64,000 nt of DNA from Saccopteryx bilineata (Eukaryota > Chordata > Mammalia > Chiroptera > Emballonuridae). Under the pieces are notes generated by a model that searched no databases, was not told the DNA's origin, and saw nothing but the letters and a program-made list of their open reading frames with translations. This document shows, in pieces, positions 1 to 64,000 of this stretch (positions within the stretch are counted from its first letter, which is position 1; the number at the start of each line of letters is the position of its first letter). The DNA lies in NCBI RefSeq assembly GCF_036850765.1, contig NC_089495.1:69354410-69418409 (forward strand). Direction: 5' to 3'. Position numbers and translations under genes: made by a program.

Positions 1-72
1 TTTAATAAATAAATTTAAAAAATAGATATTATCTAGTTTAATTTTCATCAAATTTAACAAAACTTATTCAAC

Positions 73-293
73 TCTGATTGAAGAGATTTATTTTCCATTA
101 TTAAAAAGATCAAAATATTGGAAGTTTTTAAATTTTCATATTGTAGTTATTTCTATGAAATTCCTAATCACTGCTTCTTATTCTATACCTTGGATTTAAA
201 TAGATAAAGCACACACAAAAGACGAGCCCCTCTTTACATGTTTAAACATAGCTGTGGTCTAAAGCCTTGATTCACTTTCTTTTATAGCTCTCA
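73..293. repeat. Dispersed direct repeat, copy A
   Basis: About 220 bp that recurs at 1199-1413 in the same orientation, roughly 80% identical by eye. Shared landmarks are tctgattga at the left edge, cttattctataccttggatt in the middle and agctgtg near the right edge. The sequence beyond each edge does not match, so this is a pair of dispersed copies and not a 1.1-kb tandem duplication. It could be an unrecognised interspersed repeat or an LTR pair. I do not recognise the family. Confidence 0.7.
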
Positions 294-692
294 ATGTTTT
301 AGACTGCTTTAAAGGAAATATTCAATTATAAAACACTGAGCCACTTAACTGAAAATAAGTTTATATTATATAATACTATAAAAATTCTTATCAACACTCT
401 TCTACCTCTGAAGGAATATTTATTCAATCACTATCTCTTCTGAGGTGATGCAAATGTTCTGAAATGAGATAGTGTTAAGATTGCACAATATTGTAACTCT
501 ACTGACTCTCAGATCATCTAAGCTGAAGAGAGGAGAGCTGAGATGCCAGAGCTGGAGAGGGAAAATAATCAAGATGTTTTCCCTTCACCAAGTAATTCAT
601 CAATAGAGTTGAAAATGTATACTATACAAAATGTCATGAGAAAACTACAAAATATTAGTTATTCATAATAAAACAATAATGATGTTTATATA

Positions 693-815
693 GGTGGGGC
701 AAAAATAAGTTTACAATTGTTCATATGGAAAATAATACAATAATTAATAAATAACAATACAGGAGTAAACTGCGTTTCTGGCTCACAACTGTAAGACTAC
801 TTTTATTCGACTCAG
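693..815. mobile_element. Decayed palindromic mariner-type MITE
   Basis: The left end ggtggggcaaaaataagttt and the right end (actacttttattcgactcag) are diverged inverted copies of the terminal repeat seen intact at 35331-35490. The element is flanked by TA at 691-692 and 816-817, the target duplication of the Tc1/mariner superfamily. It has no coding capacity. It is the most decayed of the three related copies in the window. Confidence 0.6.
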
Positions 816-1198
816 TAATATGTTACTCTTCCTCATAAAATCTTTCAGGGTCTTCCCATTGACCTTGGATAAAATTCAATATCCTCAGGTAGTTACGAGA
901 GTCCACATACCTGGTCTCAGCTCTGCTTCAGTGTCACCAGTTTCCAGTCTGCATCTTCTATTCTGTGCTCCAATCATACTGCTGGAAGTCCTGCCAGTTC
1001 TGAAAGTGAATGGCCAGTCTCCTCTGGGCCTCTTCAATCTGCTGGCCAGTCTGCCTGCAGACTCATCTCTATTCTTTATTTGGCTAACACCACATTATCC
1101 ATCAACTCTCATCTCAATATCAATTAATTACATAGATTCACTTTGCTTCTTTGCACAGATGAAGTGGAATTACTTTAGGCTCCCAAGACCTATATAAT

Positions 1199-1413
1199 TC
1201 TGATTGAAAAGATTCCTTTTCCATTAATAAAAAGATTAAAATATTAGATGTTTATTTAAATTCTACTTACTATTTCTATGAAATTTCTAATCATTGCTTC
1301 TTATTCTATACCTTGGATTTAAATAGATAAAGCATAAACAAAGGACTAGCCCCTTTTTGCATGTTCAAATATAGCTGTGATGTAAAGCCCAAGGACTTCT
1401 CTTATAACTCTCT
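1199..1413. repeat. Dispersed direct repeat, copy B
   Basis: Second copy of the repeat at 73-293, same orientation, offset 1126 bp. The best-preserved block is cttattctataccttggatt followed by taaatagataaagca. Identity decays gradually toward both edges and includes small indels, so the pair is old. Confidence 0.7.
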
Positions 1414-1566
1414 CTAGTGCTGAATTTATGTGCAGGGCATTTTCCACTTCCCTGCAGAGTTGGGGAAACCAGAGTATTGCAAGAGCAACTAAAAGCAACA
1501 ACAAAAGAGAAAAACAACAACTTTGCTTCATTACTGGAAAACAAATGTAAGACATTTTATCAAACT

Positions 1567-1773
1567 TGGGGGAGGGGGAGGGGCACAAAGAAAACTATTG
1601 ATAGATAGAGGGTGACAGAGGACAATCTGACTCTGGGTGAGAGGTATGCAACATAATTTAATGCATAAACATAAGTTAACAAGATAACCTAGACATGTTT
1701 TCTTTGAATATATGTACTCTGATTTATTAATGTCATCCCATTAACATTAATAAAAATTTATTTAAAAAAAACA
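1567..1773 (+). mobile_element. L1 3'UTR fragment, plus strand
   Basis: This matches the reverse complement of the 3' end of the young L1s in this window: ggaggggcacaaagaaaac, then ggtgacagaggacaatctga, then atgcaacataatt, then tctgatttattaatgtca followed by cattaa and an A-rich tail. It is 5'-truncated and several percent diverged, with a short insertion after atgcaacataattt, so it is older than the full-length copies. Confidence 0.8.
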
Positions 1774-1837
1774 AAAAAACTTGCAAATAGAGAAGTGTCA
1801 CTCTTTAAAAAAGAAAAAAGAATAAGTATAATTCAAT

Positions 1838-2211
1838 TTATTTTTATTTATTTATTTTTATTATTAAGTGATAAGCAGGGAGGCAGAGAGACAGACACCC
1901 TCATGCACCCTAACCAGGATCCACCCGGCAAACCCCCTATAGGGCAATGCTCTGCCTCTGGACCACAGCTCCATTGCCAGCAACCTAGCTATTTTAGAGC
2001 TGGAGGTGAGGTCATGGACCCATGCTCAGCAACGTGAGCCAACTTTGCTCTAACAATTCAAGCCATTGCTGTGGAATGAAAAGAGATAGAGGTGAAGGAG
2101 AGGAGTGGACAAGCAGATGGTCACTTCTCCTGTGTGCCCTGAATGGGAATCGAACCCAGAACATCCACTCTCTGGGTTGATGCTGTACTGCCAAGCCAAC
2201 CAGCCAGGGTG
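1838..2211 (-). mobile_element. Old tRNA-headed SINE, family A
   Basis: On the minus strand the head runs from position 2211 leftward: it is a diverged form of the ccctggctggttggct... start, followed by a B-box-like region (gggttcgattccc on the minus strand, seen as gggaatcgaaccc at 2146-2158). The body shows the family A landmarks cagatggtcacttctcctgt and accaggatccacccggc. It is substantially diverged and its tail is TTTA-rich, which marks an older subfamily. No clear target-site duplication was found. Confidence 0.8.
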
Positions 2212-2323
2212 CATATCTCATTTCCATGGAAGCCTAAACAGAAAAGAATTTCATCAATTACTATCAATATCTAAGATAATGAGACAGCTCAGAAAGAAAA
2301 TTTAAAAATCTCCAGAAAATAAA

Positions 2324-2676
2324 CATGAAGACATGGAAAAATATGATTTAAATCAGTGGTCCCCAACCTTTTCTGGGCCATGGACCGGTTTAATGTAAGA
2401 AAATATTTTCACAGACCGGCCTTTAGGGTGGGACAGATAAATGTATCACGTGACCGAGACAAGCATCAAGAGTGAGTCTTAGACGGATGTAACAGAGGGA
2501 ATCTGGTCATTAAAAATAAAACACTGTTCAGACTTAAATATAAATAAAATGAAAATAATGTAAGTTATTTATTCTTTCTCTGCGAACCAGTACCAAATGG
2601 CCCATGGACTGGTACCGGTCTGCGGCCCGGGGGTTGAGGATCACTGATTTAAATCACATTTTTCCATGTCTTCATG
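2324..2676. repeat. Inverted arms flanking a hAT insertion
   Basis: The 22 bases at 2324-2345 are the reverse complement of 2655-2676 with one mismatch (arms contain gaagacatgg / ccatgtcttc). Between each arm and the transposon lies the 8-bp target duplication atttaaat, itself a palindrome. Removing the transposon and one duplication leaves a near-perfect 52-bp palindrome with atttaaat at its centre. Either the transposon hit the exact centre of a palindrome, or these arms are part of an unusually long terminal inverted repeat. Confidence 0.85.
2354..2646. mobile_element. Non-autonomous hAT transposon (MITE)
   Basis: A 293-bp element with terminal inverted repeats cagtggtccccaacc at the left and ggttgaggatcactg at the right. 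It is flanked by perfect 8-bp duplications atttaaat at 2346-2353 and 2647-2654, the hallmark of the hAT superfamily. The subterminal parts are GC-rich and partly palindromic (ggaccggtttaatg; ggtaccggtctgcggcccgg). It encodes no protein and would need a hAT transposase supplied in trans. Confidence 0.9.
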
Positions 2677-2931
2677 ATTGAGAATTCAAGGTTGTAGATC
2701 TGAAAACATTTGAATTATAAGAAAACAGTTTAATGAATTCATAAATCAAATCAATTAACAAAAGGTATACTTTATCAAAGAGATTGATGTAAAAAATAAT
2801 CATATATAAATTCTGGAGATGAAGAATGAACTGAAAAACTTGGGGAATAAAACTAACTGGACAGAAGAAACAATTAGTTATAAGTTTAAAAATATTGTAC
2901 CTAGAAAAGGGTAAGCCCTATTTATGTTTTT

Positions 2932-3351
2932 TTTTTGTTTTTTGGGGTTTTTTTTTGTGGGGTTTTTTTTGTATTTTTCTGAAGCTGGAAACGGGGAGAG
3001 ACAGTCAGACAGACTCCTGCATGCGCCCCACCGGGATCCACCCGGCACGCCCACCAGGGGTGATGCTCTGCCCACCAGGGGGCGATGCTCTGCCCCTCCG
3101 GGGTGTCGCTCTGCCACGACCAGAGCCACTCTAGCGCCTGGGGCAGAGGCCAAGGAGCCATCCCCAGCGCCCGGGCCATCTTTGCTCCAATGGAGCCTTG
3201 GCTGCAGAAGGGGAAGACAGAGACAGAGAAGAAGGAGGGGGTGGGGTGGAGAAGCAAATGGGCGCTTCTCCTATGTGCCCTGGCCGGGAATCGAACCTGG
3301 GTCCCCCGCACACCAGGCCGACGCTCTACCGCTGAGCCAACTGGCCCGGGC
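2932..3351 (-). mobile_element. tRNA-headed SINE, family A, full length
   Basis: The element reads leftward from the head at 3351 to the tail at about 2932. It shows an A-box-like segment (ttggctcagcggtagagcg on the minus strand), a B box (ggttcgattcc), the conserved cgcccatttgcttctcc block and a cagcttcagaaa tail. The target duplication ccctatttatgtttt is found at 2917-2931 and 3352-3366. The extra T/G-rich run at 2932-2965 is an expanded, mutated A-tail. It carries two copies of the internal ccaccagggg motif. Confidence 0.95.
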
Positions 3352-3570
3352 CCCTATTTATGTTTTAAATGACAAAAAACATGAACTGTGTGTGCTATGT
3401 ATACTATATGCTTAGCAAAAAGCCTGAGTCATGTTAGGCAAATATTTTTTGTATGAATGAACATCTGTTTAGTAGAATAGATGTGAAAAGAACTTTGGAT
3501 AATAGAAGGTGAAAATGATTAGGTAATTTGGGGCAGAGAAACTTGATTTGCTTGAAAAAGAAGGTCATTT

Positions 3571-3693
3571 GGCCCTGGCTGGTTGATTCAGTGATAGAGC
3601 ATCAGCTCAGCTTATTGATATCCTGGGTTCAATTCCCAGTCAGAGCACACAGGAGAGGTACCCATCTACTTCCCCACCCTCTCCCCTCTCATT

Positions 3694-3773
<80 letters not shown>

Positions 3774-4000
3774 ATCCCCTCCTGCAGCTATGGCTCAATT
3801 AGAATGAGTTGATCCCAGGCTCTGAGGATGGCTCCATGGCCTATGCCTCAAATGTTAGGTAGAGCAGCAGAGCAATGCCCCAGATGTGCAGAGCATCATC
3901 TCCTAGTGGGCTTGCGGGGTGGATCCTGGTCAGGCACATGCAGGAGTCTGTCTCTGCCTCACTTCCTCTCACTGAATAAAAAAAAAAAAAAAAGAAAAGA
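3571..4000 (+). mobile_element. Older SINE of family A with CT expansion
   Basis: The head is ggccctggctggttgattca, with a B-box region gggttcaattcccag. The body is recognisable (ctgaggatggctccatggcc; ggtggatcctggtcagg). The tail is ctctcactgaataaaaa, not cagcttcagaaaa, which separates this older subgroup from the young copies. An imperfect target duplication (gaaggtcattt left, gaagtgtcattt right) is visible. The pyrimidine stretch of the body has expanded into a CT microsatellite at 3694-3775. Confidence 0.85.
3694..3775. repeat. (CT)n microsatellite inside a SINE
   Basis: About 80 bp of nearly pure CT with two TTCT interruptions, located where family A SINEs normally carry a short ctctctgtctctctcttcc segment. 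Confidence 0.95.
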
Positions 4001-4584
4001 AAAGGAATTTTTAAAGGAAGTGTCATTTAATTTGGAATTAACTAGAGCAATAAAGAAAAGAATGGCAGAAGAAGTTGGCCTTTCTTCTGAAATGTGTAAC
4101 ACAAGAATAAGGACAACAATCAACAGAATAAAAACACAATCTTCCCTTTGGATAAGGATTATAGATTATTAGTATTTGCACTAACAGACGTTTTTAAACT
4201 TTCATTCTTTGTGGTCTTATGACTTATAAGTTTCTCTAAAACATTTCCATAGCTTATATTTTTCTAATATTTGAAATGTATTTCTTCTGAACTCTATTAT
4301 GTCTCATTTTGTGGTTATTACTGACTTAAAAATATACAATAACTTTTATTTAATCCATACTTTCTCATTGATCCCAACTGAGTGCAGGGTTAATAGTACT
4401 AGTTACTACTTTCACTTGTTTTTAACTAAGTCATTATTGGCATTTTGGTTAGGTGATTTACCTTTGCTGTAAATAATTTTGTTGACCTAGAAAACAATTT
4501 ATATTCTTGGCCTCTGAGCACTGTTTGACATTCACCCTTTGCAGTCATGGTAATCTTTGAAACTAGTACATTTCCAACATAATT
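4001..4584. other. Unique AT-rich stretch
   Basis: I see no gene, repeat family or structured motif here. It is AT-rich with stops in all frames. Confidence 0.5.
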
Positions 4585-5045
4585 TATGGTGGCCAAGACA
4601 TGGAAACAAACAAACTGTCCTTCATTATATCACTATATAAAAAAATGTGATACATACATACAATGGAAAAATACTGTTCAACCATATGAAAATAAGAAGT
4701 ACTGCCATTTGTGACAATATAGATGGGCCTTGAGAATATCATGCTAAGTAAAGTAATTCAGATAATAAAAGAAAAGGAACACATGCTTTCACCCATTTGT
4801 GGGATATAAAATTGAAAGCAACAAATGAACAAATAAGAAAAACAAACACACAAAAACTCATAGACCTAGACAACAGTATGGTGGTTACCAGAGGGAGTAT
4901 AGGACAGGGTAAAAAGGGTCAAATATATGGTAACAGAAAATTATTTGCGTTTAGGTGGTGGACACTCAATGCAATATATAGATCATGTATCATAGTAATG
5001 TACACTTGAAACCTATATAATCTTTTTTTTTGCTATTTCAGAGAT

Positions 5046-5534
5046 TTTTATTTTTTTTTATTTTTTTATAATTTTATTTTTTTAATGGGGTGACATCAAT
5101 AAATCAGGTTACATATATTCAAAGATCAACAAGTCTAGGTTATCTTGTCTTTCAATTATGTTGCATACCCATCACCCAAAGTCAGATTGTCCTCTGTCAC
5201 CTTCTATCTAGTTTTCTTTGTGCCCCTCCCCCTCCCCCTTTCCCTTTCCCTTTCCCCCCTCCCCCCGTAACCACCACACTCTTATCAATGTCTCTTAGTT
5301 TCACTTTTATGTCCCACCTATGTATGGAATAATGCAGTTCCTGGTTTTTTCTGATTTACTTATTTCACTTCGTATAATGTTATCAAGATCCCACCATTTT
5401 GCTGTAAATGTTCCGATGTCATCATTTCTTATGGCTGAGTAGTATTCCATAGTGTATATGTGCCACATCTTCTTTATCCAGTCATCTATTGACGGGCTTT
5501 TTGGTTGTTTCCATGTCCTGGCCACTGTGAACTT
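5046..5534 (-). mobile_element. Young 5'-truncated L1
   Basis: Starts at the left with the L1 3' end in reverse (aattttatttttttaatggg, then gtgacatcaataaatcagg) and stops abruptly after ctggccactgtgaac, so only about 490 bp of the 3' end is present. It is nearly identical to the 3' ends of the two full-length L1s in this window. It lies in the 3' tail of an older plus-strand L1. The pyrimidine-rich 3'UTR segment cccctccccctccccctttc (5223-5242) is conserved. Confidence 0.9.
5307..5534 (-). pseudogene. L1 ORF2p C-terminal fragment
   Basis: This is the last roughly 75 codons of L1 ORF2, open to the natural stop. It contains [20 protein letters not shown] and [17 protein letters not shown], which match the ORF2p C-terminus of the full-length copies at 42836-43105 and 54569 onward. 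The first few codons of the open frame (MVNKF) come from flanking DNA. The endonuclease and reverse transcriptase are absent, so it is non-functional. Confidence 0.9.
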
Positions 5535-5570
5535 ATTAACCAATGTTTCCCCAATAAATTTAACAAAGAA

Positions 5571-5988
5571 CTATTACATTCACAAATAATCCCAGTCATC
5601 CCTGACCCCTAGAGGAAGAGAAGTATTGCTTTAAAGCACTGAAGTAGTATTTAATTTCTAAATTTAAGTCACACAATAAAAGCAAATATTTTGATGTGAT
5701 TTTATGATAATATATCAACTTAGATTAACATTTTAATTATAGCTATGTTTTCTTGTCAGAAATGTTTTAAAAAGTGTCACAAAATAATTTCAATTTTTAT
5801 CTGACCAGATGACTTATGAAGAATGCTAATATTAGTACATAGATTTTCATACAATTGTGTGCATCCTTGACAAACAGCATTACTTAATTTTTATTTATTT
5901 ATAAAATAATTTAATGCTAAAATAAAATTAAGAAACCATAGACTTTTTTGATGAGAATTACTCCAGTGCTCATTGTAAGGCCAGTAGT
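5571..5988. other. Unique AT-rich stretch
   Basis: No recognisable gene or repeat. Ends next to the putative LTR on the right. Confidence 0.5.
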
Positions 5989-6496
5989 CATGACCACCAT
6001 CACAGCTGTCTGACTCTTTCTTTACCATCTGGAGAGACGGCAAAGAAGTGGCGGAGTCAGGGGGTCGTGGGCTATTTTCCTTTAATCCTAGCTTGCACTT
6101 GGCAAGCAAGTAGATACTTGCAATGAGAAAAACACTTCCCTTTCCATTCAGGGCTCCCAAAGCCACGGACTCATCTGAGTTTTCCTAGAATCAAAGGTTT
6201 CTACCTCTCCCATCTTATTCACCTCTGTTCCCCATCTCCTTCTCTTGTGCAAACTGGCTTCTCTACCTTTTTGCCATTTTGGCTGCCTCCTCCAAGTGGC
6301 CTCCCTGCCCTGCTACAGCATCAGCTCCTCTTCTCTACAAGAATGTGGCCACTCTCTCCAAAATGGCCTCTTAGTTATTCCTTTTAAAACCTTTGGGTGT
6401 GAAAGTCCCTCCCTCAACACACATTAGCATAACCAAGCCCCTTCCCAAGCAAGAAGGCAATCAGCCACCTCATGAGGGCAGTGGCTATCTTTAACA
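5989..6496 (-). mobile_element. Possible solo LTR of an old endogenous retrovirus
   Basis: This stretch is richer in GC and short purine/pyrimidine blocks than its neighbours. Read on the minus strand it begins with TG at 6496, has a TATA-like ttttaaaagg about 120 bases in, and an attaaa-like polyadenylation signal about 430 bases in, followed by a C-rich stretch. That order fits U3-R-U5 of an LTR. I could not find a 4-6 bp target duplication or a clean CA end, and there is no retroviral internal sequence beside it. An ordinary conserved segment is the main alternative. Confidence 0.4.
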
Positions 6497-8288
6497 GAGT
6501 GAGCATAAATTAATTTATCTGTCCAACACTCATTTAGCAGATTTTAAAGATGACAAAATTTTAAATGAACATGTATCTTATCTGATATTATATCTGTTAA
6601 ACCCATCCTTTACATTTTGGGAAATATTTTTATATTTGTATGCATATTATATAAATTATGTAAATTAACTGGAACATTGCAAATAGTTTCTCTTTTATAT
6701 TTTAGAGTTTTTTTGTATATGCTGAAAATATCTTAATTAATTCTCCTACTTCTTTTTGAGAACTATCTTATATGTTTACCATTTTTCTTTCTCCTATATT
6801 ATTAATACTACACTTCATACTTCATTGTGTTTATAAAAGTTTCATTTAGACTTTTGTTTTGTTTTGTTTTGCTTTTTCCGGAAATTTCACCTTAAGGCCT
6901 TTTTGAGCAGTGGAGCTTATCTCGCCAATCGATAACAAGGTTTTCATAAAAAGCACTCTCTTCTTATAGAGAAATTCATTGTTCTTGACGCATAAAAACA
7001 ATAACCCAAAAGAAAAAATCTACTTTTTGAGACAATGTGGCAAGTAATCATATTCTTTCTTTTTCAAAGTTATGACCATAAATTTCTCTCAGTACTCTTC
7101 AAACTTCTTTAAAAAGTTTAACTATTAAAAAAAAGGTTTAGGAAGTTTCTAAAGCACAAAATTAATATATACAGACAATTATGGACATTTCATTGTTTTA
7201 GTGGTCTTAGAAAGTAGTCATATTATATAAATACATCAATACATATCTGTTATATTACTGAGTTTTATATAAAATACACTGATAGATGTAAGATATATTT
7301 AAAACATGCAGGAGGGATCTTTCTTGTTTTTAATAATTTAATATTTTTAAGATGCTTTTCTTTTAAAAAGAGTGCATCTTTTCCTCAAAATACGGAATGC
7401 AGGAATCCAAAATGATTGTATCATTGGTCTTGCTATATCAAAGGAGAAGGATCATTGAGTACTGTATCTATTTAGTTCTAATTTAAAAGCTTAGATTTAC
7501 ATGGCAGTAAAGTTTTTCCTTAGTTTATATTGCCTTATAGCAGTTGTAAAGAAGAAAAATTAATTTTTCTTCTACCCTCTGAATTCTCAGCTGAGACTCC
7601 TGTAATAAAATATGAATTAACAAAAGAAAAACAAACAAAATTATTTTCATGTATACATAATATATACATGGGAAATACCTAGGAAAAATGAATAACTCCC
7701 CAAGTTGGTTCAGAATCCAGACTTAAATGCCTTTTTATTAAGGAATGGTGAAGGACTATAGATCTCTTAAGTTAGAGTAACTGATGTTTAGGAAAGATGA
7801 ATAGACCCTTAAAATGAGAGGTGTGTTAATTTGTGAGAAAGCTGGTCTGGGTGTGGTGTTGACCTTTTTTTCTCTTCGCTCCAGTGATTAGTGAATCTTC
7901 CCTAGTTGATTAAACTCGTAGGTAGGAGACTTATGACAGTGAGTTCTTTTTTCAGGATCTATCTTTAAGCAGAAAAGAAGAGTTCAAAGAAATCCTCTTC
8001 CTACATTTGCTATTTTTTTAATGCCTACATTTCAAAATAATATTGCAAGGTGGCATATTGTGGTGGCATATTCTGAGCAACTGCAGTCACTTTTTGTGAT
8101 AGCATATTCTGCTCCCCTTCAGTGTTAAGAAAAGTATATGATGCATGAAAAGTGATTGGGATTTAGGTTTAGAGAAAAATAGCAAACAGCCTATCATATG
8201 TAAGTTTAACCAATATTAAACATTTCAGGCATATCTCAGAGATATTGAGACTTTTGTTCCAGGTGATTGCAACAAAGAAAATTACATG
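6497..8288. other. Unique AT-rich stretch
   Basis: About 1.8 kb without a recognisable gene, RNA or repeat family. Composition is AT-rich with short homopolymers only. Confidence 0.5.
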
Positions 8289-8296
8289 AATATTTT

Positions 8297-8678
8297 TTTT
8301 TTTCTGAAGCTGGAAACGGGGAGAGACAGTCAGACAGACTCCCGCATGCGCCCGACCGGGATCCACCCGGCACGCCCACCAGGGGCGAAGCTCTGCCCAC
8401 CAGGGGGGCGATGCTCTGCCCCTCCCGGGCGTCGCTCTGTGGCAACCAGAGCCACTCTAGCGCCTGGGGCAGAGGCCAAGGAGCCATCCCCAGCGCCCGG
8501 GCCATCTTCGCTCCAATGGAGCCTTGGCTGCGGGAGGAGAAGTGAGAGACAGAGAGGAAGGAGGGAGTGGGGGTGGAGAAGCAAATGGGCGCTTCTCCTG
8601 TGTGCCCTGGTCGGGAATCGAACCTGGGTCCCCCACACGCCAGGCCGACGCTCTACCGCTGAGCCAACCAGCCAGGGC
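8297..8678 (-). mobile_element. tRNA-headed SINE, family A, young
   Basis: The tail ttctgaagctggaaacgggg begins at about 8301 and the head, ccaaccagccagggc, ends at 8678 (minus-strand element). A- and B-box sequences are well kept (B box seen as gggaatcgaacctgg). A short target duplication aatatttt occurs at 8289-8296 and 8679-8686. Two copies of the internal cacccaccagggg-type motif are present. Confidence 0.95.
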
Positions 8679-8950
8679 AATATTTTGATTTTCTAGTGCA
8701 TGTACAGTGTAGTCTATTAAATGTACAATAACTGTATATCTAAAAAAAAGTCAATATATATATATCTAATTAAAAATATTTCATTACTAAAATATGCTAT
8801 CATCTGACTATTCAGAAAAGTGATGCCCATAGATTGAGCAATGTAAGGTTGCCACAAACCTTCAGTTTGTAAAAAACACAACATATGCAAAGCACAATAA
8901 AGTGAAATGCATAAAATAAGTATGCCTATATGTTATAAAACTCACGAACA

Positions 8951-9241
8951 GCCTGACCAGGCAGTGGTGCAGTGGATAGAGCATCTGACTGGGATGCAGA
9001 GGACCCAGGTTCGAGAATCCGAGGTCACTGGATTGAGCACAGGCTCATCGGGTTTGAGCAGGGCTCACCAGCTTGAGCCCAAGGTCGCTGGCTCAAGCAA
9101 GGGGTCACTCAGTCTGCTATAGACCCCGGTCAAGGCACATGTGAGAAATCAATCAATGAACAACTAAGTAACTACAACAAAGGGTTGATGTTTCTCATCT
9201 TTCTCCCTTCCTGTGTGTCCCTCTCTCTTTCTCAAGAAAGA
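8951..9241 (+). mobile_element. tRNA-headed SINE, family B
   Basis: Starts gcctgaccaggcagtggtgc with a tRNA-like A box (gtggtgcagtggatagagc) and B box (ggttcgagaatcc). Next comes a distinctive body of short repeated phrases built on gcttgag / ggctcacc / caagg, and the end is ...tctcatctttctcccttcctg and a pyrimidine-rich tail. This family is unrelated in body sequence to family A. Two other plus copies (38478, 40355) and one minus copy (37626) are in this window. Confidence 0.9.
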
Positions 9242-9683
9242 TTTAATTATTTCAAAATCAGACTTATGATGATTCTCTAAAAATTTAATTATATGTGTGT
9301 ACCTCAGGCACTATGATATTAGATGGACTTTATTACACAATTCACATCTGATGAAGTAATTTTTAATATTTATTGTGTACACTATTCTTATACTTGACTC
9401 TGAGGAGTTCACATTGTTACTGCATGTAGTCAATTCAATTAAATACATGTATTAATTGACTTCTTCTGTTTTGAATATATATATATCTTTATAACATCAT
9501 TACTTTTGACTTTCAACATCTAATGAAGGTATTCTTGGAGTCTGCAACAATGTGGTATCACATATTAAATTAAATATATATATGTATATGTGTGTGTTTT
9601 TGATATGTGATTTTTTTTTCTGAGGCTATTAATCTCTTGCCTACATGCTCACAGAGCACACTCTTCTTCCCCCAGTCTCTCCA

Positions 9684-9893
9684 ATTTATATATATATATA
9701 TGCACGCATCATTACATATATACTCATATATTATACATATATACACACTTTATATACAATTATATACACACTTTATATACACATTATATATATATATACT
9801 TTATATCCACAGATATATACACATTATATATACACGTTATAGATACACTTTATATACACAGATATATACACATTACACACATGCATACATTTT
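9684..9893. repeat. TA/TATACAC-rich microsatellite region
   Basis: About 210 bp of imperfect tatata and tatacac repeats (for example tttatatacacagatatata). The long open frames that cross it consist only of Y/I/H/T-rich repeat translation and are not genes. Confidence 0.9.
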
Positions 9894-12025
9894 GGAGAGA
9901 AATACATATAAAATTACAAATAATACATCATAGTTTGTATGAAACAGTTTGTTTCTAAAGATAAACAGAGTATCTTTTTATATAGCAGCATTTTAATGGT
10001 ATTTCTTCTGGGGAAAAAAAAGAAAAAAAGATTAAAAATGCTCTAAAGATAATTCTGACAGCTTCTTCAAAATCACCTCCATTACCTTATTTTGTAACCA
10101 AAATGGATATTTGTGAAAATTTCATGCAAATAATAAGGCTTAGCATTAAACTCTATCCACACGGATATCAAACATGTGTATAAAGTAAAATGAAAGGACT
10201 GTAATTTAATGGACTACACAAATGTAACAGTCTTATTATTGCACTTAGCCTGGTTTCCCATGGAAACAGGAACTATAAAACTACCTAGGGCTCTCAGACT
10301 TTAAGTAGTAAATAAAAGTTAAGCAACAATTATTGCTATTAGGTTATCAGTCAGACTGTCAGTCTCCGTAACTATAATAACTTTAGCTTTAGCAGCCAGT
10401 TTCAGTAATGTTCACAATGCTATGTCTCAATGTTAGGTATGAATATAAAACACCTTAAAAAAATCAAATCTATCGCTGAAATGCATAAATAAAAAGTCAC
10501 AAGAAAAAGTCAAGAAATTAGCATTTAATCTTAATTTTATCTTAGGTATAGATGTCAAAGTTTTGTAATTAATTTTATACATGCCCCAATTTTTACAGGT
10601 TATGTGGACCTGCATAGCAGCATATTGAAAAGAAATTTAATAAAATACATTGCCCTTCTAATATATTTGCTTCCCATGTTGAATGAAATATTCTGTGCAG
10701 ATTTAAAGCAACTGCCTGAGCAATGAGTGTTCTCTAATATTTCTACTGAAGGTCCCTATACCATCTTTCCTGATTAAAAATTCTTCTGAAATCATTAGCT
10801 ATAAGGACCTTTATTGTTTCCTTGGGCCACCTCAAAACAATTGACTAACACTAATTTTTAACAAAGTCCTCAGCATCAAGACGTACCTATCTTATTTTTA
10901 TTGTGAAAAACCTCTTTTGTTGTCGCTTTTCATGTATTTCTCTTCTAAAGCTTTTTCTTTTTGTTTTCTTAGTATGTAACAATTGCCATAAAAAATCTAA
11001 AATAACTTTCAAGTTTTTATTCTCATAATTCTATTTGCTTTTAATATTACTTTTATCCTCTAACAGTTAAATCTACAAATTGCATTTTCATGACAATAAA
11101 AAAACTCTTCCAAAAATGCTTCAATTCAGAAAGCCATGTTTTGCTTAATGAAAGCACATATATTCTTCTTATTTAAGAAAATATATATATATCATAAATA
11201 TAGAACACTTATGTCTGTTAAGTTTTTGCTTTCTAACTTATAAGTATTTATTTCAAGCTGAAAAACTATTATTTAAATTCTTATTAAAATAGTCAAATTA
11301 CAATTTTAAAACAAATGTTATGATCTGGAATATCTTTCTCTATTATGTAAGAAAGTTATATTCATATAATTTTTTATTTTAGAGATATGGTAATAAATAA
11401 TGTGCTTTTGTTTTATATATTTTCATTTTTTGAAATAGCAACTTAAATTTAAAGAAAGCTGCAATAATTGAGTCTGGAGAGTATGGCATTTGGTTCCCTT
11501 TGTTATCTTAGAGCCTTGTACTTGTCCTATTTCGACTAAGTGTCATCATTCAGAGAATCCTTCTTGGATTGCCCTTTAACTGACTTTGGGGGTTGGGTGG
11601 GGGAATGCAGTTACATAAATGTTTTTAGAGAAGCTAGATTCATGATGGATTTTTCTTTTAATTAATAGATATGAAACTTTGCCTTATCTCTCTGTCTTAT
11701 GACCTTCATTTGATGTTGCCTTATGATAATTATATAGATTTGAGAATTAAATTACTCACTCTTTAATTTTCTATTAAGCTGGTTGTTTTCATTCAAATAT
11801 TTAAAAACATTTCAATATTTTTAATTAATCCTCAATGATTTTTTAAAAAGTTGAAATAAATGGTCTTTAATTATAAAGAATTGTAGTATTTTATATTTAA
11901 ATTGATATAAGCATTAAATCAATTAAATTGATATAAGAGACACCATCATTTTATGTATCACAAAGAAGGATAGTAAGTGCAAGACATAGTGACTGTTACA
12001 TGCATTTCAATTTCAGTGATGTCAA
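9894..12025. other. Unique AT-rich stretch
   Basis: About 2.1 kb with no recognisable gene or transposon. The block at about 10140-10420 has a more balanced composition, including the small palindrome tttcccatggaaa near 10255, and could be tested for conservation. I see no coding signal in it. Confidence 0.5.
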
Positions 12026-12041
12026 CATGTGGAAAAATTTT

Positions 12042-12449
12042 GCCCTGGCCGGTTGGCTCAGCAGTAGAGCGTCGGCCTGGCATGCGGGGGACCTGGGTTC
12101 GATTCCCGGCCAGGGCACATAGGAGAAGCGCCCATTTGCTTCTCCACCCCCACCCCCTCCTTCCTCTCTGTCTCTCTCTTCCCCTCCCGCAGCCAAGGCT
12201 CCATTGGAGCAAAGATGGCCCGGGCACTGGGGATGGCTCCTTGTCCTCTGCCCCAGGCGCTAGAGTGGCTCTGGTCGCGGCAGAGCGATGCCCCAGAGGG
12301 GCAGAGCATCGCCCCCTGGTGGGCAGAGTGTCGCCCCTGGTGGGCGTGCCGGGTGGATCCCGGTCGGGAGCATGCGGGAGTCTGTCTGACTGTCTCTCCC
12401 CGTTTCCAGCTTCAGAAAAATACAAAAAAAAAAAGAAAAAAAAGAAAAA
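12042..12449 (+). mobile_element. tRNA-headed SINE, family A, young
   Basis: Canonical head gccctggccggttggctcag, B box gggttcgattcccgg, block gaagcgcccatttgcttctc, paired ccctggtgggc motifs and tail cagcttcagaaaaatac plus an A-rich tract with G interruptions. The flanks share acatgtg (left 12026 onward, right 12450 onward) as an imperfect target duplication. Open frames of up to 170 codons on both strands are GC-rich read-through of the SINE. Confidence 0.95.
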
Positions 12450-12459
12450 ACATGTGTAT

Positions 12460-14198
12460 TTTAGGATAAGTGAAATAGCATACTCGTAAGGTTAATTAAA
12501 ATAAAAACAAGAGAAATAATATTTCTTTGAACTGTTCTGGGATGATAATAATTTTGGAATGTCTGAAACTAGTCCCTAGTAAATTTATCAGATAGTATCA
12601 AAGAAGAAAAATCTATTGTTATATTGCTATAGAAAAAGTAAACCATTATCATTGGGCTGCATTTTAAGTTCATTACAGTACTGAACTTTTAAAGGCTGAG
12701 GCAGGGTTCCTTTGATGGTCTTATCAGCCTTGCACTAAGTCTCACAAAGCCTTTTGTTATTGCATACTGAGAAGGAAAGGATTTATAATCATTCAAAAAT
12801 ATGACAAAAGGTATTGCATTATAGCTGTCAGCAATACAAGCAAGTTATAAAGAAAAAAATATAAACTCAACCATCTCTGCATTTGTCAGGTTAGATTATA
12901 CTTTACTACGGTAGTGTTCTACCAAGCTCAGTGGTTTAACATATCAAAAGAGAATTCTTGCTCACCTAAAAACAATGGAGGTTTTGAGAGTTTCCAGGGT
13001 AGCTCTCCTAAGCATATGATAATTAAATATAAACTAGATGTTGTAGTTTGAACTTGTGGCCTCTGCAATAGAAACAGAGAGAACCAGAGAACTTCATGGG
13101 AGCACCTGCCACATCCATCCATATTGGCTAGAACTTTTCACATGACCCAGAATAACGGTAAAGCCAACTAGGAAATGTAGTGTAGCTCATAGATATTTAA
13201 AAAGCATTTGATTTTAAAAACTCTTTCTTTTAGTGTGTTTGTCTCTCTGTGTGTGTATATATAATGAGATATTATTTTAATGTTAACTAGTAATTACATC
13301 AAAGGTAAGACAGTCTGCATATAATTTATATAAAATAAATGTTTCCTCAAGACTCTGGTAAAATTACTCTTTTGCTTACATTCTTTTTTTTTCAGTTTGA
13401 ACCTGGGTCACACTTCTGTTGTAGGTACCAAGTTTACAGAGTGACATATATTTACTTATATGTTGGTTTTCCTACATACAGACTATGTTCACTGTGAGAC
13501 AGAGACTAGATACTTTTCACTTGCATTTTCCACAACCTATCACTGTATCCATTATAGTATATATACTCAGTAAAATATAATATATTGTTTAATAAACTTT
13601 TATTCTGAACTCCAGTCATAAGTCCACTTTTTTCTATTACTTGTTGGTAAAATTAAATTTCAGTTATCTTGACTCTCTTATGTCATATAAAGTTATCCCA
13701 AACTGAAATAGTTTTATTAAAGAGGTTAAAGTTAAAAGTTGAGTTATATACACCTAACCAAAGTATAAGAAAATGATTAAATAACTAAATTTATCATAAT
13801 AACAAGCGTTGTAACTGAGAAAACTGCAATTATCTAGAAATGTGGAAATTTGTGTTCATTATTGATCAAGTTGTGTGAAATTAAAGGCAAATATAAAGTC
13901 GCTAATTTTCAGTTTTGGTATATCACTATATATCTTAGATACATAAATGGTAATAAAAGAATATTATAAAATTTACTCAAGAAGAAAGTAAAAACTGACA
14001 AGGCCCATATCTTTAAGATAAAATTAAACCTATTGTTTAAAACAATTCAACAGTGAAAACTACAGGCAAGATACATTCAATAACAAATCCTGTGAAACAT
14101 TTAACAAAAAAATAATGCAAATACTACAAAAAAAGTATATTTTTTAAAGTGTAAGAAAAGGGAATACTTTCAAACCCATGTTGTAATTGCCCTAATCT
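12460..14198. other. Mostly unique; possible ancient repeat at about 12880-13195
   Basis: Most of this stretch shows nothing recognisable. The part at about 12880-13195 (for example gtggcctctgcaatagaaac and cacatgaccca) has the character of an ancient, decayed mammalian interspersed repeat, but I cannot assign its family with confidence. No coding evidence. Confidence 0.35.
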
Positions 14199-14490
14199 GG
14201 CCTTGGTTGGTTAGCTCAGCGTCTGCTAAGTGTGTGGACATAGGGTTTGATTCCTGGACATGGCACGCATTTGCTTCTCACCCCACTCCTTCCTCTCCTC
14301 CTTCTCTTCCTTTTCCCCTCTTGCACCCAGTGGCTCAATTGGTTCGAGTGTGACCCCAGGCACTGAGGACAGCTCTGTTGGAGCATATCACCCTCAGACA
14401 CTAAAAATAGCTCGGTTGATTATGCATCAGCCCTAGACAAGAGTTGTTGGGTAGATCCTGGATGCATGTCCCCTATTATCACTTAAAAAA
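14199..14490 (+). mobile_element. Old, decayed SINE of family A
   Basis: The head ggccttggttggttagctca and the B-box remnant gggtttgattcctgg are recognisable, followed by cgcatttgcttctcaccccac and a degraded body (ccaggcactgaggacagctc; gggtagatcctgg). The tail is TAAA-rich. Large substitutions and a deletion in the anticodon-arm region place it among the older copies. Confidence 0.75.
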
Positions 14491-14989
14491 ATAAATAAAT
14501 AACAATTTTAAAAAATAAAATAAATAATTAAAAGTAATTACCTTGATCTTCAAATCAGTAAGAACAGTTTCAGGAAAACAAACAAACAAAAAAATCAAAA
14601 AATCTATGAACTAATATTTGCATATGACATTGTTGTCTACATAAAATATCTATAAACATTTTGAAAATTCACTATAACTATTAAAATGAGTGTATATACA
14701 GATGATAGATTATAAATATAGATACAAATATGCACATATATATATGCAGATACTATATAGTCCTATATTATAACAATAATAAATTAGAAGTTAAAATAAA
14801 ATAAAGTTTAAATAGTATCAATAATAAAATATTTAAGCGTAAAGCTAAGGTACTAGAAAAAATTTGTGCTGAAATTACCAAACATTGGTCAGGTAAATCA
14901 AAGAAAACCTAAGTAGATGGAATGAAAGAAACAATTCTGTTAAAATATCAGCTTTCCCAAATTTTCATATGTAGAATTTTGAGGTTTTT

Positions 14990-15105
14990 TTTAAATTTTT
15001 CCATTGATGTGAGAGAGAAAGAGGAAAGGAGAGATGGAAGTGAAGGAAAAGAGAGAGAAAAACATCAACTCACCATTTCACTTAGTTCCATTTAGTTGTT
15101 TATTT
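14990..15105 (-). mobile_element. SINE fragment (Ves-like tail)
   Basis: Minus-strand fragment of a Ves-type SINE body: tttccattgatgtgagagag followed by purine repeats and aacatcaactcaccatttcac. The tRNA head is missing. The assignment rests on the order gaga-rich block, then aacatcaactca, which is typical of bat Ves SINEs read in reverse. Confidence 0.5.
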
Positions 15106-15117
15106 CAAATTTATTTA

Positions 15118-15302
15118 TATTTTTAATGCAAACTCAATTAAAATCCCAGCAATCTTTTATCAGAGTTTACATAAAAGGTAAAGAAGTTTACATAAAAGGT
15201 ATAGAAGTAGAAGAATTAAAGTCATTTTGAAAAGAACAAAATGTATTTACTCATATGGTTTCCAAATTTACCATAAAGCTACAGAAATAAAAGTAGTATG
15301 GT

Positions 15303-15353
<51 letters not shown>

Positions 15354-15890
15354 ATAAATGAGCATACAGTGTCCCGGAAAAGGGCTTCCTTGTACATAGT
15401 CAGTTTTGACATATTTGCTAAGGTAATTCAATGGAGAAAGCATAATCTCTACAACTAATAGTGCGGACAAGTTTAGACAGCTAGAATATGCTGCAATCAT
15501 ACATAAAAAAAAAACCAGATTTCCTCAAATCATCACATAGTGCAAAATGTATTATGAACTTAAAAGTGCAATTTAAAGCTATATAATATCTAGGATAAAA
15601 CATAAAAAAATAATTTTGACCATTTGTTAGGCAAAGACTTCTTGGAGCACAAAATATCCAACCTAAAATAAAAGATGATAAATTTATTTTATTCAAATTT
15701 CAAAACATATTTTCAAGAGACGTTGTTAGGAAAATAAAAGACCACATCAATGCCTGGAAGGCGTGAATTACAGAACACACATTTGATAAAGGATATTAAT
15801 CCAGAAAAATAAATTAAACAAACAAACAGCCCAACTTCAAAACATTTGGAAGAAATTATTTGAATAGATAATTCAACAAAAAGGAAGTTA
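15118..15890 (+). mobile_element. Old L1 ORF2 fragment
   Basis: Decayed ORF2 RT-to-C-terminal region. tgcaaactcaattaaaatcc aligns with the usual caat(g)caatccctatcaaaat block. Further matches are ggtttccaaatttaccataa (the FxxKxH region), aaaagtagtatggtagac, ggtaattcaatggagaaagc and gataaaggatattaatccag (matching [10 protein letters not shown]). Many stops and indels. A 20-bp duplication (tttacataaaaggta at 15165 and 15187) and an (AT)n run interrupt it. Confidence 0.7.
15307..15351. repeat. (AT)n microsatellite
   Basis: About 22 uninterrupted AT units inside the old L1 fragment. Likely variable in length between individuals. Confidence 0.97.
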
Positions 15891-15904
15891 GAATGGGAAT
15901 GAGA

Positions 15905-16590
15905 GGGGATGATGGTGGAGTAAGAAATGCCAGGGATCCATCTGCCCCCCTAACAACAAACAATTGCACTGGCAGAATCGTCTGATATTACCACTCTGGA
16001 ACTCTAGATGCTATTGAAGGGAAACCTCTATTGAAGGATTTCACTTCTAGGAGAAGGCTTGGACTTTAAATTGTGATCATTTCAACTCTTAGCAAGTAGC
16101 AGCTTCCAATCCCTTATGAAATGGTGCTGTACTGGACAAGGAGCAGGTGAACCAGCACAGCCACGGTCATCTCACTTCTGAGGCGAACCCTTACAAAAGA
16201 CTCCTGCAGTCTTGAGGATCCAGGCCCCTGAGTGAGGGAGATGGAGGTGGTCTATGAATAGAAAAGTACTGAGTCAGAGTGGAGAGGAGTGTTTTTAAGG
16301 TCCCTCCTCAACTCTTGATAAGGAGTCTCTCCGAAAGTGTCTCCTACCAGTCATAAGGAGACCTCCGGATAGAGGCACCTGGGCTAGAAAAGCAGAGAAA
16401 TGTGTGTAAGAGCCCGGCCAACCAGAGGGCCTGAGTCCCTGACTGCAGCCCCTTTCTGAGGCTGCAGTGCATTGTGTACCAAGCTTGGTGTGCAGAGGGC
16501 AGCTTTCCTCCATTAGGCTGCCAGGTAAAGTCTGTGCAGTTGCCTACTGTCAGGACTAAAAATGCACAATTATTTTTAGCCAACAGCCAG
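15905..16590 (+). mobile_element. Probable old L1 5'UTR fragment
   Basis: Begins ggatgatggtggagtaagaa, which resembles the aagatggcgg-agtagga start of many mammalian L1 5'UTRs. It continues with GC-richer, ORF-poor sequence of about 680 bp, unlike its AT-rich neighbours. It does not obviously match the 5'UTR of the two young L1s here, so it would be an older promoter type. An LTR is the main alternative. Confidence 0.4.
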
Positions 16591-16599
16591 ACTCCTCAT

Positions 16600-18942
16600 G
16601 CTTTATACAAATTTTATATTATTTTTGATTTTTAAAAAATCTGATGGTATGATATTTATAAAGGAATCAATAGTTTCTCATTATTTTGTAAACCTGCTTC
16701 TAATCACATGTATGAAATTTACCTATACTGTTGAAGGAACTGATTGAAAAACGTTATCAGGGTATGTAATATTAATTTTGAATCACTCTTGGATAACTTT
16801 TTAAATTTGCATAGCTACAATCTCTTCAGGTCTTATTTTCCTTTATTTAAATAAATATAAATATAAATAATTTACATTTTTTATGACTTAAGAGGAAAAA
16901 GGAGCCATGTTATGCACTTCAAATGTCAAATATTTAATATAGGGAGTTAGAAGCATATGCATTCTTTAAAAAGAAAGTATTTGAAACTAAGTGAAGGACA
17001 TGTAAGTCAGTCCCCTGTAGCAACAACAGAGAGATTTCCTAAAAGTCACCTGAAAACTGTCGAAAAATGTCCTGTCTGCTGTCCTTGCATACATTTGCCA
17101 GCAACTGCCTCCAAGGAATATGACTTTGCCTGCTTTTTCCACTTTTTATATTTTACACTAGAGCCTCACTCAGAACGTGGGTAGGAATAAGAACGTGAGA
17201 ATGGAAATTTACAACAGACACTTTGAAGTATGCAGAAGATGACAAAGGTAAAATGAATCATAAAATAAGGCCTGATGCTTTACTGAAGAAATGAATAGTG
17301 AAGTTAATAAAAGAAAACTGCCCATAATTTTATGATCTTACATTTTTTTACTTTTAGATAGGTTCTCTACCTGTGGGACTAATAAGCTAATGCACGGGCA
17401 AAATAGTAGGAGATCCAAGAAAAGCTTAAGCAAGACAGGAAATAATATGTTCAGTCAACTACTGAAGAAGAAATAGTAACAGTTTAATAGATGGTAATCA
17501 ACAGTGTTATCTTTCAACTTGGAGAATAATATTAGGGTTAATAAATTCATTAACACATGGAAAATTGGTAGGAAAAAACAACTGAGGGTCATTGTTACTT
17601 GTAAGAGAAGAAAGAGCTATTTTAGATATTGTTTGGAAGATTAATATAGTACTCTACAAAAAATACTCGTCCAGAATAATATGTTTTTTGACGACATTTT
17701 TGTATTGAAAATCACATTGCTTAGTAGAAAGAAAAGAAGAATGGAAAATAAAATATACCATTTATTATAGACATAGCTAGGTTTCTTCCCACATCTAGAT
17801 AATGCACTTTTTTTTTTCTCTTGTGATAAAGCCTCCAATGCAGAATCTTGGCCATGGTTTCATTTTTAATAGATTTTTGTCTTATATCTAAGTTATCTAA
17901 AAATCTAAGCCATGACATAGTTCTACATTCGTCAGGTCTGACTGGTTAATGCAAGTCAATTTAATTTCAATAGAACATGTAATTACTGTTGGGAGTCTCT
18001 GCAAGATTTTCAATTTCTCTTTAGAGACTTAGAACTGAACAATGAATAATTTTGGTTTAATTAAAATTCAAGTATCAAATCCCACAAGGCTAATTTTACA
18101 AAGACCTGCCAATCAGTCAATTGACAGACTCATAAAACTCTTGCTCACTCTGTGACTACCTTCTCCCCAGTGGTATAACCCCCCAACGAAGGACTTTTGT
18201 TTGCTGATATTTCATCCCACATATCTTGTAACTTGGCGTTTCATAATGAAAGAAGTGACATACTATTTGAAATGAATGTTATGTGCAGCAAGTGCTACAG
18301 TCCCAATTTGCACTCATCTCTCTTGAATGATATACGATGACAGTGTGGTTATTTTCTTTCTTGTCTTAATATTGTAATATGTTATATATCTGTGTGTATA
18401 TAGTTTTAATTTTAACATGAAAAGTTAGTGACCTAACTAAAGTTAATAGCATGTGTACGAGATTTTTTTATTCACAATTATTCAATAAATAGATGTTTAT
18501 AATCTACTACAGTGTAGGCAGAACATCTACTGAAAAATGCAAAAGAGAATATTTTCTACCATAAGAAGTCTAATGAGCTAGAGGGGAAAGCAAAAAATTA
18601 ACAAGAAAATACTGTAATGTGAAGTGAACATATTAACTAGGCAAGTGAAGGTTATGACAAGACAAACCCCCATGAGAAAACATCAAGGAAAACAGTAACT
18701 GATTCTGAACTGACACTTGCGGTAGCAGGTAGATTTTGTGAATGTGTAGCTTTATGCCTTCAGCATGTTTTATGGGAGATATAAAGGAGAGGATATATAT
18801 AAAGATATATCCAAGTGAATGAAATCTTGTGTGAGGTTCGATGCTTAAAGGAAGCACAACTTTATAAAGAATTACGATACATTTTTTAGAGATAACCCAG
18901 TACAAGGGGTCAAATTAATAAAAAACAAAACTGCTTTTAAGT
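16600..18942. other. Unique AT-rich stretch
   Basis: About 2.3 kb. The segment 16990-17215 has a more balanced composition and may be an ancient repeat or conserved element; I cannot name it. No exon-like structure found. Confidence 0.45.
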
Positions 18943-18965
18943 TTTCATTTATTGATTTTGGATAG

Positions 18966-19000
<35 letters not shown>

Positions 19001-19115
19001 GTGCTAAGAGCAGGAAGCATCATTTCCTATGTGTCCTGACCGAGCAGTCCCAGTGCACCAGTGACCTCAGCATTCCAGCTCGACGCTTTATCTTCTGAGC
19101 CACCACTGGTCAGGC
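18943..19115 (-). mobile_element. Short tRNA-headed SINE (Ves-like)
   Basis: Minus strand. The head gcctgaccagtggtggctca reads leftward from 19115, followed by a diverged B-box region and a purine tract, (GA)n at 18967-18999, that represents the pyrimidine-rich 3' body in reverse. About 170 bp, compatible with a Ves-type short SINE. Confidence 0.75.
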
Positions 19116-20666
19116 AGTAAAAATTTTTGAAAAAGTTTAAAGCCTTTTAAAAAGCATGAACTTCACTTTAAGGAAAATAAAAAAAAAAACAATTGATTTT
19201 CAAAGATGAAAGTAACAAAAAATTACTTAATCTGTAAATCTTAAGAATAAGTCCTCCATAACCATTAAAAGTATATTAGATTTTATTTATAGAGAAATGA
19301 ACAAAGTGCAGAACTTGAATGTTGATTGTATGGATTAATACTATCTGTGTCTGTAATTTTTACACTTAAAAGTATTGCCAGAATTTTCTTTCACTTCTGA
19401 TGAGGCGTATGATTGCATACATTATAAATTTAGATACATTAATATACAGTCTCCTACGTGGGGAATATTGTTTACATAGGTACCAGTGTCAAAAAGAAGA
19501 AGGAATAAAATGGTTCTAAAAGCCACTGAATATTCGAGTTGGTAAATACTTTAAGAAATGTAAGTATGAGTAAATATTTTATCTTTAGAAAAATTATCTA
19601 GGCATTCAAGTAGATATTCAACTGAAATGTAGGCATTCAACTGAAATGGTGTCCCATTTCAGTTCTGCTAAATTACACAAGTGAAGGGTTTGTTGGAAAG
19701 AAAAGAAGAGTTGATAAATAACAAAAAATGCATCCATTAAAGTGACACGAATGTCATTTGTTGTCAAGTTTTGAAAATCTATGAATAACACACTGAAGAG
19801 TAAAAATGACCGCCAATATCAATTAATATTAACAAGGGTTGCAGCATATTGTCCTTTATATCTAAAAGTTTTCATAGAACCATCTAGTTTATGACACAGT
19901 AATATTCAAGAAAATTAAAGAAATGTATAGAGATAAGATTTGAATCCTCTCATAATTTCACCTTATTATAATCAAATCATAATAATTTTTAAAGTCTATA
20001 CTCTTAGAATAATAAGAACACATCATATGTGTAAGTAAAACTGAAAAGATCAATGCAGTTTCTGAAGTACCCTAGACGTACAGCTTAAAGAGAATCATAG
20101 AGGAATGGCGTAATGATTAGAGTAACTATAGAGTCAAGAAGGCATGCCTCTAACTATGTATATTACTTATGTTACTAATTCTAACACTAGTGATAGAAGC
20201 TAATATGAGTTGAATTTTTATTTGTCATGTACTATGAAAAAGATTTTACCTGGGTTATCTAATATTTCTCCATATTAACCTAATGTTTTTTGGTTATTAT
20301 CTTCATTTTTACAAATGTAGGCTCTGAACTACAAATCTTAAAAAATCTTCCCCAAATTTCCACAATATTGGAGGCAGGGTTTTGAGCAAGGTTTGAACTT
20401 ACCTAAACCAGTATTTTTATCTCTTAGATACCCAACTTTTTAGTAAAATTAGAAATATTACTAAGTTAAAATGGTTCTAAAAGTACAATGTTAAATTTTC
20501 AGGAAATATCTCCATTATGTTGATAACTTGAAATCATCTGTGGGGGGATATTTAAACCACAGCAATCACAAACACTGCAAGGAAAGGTCTTGGTCTGCTT
20601 GTTTGATTTTTTTTAGAGACAGAGAGCTGGCTGTTAAACAGTTCCCAGCATACCTATAGATGTATT
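19116..20666. other. Unique AT-rich stretch
   Basis: No recognisable gene or transposon. A small local duplication of ggcattcaa with aactgaaatg occurs at 19600-19650. Confidence 0.5.
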
Positions 20667-20682
20667 AAGACTAATAGGTTAT

Positions 20683-21067
20683 GCCCTGGCCTGTTCGCTC
20701 AGCGGTAGAGCGTCGGCCTGGCGTGCGGGCCACCCAGGTTCGATTCCCAGCCAGGGCACACAGGAGAAGCGCCCATTTGCTTCTCCACCCCCTCCTTCCT
20801 CTCTGTCTCTCTCTTCCCCTCCCGCAGCCAAGGCTCCATTGGAGCAAAGATGGCCCGGTGCTGGGGATGGCTCCTTGGCCTCTGCCTCAGGCGCTAGAGT
20901 GGCTCTGGTCTCTGCTGAGCAACGCCCCGGAGGGGCAGAGCATTGCCTCCTGGTGGGCAGAGCCTCGCCCCTGGTGGGCGAGCCGGGTGGATCCCGGTCG
21001 GGCGCATGTGGGAGTCTGTCTGACTGCCTCTCCCCGTTTCCAGCTTCAGAAAAATACAAAAAAAAAA
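20683..21067 (+). mobile_element. tRNA-headed SINE, family A, young
   Basis: Head gccctggcctgttcgctcag and B box ggttcgattcccagc, with tail cagcttcagaaaaatac plus A. A perfect 16-bp target duplication aagactaataggttat lies at 20667-20682 and 21068-21083. The perfect duplication and intact promoter boxes indicate a recent insertion. Confidence 0.97.
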
Positions 21068-21083
21068 AAGACTAATAGGTTAT

Positions 21084-22253
21084 GGTCAGAGTAGTGACAA
21101 ACCAGAGTAGGGTCACTGAGTGTATGTATACATTATGTAGCATGCTGAGACATCACCCGTGATATGCTGTGATAAATAGGGCTTGAGAAATAAATTATGT
21201 AAATCTTGTCACAAAGGGGCCTTAATTTAAGATGTAGATGACTGAACAAATCTATGTTGTACTTGTGGGAGGGAGGAGGACAGAAAGAGGAAGAAGAAGA
21301 GTTATTTGACCAAAGGCAGAAAATTTTGGTTTTGAAATAAAAAAAAAAACAAAAAAACCCAGCAAATACATCACATCAGAGTTTAGCAGAATAAGGTTGT
21401 GATTGTGTTATTGAATTGTCCTAAAAATCAGTGGAAAATTTCTCCCCCTGAAAAATGTACGTAGGAGACAAAGGAAGGTCAGAAACAGCAGCAAGCTGTA
21501 AAAAAAAACAGAGGTGTTGCACTATGCAAAGTCATTGCTGACCAGGAGGAAAGCTGTGGTCTGATGCAAATCTCAAGTGCAGGCTTCAAAAAGCTCATGC
21601 AAAAACTGGCAGAAAATCTGCAATGGCATTGTTCTTGAAACCAGAACGTTTGCTTTTTTTTTCAATTTTGTTCAATTTGGGTTGCAGAAACTCTAAATAA
21701 ACACATCATACAAAACCCACCTTATCTCTGTTAGCCCTTTAGTGTCAGCCAACTTTAACTGAAAGAGAAAGCACTATAATTTTATAAGAAAATAGAAAAA
21801 ATATTTATTATTCTTAGATTTATATAAGCTAATGATAACAATGCTAAAAGTTTAATATAGTCATTACAGTTGTTTGGCATCCAGATATATTTAGATTTTA
21901 ATTGCTGATTACTAGAAACTTCTAAACATTTGATTAGAGAAAATTAGTTTTAGTTTATGAGGCTCTTCCATCATGAAGTTGAATGTAATTTGATTGTTCA
22001 CAGAAAAACACAATTTGTTTTTTCCATGCAATAATTATTGAATCTTTATAATTATCAAATATTAAAATAAATATTCCTCTTAAAAGACCCTCCTGATACA
22101 AGAACTGATTACTATGGTGTTACTCTTCAAATGAATAGCTATTTAACAAATTATTATTTCTCAATGACTCTGCATCTAGATATGCAGCAAAAAAAGTTTA
22201 GTATATCTTTGATTTCACATTGTGGAGAATATACATGATCTCACATTCATATT
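21084..22253. other. Unique stretch
   Basis: No recognisable gene or repeat. Contains several short poly-A runs (21341, 21500) without a SINE body in front of them. Confidence 0.5.
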
Positions 22254-22266
22254 AAGAACAGGAGTG

Positions 22267-22511
22267 CCTGACCTGTGGTGGCGCAGTGGAAATGCGTCGA
22301 TATGGAAATGCTGAGGTCGCCGGTTCAAAACCCTGGGCTTGCCTGGTCAAGGCACATATGGGAGTTGATGCTTCCAGCTCCTCCCCACCTTCTCTCTCTG
22401 TCTCTCTCTCCTCTCTCTCTCCCTCTCTGTCTCTCTCTCTCTCCCTTTCTCCTCTCTAAAATGAATAAATAAAAAAATTTGAAAAAAATTAAATTGAATT
22501 GTTAAAAAAAA
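22267..22511 (+). mobile_element. Short tRNA-headed SINE, family C
   Basis: Starts cctgacctgtggtggcgcag, B box ccggttcaaaaccc, then gcctggtcaaggcacatatg, a CT-rich body and an A-rich tail. A perfect 13-bp target duplication aagaacaggagtg lies at 22254-22266 and 22512-22524. It shares the head type with family B but lacks the gcttgag-rich body and is about half the length. Confidence 0.93.
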
Positions 22512-22524
22512 AAGAACAGGAGTG

Positions 22525-24426
22525 ATTGTAAAAATAGACAGTGTTTGTTTTTCTTTTCTCCCATTCTAGCATTCTGCACACTATACTTAAAATAAAAAGT
22601 GGCATGCTAGTCGAATAGCATTTTGAAATTTACTAAATGCTTCTACAACCAGTAAATTGCTTTATAATCACAGAAATTCTCTCAGATAACAAAATAAATA
22701 GAATAGAAATATTTACAAATGAAGAAATCATGACAGAAATATTAAGAAACACTCACCTCAAATCTCTATGGAACTATAAGCAAATACATTCTACAATTAT
22801 TTAGTCCTCTTTTCCTCAGTCCACTGGGAGGATTTGGGCTTATTATGATTGTATAGTTGAATCACATAATATTGTTTCCCATTTAGATTTGTAGTTAGAA
22901 GTGGGAAAAGAGAGAGCAGAAGAAAATGAGCATGGAAGGGAAGAATAATAATAACAATGAAAATAAAAAGATTTTGAGTATAGATATTTCTATAATTAAA
23001 CATTCCATAGTGACTGGACGTAGTTGCTATTTGTGGATCATTAAAAGTCCAGTTGGAAATTTTTCTCTATCTGTGTCTTGGGCCAATTTCCTTTGTGAGT
23101 TTACTCATAACTGTTTTTTTATAAAGTTGCAACAAAAGTAACATTTAGTGAACCAAAAGTTGCTGAGCAGCACTTTTCGTTTTTATTGGAACATTTCTCT
23201 AAGAACTGAGTAAATTAGAACTTACTCTACAATAATGAATAAAGTAGATACATTTTGATCCAAAGGTTGTAAACGATATACAGCATTATCCCCATATGCT
23301 CTTTAAAAATGTTATTATTCATTTCAGTATTCAAACAAAGAGTAATTTGTAAAGGTTGCATGCTCTGCAGAGTCATTTTGTCAAATTGCTCAAGCTCACT
23401 GATTTCTTTAGGGACTGCTTCAACTGCCATGTCATTCAGGACACATTGTTGAGGACAGCTCATTTGGCAGTAGTTTGGGGAAACATATTTGTTTGAGTAT
23501 CAATTTTCTGTCACCTTACATGCTATCTCTATAAATTATTAAAGCAATTGTAAGAATGGAGTACAAAGTAATTTTCAAGATGCCTTATTTCCTGTATTTT
23601 ATTTGACTATAATAAAAGTAACACTTTCTACTGAAGCCATGATCCATTAAAGCTTATATTTTTGGTCACTACTTCTTGAGCCATCTTCTTTTTATAAACG
23701 TCCACCAGTTTGATAGGATTTTCTTCTAAAAGTGAAACATAACTTCCAATCTATATTTTAGTGGTTTAATGTTTCATAAAAAGAAACCATGACCATTTAT
23801 TTTGTAGCACACTGATTCCACAGAGAAGAATAAACTGCAAAGGAGTCAAATGCTCTCCAAAATTATCTGGGTATGTTAGTAGCAAATTTGGGAAAGTATT
23901 GGAAGCTTTTATTTTCTCACACACACACATATTTTTGCTAGATTATTTTAATCTTACATTATTTTTAAAATCATTACCTTACATTAGTATTTCTTGTTTG
24001 TAATATTACAAGAAAAATATTACTGCATGATTTTTCACAGGTTCTTCTCTCCTTTCACTGATTAAAGTGAATTGTTTTTTGCCTTCTCTATGAGCTTTTG
24101 ATGTACAAAATCAAGATAATGTTTGAGTGGGATGAATTGAGAGTCTATAAGACTCACTTGATGGTTTTATTTAAGTAGAGCTTATTTACTGACAAGAAAC
24201 AAATAAAGAGTTCTTGTGTGAATAAATTAAAATTTTTAAACCCATTTCAGGTTGATACAGACATAAAATTTAAAGGAAGTTATAAAGGAAAGAGAAATTT
24301 GGATACCTTATAATATATGTAGTATATGTAATGCAAAGAGAAATATTAGAAGTTCCTTTCCTGTGTTAAAAACACATTCTTAGCATTTTAAATTTCTTCT
24401 GTAGAGATTTCAAATTCTTTTCTATG
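22525..24426. other. Unique AT-rich stretch
   Basis: About 1.9 kb with no recognisable gene or transposon. A 78-codon open frame on the minus strand (23227-23463) has no features I recognise and no supporting exon signals. Confidence 0.45.
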
Positions 24427-24618
24427 CAGGTGTCCCCAAACTACAGGCCCGCAGGCTGCATGTGGCCCCCTGAGGCCATTTATCCAGCCCCCACTGCACT
24501 TCCAGAAGGGGCACCTCTTTCATTGGTGGTCAGTGAGAGGAGCACTGTATGTGGTGGCCCTCCAACGGTCTGAGGGACAGTGAACTGGACCCCTGTATAA
24601 AAAGTTTGGGGACCACTG
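24427..24618. mobile_element. Internally deleted hAT MITE
   Basis: The ends are caggtgtccccaaactacag and gtttggggaccactg, inverted copies of each other. The left 120 bp (ggcccgcaggctgcatgtgg; cacttccagaaggggcacct; ggtggtcagtgagaggagca) and right 75 bp (ctccaacggtctgagggaca) match the larger element at 31177-31886, but the central part is missing. The 8-bp target duplication is not clear (ttctatg versus ttacagt). Confidence 0.85.
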
Positions 24619-25087
24619 TTACAGTTTGGTCTATTGTACTTGTTAATTTATCTGTGATAAGATTAAGCATGTGTATATAGCACTTTCAAACTTTTCTAGG
24701 CAAGGATAGCAATCATGGAAGCAGAAATTTAATAAAATTAACTCCTTTGTTTCTAATCTACAAAACTGTAATAAAAATCATTTGTAAAACTGAATATTTT
24801 TTCTTCTTTACATGTCTCACCAGCATTCCAGTTATTTCAAATGTGTGTCAATAACATGTGACCATTTTTTATGTAGCATGTAGTGACAAGGTATGATGTC
24901 TTCTTAAATTTCATATGCATTTTGTACTATATTTACTAAACAACACTGTTTTAACTATCTTAATTTCTACATGGTCTTAATTTAATTTTTTTTTAGTTTC
25001 AATGATACACTGCTTATTGTAAGTTGTTCTTATGCATAAAAATTGAGACAGAAGCCAATACTCTTTGTATAAGTAAAGGTAATTGAA
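24619..25087. other. Unique AT-rich stretch
   Basis: Nothing recognisable seen. Confidence 0.5.
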
Positions 25088-25103
25088 AAATAAAATGGGC
25101 ACT

Positions 25104-25275
25104 GCTCTGGCTTGATAGCTCAGTTGGTTAGAGCATCATTCCAAAACTCAGAGATTGCCAGTTCAATCCCCGGTCAGGGCACATACAGGAACAGATTGAT
25201 GGGTATCTCTCTCTCTTTCTCTCCCTTCTTCTCACTAAAATCAATAAATAAAAAATTTTTAAATAAATAAATAAT
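25104..25275 (+). mobile_element. Short Ves-type SINE
   Basis: Head gctctggcttgatagctcag with A box (agctcagttggttagagc) and B box (cagttcaatccccgg), then gtcagggcacatacaggaac, CT repeats and the tail ctcactaaaatcaataaata. The target duplication aaataaaatgg(g/c)cact occurs at 25088-25103 and 25276-25291 with one mismatch. This is the classic compact bat Ves layout (about 170 bp). Confidence 0.93.
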
Positions 25276-25577
25276 AAATAAAATGGCCACTTAATTGGAG
25301 TAGGTGAATAGCACCTTACTAGTTTACTACATTTTCTCACCCTCGTGGCAAGAAATAGTAAATTCAGAATGATGGGTCAGCAAATGTGTTATAGAATAAC
25401 TAATAGTAAGAGAAGTAAAAGAAGTCATTAAAACAATTTATAATATGCTCAGTACTACTTGTCTATTCAATCATTAAATCTTACAATATTTTGTACAACT
25501 AATTTTTATTTTGGGGGACCAAAAATGTGAAAACAAGGACAATAACTTCTAACTTACATTAAAAACTATTACTTATT

Positions 25578-25974
25578 GCCCTGGCCGGTTGTCTCAGCGG
25601 TAGAGCGTCGGCCTGGCGTGCGGGGGACCCAGGTTCAATTCCTGGCCAGGGCACATAGGAGAAGCGCCCATTTGCTTCTCCACCACCCCTTCTTCCTCTC
25701 TGTCTCTCTCTTCCCCTCCCGCAGCCAAGGCTCCATTGGAGCAAAGATGGCCCGGGCGCTGGGGATGGCTCCTTGGCCTCTGCTGCAGGCGCTAGAGTGG
25801 CTCTGGCCACGGCAGAGCGAGGCCCCGGAGGAGCAGAGCATCGCCCCCTGGTGGGCAGAGCGCTGCCCCTGGTGGGCGTGCCGGGTGGATCCCGTTCGGG
25901 CACATGAGGGAGTCTGTCTGACTGTCTCTCCCCATTTCCAGCTTCAGAAAAATACCAAAAAAAAACCAAAAAAA
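25578..25974 (+). mobile_element. tRNA-headed SINE, family A, young
   Basis: Head gccctggccggttgtctcag and B box ggttcaattcctggc. Two ggtgggc motifs separated by agagcgctgcccct, tail ttccagcttcagaaaaatac plus A. A perfect 17-bp target duplication aaaaactattacttatt lies at 25561-25577 and 25975-25991. Confidence 0.97.
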
Positions 25975-26282
25975 AAAAACTATTACTTATTAATGGATAC
26001 TAAGTAGCTCACAAAACTAGTGTTCATCTAGAACCAAAGGAGGAAGGTACAATCATGTTTCAATTAATAAAAAGTTGTTCCCAAGACCCTAATTCTGGGG
26101 CTATTGCCATTGCCTATTCCACTCCATGCCTGTGAACCTGAGTCACAGCCAGCTCAAACAAATCTCAACTGGTCTTATGCTTTTGCCTCCAACACTGGTG
26201 ACCAATATTTGTTGGTAGAAATCCAAAGACTAGGATCTGAGGCTAAATTTGGCTAAGGTGGTGGAATAGAGCAAGAGAAATA

Positions 26283-26400
26283 CAGGGGTGGGTAAAAGTG
26301 GGTTTATAGTTGTGAATATGTGAAACACAGAGTTTATCGTTATATTTATTCATTATCATATTATTTATTATTATTATTAACCTACTTTTTCCCACCCTTG
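26283..26400. mobile_element. Mariner-type MITE, partly decayed
   Basis: Left terminus caggggtgggtaaaagtggg and right terminus cctactttttcccacccttg are inverted repeats, flanked by TA at 26281-26282 and 26401-26402. The inverted repeats are related to those at 35331-35490 (gtgggg.aaaagt.ggttta). The internal part is AT-rich and non-coding. About 118 bp. Confidence 0.8.
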
Positions 26401-26402
26401 TA

Positions 26403-27605
26403 ATTCAGCTGCAATTATATTTACACCAAAAGTGGACAAAGATACATGTTTCCATTTGGGCACGTATGGACAGGAGCATCATAGAAAAATAAATTGGTCT
26501 AGAAGAAAGACCCACTTCTAGAAAATATATCTGAGAAAGCCATAGAAATAGTTAAAAGGGAAATGATTCAATTCTGGAATCTACCAGAGAAGATAAGAAC
26601 AGTTGATAGCTCCAGGTTAACAGTCTTCCTCACAAATTAATCTCTTCCTTCTTGCTGTCTCTTACCCATCAAGGACACAATGCTTTATTAAATAAACAGG
26701 AGAAAAAGAAGAGGTAAAAATAGATTATTATGCTTCCTTTTCATACTGCAGAATTCCCAGTGAGGAAAGTCTGAATTAGTGAAGAGGAGAAATTTAATCG
26801 GCACCACGGTCTGAAAATTTTATATTATACTGAAAGGGCATGTGACCCAAACACTAGCTCATAGTCTTAGTCAATGGTCAGAAAGAAATAAGCAGAGACA
26901 GCAGATTTAAAGGGTCATCAATGATAATGTAGAAAATGTGTTTCTCTGTGAACACTTACATAGTTCAGCCTGTATAAGCTAGTTACACTACCAAAGATAA
27001 TTTAGTATTTGTTTCAAGATGTATATATTGATCAGTATATGTATTTTGTATTTTCTGGTACTATATTATAAACATGAATTTAATTATCTTAACTTAATAT
27101 AAACTATATTCATGACCTTAAAAGACATAGTTTGAGGAAAATCAACACACATGGAGATTAAAGTTAAAATTGAATAAATGCGTAGGAAAATACACATTTC
27201 CAAAGTGAGAGCACTTAACTTCCATATGTGTGGGTAATGCATGATATGTATACTTTCTGATTTTGAATAAACCATGGATAAATGGTCATACACAGATATT
27301 ATTTTTAAAAAACCATATAGTTAAAGACAAGCATGAGCAAACACACAGGCTGAGGAAAAGAGAGACAGATGTGTATAAAATATATGTGAAGTACGTGTAA
27401 TGAAAAACTGACAATTATGAGACTGAAAAACTGATAAGTAGTTTAGAGAGTAAGCAGAAAAGTTAGTTTACATAATTACTATAATAACCTCAAACATTGA
27501 TGATAAGCCCACAGAGATTATTTATTCAAACTACAGCAAAAATGGAGATTATATAGAATGAAAAATTTGTTCTAGGTCTTTAAGAATGAGAAGGTTTTAG
27601 ACATC
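26403..27605. other. Unique stretch
   Basis: About 1.2 kb with nothing I can assign. No coding signal. Confidence 0.45.
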
Positions 27606-28359
27606 TAATAGTCCCCCGTTGTCTGTGGAGGATACATTCCAAGACCCCAGTGCATACCTGAAACCACTGACAGTCCCGAACTGTGTATATGCCCCGTGTT
27701 CTCCTCTACATACACACCTAAGATAAAGTTTATTTTATACTTTATGCACAGGAAGTTATCAACACTAACAATCAAATAGAATAATTATAACAATATAGTG
27801 TAATAAAAAATTATGTGACTGGTATTTCTTCCAGAAAATTAACACAAATGTCTTTTTTCTCACAATTTCATAGGCAGAAGATTCAATCTTGCTATAGACC
27901 TGAACAACCTTGACATACAATATTTTTCTTACCTTAAAAAATTGAGAACTTTCACCTTTTCACTTAAAGATAGCATTTAATGGCTTCACCTTAGCATATC
28001 CAAATTACTGGCTTTACTACTCTTGTGCTTTAAGGCCACTAGTGAGTAAAATATGGATTACTTGAACACAAGCACTTTTTACATGATAATCTGTTAACCA
28101 TGATGGTTACTAAGTGACTAAAAAATGGGGAGCGTACACAGTATGGAGCACTGGACAAGGATGATTCACGTTCTTGTGAGATGGAGTGAGATAGTGCAAG
28201 AAGGTGCAAAATGCATCGTGCTAGTGAGAATGGCAAGCAATTTAAAATTTATAATTTTTTCATTTCTAAAATTTTCCATTTAATATTTTCAGACTGCGGT
28301 TAATCATACATTATTGAAATTGTGGAAAGTAAAACCTTGGGTATGGAAGGACTACTGTA
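27606..28359. mobile_element. Tigger-like DNA transposon (TcMar)
   Basis: The left end taatagtcccccgttgtctg pairs with the right end ggaaggactactgta as inverted repeats. Internal landmarks ccaagaccccagtgcatacc, gataaagtttattttatac, acaaggatgattcacgttct and aattttccatttaatatttt match the layout of old mammalian Tigger non-autonomous elements. TA flanks are compatible. It has many substitutions and no transposase frame. Confidence 0.75.
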
Positions 28360-29728
28360 CTAAAAAACATAAAAAACAAAACATTTTGTTAGTTCTGATG
28401 CCTCTTTCACTGGGCATATCTAGGCAAGTGAGACTTCACTTTAGCGACCCAATACTATACAGTAAAGAGGGACATATAATGTTTAATCGAGTGAGCTTGG
28501 TGAATTTTCTGTGAGTTTCCATTTTTTCTATTTAACATAAATGCACTGGCCCTCATTTCTGGCAGTGTTGTTCTGAGGATGAAATAAAATGAGATAATGT
28601 GTGTCAAAATGTTTTATGGACTGTAAAGCAATATAAATGTAAGGTATGACTATCATTTAAATCATAACTCAGATTACTCAGAAATCCTACTGAGATTTTC
28701 AAAGCATAGCAATCAATGAAAGAGTAATAAAGAGTAATCATGATAAATGCATAAATATAATAAAGAGAACTAAATTTATTACCTAATTTAGATTTTCTGC
28801 AAGGCCTATTTAGAATTATTATATTAGGCAAAAACATAGCGCTTCGTTATTTCTTCAGTATAAAATATAAAAATAATAAACTGAAGCAGTAACTGCAGTA
28901 AAGTAAAACAGATTACTGCTTATACATAATAAAAGTGGACATTGATACAGACACATTTTACTTTACTTTAAACTCAAGCACTTATATCAGAGATATACTA
29001 ATCCAGAGAAAAATAACTTAATTTCTATATTTAAAGTAGGTTAAGCACTATAAATAACAAATTAAGAAAAGATGTATCTCAGTAGCAGTAGAAACAATAA
29101 AGCATCATTACAGAATTGATGTGTGAACTAAAGAGAAAATAAATGACACCATAGCTTTGTATTATATAGTCAATGTTCATGTAGCTTCTGCCCATCAGCA
29201 GCGCTTTGTGAAAAGTGCATTGCTAGGGTAAGGGTGTTCTGGAATCACAATGACCCAAAGCTGTCTGTTGCAAACATGAAGAGAAGAAAGAATAGAAAGA
29301 AAAAAAATTCAAATCATTGTTGAACTGAAACAGTTTCATTGCTGAGAAAATGCAGCCAATAATCAAAGAAAAAGAAAGAACAGAAAATCAAAATAGCTAC
29401 AACAAAAGCAAAGAGGATTTCTTTTTTTTAAAGAAAAGAATCATGGCAGGTGGGATTGGTGAATTGGAAAAATTTATTTCAGAAATGAGGTTTTGCTTAA
29501 GTGTTCTTTTTACATTGTTCCTTATATGGGATAAATGAGATTATTAGTTTAGATTTTTAAATGTCCCATGGAGAGCCAGAATCCTGCATAAATGGAAAAG
29601 CTATTGAGGTCTGCAAATATTCATTATTCTCCAATAAGAATAATTTTTAAATAATAGAGGATCATTAAATTATTGGTCAGAGCAAGTTGGTCAGTTTTGA
29701 AAGAGCTTCATTTAAGCTTGAAAAATAG
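28360..29728. other. Unique AT-rich stretch
   Basis: About 1.4 kb with no recognisable gene or transposon. Confidence 0.5.
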
Positions 29729-30150
29729 GCCCTGGCAGTTTGCTCAGTGGGAGAGCATCAGCCCAGCATGTGGATATCCCAGATTCAATTCCCAGTCAGG
29801 GCACACAGAAGAAGGGCCTATCTGCTTCTCCCCCTCTCCCCCTCTCACTTCTCTCTCTCTCTCTCTCTCTCGCTCTCTCTCTCGCTCTCTCTCTCGCTCT
29901 CTCTCGCTCTCTCTTTCCCTCCTGCAGCCATGGCTCTATTGAAGCAAGTTGGCCTAGAGGATGGCTCCATGGTCTCCACCTCAGGCACTAAGAAGAACTT
30001 AGTTGTTGAGCAACAGAGCAATGCCCCAGATGGGCAGAGCATCACCCCCTAATGGGGTTGCCAGGTGGATCCCAGTTAGAGTGCAGGAGTCTGTCACTCT
30101 GCCTTCCCTCTTCTCATTGAATAAAAAATATATAGAGGAATAAAAAATAA
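29729..30150 (+). mobile_element. Older SINE of family A with CT/CG expansion
   Basis: Head gccctggcagtttgctcagt, B-box remnant cagattcaattcccag, gcttctccccctctcccc, then a (CT)n run with regular CTCG variants at 29848-29922. The body ggatggctccatggtctcca follows, with an end of ttctcattgaataaaaaata. It belongs to the older subgroup with the ...ctcattgaataaa tail, like 3571-4000 and 33254-33690. Confidence 0.85.
29848..29922. repeat. (CT)n microsatellite with CTCG variants
   Basis: CT dinucleotide run in which CTCG variant units recur, suggesting a higher-order unit of roughly a dozen bases. It lies in the pyrimidine segment of the SINE. Confidence 0.9.
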
Positions 30151-31168
30151 AATAAAACTTTTATATTTATTAGACCAATGATGGTCAAATGAAGTATGAG
30201 AAACATGTCAAAAGCAACACTTACACCAACCTTCTGAGCAACAGGCAAGACAGAAAATTTCTTTTTGAAACAAAATTTGGATAAAATTGTTACAGAAGAA
30301 ATTTATTTATTGCAAAAATGTTTGCAAAATACCATCTAGCAATATAACTAAAAATAATAGAAATAGCATATTATTACATTTTACTGTATATTTTATAAAA
30401 CATTCTTTCTTGATATTCACACTTACCTGGAAAGCAGTTATTAATTTCCCCACTTTAAAGGTAGGGGAAATGAAGCTCAAAGGGAATATTTTATCGAAAC
30501 CAGATACAATAAGAAAAGAGTCACCCAGGATAAAAAGCTTCTACAACAAGTGCTCTTTCCTAAATACTATCTTCTGTTTTCTACTACTACTCTACATAAA
30601 GAAGGAATGACTTTCCACATAAATAGCATATAAAGGCATGTCACCAACTGGTATTTCTGTCATAATTATACTTACTCATTCCAATATTAACTATAGTAAA
30701 TAAAGTCATGATGAATAAAATATATTTTTAATTAAAAACTTTGTTATGTTAAACAAAAAAAATTTAAAGATTTAAACATAAATTAAAAATAACCATTCTG
30801 ATTTGCATTTTCATATCTAAAAACCAGTCATGATTTCAGGTGACTTACTTAACTTTTCAATTTGCTAAAGTGTGCAATTTAGAAAATGGTGTTAGATTAC
30901 CTTACAGTGTGTAAATGGGTAGGGTAAGCCAATTAGTAATTGCAAAGCATAGTACTAAATAAGAACATTTAAAAAGATGCTCTCAGTTTTATATACCATT
31001 AAGTCAGAATCACATGTCTGTAAATTATTTTAATTTTGAATCTTTTCCTCTTGAACATTCTTTTATAGTGTTTATTTTTTATTACTGTTTAAGCAAGTAA
31101 ATTACAATCTTAATATTACAAGTCACCTGTTGTCCAGCTTTCCATGACCTTTTTCATTTACTATTAGG
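30151..31168. other. Unique AT-rich stretch
   Basis: About 1 kb without a recognisable gene or transposon. A 107-codon open frame at 30287-30610 has no recognisable domain and no exon context. Confidence 0.45.
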
Positions 31169-31176
31169 ATCTAACT

Positions 31177-31886
31177 TAGGGGTCCCCAAACTACAGCCCG
31201 CGGGCTGCATTCAGCCCCCCTGAGGCCATTTATCCAGCCCCCGCCGCACTTCCGGAAGGGGCACCTCTTTCATTGGTGGTCAGTGAGAGGAGCATAGTTC
31301 CCATTGAAATACTGGTCAGGCCCTGGTCGGTTAGCTCAGTGGTGAAGCGTCGGCCTGGCGTGCGGGAGTCCCGGGTTCAGTTCCCAGCAAGGGCACACAG
31401 GGGAGGCTCCCATTTGCTTCTCCACCCCTCCCCCTCTCCTTCCTTTCTGTCTCTCTCTTCCCCTCCCGCAGCCGGGGCTCCATTGGAGCAAAGATGGCCT
31501 GGGCACTGGGGATGGCTCTATGGCCTCTGCCTCAGGCGCTAGGGTGGCTCTGGTCGCAGCGGAGCAATGCCCCGAATGGGCAGAGCATCGCCCCCTGGTG
31601 GGCGTGCCGGGTGGATCCCGGTTGGGTGCATGTGGGAATCTGTCTGGCTGCCTCCCCGTTTCCAGCTTCAGGAAAAAAAAAAGAAATACTGGTCAGTTTG
31701 TTGATTTAAATTTACTTGTTCTTTATTTTAAATATTGCATTTGTTCCTGTTTTGTTTTTTTTACTTTAAAATAAGATATATGCAGTGTGCATAAGGATTT
31801 GTTCATAGTTTTTTTTAAAGTCCAGCCCTCCAACGGTCTGAGGGACAGTGAACTGGCCCCCTGTGTAAAAAGTTTGGGGACCCCTG
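31177..31886. mobile_element. Non-autonomous hAT element carrying a SINE
   Basis: The ends taggggtccccaaac and gtttggggacccctg are inverted repeats. Perfect 8-bp target duplications atctaact lie at 31169-31176 and 31887-31894. Without the SINE at 31321-31682 and its duplicated target the element is about 335 bp. The left and right arms match the shorter relative at 24427-24618, and the extra middle part here is AT-rich and non-coding. Transposase would have to come from elsewhere. Confidence 0.93.
31321..31682 (+). mobile_element. SINE family A inserted in a hAT element
   Basis: Head gccctggtcggttagctcag and tail ttccagcttcaggaaaaaa. A perfect 14-bp target duplication gaaatactggtcag lies at 31307-31320 and 31683-31696, inside the hAT element. 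Only one ccctggtgggc motif is present, as in the copies at 52971 and 63396, which suggests a distinct subfamily. The SINE is younger than the hAT insertion. Confidence 0.96.
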
Positions 31887-32119
31887 ATCTAACTTTTCAG
31901 CATGTTATTATACAACAAATTTTTCTTGCCATACTACTTCTTTAACATACCTGATATTACTTTTCTATTTTATCATATACTACGGCCAAAATATATTACA
32001 ATTGCTTTTCACACTATACTTTCTTTATTTTTAGTATTCCTAGCCCTTATCTACTTTTCATAGTATTATCTATCATTCAAGAAAAAACTAGAATAGCACC
32101 TTCGGTATGACACAATCTT

Positions 32120-32555
32120 TTTAATTAGTAAAATCTATTTTAATTTTAAATTATATAAATTTAGTTGACTGACATTGGTTAATAAAATGATATAAGTCTC
32201 AAGTGTATATTTTCATGATACATAATCTGTACATTGCATTGTGTGCCTACCACCCAAAGTCAAATCATCTTCTATACCGCATATTTGGCCCTTTCCCCTT
32301 TAATACCTTCACCCCCTTTTCCTCTGGTACCACCATAACTTGTCTATGTCTCTGAGTTTTAGTTTTGTATTTTACATATGAATGAAATCATATTGCTCTT
32401 AGCTTTTTTCTGACTGATTTATCTTGTTTGGCATAATATTCTCAAGGTCCACCCACATTTTCGAAATAGCACTATTTCATCTTTTGTTACAGCTGAGTAG
32501 TATTCCATTGTACATATGTACCACATTTTCTTTATCTAATTCTCTACAGTACAAC
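32120..32555 (-). mobile_element. Older L1 3' end
   Basis: Minus-strand ORF2 C-terminus and 3'UTR remnant: taatctgtacattgcattgt and caccacccaaagtcaaatca-type 3'UTR, then tatgaatgaaatcatattgc, ctgagtagtattccattgta and catatgtaccacattttctt. It is more diverged than the young L1s and 5'-truncated at about 32555. Confidence 0.8.
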
Positions 32556-33089
32556 TCTAATTTTAACTGCTCTTTATTTTTAAATATATATATATAAATT
32601 ATTTTAAATTTTTATGGTTTTTTGTTCATGCTATTTACTCCAATTTGAATATGACTTATTTTTCAATACAAACTAGGACTATTCAAAATAATAATTCATT
32701 ATTACCAGTAGAATTTTAACTAACTTCTTGAAGAAATGGACAAGGTGGTGCCTGATTCAGTCCAAACATCATGTGGGAGAAAATAAGCTAGAGACAGATT
32801 TCATTTGCAGACTAGATAGTCAAATGCCTTATCTACCAGATTACAGGTATTAAAATAGTAGAGGTTACAATTATTAGTGTCTGTCATATTTCACATAATT
32901 TATATTTGTTTGGTTTTATTAAGAATCCTGAAAAATAGGTGATCTGTTATCCACTTTAAAGGTTAAGAAATTAAACTAGAGAATAGGTATATTTTTCAAA
33001 ACATAGTACAGTGATACAGCTGGGATTTAAGATAGAATAAAAATCAAAGAAAGTATAAAAGGAATTAATAATACCATCAACTAATAGTG
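32556..33089. other. Unique AT-rich stretch
   Basis: Nothing recognisable seen. Confidence 0.45.
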
Positions 33090-33253
33090 TCTAGTTCATA
33101 TTTAGAGAACAGTACATATTACTACAGCAAAACATATACCATGGAAAGTCATATTTTTGGTCATAAAGCAAACATTAATCAATTTTGAAAGACTGAAATC
33201 ATACAGAGTATGTACTAATCAAAATGATATTAAACCAGAAATTAGAAAAAAAC

Positions 33254-33377
33254 ACGCTGGCTAGTTAGCTCAGTGGTAGAGCATGAGCCTGGAATACGGA
33301 CATCTCAGGTTCAATTCCTGGTCTGGGACACAGGTGGAAAAGCACCCGTCTGCTTCTCCACCCCTCCTCCTCTTGCT

Positions 33378-33410
<33 letters not shown>

Positions 33411-33690
33411 TCCCCTCTTGCAGACATGGTTCGATTGGAGCAAGTTCACCCCAGGCAATGAGGATGGCTCCATGGCTTCCGCCTCAGGCTGAGAAGAAAT
33501 CTGTTGCTGAACAATGGAGCAACTCCCACCCCCCAATGGGCAAAGCATCATCACTTAGCAGGCTTGCCGGGTGGATTCTGGTTGGGGCACATACTGGAGT
33601 CTGTCTCTCCGCCCCTCCTCCTCTCACTGAATGAATGAATGAATGAATGAATGAATGAATGAATAAATAAATAAATAAATAATATAGGAA
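33254..33690 (+). mobile_element. Older SINE of family A with GAAT tail
   Basis: Head cgctggctagttagctcagt, B box caggttcaattcctgg, gcttctccacccctcctcct, CT run, body gaggatggctccatggcttc, ggtggattctggttggggc, and ctctcactgaatgaatgaat. The tail has turned into a (GAAT)n/(AAAT)n microsatellite. It interrupts an old L1. Confidence 0.88.
33627..33682. repeat. (GAAT)n(AAAT)n microsatellite
   Basis: Eight or more GAAT units followed by AAAT units, grown from the gaataaa tail of the SINE. Confidence 0.95.
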
Positions 33691-34464
33691 AAAGAAGATA
33701 ACAGAAATTTGTTTAAACACTAGAAATAAAAAAATAGTTAAAAATTTCATGGATCAAAAAAGAAATCTCAAATAAAATAAAAAATACATTTAAGTGAATG
33801 AAAAATAAAAATACAGCATATCAAAATTTTTGAAACATAAGCGAAACAGTTCTGGCAGTGAAACTGATGGTGCTAAATGTTAATTTAAAAAAGAGAAAAG
33901 ATTTCAAATAAATACTCAAGAACCTAAAATAGTGGCAAATAAGCTATAAGCAAGCAGAAAAAAATGAGAAGAATTAATATAGCAGCAGAAATTGAAAACA
34001 AAAAAGCAACAGAGAAAATCACTAAAACAAAAGTCCAAATCTTTGAAAATATCAGTAAAATTGACAGTATTTGTTGAGACTGACACAAAGTAAAATTTAG
34101 AAAACAAAAATTACTACAAAAAAAATGTGAAAATACACATCAATCATTAGAACATGACTAATATATAACACAGATTTTGAAATTTTCAAATCAGTAATTT
34201 AATGTAACTACAATTAATAACTATAAAGTTCTCATAGAAAATGTGGGTAACATGCAAGTGCAGATGGGTAATGTAACAGAGAGGTAGAAATTAATGAAGA
34301 ATTAAAGGAAATGCCAGAAAACATTATACAACACTATAGAATAAAAATAATAATTCAGTAGTAGATGAGATAGCCTGAGAAAGAATCAACTAAAAAGTAA
34401 ACATTGTTACCTAAGAAACAGAAAGATATAGCATATAGCATATAACATCAAAAGATATAGCATA

Positions 34465-35033
34465 CAGTCATACACTACATAGTGATATTTTGGTCAACAA
34501 CAGACTATATATATGATGATGTTCTCATAAGAATATAATGAAGCTGAAAAACTTCTATCATATAAAATGTAATATTCAATATGAATGAACTATTTCTCTT
34601 TTGGAATTAGATGTCTGAAAGGACTTTTATCCATAAGGAGGTCAAGTCAAATCTGGCAAATAATTTTCTTCCACAATCAACTTGGAGTTTCAAAAATTCT
34701 TTAGCTGCTTTCACATCACTCACATTACATTATGTAATAAATAATAATTCCTGAATTATTTAAACTACTTAGAACTAGCAGTAAATTTTACATCATAGAT
34801 AGGCCCAGCTTTTTATTTTAACATCACAAACCAACAGCTTTGGCTATATGCACTGTACAGGTTTGTAGTTTATAACTACAGTAGGTTATAGCATATAACT
34901 TTTGTGTATATTTGGTTATACTATCTAGGCTGAAAAGTACAACTATGATGTTGGCACAATGACAAAATCACCTAACGAGGCACTGTAAATAGGGATAGAG
35001 AACATAGTTTTATTGTTAAGGGACACATGTTGG
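34465..35033. mobile_element. MER2-like Tigger transposon
   Basis: The left end cagtcatacactacatagtg, the internal attttggtcaacaacagact, tgtacaggtttgtagtttat and caatgacaaaatcacctaac, and the right end gttaagggacacatgttgg follow the order of the mammalian MER2/Tigger non-autonomous family. TA dinucleotides flank it (34463-34464, 35034-35035). It sits inside ORF1 of the old L1 and has no transposase frame. Confidence 0.75.
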
Positions 35034-35330
35034 TACATAATGGGATTACCAGAAGAAGAAAGAGATAAAGGAACAAAAATATTCACAATAATCATCACTG
35101 ACAAGTTTTCAAAATTAATGACAGGCCACAAACCACAGATCCAAGATACATGCAGGATAAAGGCCTAAAAAAGACAATTAGGCATCTCATGTTCAACATG
35201 CAAAAAATCAAAGAAAAAGAGAAGATATTGAAAGAACCCAGAGTTGATAGTATCTCACATATAGAAGAAGAAGGATAAGTGTTATATCTAACCTCTTCAG
35301 AAATCAGTCTAGCATGAGTGGAATAAAATA

Positions 35331-35490
35331 CAGAGTGGGGCAAAAGTAGGTTTACAGTTGTTCATAAGGAAAATAAAACAATTATTAATTAATAATAATA
35401 CATAAATCTGTGTTTCCTGCAAATTATTATTAACTAATAATTGTTTTATTTCTTTATGAACAACTGTAAACCTACTTTTGCCCCACTCTG
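35331..35490. mobile_element. Intact palindromic mariner-type MITE
   Basis: A 160-bp element that is almost one long palindrome. The left terminus cagagtggggcaaaagtagg is the perfect inverted copy of the right terminus cctacttttgccccactctg, and complementarity extends inward through ttacagttgttcat and the AT-rich centre. TA duplications at 35329-35330 and 35491-35492 place it in Tc1/mariner. As RNA or single-stranded DNA it would fold into a long hairpin. Confidence 0.93.
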
Positions 35491-36289
35491 TATTTAGTGT
35501 TTTTTTAACAAAAAAATTCAGAATTCTGATTTCAGCAAAATAAACATCAAAGTTGAAATGTACAGTTTCTTAGACAAAGAAAAATTAAGGAATGTCTTCC
35601 TAGTAAACCTGCCCTGAACGAAATGATAGAAGAACTTTAACGAGAAACCAAATAATATAGGACCAAAAACATAAAGAAAGGAGCATTAGAGAAAGAATAA
35701 TGAAGGTAAAACAATCTTTTTTTTCACATTCTTAATTTATCTAATAGATAACATATTGTTGAAAATAATAATAGTAACAATGTTTTCGGTGATTAAAGCT
35801 TAAGGATAAATGGAATGAATATCAAGGAGTATTATGCAATGTATAGAGGGTAAGAAGAAAAGATATAGAATGCTTCCTTATAAGCATTACCTTATGGGTA
35901 ATGTAGACCCAAGCAATATAGTGTTACTTAAAAGTAGACTTTGATCACTAGCTGTAAATGTATATTGCAAACTCTAAGGAAACCACAAAAAACATTTTAA
36001 AAACATACAATCAATGGACTAAAAGAAAGCAAGAAATAATTAAAAATTATATTAAAAACATAAGATTATATAAATAATTAAAATGAGAGAAGGCATAACA
36101 AAGGAAAACAATAAAAAGAAAGAACAAGAATAGATATAAAAAACTTAAAATATAGTAGTTATTGTAAGTATTTTAATAATTATTTTAAATATGAGTCATC
36201 AAAATACATTATTTAAAAGGTGGAGATTATTAGCATGATTAAAAAAGACAAAACTATATATATCTAGAAGAAACAACTTTAAATTTAAA

Positions 36290-36640
36290 GATGTATACTT
36301 TATTTTGTTAATGTGATGTACATAGATTGATTTGCATATATTGAACCATTCTTATCCCTTGGAATGAACTCCACTTGATTGTGATGTATTCTTCATTTAA
36401 TGTATTGTGCTTTTTGATATGCTAATATTTGTCTGGAATATTTGTATCTGTATTCATCAGAGATATTGGTTTGTAGTTTTTTTATTTTTGTGTTATCCTT
36501 GCCAGGTTTTGGCATTGGAGTTCTGCTGGCCTCACAAAATATGTTAGAATGTGTTGCCTCTTCTTCAATTTTTTTTGAAGAATTTGATAATAGTTTTAAA
36601 ATATTCTTTAAAAGTTTGATAAAATTCACTAATAAAGACA
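36290..36640 (-). mobile_element. Inverted L1 reverse-transcriptase fragment
   Basis: Opposite in orientation to the surrounding old L1. gtatctgtattcatcagaga, tggtttgtagtttttttatt and ccttgccaggttttggcatt read on the minus strand as the SPMNxDAK...IPKPGKD region of the ORF2 reverse transcriptase; the minus-strand frame keeps PKPGKD. It has no L1 3' end or A-tail, so it may be an internal rearrangement, not an ordinary insertion. Confidence 0.7.
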
Positions 36641-37190
36641 TATCTAGATTAAAGTGAAGGGATATAAGAAAGTATATCATGTTAATACTAATCAAATAAA
36701 AGAACCCCTGAATAACTATATTAATTACATATAAGCAATCTTTAGAACAAGGAAAGTTGTCAAGAATAATCAAGGAGCATTATGCAATGATATAGAGGCT
36801 GAGTATCCAGGATATTAATGATCTTTACTTTGTATGTGATTAACAACAGAACATGAAAATACATGGAGAACAAACTGATGAAACTGTACAGATAATGAAC
36901 AAATTTACTGTTATATTTGGAAAATTCAACATATTCCTTCTCAGTAATTGACAGGCTGAACTGGTAAAAAAGCAACAAGGATATTGTTGAACTAAACATC
37001 ATAGATCAATGCATTCTAATTGATATGAATATTATAGTTCACCCAATAGTAGCTAAATATATATTCTTCTTAAGCTTACATAGAACTTTCAACAAGATAG
37101 AATGTATCTGGGCCATACAGCACAACTTAAATTTAAAAGAGTAGAAATCATAAAAGCATACTCTAAGTGAACAATATAACTAAGCTAGAG

Positions 37191-37553
37191 GCCCTGGCCG
37201 GTTGGCTCAGCGGTGGAGCGTCGGCCTGGCGTGCAGGGGACCTGGGTTCGATTCCCGGCCAGGGCGCATAGGGGAAGCGCCCATTTGCTTCTCCACCCCC
37301 CCTTCCTCTCTGTCTCTCTCTTCCCCTCCCGCAGCGAGGCTCCATTGGAGCGAGGGTGGCCCGGGCGCTGGGGATGGCTCCTTGGCCTCTGCCCCAGGCA
37401 CTGGAGTGGCTCTGGTCGTGGCTGAGCGTCGCTCCCTGGTGGGCAGAGCATCACCCAGGGTGGGCGTGCCGGGTGGATCCCGGTGGGGCGCATGCGGGAG
37501 TCTGTCTGGCTGACTCTCCCCGTTTCCAGCTTCAGAAAAAAAAAATCTTAAAA
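37191..37553 (+). mobile_element. tRNA-headed SINE, family A, young
   Basis: Head gccctggccggttggctcag, B box gggttcgattcccgg, tail ttccagcttcagaaaaaaa. A perfect 14-bp target duplication ataactaagctaga lies at 37176-37189 and 37554-37567. Compared with other copies it lacks the gaggggcagagc segment between ctggctgagcgtcg and ctccctggtgggc, an internal deletion. Confidence 0.96.
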
Positions 37554-37625
37554 ATAACTAAGCTAGAAATCAGTAAAAGAAACACAGCTGTAAAATCCAA
37601 AATACTTAAGAGTTTAAACAACACA

Positions 37626-38060
37626 TTTTTTTGTTTGTTTGTTTGAGGGAGAGAGAGGGGAAGACAGACAGCCAGACAGGGACAGACACACAGGAAGGGA
37701 GAAAGATGAGAAGCACCAACTCATAGTTGTGGCACTTGACTTTTTTTTTATTGCTTTCTCACATGTGCCTTGACCGGGGTGAGTGGCTCCATCTGATCCT
37801 GTGTCTCCTTGCTCAAGCCAGCAACCCAGGGCTCAAGCCAGAGATCCTGGGTTTCAAATCAGTGACCTTCAGGCTCAAGCCATGACTACTGGGTCATGTC
37901 TATGCTCCTACGCTCAAGCTGACAAGCCCATGCTCAAGCTGCTGAGCCCACAGTCAAGCTGAATGAGCCTTCGCTCAAGTCGGCAATCTTGAAGTTTTGA
38001 ATTTGGGTCCTTGGCATTCTAGGCCTGCACTGTATCCACTGCACCCCCACCTGGTCAGGC
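37626..38060 (-). mobile_element. tRNA-headed SINE, family B
   Basis: Minus-strand copy. The head gcctgaccaggtgggggtgc reads leftward from 38060, the gctcaagc-rich body lies at 37800-37980 and the purine-rich tail at 37640-37700. At about 435 bp it is longer than the copy at 8951 because the gcttgag phrases are repeated more often. It lies in the old L1 next to the family A SINE. Confidence 0.9.
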
Positions 38061-38477
38061 CAGAGTTCTAAATAATACATAAGTGAAATAAGAAATCACT
38101 AGAGATATTAAACCATATTTTGAGCTAAATAAAAATTAATATGCCACTAAGCAATACTTGTGAAGTGTACCAAAATTAATGCATAGAAGAAAATTTATAG
38201 CAATTAAACACATATTTCTCAAAAGTAGATCTACTGAGGTAACTAGAAAAAGAGGAACCGATTAAATTTGAATTAATCAGAAACAAATAAAATTGAAACA
38301 CAGGAAAAAGGACCAGTAGGATTTGCTCCATATATACAAAGCTGTTTCAATATGTCAAAGTTAATCTCATCCATCACATTGAAAGGGTAAAAAAGAAAAA
38401 TCATATGATAATATACATAGATATAGAAAAAGCATTTGACAAAATACTACATTCATTTAAGATAAAAACTCTAAGCA

Positions 38478-38925
38478 GCCTGATCAGGCAGTGGTGCAGT
38501 GGATAGAACGTCGGACTGGAATGCAGAAGAGGACCCAGGTTTAAAACCCTGAGGTCGCTGGTTTGAGAATGGGTTCATCCAACTTGAGCACAGGCTCACC
38601 ATCTTGAGCACAGAGTTACTGGCTTGAGCGTGGGATCATAGACATGACCCAATGGTCTCTGACTTGAGCCCAAAAGTCAATGGCTTGAGCCCAAGGTAGC
38701 TGGCTTAAGCAAGGAGTCACTTGCTCTGCTGCAGCCCCCTCTCCCCCCTTAAGGCACATATGAGAAAGAAATGAACAACTAAAAAGACAAAGTCCTAAAT
38801 TCTAAGGAACTGTAACGAAGAGTTGATGCTTGTCATCTCTCTCCCTTTCTGTCTGTCTGTCCCTCTGTCTGTCTCTCTCTCTGTCTGTCACAAAAAAAGC
38901 AAAAAAAAAAACAACCCCAAACAAT
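38478..38925 (+). mobile_element. tRNA-headed SINE, family B, long variant
   Basis: Head gcctgatcaggcagtggtgc, B-box remnant caggtttaaaaccctgagg, then at least seven gcttgag/cttgagc phrases, gcaaggagtcacttgctctg, the block cgaagagttgatgcttgtca and (GTCT)n tail. The old L1 reverse-transcriptase sequence continues on either side. Confidence 0.92.
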
Positions 38926-39058
38926 AAAAAACAAACCTACCAGAGTTTGCAAACAAGGGCTACAAGGGAACTTACTCAACTTAACAAGAATATTTACAGA
39001 AAAAAACCCTAAATCTACTATCATATTTAAAAGTGAGAAACATTCTTTTTCCCTACTG

Positions 39059-40340
39059 ATCTTTAATCTAGTCTGCTTTCTTATCTCTACTAGTTTAGAA
39101 ATAATCTAACATCTTATTTAACAATTGTCAATGTTTACCTTTTGCTTTCCAAAAAACAACCCAATCTTTTAGTGCCAAGTGTAAGAATTTGTTTGGTTCA
39201 TTTTTACCTGTCAAGTTTTAATTCTTTTCATTTGCATTCTGTATTTTTTTTAATATAAACTTGAAGATCTTTGAAAGTAACATACTATTATGCCTTAACT
39301 TGTTTCCATATTGATATTTTCTTCTTTCTTTTGTGAAATCTTATTTCTTTGTGCGATATTTTCAAACTCCTTTAGATTTAGTTTAGATAATGTCTCCAAG
39401 AAACCAGTCCTTTGCCTGTTCTTGTTCTTATAATACCCTATGCTCTTAAAAGAATGATAATCTTTCTTCCTTGGAGCTAGTCTTTCCTGAGAGCTTAACT
39501 TTTAATTTTATTATTATAAAACATAATCTCACCATACAGTAAATCTATGAGATTTTGCATTTCCAACAGTTTTATAATGAACCAGATTCTATGACAATAG
39601 TAACTTTTTAATTTTTTCAAAGCACATAGCTAATTCATGCAAAATAATGATTAAATTATGGGGTTGTATAATTTATAGTAAGGAACCTGAGTTGACTATT
39701 TGATATAAGCACCACTATGGATTTTGTTATTTTTCATTTATGGCATATTCAGTGATAAGTAGTTGATTTTATAAAAATTATTTCTGAAATAATTCTAACT
39801 TCTAGTAATGATATTAGAAAGAAAAAGGAAAACAAAAAATATTCTCAAAAAGGTATTGATTTGCAGCCAATAAATAACATCTCCTTGTAACTTTTTACTA
39901 TAAATTTTCCAAACACATAAGACTATTGAGAGTGCAATACAAATCCATAAACATTTTACCTACTATTGACAACTATCATTACTTTGTCTTTGCAATTTTA
40001 TTTATCCACCACCTTGCTTAAGTAATTTAAAGCAAATCCTAGCTATCTTATCATTTTATTCCTAAATACTTTTATGTGTCTTAAAAGGGGCATATTTTTC
40101 TATAATTACATTGACATGACCACATTTAATACAACTGATGCTTTAATATTACCTATTATCCAGTTCTCATTTCATTTTTTTTTCTATTGGCTGATTTCTA
40201 TCAGTGATTAGGTACATAATAAATGTAAGTAAACATAAGTTGAAACTAAAGCTAAAATGTTTTTAAGACAGATAAATACAAAGTAATGCATAGAGAGGTA
40301 GCATACTTGGGGTTGTGGGTTATCAAAGAAGAGTATCTAT
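39059..40340. other. Unique AT-rich stretch
   Basis: About 1.3 kb with no recognisable gene or repeat family. Confidence 0.5.
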
Positions 40341-40354
40341 AAGAATGAGATGCA

Positions 40355-40677
40355 GCCTGACCAGGCGGTGGCACAGTAAATAGAGCATCAAACTGGGATG
40401 CAGAGGACTAGGTTCAAGACCCCGTGGTCACCAGCTTGAGTGTGGGCTCATCTGGTTTGAGCAAGGCTCACCAGCTTGAGTCCAAGGTTGCTGGCTTGAG
40501 CAAGGGGTCACTCTGTCTGCTCTAGCTCCCTAGTCAAGGCACATATAAGAAAGCAATCAATGAACAACTAAGGAGTTGCAACGAAGAATTGATGCTTCTC
40601 ATCTCTCTACCTTCCTGTCTGTCTGTCCCGATCTGTTCCTCTCTCAGTCTCTGTTACAAATTAAAAAAAAAATTAAA
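40355..40677 (+). mobile_element. tRNA-headed SINE, family B, young
   Basis: Head gcctgaccaggcggtggcac, B box aggttcaagaccccg, gcttgag-rich body, then gcacatataagaaagcaatc, gcttctcatctctctacctt and (GTCT)n. A perfect 14-bp target duplication aagaatgagatgca lies at 40341-40354 and 40678-40691. Confidence 0.96.
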
Positions 40678-40691
40678 AAGAATGAGATGCA

Positions 40692-41934
40692 ATTGTGTTC
40701 AAAAGAAGAATAAAAGTACTAAAATAAGTAATTGAGTGAGATTAGAATAAGAATTATCAGTTGGGGAAACAGCATATGATTATGGCTCGAACCCATATCA
40801 GTAGCTTGATTTTGATATATATCACTGTCTATTCTTAGGGAGGTTTCTATAAATGGATCCCCTTTTCTCTTATTAAATATTATAATATTGTCTAAACATG
40901 AATCATATATTATAACATTATTAAAATAGATACATGTTAGTAAATATTTTCTACACACCTTTTTAGCACAGCACAATTTCACAAAGGCGAATCAACATGA
41001 TCATTTGGAGAAGAGATGAAAAAATATGTGAAGAAAATAAATCTATCACAAAACATGTTCAGTTTGGGGAATATCTGTAGGTATGTTTTGATCAATTTCA
41101 AGAAACTTCAGAAAACATAATTTTATAAATGCCTTTGAGAACAGTAAGTTTACTCTTCATTGAATCTGAAAAGCTAATTCTCCTGGCAAATCAATAAATA
41201 AAAACAATATCTGTTTAAATGGAGTAACAATTTTATATCCAACTCTCTCTTAACCTTTTAGAAACTGGTTGAATTTATTTAAAATTTTATTCTAAGAATA
41301 TTTGAAATGTTGCTAATATTATTAGTTGAAAAAATACATTATTAAAGTAAAATTTAGCTCAAGATTCTGAATGTTTTCCCCCAAAATACTTCTCAGAAAT
41401 AAGCTGGACAGAAATTGCTCTTTAGACATGAGATTTAATAATGCTATAATCAAATTACCATCCTGATATTGCCACGTATTTGTTCTTCAAGCTACAACTT
41501 CTGCATCTGAGTGTCAAGGTTATAGTTCAAAGTCAATACAGTTGGCATAAGGCTTCATCTTACCTTCTAACCTTAAATCTCACTAACTTTCCCAGAGATA
41601 AATCATTTTCATTTGCTCTCAGGAATGATGCCAAGGTCAGAGCACATGAGCCTGAATTGAGCATGTGTGACAAAAATCTCTATTCTTTAAGATTTATTTT
41701 TATAAGGCCCATAAGCTGGGCTAACATCCCTCAAGCCAAGGTTTCCCTCTCTACTTGAGCTCCAGAGCTATTACACTGTTTTCTTAGTGTACATCTTTCC
41801 AATACATAGTAAATGAACAAATTTTACCCAGGAATCAAATCAGAGTGCGTGTCCAGATTCTCACCCTGTCTGTCCTCAGTTTCAAAAGTGATCATTTTAG
41901 TGGCAGCTCGCAGGGAAAACTCTTGTTTGCAACT
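40692..41934. other. Unique AT-rich stretch
   Basis: About 1.2 kb. Open frames of 87-92 codons (40719-40982 minus, 41480-41758 plus) show no recognisable domains or exon context. Confidence 0.45.
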
Positions 41935-42590
41935 ATTGTTTTTTAGATTCAACATATAAATGAACACATACAGTATTTGTCTTTCTCTGATTTATTTCAC
42001 TTAGTATAATACACTCTTATTCCAAATGACAAGATTTTGTTCTTTTTATTGCTGGATAATATCCAAGTTTTTGTGTATGTGTGCATGTGTGTGCATGTGT
42101 GTGTGTGTGCATGTGCGCGTGCGTGTGTGTATGTGTGCGCACACCACATCTTTTTTATCCAAGCATCTAGCAATAAACACCAAAGCTACTTCCATGTCTT
42201 AGGTATTATAAATAATGCTGCAATGAACATAGGTGTGCATATATCTTTTTGATTAGTGTTTTCATTTTCTTTGGATAAATATCCAGAACTTAAATTGTTG
42301 GGTTGTATGGTAGATCTATTTGAATTTTTTGAGAAATTTCTATACTGTTTCCATAGTAGCTGAACCAATTTGTAGTCCCACCAATAGTATACTAGGGTTC
42401 CCTTTTCTGTGCATTCTCATCAATAATTGTTGGGTTTTTGATAATAGCCATTCTCACTACTGTGAGGTGATATTTTGTGATTTTAACTTGATTTTGCCTG
42501 ATGTCTAGCGATGGTGAGCATCTTTTTCTGTTTGTTGGCCATCTGTATGTCTTCTTTGGAAAATTGTCTTTTCAAGTTTTCTGTCCATTT
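41935..42590 (-). mobile_element. Older L1, left part (split by L1 copy 1)
   Basis: Minus-strand ORF2 C-terminal relic: tgatttatttcacttagtat, ataaataatgctgcaatgaa, ccagaacttaaattgttggg, gtccattttttttt at the right edge. It continues at 50374 after the inserted full-length L1 with the duplicated ctgtccatttttttt. A (TG)n-rich run interrupts it at 42073-42140. Confidence 0.85.
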
Positions 42591-42835
42591 TTTTTTTTTA
42601 ATTTTATTTTTTTAATGGGGTGACATCAATAAATCAGGATACATATATTCAAAGATAACAAGTCCAGGTTATCTTGTCGTTCAATTATGTTGCATACCCA
42701 CCACCCAAAGTCAGATTGTCCTCTGTCACCTTCTATCTTGTTTTCTTTGTGCCCCTCCCCACCCCCTATCCCTCTCCCATTCGCCCCTCCCCCCCATAAC
42801 CACAACACTCTTATCAATGTCTCTTAGTTTCACTA

Positions 42836-45800
42836 TTATGTCCCACCTACGTATGGAATAATACAGTTCCTGTTTTTTTCTGATTTACTTATTTCGCTTC
42901 GTATCATGTTATCTAGATCCCACCATTTTGCTGTAAATGTTCCGATGTCATCATTTCTTATGGCTGAGTAGTATTCCATAGTGTATATGTGCCACATCTT
43001 CTTTATCCAGTCATCTATTGATGGGCTTTTTGGTTGTTTCCATGTCCTGGCCACTGTGAACAATGCTGCAATAAACATGGGGCTGCATGTGTCTTTACGT
43101 ATCAATGTTTCTGAGTTTTGGGGATATATACCCAGTAGAGGGATTGCTGGGTCATAAGGTAGTTCTATTTTCAGTTTTTTGAGGAACCACCATACTTTCT
43201 TCCATAATGGTTATACTATTTTACATTCCCACCAACAGTGTATGAGGGTTCCTTTTTCTCCACAGCCTCTCCAACATTTGCTATTACCTAACTTGCTAAT
43301 AACAGCTAATCGAACAGGTGTGAGGTGGTATCTCATTGCTGTTTTGATTTGCATTTCTCTAATAGCTAAAGAAGATGAGCATCTTTTCATATATCTGTTG
43401 GCCATTTGTATTTCTTCCTGTGAGAAGTGTCTATTCATATCCTCTTCCCATTTTTTTATTGGATTGTTTGTTCGTTTGTTGTTGAGTTTTATGAGTTCTT
43501 TGTATATTTTGGATATTAGGCCCTTATCTGAGCTGTTGTTTGAAAATATCATTTCCCATTTAGTTGGCTTTCTGTTTATTTTGCTATCAGTTTCTCTTGC
43601 TGAGAAAAAACTTCTTAGTCTGATGTAGTCCCATTCATTAATTTTTGCCTTCACTTCTCTTGCCATTGGAGTCAAATTCATAAAATACTCTTTAAAACCC
43701 AGGTCCATGAGTTGAGTACCTATGTCTTCTTCTATGTACTTAATTGTTTCAGGTCTTAAGTTTAGATCTTTGATCCATTTTGAGTTAATTTTAGTACAGG
43801 GGGACAAACTGTAGTCCAGTTTCATTCTTTTGCATGTGGCTTTCCAGTTTTCCCAGCACCATTGTGTGTTGTTGGCCCCTTTATCAAAAATTATTTGACT
43901 ATATATATATGTGGTTTTATTTCTGGACTTTCTATTCTGTTCCATTGGTCTGAGTGTCTATTTTTCTGCCAACACCATGCTGTTTTGATTGTCGTGGCCC
44001 TATAATAGAGTTTGAAGTCAGGTATTGTTATGCCCCCAGCTTCATTCTTTTTCTTTAGGATTGCTTTGGCTATTCGGGGTTTTTTATAGTTCCATATAAA
44101 TCTGATGATTTTTTGCTCTATTTCTTTAAAAAATGTCATTGGAAGTTTGATGGGAATTGCATTAAATTTGTATATTGCTTTGGGTAATATAGCCATCTTG
44201 ATTATATTTATTCTTCCTAGCCAAGAACAAGGTATATTCTTCCATCTCATTATATCTTTTTCAATTTCCCTTAACAATGGTTTATAGTTTTCATTATATA
44301 AGTCCTTTACATTCTTTGTTATGTTTATTCCTAAGTATTTTATTTTTTTTGTTGCAATCGTGAAGGGGATTATTCTTTTGAGTTCCTTCTCAGTTGTTTC
44401 ATTGTTGGCATATAGAAAGGCTACTGACTTCTGTATGTTAATTTTGTATCCTGCGACCTTACTGTATTGGCTTATTGTTTCTAGTAGTCTTTTTGTGGAT
44501 TCTTTGGGGTTTTCGATGTATAGGATCATATCATCTGCAAAAAGTGATACCTTTACTTCTTCTTTTCCGATATGGATGCCTTTTATTTCTTTGTCTTCTC
44601 TGATTGCTCTGGCTAGTACCTCTAGGACCACATTAAATAAGAGTGGAGAGAGTGGACAACCCTGTCTTGTTCCTGATTTAAGGGGGAAAGCCTTCAGTTT
44701 AGTGCCATTTAATATGATGTTAGCTGATGGTTTATCATATATGGCCTTTATCCTGTTGAGATATTTTCCTTCTATACCCATTTTGTTGAGAGTCTTAAAC
44801 ATAAAATTGTGTTGTATTTTATCGAAAGCCTTTTCTGCGTCTATTGATAAGATCATGTGGTTTTTGTTCTTTGTTTTGTTGATATGGTGTATTACGTTAA
44901 CCGTTTTACGTATGTTGAACCATCCTTGAGATTCTGGGATGAATCCCACTTGATCATGATGTATTATTTTTTTAATATGTTGTTGTATTCGATTTGCTAG
45001 TATTTTGTTTAGTATTTTAGCATCTGTATTCATTAGAGATATTGGTCTGTAGTTTTCTTTTTTTGTGCCATCCTTGCCTGGTTTTGGTATGAGGGTTATG
45101 TTGGCCTCATAAAATGTGTTTGGAAGTATTGCTTCTTCTTCAATTTTTTGGAAGATTTAGAGTAGAATAGGAACCAAGTCTTCTTTGAATGTTTGATAAA
45201 ATTCGCTGGTATAGCCGTCAGGGCCTGGACTTTTATTTTTGGGGAGGTTTTTAATGGTTTTTTCTATTTCTTCTCTACTGATAGGTCTGTTTAGGCTTTC
45301 TGCTTCTTCTTGACTCAGTCTAGGAAGGTTGTATTTTTCTAGGAATTTATCCATTTCTTCTAGGTTGTTGAATTTAGTGGCATAAAGTTTTTCATAGTAT
45401 TCTACAATAATTCTTTGTATATCTACGGTGTCCGTGGTGATTTCTCCTCTTTCATTTTGGATTTTGTTTATATGAGTTCTTTCTCTTTTTTCCTTGGTAA
45501 GTCTTGCCAAGGGTTTGTCAATTTTGTTGATCTTTTCAAAGAACCAACTCCTTGTTCTATTAATTTTTTCTATAGTTTTTCTGTTCTCTAATTCATTTAT
45601 TTCTGCTCTGATTTTTATTAACTCCTTTCTTCGGCTGCTTTTGGGTTGTCTTTGTTCTTCTTTTTCTAGTTCCTTAAGGTGGGAAGTTAAGTGCTTCACT
45701 TGGGCTCCCTCTTGTTTGTTCATATATGCCTGAAGTGATATGAACTTCCCTCTTATCACTGCTTTTGCAGCATCCCATAGATTCTGATATGTCGTATTGT

Positions 45801-46639
45801 CATTTTCATTAGTCTGTATATATCTTTTGATCTCTGCACTTATTTCTTCTTTGACCCATTCATTTTTTAAAAGTATGTTGTTTAGTTTCCACATTTTTGT
45901 GGAATTTTTTTTCCTCTTTTTTGCAGTTGAATTCTAGTTTCAAGGCTTTATGATCAGAAAATATGCTTGGTACAACTTCAATTTTTCTGAATTTGCTGAT
46001 GTTGTTTTTGTGGCCCAACATATGGTCAATTCTTGAGAATGTTTCATGTACACTGGAGAAGAATGTGTACTCAGTCACTTTGGGATGAAATGTCCTGTAG
46101 ATGTCTATCATATCCAGGTGCTCTAGTGTTTTGTTTAAGGCCACAATGTCTTTATTGATTCTCTGTTTGGATGACCGATCTAGAGCCGTCAGCGGTGTAT
46201 TGAGGTCTCCAAGTATGATTGTATTTTTGTCAGTTTTTGTTTTAAGGTCAATAAGTAGCTGTCTTTTATATTTTGGTGCTCCTTGGTTTGGTGCATATAT
46301 ATTAAGAATTGTTATGTCTTCTTGATTCAGTGTCCCCTTAGCCATTATGAAATGGCCATTTTTGTCTCTGAGTACTTTTCCTGTCTTGTAGTCAGCATTA
46401 TCCGATATGAGTATTGCTACACCTACTTTTTTTTGGATGTTATTTGCTTGGAGTATTGTTTTCCAGCCTTTCACTTTGAATTTGTTTTTATCCTTGTTAC
46501 TTGGATGAGTTTCCTGTAGGCAGCATACTGTTGGATTTTCTTTTTTAATCCATTCTGCTACTCTGTGCCTTTTTATTGGTGAGTTTAATCCGTTTACATT
46601 TAGTGTAATTATTGATACTTGTGAGTTCCCTATTGCCAT
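42836..46639 (-). pseudogene. L1 ORF2 (endonuclease-reverse transcriptase), broken, copy 1
   Basis: ORF2p nicks target DNA and reverse-transcribes L1 RNA. The APE-like endonuclease lies at 46639-45917 (LNVNGLNS; CCLQETH; ILGDLNTPL; DHMLGHKNN; SDHKAL). The linker and reverse transcriptase follow in the +1 frame ([39 protein letters not shown]), and the C-terminal domain returns to the first frame ([18 protein letters not shown]). Lesions: frameshift at the A-run 45917-45922, TAA at 45157-45159, frameshift in the TA-run 43900-43910, an in-frame 27-bp deletion at about 43862, and TAA at 43211-43213. The full length is about 1268 codons, close to the usual 1275. Confidence 0.95.
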
Positions 46640-46941
46640 TTTATATCTTGCTTTCTGTTAGTTTTGTGTCTTGTTTGATCCTTCTCTTTCATTTTTCTAT
46701 CTTTTGTTTTTATTTGGTTGTATTCCATACATCTTTCCTCTGTTGCTATCTTTTTTATCTCATGTGCTTCTGTGGTGGTTTTTTCAATGGTGGTTACCTT
46801 TGAGTAATGAAAAGGGTCCCTACCCTGTTCATTGTAGCGAACTATTTTGTGAGTACTTTTGCACTCCATCGTCCTTTGCTACTGTTAATCTCCATCTTCT
46901 CCCCCTCTTTCTTTTTGTTGTTGTCACAGTTTAAATTTGGT

Positions 46942-47961
46942 TTTATTGTGTTCTTCTTGGAGCTTTTACTTGTGGCTCTGTTTTCTTTTGTTCTTTGTAT
47001 CTGATTGGAGAACCCCCTTTAGTAATTCCTGGAGTGGGGGTTTTCCGATAATAAATGCCCTCATCTTTTCTGTATCTGTGAATGTTTTTATTTCTCCTTC
47101 AAATTTGAAGGATAGCTTTGATGGGTATAGTATTCGTGGCTGAAAGTTCCTCTCTTTCAGGACTTTAAATATTGGGGTCCACTCTCTTCTAGCTTGTCAA
47201 GTTTCTGCTGTGAAATCTGATGATAATCTAATGGGCCTTCCTTTATATGTTGTATTCTTCTTTTCCCTGGCTGCCTTGAGAATTTTTTCTTTGCTGTCGG
47301 TTTGTGTCAATTTCATTATGATATGCCTTGGAGTAGGTTTGTTGGGGTTAAGAAAACTTGGAGTTCTGTTTGCTTCTTGAACTTGAGGCTTTAGTTCTTT
47401 CCCCAGGCTTGGGAAGTTCTCATCTATTATTTGTTTGAGTATGTTCTCCATTCCATTTTTTCTCTCTTCTCCCTCTGATATACCTATTATTCTTATGTTA
47501 TTCTTTTTGATGGAGTCAGATAATTCTTGTAGGGCTATCTCATTTTTTTAAATTTTTGAGTCTCTTTCTTCTTCTCTCTGTTGTGCCTCAAGTTGCGTGT
47601 CTTCTATTTCACTAATCCTCTCTTCTATCTGACCTGTTCTATTAGCTAAGCTTGTTACTTCGTTTTTCAGCTCATGAATTGAGTTTTTCATCTCTGTTTG
47701 ATTTGTTTTTAAAGTTTCAATTTCCTTGGACATATATTCTTTGTGTTCATTGAGTTGTTTTCTGAGCTCCCTAAATTGCCTTTCTGTGTTTTCTTGTATA
47801 TCTTGGAGGATTTTTAGGATTTCTATCTTGAATTCTCTGTCATTTAGCTCCAAGGTTTCCAATATATTAAATTTTTTCTCCATAGATTTTTCCTCGTCTA
47901 GCTATGTTAACTCTCTTTCTTTTGTATCCATGATATTCAATTTTCTCTTCCTCAATGGCAT
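46942..47961 (-). pseudogene. L1 ORF1 (RNA-binding chaperone), broken, copy 1
   Basis: ORF1p normally trimerises through a coiled coil and coats L1 RNA. Start ATG at 47959-47961 (MPLRKRKLNIMDTKERE). The coiled coil covers about codons 30-135 (heptads such as LQDIQENTERQFRELRKQL), followed by the RRM and C-terminal domain (TPRHIIMKLTQ; AAREKKNTTYKGRPIRLSSD). Stops interrupt it at 47902-47904 (TAG), 47548-47550 (TAA) and 47197-47199 (TGA). The TAA is shared with L1 copy 2; the other two are private. Confidence 0.92.
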
Positions 47962-49360
47962 CTGAGGGTGGTTTTGTTGATAGTATTAATGAGATTTAAT
48001 AAAGAATAAAAAGTTAAAAAAAATAAAAAATCAAAAAGAGTTGTTTTTTTTAAAAAAAAATTAATAATGAAATAAAGAAAAATAAAATAATAATTTTTTA
48101 AAAAAGGAAATTATTCCCCCCCTCCTTTTTTCCTCTCCTCTCCTCTCCCCTCTTTCTTGAGAAAATCTTGTGGTGGACTGTGAATTATAACAAACAATGC
48201 CTGTGATGGAGGGCCTGAATTGGGGAAAAGTAATAAAGGGGGAAAAGAGAAAAAAAAAAAAGGAAAAAAAAAAGAAAAAAGAAAAAAAAAGAGCGTATGG
48301 ACCCACAAAAAGCAAATAAGGAAAAAATTTGGGTCAAGAATAAAATGATTTGCTTTTAGGTGTTGGTTGTCTAAGAGTTATGATGAGAGGAATAAGAGGA
48401 AAACGGAAAAATGGGGGGACAAATTAAAAAATTACTATTGTATTTAGTGGAACAAGAACTAGATAATATGGAGAGCCAGGGATGGGAGCACTGCTAGTGA
48501 GTTAAAAAGGTGAAGTAAATACCCCCCAAAATGCCACAAACATAGGTTTGAGTCCCAGATAAGATAATTTGTTTGTTATTGAGGTTTGAATGAGAGGAGA
48601 TGTAAAGGAGAAAGGAAGAAACTAATATAGAGGGAGAAAAGAAAGAGAGAGAGAGAAAAAAAGAGGGAACCAGTAAAAGAAGAAAAAAGAAAGGAGAGAG
48701 AGAGAGAGTTAAGGGTTTTGGAGTGCAACCCTCATAGAGAGAAAGGAAGAGAAGAGAAAAGATAATGGGAGATATAACACTTATGGGTAGTGTAGTTCAA
48801 GGAGAGGAGAGAGTAAGACCAATAGAGAGTTAATCGGCCAAATTGGAGGAGGAAAAAAAAGTATCAAGAATGAAGATAAGAGAAACAAACGAACAAATAT
48901 AATAAAATGGGATAGGTTATGAAGTCTGCAGATTATTCTTGATTTTGAGAGGTTATCTTCTTGCTTTTTCTTTTCTCTCCCTCTTCCTGGTCGGTGACTC
49001 TGTACCCCGGGTTCTGCCCCTTTGGCATGCTCAGGTAGAGGTTTGCAGTTGATAAGTCTCTATGGCAATGTCATGTATTGTGCTTTAGTCTCATTGGCAA
49101 TCGAAGCTCATTAGCATTTATAGGCTCTGACAGTGAGAGAGTCCGTGTTCCTGGAGCCTTTCTCCTAGTCTTTCCTTCCTCAATTAGTAGCCTGATAATC
49201 CAGCTATGGGGTTGCTGCTGCCTCTACCTGGATAGTAAGAGGCTCAAAGAGCTGGCAACTCCCCACTCTATTTCCACTCAGCACAGGGCTCTGGGTAAGG
49301 CTCAGTCAGTCAGAGCTGCTAGCATAATCAGGCGGGCTTTCCGCCCACTCAAAGACTTCT

Positions 49361-49940
49361 GGCTCTGCCACTCTGTCCGGTAACACAAGCGGGCGCCCTC
49401 TTCCGGGGCACTTGGAGGAAACTCTCACTCACTGTCTGTTACCAGCATATCTGGCCAGCAGTCTCACGCTGTGAGTGAAACCCCCAACCGCAGGGAAAAG
49501 TTGCAGCGTTGGAATTGAGTCTCACTCTGTCCCCGTGCGTGGCTTTTGCAAGGCGCTGGGGCGGCTCGAGATTCCGCTTTGGCCCACACAAAGGCCCCTG
49601 ACTCTGCCCCTCTGTGCAATAACACGGGCGTGCACTGCCGAGGCACTCGGAGGAATTGCTCACTCCTTATCTGCGCGCGCAAACCAGGATATGAGGCCAG
49701 CCGCGTTTCCCTCTGAGTGAAATACCCTCCAGCACGGAAAATCTCCACCGTTGGAATTAGTTCTCACTCCCTCCCGTGCGTGGCTTTCCCAGGGCTCTGG
49801 GGCTGCCCAGAGACTCTGCCCTCGGCCCACAGAAAGGCCTCTGACCCTGCCTCTCCGTGGGGCAACACGGGCACCCACTCTTGGGGCCTAGGAAGAAATT
49901 CTCGCCCACTAACTGCGCACCGACCAGGAGACCGGGTAAA
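49361..49940 (-). repeat. Tandem ~240-bp monomers in L1 5'UTR, copy 1
   Basis: Three consecutive units start (plus-strand view) at ggctctgccactctgt (49361), gactctgcccctctgt (49600) and gaccctgcctctccgt (49843), spacing 239 and 243 bp. Within each unit the order aacac.ggg / gaggaa..ctc / accag.atat / gttggaatt / ccgtgcgtggctt / ggcccac is repeated. The third unit is partial. Identity between units is roughly 70% by eye. Confidence 0.85.
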
Positions 49941-50346
49941 ATGGCCGCTCCGCTTGTCTTTCTTTGTTTGGGTTTGGCGCGAGTGTTAGCTTGTATTGCC
50001 CGGGTTGCCACAGGATCAGATTTTCCTTGGCTTGGATCTCTGTGCCACAGCCTGGTTCGGCCGTTTGTGCCGCGGCGGCCTGGATCTATTCACCCCCTTT
50101 GCCCGCCTCAGTTTCTATATTCACAGTTACCAGAGAAAGCCGCCCTGTTTAGGTTAGTGAGGAAGGCGGAGCATTTCTTACTCCCTATTTCCTTTGGGGT
50201 TTGGTTATATATTTAGCCAATTTTTCACTCAATCATACTTTTGGGTGTATTGTGAAGCATCTGGAAGCTCCAAGTATAGGTTTTTCTGTTTCTGGTTGAA
50301 GATCTTGTTGAGTTTTGGGAGAGATTTATCGGTATCACTTCCTACC

Positions 50347-50366
50347 CCGCCATTACTCTGACGTCA
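50347..50366 (-). promoter_or_regulatory. YY1-like and CRE motifs at L1 5' end, copy 1
   Basis: ccgccatta at 50347-50355 contains the gccat core bound by YY1, and tgacgtca at 50359-50366 is a perfect palindromic cAMP-response element. Both lie within the first 30 bases of the L1 transcript, where human L1 has a YY1 site that sets the transcription start. The function here is inferred. Confidence 0.6.
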
Positions 50367-50373
50367 TCTCCCT

Positions 50374-50754
50374 CTGTCCATTTTTTTTTATTGGATTGTT
50401 GACATTTTGTTATTGAGTTATAAGAGATCTTTATGTATTTCGGTATCAACCCTTTATTGGATATATAATTTGTGAATGTACTTTCCCATTTGTAGATTGT
50501 CTTTTTGTTTTATTAATCATTTTCTTCACATTGGAGAGCTCTTTTTTTTTAGTTTAATGAAGTCCTATCTGTTTATTTTTGCTTTTGTTTCTCTTGCTTG
50601 AAGGGACATATTCAGAAAGATATTATTCAGATTGATGAAAAATAGTTTACTTATCTCTGATTTCATCTAAGCCTTTTATGGTATCTAGCTTTACATTTAA
50701 GTCTTTAATCCATTCTGTATTAATTTTTGTGTATGGTGTAAGAGCGGGGCAGTT

Positions 50755-50798
<44 letters not shown>

Positions 50799-51345
50799 TC
50801 CTCCCTTCCTTCCTTCCTTCCTTCCTTCCTTTCTTCCTTCCTTCCTTTCTTCCTTTCATCCTTCCTTTTTTTATTTTTTTCCCACGTAATAGTGGAAAGC
50901 CAACACCACTATTAAAAAGACTGTCATTTTTCCCCTGCATTTTCTTGCCTTCTTTGTCATAGAGTAGCTGATGATACAAATGAGGGTTTATTTCTGAGCT
51001 CTAGTCTGTTTCATTGAACTATGTGTCTGTTGTTGTGCCAATATAATACTGTTTTGATTATTATAACTTTGTAGTATAGCTTGAAAACCAATTAGTGTGA
51101 TACCTCCAAATTTGTTCTTCATTTCTCATAATTGCTTTAGTTCTTTGTGGTCTTTTGTGGTTCCATGTAAATTTTTGGATTTTTTTTTCTAGTTTTGAGA
51201 AGAACACTATTGATCTTTTTATAGGAATTGCTAATGGCTTTTAGGCAGTATGATGGTTTTAACAATACTAAATTTATGAGCCCAATATGTTCTTTCATTT
51301 GTATCCTCTTCAATTTCTTTCTTTGATCTCTTAAATTCTTAATTC
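50374..51345 (-). mobile_element. Older L1, right part (split by L1 copy 1)
   Basis: Resumes the ORF2 relic of 41935-42590 after the duplicated ctgtccatttttttt. Landmarks are attggattgttgacattttg, ttgtttctcttgcttgaag, gtctgtttcattgaactatg, gataattgctttagttc-type RT text and tctttcatttgtatcctctt. A large pyrimidine microsatellite at 50757-50872 interrupts it. Confidence 0.8.
50757..50872. repeat. (TTTC)n(TTCC)n microsatellite
   Basis: About 45 bp of pure TTTC units followed by about 70 bp of TTCC-type units. It is an uninterrupted polypyrimidine tract, and polypyrimidine:polypurine mirror tracts of this kind can adopt triplex DNA. Its open frames are low-complexity F/L/S or K/E/R text. Confidence 0.95.
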
Positions 51346-51504
51346 CATCTTGGAAAAAAAAATTGATGGCACACTTTTAAAATACATCTGAAAAATACTG
51401 TCATATATTTTGCTTTTTGTTGGAGTAGGGTTACCTGATTTTATGTATGGATTTGCTTTTGCATTTTGGCCTAAGATCCTCAAGATTTTATATAAGAACA
51501 TACA

Positions 51505-51640
51505 GATGACAACTTGACTTGGGGAGGTGAGTGAACACACAATACAGTGTACAGAGATATGTTGTAGAATTTGACATTTGAAAACTTCACAATTAAATGA
51601 ACTAATGTCACCCCAATAAAATTCAATTAAGAAATTAAAT
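51505..51640 (+). mobile_element. Old L1 3'UTR end (L1MA-like)
   Basis: gaggtgagtgaacacacaat, acagtgtacagagatatgtt, gaatttgacatttgaaaact and the terminal aatgtcaccccaataaaatt followed by caattaa are the classic end of L1MA/L1PB-type elements in plus orientation. Only the last roughly 135 bp are recognisable. Confidence 0.7.
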
Positions 51641-51645
51641 CTTGG

Positions 51646-52956
51646 TGTCAAAGGCTGTCTATACACATATACAGAGTCTATAAGTCTCTGGGCTAATATA
51701 CCATATGGCTTCCACCACTAGACTCTCTTTCTATACATTCTTGGAACAACTTTGGTCCCCACAAAGCATTTACCTTAACATTACTGCTAAAATTAATGAT
51801 AATAGAGTTCATTTAATATACCAAATTACCAAATAGTCTAAGACAATCCAATATTGAAAGTGGGAGGGAATCATAAGGTTTTTGTAGGTAATCACCCTTT
51901 AAATTATTTTTCTTAAATCTTTAATTTTAAACTACTGTGAGCTAACAATTACAATATTTGGATGCCTATTAAGGTTTCTCTGGAGTGTCAACAAAATTGA
52001 ATCTCAAAATTACATTTGGGGACCTGCTATTGATCAGTTTACTATTGGAAAGTGGGAATATTATCACAAAGTGAGTTTTATTCTAAATGATTCTAAATCA
52101 AATGTCAGTCTCTATGAGTTTTCCTTTAAAAAAGCAATTTTTTCTTTCATTTATAGCTGTCATCTGGGAAACAGTAAAAAAGATATTTCAACAGAAAAGA
52201 GATAATTAGAATGCATTGTATTCCCTGGGGTTGTATACAGAGAGATTCTCCTCTGTGGATTTCAAGTTTTCTTGCCTTTGAATTCAACTCATGGGCACGA
52301 GGATATTCAGATCAAAATAAACATGAAATTTTATAGTTAACCTCTAATAACACTGACAAATTAACTATTTTTTGCCTCACTCTTTTTAAATTCTTAATCT
52401 TAATTATTCTCTGTTCTTGTGAAATCTCTTGAGTGCACTATCATCATGTGTAATATAAATTGGCACATACAGACTGCAGGCAGAAATATGACTTTCTTAT
52501 TCAGTTTTCATGAAATAATCTGTTTATTGAGAAAAGTGCATATGATTGATGACACTTCTTAGGAGGAACTACTAATTTAGAAGTACACATCTGTACTTTT
52601 TCCCATAGCAGGGTTTCAATTAAAATATCAAGAAATTGATATGGTTTTAGACATTTTTTTCCAAAAATAACCAAGTTCAGATCAACAAGTTTACACATGT
52701 TGTTTCATACTCTGCCTTTTAAGGCTGTCTTATGAAAAGACAAATATATTTTTCCTTTGCACTATTTGATGTTTGTATATTTTGCTAATATTCCTTTGAT
52801 TCTAGTATGTGCATTCATGCCTATTGTTTGTTCCAGATAAAATTAGGTTTTATATGGGGAATATAGAGGCCTTGAGAATTTATTAACATGATAAACCATC
52901 AAATGAATTTTCTGAAGAAACTTACACTTAATATAGGTACTACAAAGAGTAGATTC
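51646..52956. other. Unique AT-rich stretch
   Basis: About 1.3 kb with no recognisable gene or repeat family. Confidence 0.5.
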
Positions 52957-52970
52957 AAAACACTTTAGTA

Positions 52971-53314
52971 GGCCCTGGCCGGTTGGCTCACTGGTAGAGC
53001 GTCGGCCTGGCGTGTAGAAGTCCCGGGTTCGATTCCCGGCCAGGGCACACAGGAGAAGTGCCCATTTGCTTCTCCACCCCTCCCCCTCTCCTTCCTCTCT
53101 GTCTCTCTCTTCCCCTCCCGCAGCCGAGGCTCCATTGGAGCAAAGATGGCCCAGGCGCTGGGGATGGCTCCTTGGCCTCTGCCCCAGGCGCTAGAGTGGC
53201 TCTGGTTGTGGCAGAGCATCGTCCCCTGGTGGGCATGCTGAGTGGATCCCAGTCGGGTGCAAGTGGAAATCTGTCTGACTGTATCTCCCGGTTTCTAAAA
53301 AAAAAAAAACAAAA
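52971..53314 (+). mobile_element. tRNA-headed SINE, family A
   Basis: Head gccctggccggttggctcac, B box gggttcgattcccgg, a single ccctggtgggc motif, a degraded tail ctcccggtttctaaaaaaaa lacking cagcttcag. The target duplication aaaacactttagta / aaaacgctttagta lies at 52957-52970 and 53315-53328 with one mismatch. Confidence 0.95.
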
Positions 53315-53328
53315 AAAACGCTTTAGTA

Positions 53329-54318
53329 TAAATTTGTATATTTTCATTTATGTGTCTATTTATGATCTCCTCAAGACAAAAGGAGAAGTGAGAAGGATCC
53401 TGAAGTCAGATTATACAGCTTCTCATGAGTCAGTTTTACACATCACTTCCCAACTCCAAATTCACCGATGTCACATTCATTGCTTGAAATTAACCATGGT
53501 CTGAGTATTTACACCATAGTAATTAGTAAACAGCTTAAAAAAATGTAAGAGAACATATATGGCATTGCATATTTACTAACACAGCATTGATGATACCACA
53601 CGACAAAACTAATGTCCCTATCATTATAATTTTTTAATTTAATTCTACAGTGACCCAAGTCTAACTTTTGAAGGAAAATAGAAGTTACTAATAAAGATGT
53701 ATAACTACTTCATTCTATCCATATTTTTAAAGGTGGTGGCTATATACCTTTTTTCTATAACTTGAATATAGAATACAATAATTAAACCAAACTGGAATCC
53801 TTAACTATTTGTGGAAAATACAAAAATCAGTTTGGCTTTAACATATGTAATTATTTTTACATTTTGCCTTGACTCATACATACAAATAAAAGTAATGTGT
53901 ATTGAGTATCTCTTTTATGCCAGTAAATATGCAAAATATTTATGTATTTCAATTATTTTTACCTGCACAAGAATTGTATGAGGTAGGTAAAGAAAATAAA
54001 GTTAACTTATATAAAGCTAATGTATAAAGGTACCTTATAAAAAATATATCTTACACAAAGTTATCTTATAAACTAGGTAAAGTTAAGGAATGGTCAATTT
54101 TTTTCTTTAAGATATGTGAGTAACTACATTGTTTATAATAAATTTTGCTTTTTAAATTCAATTATTAGAAATATAAATGAAATTGTAATTTTTAAAGAGA
54201 ATTATCATAAAAATGAACAAATTAACTAATGTATTTTGTTTTGTTTACTCATATTTCTACCCTAGAATAAAGAAAGATAATACAAAATCAATATTCTTAA
54301 TATTAAATAATTAAAATA
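53329..54318. other. Unique AT-rich stretch
   Basis: About 1 kb separating the two full-length L1s. Nothing recognisable seen. Confidence 0.5.
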
Positions 54319-54568
54319 TTTTTTTTTAAATAATTTTATTTTTTTAATGGGGTGACATCAATAAATCAGGATACATATATTCAAAGATAACAAGACCAGG
54401 GTATCTTGTCGTTCAATTATGATGCATACCCGTCACCCAAAGTCAGATTGTCCTCTGTCACCTTCTATCTTGTTTTCTTTGTGCCCCTCCCCCTCCCCCT
54501 TTCCCTCTCCCATTCGCCCCTCCCCCCCGTAACCACCACACTCTTATCAATGTCTCTTAGTTTCACTT

Positions 54569-57500
54569 TTATGTCCCACCTACGTATGGAATAATGCAGT
54601 TCCGGGTTTTTTCTGATTTACTTATTTCGCTTCGTATCATGTTATCTAGATCCCACCATTTTGCTGTAAATGTTCCGATGTCATCATTTCTTATGGCTGA
54701 GTAGTATTCCATAGTGTATATGTGCCACATCTTCTTTATCCAGTCATCTATTGACGGGCTTTTTGGTTGTTTCCATGTCCTGGCCACTGTGAACAATGCT
54801 GCAATAAACATGGGGCTGCATGTGTCCTTACGTATCAATGTTTCTGAGTTTTGGGGGTATATACCCAGTAGAGGGATTGCTGGGACATAAGGTAGTTCTA
54901 TTTTCAGTTTTTTGAGGAACCACCATACTTTCTTCCATAATGGTTGTACTACTTTACATTCCCACCAACAGTGTATGAAGGTTCCTTTTTCTCCACAGCC
55001 TCTCCAACATTTGCTATTACCAGTCTTGCTAATAATAGCTAATCGAACAGGTGTGAGGTGGTATCTCATTGCTGTTTTGATTTGCATTTCTCTAATAGCT
55101 AAAGAAGATGAGCATCTTTTCATATATCTGTTGGCCATTTGTATTTCTTCCTGGGAGAAGTGTCTGTTCATATCCTCTTCCCATTTTTTTATGGGATTGT
55201 TTGTTTGTTTGTTGTTGAGTTTTATGAGTTCTTTGTATATTTTGGATATTAGGCCCTTATCTGAGCTGTTGTTTGAAAATATCATTTCCCATTTAGTTGG
55301 CTTTCTGTTTATTTTGTTATCAGTTTCTCTTGCTGAGCAAAAACTTAGTCTGATGTAGTCCCATTCATTAATTTTTGCCTTCACTTCTCTTGCCATTGGA
55401 GTCAAATTCATAAAATGCTCTTTAAAATCCAGGTCCATGAGTTGAGTACCTATGTCTTCTTCTATGTACTTAATTGTTTCAGGTCTTAAGTTTAGATCTT
55501 TGATCCATTTTGAGTTAATTTTAGTACAGGGGGACAAACTGTAGTCCAGTTTCATTCTTTTGCATGTGGCTTTCCAGTTTTCCCAGCACCATTTATTGAA
55601 GAGGCTTTCTTTTCTCCATTGTGTGTTGTTGGCCCCTTTATCAAAAATTATTTGACTATATATATATGTGGTTTTATTTCTGGACTTTCTATTCTGTTCC
55701 ACTGGTCTGAGTGTCTATTTTTCTGCCAACACCATGCTGTTTTGATTGTCGTGGCCCTATAATATAGTTTGAAGTTAGGTATTGTAATGGCCCCAGCTTC
55801 ATTCTTTTTCTTTAGGATTGCTTTGGCTATTCGGGGTTTTTTATAGTTCCATATAAATCTGATGATTTTTTGCTCTATTTCTTTAAAAAACGTCATTGGA
55901 AGTTTGATGGGAATTGCATTGAATTTGTATATTGCTTTGGGTAATATAGCCATCTTGATTATATTTATTCTTCCTAGCCAAGAACAAGGTATATTCTTCC
56001 ATCTCATTATATCTTTTTCAATTTCCCTTAACAATGGTTTATAGTTTTCATTATATAAGTCCTTTACATTCTTTGTTATGTTTATTCCTAAATATTTTAT
56101 TTTTTTTGTTGCAATCGTGAAGGGGATTATTCTTTTGAGTTCCTTCTCAGTTGTTTCATTGTTGGCATATAGAAAGGCTATTGACTTCTGTATGTTAATT
56201 TTGTATCCTGCGACCTTACTGTATTGGCTTATTGTTTCTAGTAGTCTTTTTGTGGATTCTTTGGGGTTTTCGATGTATAGGATCATATCATCTGCAAAAA
56301 GTGATACCTTTACTTCTTCTTTTTCGATATGGATGCCTTTTATTTCTTTGTCTTGTCTGATTGCTGTGGCGAGAACCTCTAGTACCACATTAAATAAGAG
56401 TGGAGAGAGTGGACAACCCTGTCTTGTTCCTGATTTAAGGGGGAAAGCCTTCAGTTTAGTGCCATTTAATATGATGTTAGCTGATGGTTTATCATATATG
56501 GCCTTTATCCTGTTGAGATATTTTCCTTCTATACCCATTTTGTTGAGAGTCTTAAACATAAAATTGTGTTGTATTTTATCGAAAGCCTTTTCTGCGTCTA
56601 TTGATAAGATCATGTGGTTTTTGTTCTTTGTTTTGTTGATATGGTGTATTACGTTAACCGTTTTACGTATGTTGAACCATCCTTGAGATTCTGGGATGAA
56701 TCCCACTTGATCATGATGTATTATTTTTTTAATATGTTGTTGTATTCGATTTGCTAGTATTTTGTTTAGTATTTTAGCATCTGTATTCATTGGAGATATT
56801 GGTCTGTAGTTTTCTTTTTTTGTGCCATCCTTGCCTGGTTTTGGTATGAGGGTTATGTTGGCCTCATAAAATGTGTTTGGAAGTATTGCTTCTTCTTCAA
56901 TTTTTTGGAAGACTTTGAGTAGAATAGGAACCAAGTCTTCTTTGAATGTTTGATAAAATTCGCTGGTATAGCCGTCAGGGCCTGGACTTTTATTTTTGGG
57001 GAGGTTTTTAATGGTTTTTTCTATTTCTTCTCTACTGATAGGTCTGTTTAGGCTTTCTGCTTCTTCTTGACTCAGTCTAGGAAGGTTGTATTTTTCTAGG
57101 AATTTATCCATTTCTTCTAGGTTGTTGAATTTAGTGGCATAAAGTTTTTCATAGTATTCTACAATAATTCTTTGTATATATACGGTGTCCGTGGTGATTT
57201 CTCCTCTTTCATTTTGGATTTTGTTTATATGAGTTCTTTCTCTTTTTTCCTTGGTAAGTCTTGCCAAGGGTTTGTCAATTTTATTGATCTTTTCAAAGAA
57301 CCAACTCCTTGTTCTATTAATTTTTTCTATAGTTTTTCTGTTCTCTAATTCATTTATTTCGGCTCTGATTTTTATTATCTCCTTTCTTCGGCTGGTTTTG
57401 GGTTGTCTTTGTTCTTCTTTTTCTAGTTCCTTAAGGTGGGAAGTTAAGTGGTTCACTTGGGCTCTCTCTTGTTTGTTCATATATGCCTGAAGTGATATGA

Positions 57501-58396
57501 ACTTCCCTCTTATCACTGCTTTTGCTGCATCCCATAGATTCTGATATGTCGTATTGTCATTTTCATTAGTCTGTATAAATCTTTTGATCTCTGCACTTAT
57601 TTCTTCTTTGACCCATTCATTTTTTAAAAGTATGTTGTTTAGTTTCCACATTTTTTGTGGGATTTTTTCCCTCTTTTTTGCAGTTGAATTCTAGTTTCAA
57701 GGCTTTATGATCAGAAAATATGCTTGGTACAACTTCAATTTTTCTGAATTTGCTGATGTTGTTTTTGTGGCCCAACATATGGTCAATTCTTGAGAATGAT
57801 CCATGTACACTGGAGAAAAATGTATACTCAGTCACTTTGAGATGAAATGTCCTGTAGATGTCTATCATATCCAGGTGCTCTAGTGTTTTGTTTAAGGCCA
57901 CTATGTCTTTGTTGATTCTCTGTTTGGATGACTGATCTAGAGCCGTCAGCGGTGTATTGAGGTCTCCAAGTATGATTGTATTTTTGTCAGTTTTTGTTTT
58001 AAGGTCAATAAGTAGCTGTCTTTTATATTTTGGTGCTCCTTGGTTTGGTGCATATATATTAAGAATTGTTATGTCTTCTTGATTCAGTGTCCCCTTAGCC
58101 ATTATGAAATGGCCATTTTTGTCTCTGAGTACTTTTCCTGTCTTGTAGTCAGCATTATCCGATATGAGTATTGCTACACCTACTTTTTTTTGGATGTTAT
58201 TTGCTTGGAGTATTGTTTTCCAGCCTTTCACTTTGAATTTGTTTTTATCCTTGTTACTTAGATGAGTTTCCTGTAGGCAGCATACAGTTGGATTTTCTTT
58301 TTTAATCCATTCTGCTACTCTGTGCCTTTTTATTGGTGAGTTTAATCCGTTTACATTTAGTGTAATTATTGATACTTGTGAGTTCCCTATTGCCAT
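54569..58396 (-). pseudogene. L1 ORF2 (endonuclease-reverse transcriptase), broken, copy 2
   Basis: Better preserved than copy 1: only two frame breaks and no stop inside the three open parts. The endonuclease (58396 leftward; [30 protein letters not shown]) runs to a +1 shift at the A-run 57674-57679. A 667-codon linker-RT frame (57651-55648; [39 protein letters not shown]) then runs to the TA-run 55657-55667. The C-terminal part ([34 protein letters not shown]) is open to the natural stop at 54569. The endonuclease and C-terminal parts share one frame and the middle is offset by one base, exactly as in copy 1. Confidence 0.95.
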
Positions 58397-58699
58397 TTTA
58401 TATCTTGCTTTCTGTTAGTTTTGTGTCTTGTTTGATCCTTCTCTTTCATTTTTCTATCTTTTGTTTTTATTTGGTTGTATTCCATACATCTTTCCTCTGT
58501 TGCTATCTTTTTTATCTCATGTGCTTCTGTGGTGGTTTTTTCAATGGTGGTTACCTTTGAGTAATGAAAAGGGTCCCTACCCTGTTCATTGTAGCAAACT
58601 ATTTTGTGAGTACTTTTGTACTCCATCGTCCTTTGCTACTGTTAATCTCCATCTTCTCCCCCTCTTTCTTTTTGTTGTTGTCACAGTTTAAATTTGGTT

Positions 58700-59716
58700 T
58701 TATTGTGTTCTTCTTGGAGCTTTTACTTGTGGCTGTTTTTTTTTTTTGTTCTTTGTATCTGATTGGAGAACCCCCTTTAGTAATTCCTGGAGTGGGGCTT
58801 TTCCGATGATAAATGCCCTCATCTTTTCTGTATCTGTGAATGTTTTTATTTCTCCTTCATATTTGAAGGATAGCTTTGATGGGTATAGTATTCGTGGCTG
58901 AAAGTTTCTCTCTTTCAGGACTTTAAATATTGGGGTCCACTCTCTTCTAGCTTGTAGAGTTTCTGCTGAGAAATCTGATGATAATCTAATGGGCCTTCCT
59001 TTATATGTTGTATTCTTCTTTTCCCTGGCTGCCTTGAGAATTTTTTCTTTGCTGTCGGTTTGTGTCAATTTCATTATGATATGCCTTGGAGTAGGTTTGT
59101 TGGGGTTAAGAAAACTCGGTGTTCTGTTTGCTTCTTGAATTTGAGGCTTTAGTTCTTTCCACAGGCTTGGGAAGTTCTCATCTATTATTTGTTTGAGTAT
59201 GTTCTCCATTCCATTTTTTCTCTCTTCTCCCTCTGATATACCTATTATTCTTATGTTATTCTTTATGATGGAGTCAGATAATTCTTGTAGGGCTATCTCA
59301 TTTTTTTAAATTTTTGAGTCTCTTTCTTCTTCTCTCTGTTGTGCCTCAAGTTGCGTGTCTTCTATTTCACTAATCCTCTCTTCTATCTGACCTGTTCTAT
59401 TAGCTAAGCTTGTTACTTCGTTTTTCAGCTCGTGAATTGAGTTTTTCATCTCTGATTTGTTTTTATAGTTTCAATTTTCTTTGGACATATATTCTTTGTG
59501 TTCATTGAGTTGTTTTCTGAGCTCCCTAAATTGCCTTTCTGTGTTTTCTTGTATATCTTGGAGGATTTTTAGGATTTCTATCTTGAATTCTCTGTCATTT
59601 AGCTCCAAGGTTTCCAATATATTAAATTTTTTCTCCATAGATTTTTCCTCATCTAGCTGTGTTACCTCTCTTTCTTTTGTATCCATGATATTCAATTTTC
59701 TCTTCCTCAATGGCAT
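58700..59716 (-). pseudogene. L1 ORF1 (RNA-binding chaperone), broken, copy 2
   Basis: Start at 59716 (MPLRKRKLNIMDTKEREVTQ), open through the first 80 codons of the coiled coil. There an extra A in tccaaagaaaattg shifts the frame; a 4-bp loss about 25 bases later restores it. The TAA shared with copy 1 lies at about 59306-59308. The RRM and C-terminal domain are open as a 169-codon frame (59209-58700; TPRHIIMKLTQTDSKEK, SDFSAETLQARREWTPIFKV, FKYEGEIKTFTD). The shape matches L1 ORF1p (about 338 codons in total). Confidence 0.92.
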
Positions 59717-60627
59717 CTGAGGGTGGTTTTGTTGATAGTATTAATGAGATTTAATAAAGAATAAAAAGTTAAAAAAAATAAAAAATAATAAAAAATCAAA
59801 AAGAGTTGTTTTTTTTTAAAAAAATTAATAATGAAATAAAGAAAAATAAAATAATAATTTTTTAAAAAAGGAAATTATTCCCCCCCCTCCTTTTTTCCTC
59901 TCCTCTCCCCTTTTTCTTGAGAAAATCTTGTGGTGAACTGTGAATTATAACAAACAATGCCTGTGATGGAGGTCCTGAATTGGGGAAAAGTAATAAAGGG
60001 GCAAAAAAAAAAAAGAAAAAAAAAGGAAAAAAAAAAGGGGGGGCGGTATGGACCCTCAAAAAGCAAATAAGGAAAAAATTTGGGTCAAGAATAAAATGAT
60101 TTGCTTTTAGGTGTTGGTGTTGTCTAAGAGTTATGATGAGAGGAATAAGAGAACAGAAAAATGGGGGGACAAATTAAAAAAATACTATTGTATTTAGTGG
60201 AACAAGAACTAGATAATATGGAGAGCCAGGGATGGGAGCACTGCTAGTGATTTAAAAAGGTGAAGTAAAAAAACCCCAAAATGCCACAAACATAAGTTTG
60301 AGTCCCAGATAAGATAATTTGTTTGTTATTGAGGTTTGAATGAGAGGAGATGTAAAGGAGAAAGGAAGAAACTAATATAGAGGGAGAAAAGAAAGAGAGA
60401 GAGAGAAAAAAAGAGGGAACCAGTAAAAGAAGAAAAAAGAAAGGAGAGAGAGAGAGAGTTAAGGGTTTTGGAGTGCAACCCTCATAGAGAGAAAGGAAGA
60501 GGAGAAAAAAGATAATGGGAGATGTAACACTTATGGGTATTGTAGTTCAAGGAGAGGAGAGAGTAAGACTGGCAGAGAGTTAATTGGCCAAATTGGAGGA
60601 GGAAAAAAAGTATCAAGAATGAAGATG

Positions 60628-61025
60628 GCCCTGGCCAGTTGGCTCAGCGGTAGAGCATCGGCCTAGCGTGCGGAGGACCCGGGTTCGATTCCCGGCCAGG
60701 GCACACAGGAGAAGCACCCATTTGCTTCTCCACCCCTCCGCCGCGCTTTCCCTCTCTGTCTCTCTCTTCCCCTCCCACAGCCAAGGCTCCATTGGAGCAA
60801 AGATGGCCCGGGCGCTGGGGATGGCTCTGTGGCCTCTGCCCCAGGCGCTAGAGTGGCTCTGGTCACAACATGGCGACGCCCAGGATGGGCAGAGCATCGC
60901 CCCCTGGTGGGCAGAGCTTCACCCCTGGTGGGCGTGCCGGGTGGATCCCGGTCGGGCGCATGCGGGAGTCTGTCTGACTGTCTCTCCCTGTTTCCAGCTT
61001 CAGAAAAATGAAAAAAAAAAAAAAA
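60628..61025 (+). mobile_element. SINE family A inside L1 copy 2 5'UTR
   Basis: Head gccctggccagttggctcag, B box gggttcgattcccgg, tail ttccagcttcagaaaaatg plus A. The target duplication aagaatgaagat lies at 60615-60626 and 61026-61037. L1 copy 1 has the uninterrupted site tatcaagaatgaagataaga near 48866-48885, so the insertion happened after the two L1 copies parted. Confidence 0.97.
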
Positions 61026-61520
61026 AAGAATGAAGATAAGAGAAACAAATGAACAAATATAATAAAATGGGATAGGTTATAAAGTCTGCAGATTATTCTT
61101 GATTTTGAGAGGTTATCTTCTTGCTTTTTCTTTTTTCTCCCTCTTCCTGGTCGGTGACTCTGTACCCCAGGTTCTGCCCCTTTGGCACGCTCAGGTAGAG
61201 GTTTGCAGTTGATAAGTCTCTATGGCAATGTCATGTATTGTGCTTTAGTCTCGTTGGCAGTCGAGGCTCATTAGCATTTATAGGCTCCGACAGTGAGAGA
61301 GTCCGTGTTCCTGGAGCCTTTCTCCTAGTCTTTCCTTCCTCAATTAGTAGCCTGATAATTCAGCTATGGGGTTGTTGCTGCCTCTGCCTGGATAGTAAGA
61401 GGTTCAAAGAGCTGGCAACTCCCCACTCTATTTCCACTCAGCACAGGGCTCTGGGTAAGGCTCAGTCAGTCAGAGCTGCTAGCATAATCAGGCGGGCTTT
61501 CCGCCCACTCAAAGACCTCT

Positions 61521-62100
61521 GGCTCTGCCACTCTGTCCAGTAACACAGGCGGGCACCCACTTCCGGGGTGCTTGGAGGAAACTCTCATTCACTATCTGTG
61601 CGCGCAGACCAGGATATCCGGCCAGTAGTCTCACGCTCTGAGTGAAACACCCAACCGCATGGAAATTTGCAGCGCTGGAATTCGCTCTCGCTCCGTCCCC
61701 GTGCGCGGCTTTTGCAAGGCGCTGGGGCGGCCCGAGATTCCGCTTTTGCCCACACAAAGGCCCCTGACTCTGCCCCTCTGTGCGATAACACAGGCGCGCC
61801 CTGCCGAGGCACTCAGAGGAATCGCTCACTACCTATCTGCGCGCGCGCGCACACCAGGATATGAGGCCGGCCGCGTTTCCCTGGGTGAAACCCTCACCAG
61901 CACGGAAAATTTCCACCGTTGGAATTAGTTCTCGCTCCCTCCCGTGCGCGGCTTTCCCAGGGCGCTGGGCCTGCCCAGAGATTCTGCTTTCAGCCCACAG
62001 AAATGCCTCTGACCCTGCCTCTCTGTGGGGCAACACGGACACCCACTTCTGGGGCTTAGGAAGAGATCTCTCGCCCACTAACTGCACACCAACCAGGAGA
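61521..62100 (-). repeat. Tandem ~245-bp monomers in L1 5'UTR, copy 2
   Basis: Unit starts (plus-strand view) at ggctctgccactctgt (61521), gactctgcccctctgt (61766) and gaccctgcctctctgt (62011), spacing 245 and 245 bp. The copy-to-copy match with L1 copy 1 unit by unit shows that the array was already present in their common source. A short (GC)n expansion, ctgcgcgcgcgcgcacac, lies at 61837-61854. Confidence 0.85.
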
Positions 62101-62511
62101 ACGGGTAAAATGGCTTCCCCGCTTGTCTTTCTTTGTTTGGGTTTGGCGCGAGTGTTAGCTTGTATTGCCCGGCTTGCCACAGGAACAGTTTTTCCTCCGC
62201 TAGGATCTCCGTGCCACAGCCTGGTTCGGCCTTTTGTGCGCGGCCTGGATGTATTCACCCCCTTTGCCTGCCTCAGTTTCTATATTCACAGTTACCAGAG
62301 AAAGCTGCCCCGTTTAGGTTAGTGAGGAAGGCAGAGCATTTCTTACTCCCTATTTCCTTCAGGGTTTGGTTATATATTTAGCCAATTTTTCACTCGACCA
62401 TACCTTCGGGTGTATTGTGAAGCATCTGGAGGCTCCAAGTATAGGTTTTTCTGTTTCTGGTTGAAGATCTTGTTGAGTTTTGGGGGAGATTTATCGGTAT
62501 CGCTTCCTACT

Positions 62512-62531
62512 CCGCCATTACTCTGACGTCA
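62512..62531 (-). promoter_or_regulatory. YY1-like and CRE motifs at L1 5' end, copy 2
   Basis: ccgccatta at 62512-62520 and tgacgtca at 62524-62531, in the same arrangement as in copy 1. Conservation of both motifs in two insertions is consistent with use as core promoter elements, but two closely related copies are weak evidence. Confidence 0.6.
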
Positions 62532-62538
62532 TCTCCCT

Positions 62539-63044
62539 AAAATTTAAAATCATATTGTTCACTTAAATATCCAAGTAGCTTTTAGTATGCATTTCTCTTC
62601 TTTATATATATTAATACATTTAATAGCTTTGTAAATTAAGTGTTATAAAGTTTATTTAACAGATATAAAAACAAATACTTTTTCACCACCTCTTTGTCCA
62701 GATTCTTTTATCTTATTAACATTTATTTACCCATAACTGCTATTGAGGTGATGAGATCTCTAGTTTTATCTATAAGTTTTCTAGTGAGGACCAAATTAAA
62801 GAGTTTACAAAGTTTAAAAACATAATGTTTTCTTAATAAATGTTTAACCATACAAAAAGCCATATCATTTAGAACAACACAGATATAGGCTTGTTCACCT
62901 TTAATCTAGCCTTATTAGTGAAAACGCAGACCATGCAAGATAGTTTTGATTGCCCACTAAGCCATATTATGGAAATAAATTTTGGAAAAGAAATATTAGA
63001 GTTCAGGGAAACAAAGCCAACAGGGATCTGTATCTATACTATAT
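62539..63044. other. Unique AT-rich stretch
   Basis: Nothing recognisable seen. Confidence 0.5.
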
Positions 63045-63098
63045 TTCTACATCTATCTATATCTATATCTATATCTATATTTATCTATCTATATCTAT
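63045..63098. repeat. (CTATAT/CTAT)n microsatellite
   Basis: Imperfect ctatat and ctat units adjoining the left edge of an old L1 3'UTR. Confidence 0.9.
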
Positions 63099-63335
63099 TA
63101 GAAATATTAAGAAGTTAGCTCACATAATTGTGAAGGTTGACAAGGCCAAAATTTGCAATGTGGTCCGCAGCCTGGAGAGCCAGCATGGACAATAGTACAA
63201 ATGGAGTCCAAAGATCCTCTGCTGAATCCATTTTGCTCTGGGACCTATGTCATTTTATCCTTTTTAGAATTTTAACTGATGAAATGAGTCCCATCCACAT
63301 TGTGGGGAACAATCTGTTTTATTTGTAATTCAGTG
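63099..63335 (+). mobile_element. Very old L1M-type 3'UTR
   Basis: gttagctcacataattgtga, gccaaaatttgcaatgtggt, gcagcctggagagccagcat, gagtccaaagatcctctgct and cccatccacattgtggggaa follow the order of the 3'UTR of ancient mammalian L1M elements (ggctcac-atgattatgg ... tggagacccaggaga ... gagtccaaaggc ... cccacccacatt). Strongly diverged and non-coding. Confidence 0.6.
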
Positions 63336-63395
63336 TTTTAAATGTTAATCTCACCTAAAAATGTTTTTGAACTTGACACATAAAATTCACTGTCA

Positions 63396-63758
63396 GCCCT
63401 GGCCAGTTGGCTCAGTGGTAGAGCATCAGTCTGGCGTGCAGGAGTCCTGGGTTCGATTCCCGGCCAGGGCACACAGGAGAAGCGCCCATCTGCTTCTCCA
63501 CCCCCCACCCCTCCTTCCTCTCTGTCTCTCTCTTCCCCTCCTGCAGCCAAGGCTCCATTGGAGCAGAGATGGCCCAGGCGCTGGGGATGGCTCTGTGGCC
63601 TCTGCTTCAGGCGCTAGACTGGCTCTGGTTGCAACAGAGCTATGCCCTGGATGGGCAGAGCATCGCCCCCTGGTAGGCGTGCCGGGTGGATCCCGGTTGG
63701 GCGTATGCGGGAGTCTGTCTGACTGCCTCCCCGTTTCCAGCTTCAGAAAAAAAAAAAA
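63396..63758 (+). mobile_element. tRNA-headed SINE, family A, young
   Basis: Head gccctggccagttggctcag, B box gggttcgattcccgg, a single ccctggtaggc motif, tail ttccagcttcagaaaaaaa. A short target duplication tcactgtca lies at 63387-63395 and 63759-63767. Confidence 0.96.
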
Positions 63759-63767
63759 TCACTGTCA

Positions 63768-64000
63768 TAACAAACAAAAGATATTATAAGTGCATTAAAA
63801 AGGTTGCATGTAGATAACTATAGTTGTTTTTCATATTCATCCCAAGCAATTATTTCAATGTAATGTAAATGGTCATATTTTGTATGATGTCTATATTTAA
63901 GGTTTGAGAAAGAAAATCTATCAATCAAGAAAAATATATAATAAAGTAGTAGGAAATCCAAGGTTATTAATAATATCATCTGTTCGTTACACATTTTTAG
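63768..64000. other. Unique AT-rich stretch to window end
   Basis: Nothing recognisable seen. Confidence 0.5.

Follow-up and report, generated by a model that had tools for sequence, protein, structure and literature searches.

Two neighboring full-length L1 elements in the genome of the bat Saccopteryx bilineata appear to share a set of disabling lesions in their coding sequences, which raises the question of whether a defective L1 source was nevertheless copied at least twice. An earlier note on the window (i.e., the whole stretch of 64,000 nucleotides of contig NC_089495.1 analyzed here) took the view that it was, either in trans or by L1 proteins tolerating the breaks, and placed three lesions in this source: a frame break at an A-run between the endonuclease (EN) and linker parts of ORF2, a second frame break at a TA-run before the C-terminal part of ORF2, and a TAA stop codon in ORF1. 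Our analysis favors a different history with a probability of about 0.6: the two elements would be separately inserted, decayed full-length copies of one fairly young lineage in which the EN-linker junction broke separately, the TAA and the TA-run are shared by descent, and the rest is private decay.

Both elements lie on the minus strand and, as proposed before, are full length. Copy 1 spans 42597..50372 and copy 2, which carries a SINE within its 5'UTR, spans 54326..62538 (with an approximate 3' boundary), as delimited by blastn and MAFFT comparison of the two. They have the same orientation, and corresponding points are 11.8 kb apart. The claim that they are independent insertions holds as far as their flanks are concerned, which differ, but the target duplication invoked for copy 1 is less clear-cut: 17 bases are exactly duplicated at its ends (42580-42596 and 50373-50389), and 9 of these form a T-run that may be tail, leaving only the first 8 bases outside it. 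For copy 2, an exact target duplication was looked for in the stretches compared and none was found. The SINE is a tRNA-derived 410-base insertion on the plus strand (60610..61019) with a short duplication (AAGAATGAAGAT on each side) and is present in copy 2 only; since copy 1 has the empty site, it arrived after the insertion of copy 2. Copy 1 itself sits within an older and diverged L1 that runs in the same direction (pieces at 42127-42594 and 50383-51231), and a 5'-truncated L1 3' end at 5068-5532 that is 96% identical to copy 2 represents a third young copy, which stops short of the lesion sites.

Pfam domains in copy 2 comprise PF02994 and PF17490 in ORF1 (RRM-like and dsRBD-like) as well as PF03372 (endonuclease) and PF00078 (reverse transcriptase, RT) in ORF2. 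Like mammalian LINE-1, the elements combine an ORF1 with RRM-like and dsRBD-like domains (scanned in copy 2 only) with an APE-type endonuclease and RT in ORF2 (seen in the pieces of copy 2 and, via alignment, in copy 1), and the EN, RT, and C-terminal pieces of copy 2 align with nearly all of human ORF2p (PDB 8SXT, 8UW3, and 8C8J). Unlike in mammalian LINE-1, ORF1 and ORF2 are disrupted in each copy; stops and frame breaks deprive each of intact coding capacity in cis, and they are dead members of the family. Protein searches with EN, the C-terminal part, and ORF1 gave 7685, 5757, and 4087 matches, respectively, and the 120 best of each were considered. Among these, top identities were 66% for EN, 69% for ORF1, and 76% over part of the C-terminal query (to a Rhinolophus protein); all came from other mammals, and none looked similar enough to be part of the lineage of the two copies. 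Two entries labelled as Salmonella and Entrophospora proteins (P0003 and P0186) are mammalian L1 ORF2 pieces and probably reflect contamination. A search of viral contigs with the RT protein found one locus (L001, 66% identical) where an L1 at ~540-3560, presumably of the mouse type, is fused to unrelated GC-rich sequence. This record is probably a metagenome contig that is chimeric or contaminated, and it was of no use for the question of the lesions.

The split of ORF2 into three frames, described previously as the same in both copies, is confirmed by identical offsets from the ORF2 ATG (EN at 0-777, linker-RT frame at 706-2746, and C-terminal frame from 2682; all coordinates below are on the minus strand). 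The EN frame spans 45860..46639 in copy 1 and, with the same layout, 57617..58396 in copy 2, where it holds PF03372 and corresponds to human ORF2p residues 4-241. The linker-RT frame is open over 680 codons in copy 2 (55648..57690; PF00078; residues 248-912) and carries a private stop at 45157-45159 in copy 1 (43891..45933). Likewise, the C-terminal frame is open in copy 2 (54569..55714; residues 908-1268), and that of copy 1 (42850..43957, as far as read) is interrupted by a private stop (43211-43213) and, compared to copy 2, lacks 27 bases at 43863-43864, between short AATGG repeats. Against human ORF2p numbering, the net change in copy 2 is +1 base in the interval of residues 241-248 and +2 bases near residue 908. 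Beyond the junction, the TAA, and the TA-run, the lesions of the two copies would represent private decay. Their EN, C-terminal, and post-TAA ORF1 parts differ by 25 amino acids, of which the relatives assign 9 to copy 1 and 10 to copy 2 with 6 unassigned, and many of these changes hit conserved residues as expected for decay after insertion.

The EN-linker junction is the site at which the two copies part ways. In reading order, it comprises three A-runs of A6, A8, and A5 in copy 1 (45894..45922) and of A6, A6, and A6 in copy 2 (57651..57679). The break had been ascribed to the same A-run in both copies, and the run in question (45917-45922 and 57674-57679) is indeed A6 in each, but the next two differ: A8 (45905-45912) and A5 (45894-45898) follow in copy 1, and A6 (57663-57668) and A6 (57651-57656) in copy 2. 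Ungapped, as MAFFT aligned them, the junctions differ at 7 of 14 bases compared to ~1.6% divergence across ORF2 (binomial P ~8e-10). The best alignment opens one gap of a single base in either copy and leaves two substitutions; this form is preferred at gap-open values of -2 to -6 and the ungapped form at -7, with a rough likelihood ratio of ~2000 for two gaps over none. Furthermore, a Thr codon that many relatives carry shortly before a conserved tryptophan is found in the RT frame in copy 1 and in the EN frame in copy 2, so the shifts lie on opposite sides of this codon. The distances from the ORF2 start looked identical because the net shift and the later ATG positions agree, and equal frame offsets can thus mask different mutations.

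The junction sequences of copy 1 and copy 2 are different, and the economical reading is that each copy probably gained one base separately, which would stem from slippage in neighboring A-runs. Speaking against separate events, this reading needs two indels within ~20 bases. Alternatively, the gain may have been shared and then compensated by two indels in one copy, which takes one event more, or seven substitutions may have occurred; neither is the most economical solution. We also considered programmed frameshifting at the junction but discarded it, since it leaves the second break unexplained and the junctions of the two copies differ. The junction may be prone to frame changes in L1 copies of other mammals too. 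Among the 120 EN relatives listed, the tails of 14 continue in the same alternative frame, those of 10 use the third frame, and 44 stay in frame; the other 52 stop short of the junction or were left unclassed. At least 24 of 120 are therefore out of frame, though shifted tails are over-represented in this set because the similarity ranking used a query ending in the shifted frame itself. The pattern used for classing is rough, given that the 52 include two relatives that look in frame (P0020 and P0106) and one that looks shifted (P0052). Some RepBase L1 sequences are described as losing their frame at runs of adenosines (PMC4072516); the likeness to the junction studied here lies in frame breaks at A-runs of L1 coding sequence. 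A 28-base pattern of the copy 1 junction had 0 matches in viral contigs, and none of the old L1 pieces detected in the window (E up to 1e-6) runs across the junction.

The other two lesions are shared as the earlier note had stated. The 11-base TA-run that marks the frame break before the C-terminal part (TATATATATAT; 43900..43910 in copy 1 and 55657..55667 in copy 2) is identical in sequence, and so is the ORF1 TAA (47548..47550 and 59306..59308). The TAA occupies a Lys/Arg position: among the 120 relatives listed, 76 were scored and 68 of these have K or R. At the TA-run, a spacing pattern was matched in 52 and not in 68 of the 120 C-terminal relatives listed. Exactly three residues separate the PH-Y motif from IFDK in 22 of these 52; for the remaining 30, an earlier proline triggered the pattern, and the examples inspected show the same three residues. 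Human ORF2p shows the same spacing as the relatives. Since both lesions depart from the relatives, we infer that both are derived. The alignment with an old L1 piece at 50900-51231 (67% identical) gives it two bases fewer at the TA site; with a second two-base gap ~20 bases off, however, this alignment is poor and counts for little. Agreement of the two copies by chance at both lesions seems unlikely at this divergence, and TA-run and TAA are probably identical by descent, either via a damaged progenitor or via conversion between neighbors.

The divergence between the two copies bears on the state of their common source. Outside CpG sites, they differ at 99/2256 positions of the 5'UTR (4.4%), 71/4738 of the ORFs (1.5%, with the junction entered as two substitutions), and 7/228 of the 3'UTR, i.e., about three times more in the 5'UTR than in the ORFs. 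Synonymous changes account for 31 of 75 coding differences (null 21.05 +/- 3.59; P 0.004) and for 23 of 65 without CpG sites (null 14.90 +/- 3.25; P 0.013), in a test that left out the last EN codons at the junction, gapped codons, and short stretches at segment ends. By part (non-CpG), EN+RT shows the excess (13/32, P 0.013; RT alone 8/23, P 0.05), but the C-terminal part and ORF1 taken together do not (10/33, P 0.22; C-terminal part alone 6/19, P 0.35). Together with the fact that the ORFs are less diverged, the synonymous excess is moderate evidence, from two sequences, that the ORFs were still under selection while some of the differences accumulated. The recruitment of new 5'UTRs, which perissodactyl L1s are described to have undergone (PMC5872511), can also produce the contrast to the 5'UTR. 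The copies share odd residues at only 4 of 112 positions that are at least 95% conserved in the EN, C-terminal, and post-TAA ORF1 parts; their common ancestor therefore looked near-functional in these parts. The synonymous excess makes a simple dead common source less likely.

With the junction break better read as two events, the case for a defective source comes down to two lesions, the TAA and the TA-run. The original view that all three lesions were already present in one such source can point to the identical TA-run and TAA, to identical net frames, and to insertions that are independent by their flanks and the duplication around copy 1. Nonetheless, we consider it unlikely: the junction sequences differ, the synonymous excess and the higher divergence of the 5'UTR are at odds with it, and two such neighbors would need a defective lineage to be common. 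For the two shared lesions themselves, we lean tentatively towards one progenitor that already had the TAA and the TA-run and would then have needed helper proteins from other L1s. This damaged progenitor is a simple fit to the shared lesions and sits badly with the synonymous excess, which is unexpected if both came from a dead progenitor; it needs a common defective lineage as well. A variant would be a progenitor without most of ORF1 (due to the TAA) and the C-terminal part of ORF2 (due to the TA-run) but with an intact EN-RT frame, to which the junction breaks were added later and privately. A synonymous excess that is seen in EN+RT and not for the C-terminal part with ORF1 would be in line with this variant, to which we nevertheless give hardly any credence. 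If true, it would mean that an L1 lineage spread with an EN-RT protein while borrowing the rest.

Alternatively, one copy may have handed both lesions to its neighbor by gene conversion, or both may have received them from a third copy after insertion, a possibility that overlaps with the preferred reading and that we regard with some doubt. Conversion fits the proximity and shared orientation of the copies and would explain how divergence under selection coexists with shared lesions, but it has left no clear positive trace. The nearest substitutions on either side of the two lesions leave intervals of 167 and 247 bases, which is unremarkable given that 41% of ORF sites lie in stretches of at least 167 bases and 31% in those of at least 247 bases. 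The 247-base stretch also contains the private 27-base deletion of copy 1, two events or one tract of 3.6 kb would be required, and the patchiness of differences is weak (P 0.007 raw and 0.21 after collapsing differences within 12 bases). The data do not choose between a defective progenitor and gene conversion. Independent recurrence, with TA-run slippage and the same ORF1 base change in each copy, gains some appeal from the parallel slippage that the junction suggests; it seems very unlikely, since the TAA would require one specific change twice at ~1.5% divergence. Assembly or base-calling errors at the homopolymers and the TA-run are similarly improbable: the three-frame split of ORF2 does stem from breaks in short repeats, but the TAA has the look of a base substitution, and run lengths differ between the copies.

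A known comparison for a defective L1 derivative relying on other L1s is HAL1 (half-L1), a non-autonomous element described as encoding ORF1p only (PMC5753468). Instead of keeping ORF1 and losing ORF2, the elements studied here have an ORF2 sequence of full length and an ORF1 that is itself broken by the TAA, and two copies spanning the lesion sites were seen. Among the titles listed by literature searches, none concerned a full-length defective L1 lineage amplified in trans. Such a lineage lacking the ORF1 and C-terminal parts would be notable because L1 proteins are described as acting mainly on their own RNA (PMC2666806) and a C-terminal segment of human ORF2p is described as contacting template RNA (PMC10830416). 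The case for amplification of a defective lineage is weakened by our analysis, since one of the three lesions claimed as shared is probably not shared, but two remain. If such amplification took place, a full-length L1 lineage amplified while defective would test how strict the cis-preference of L1 is over evolutionary time.
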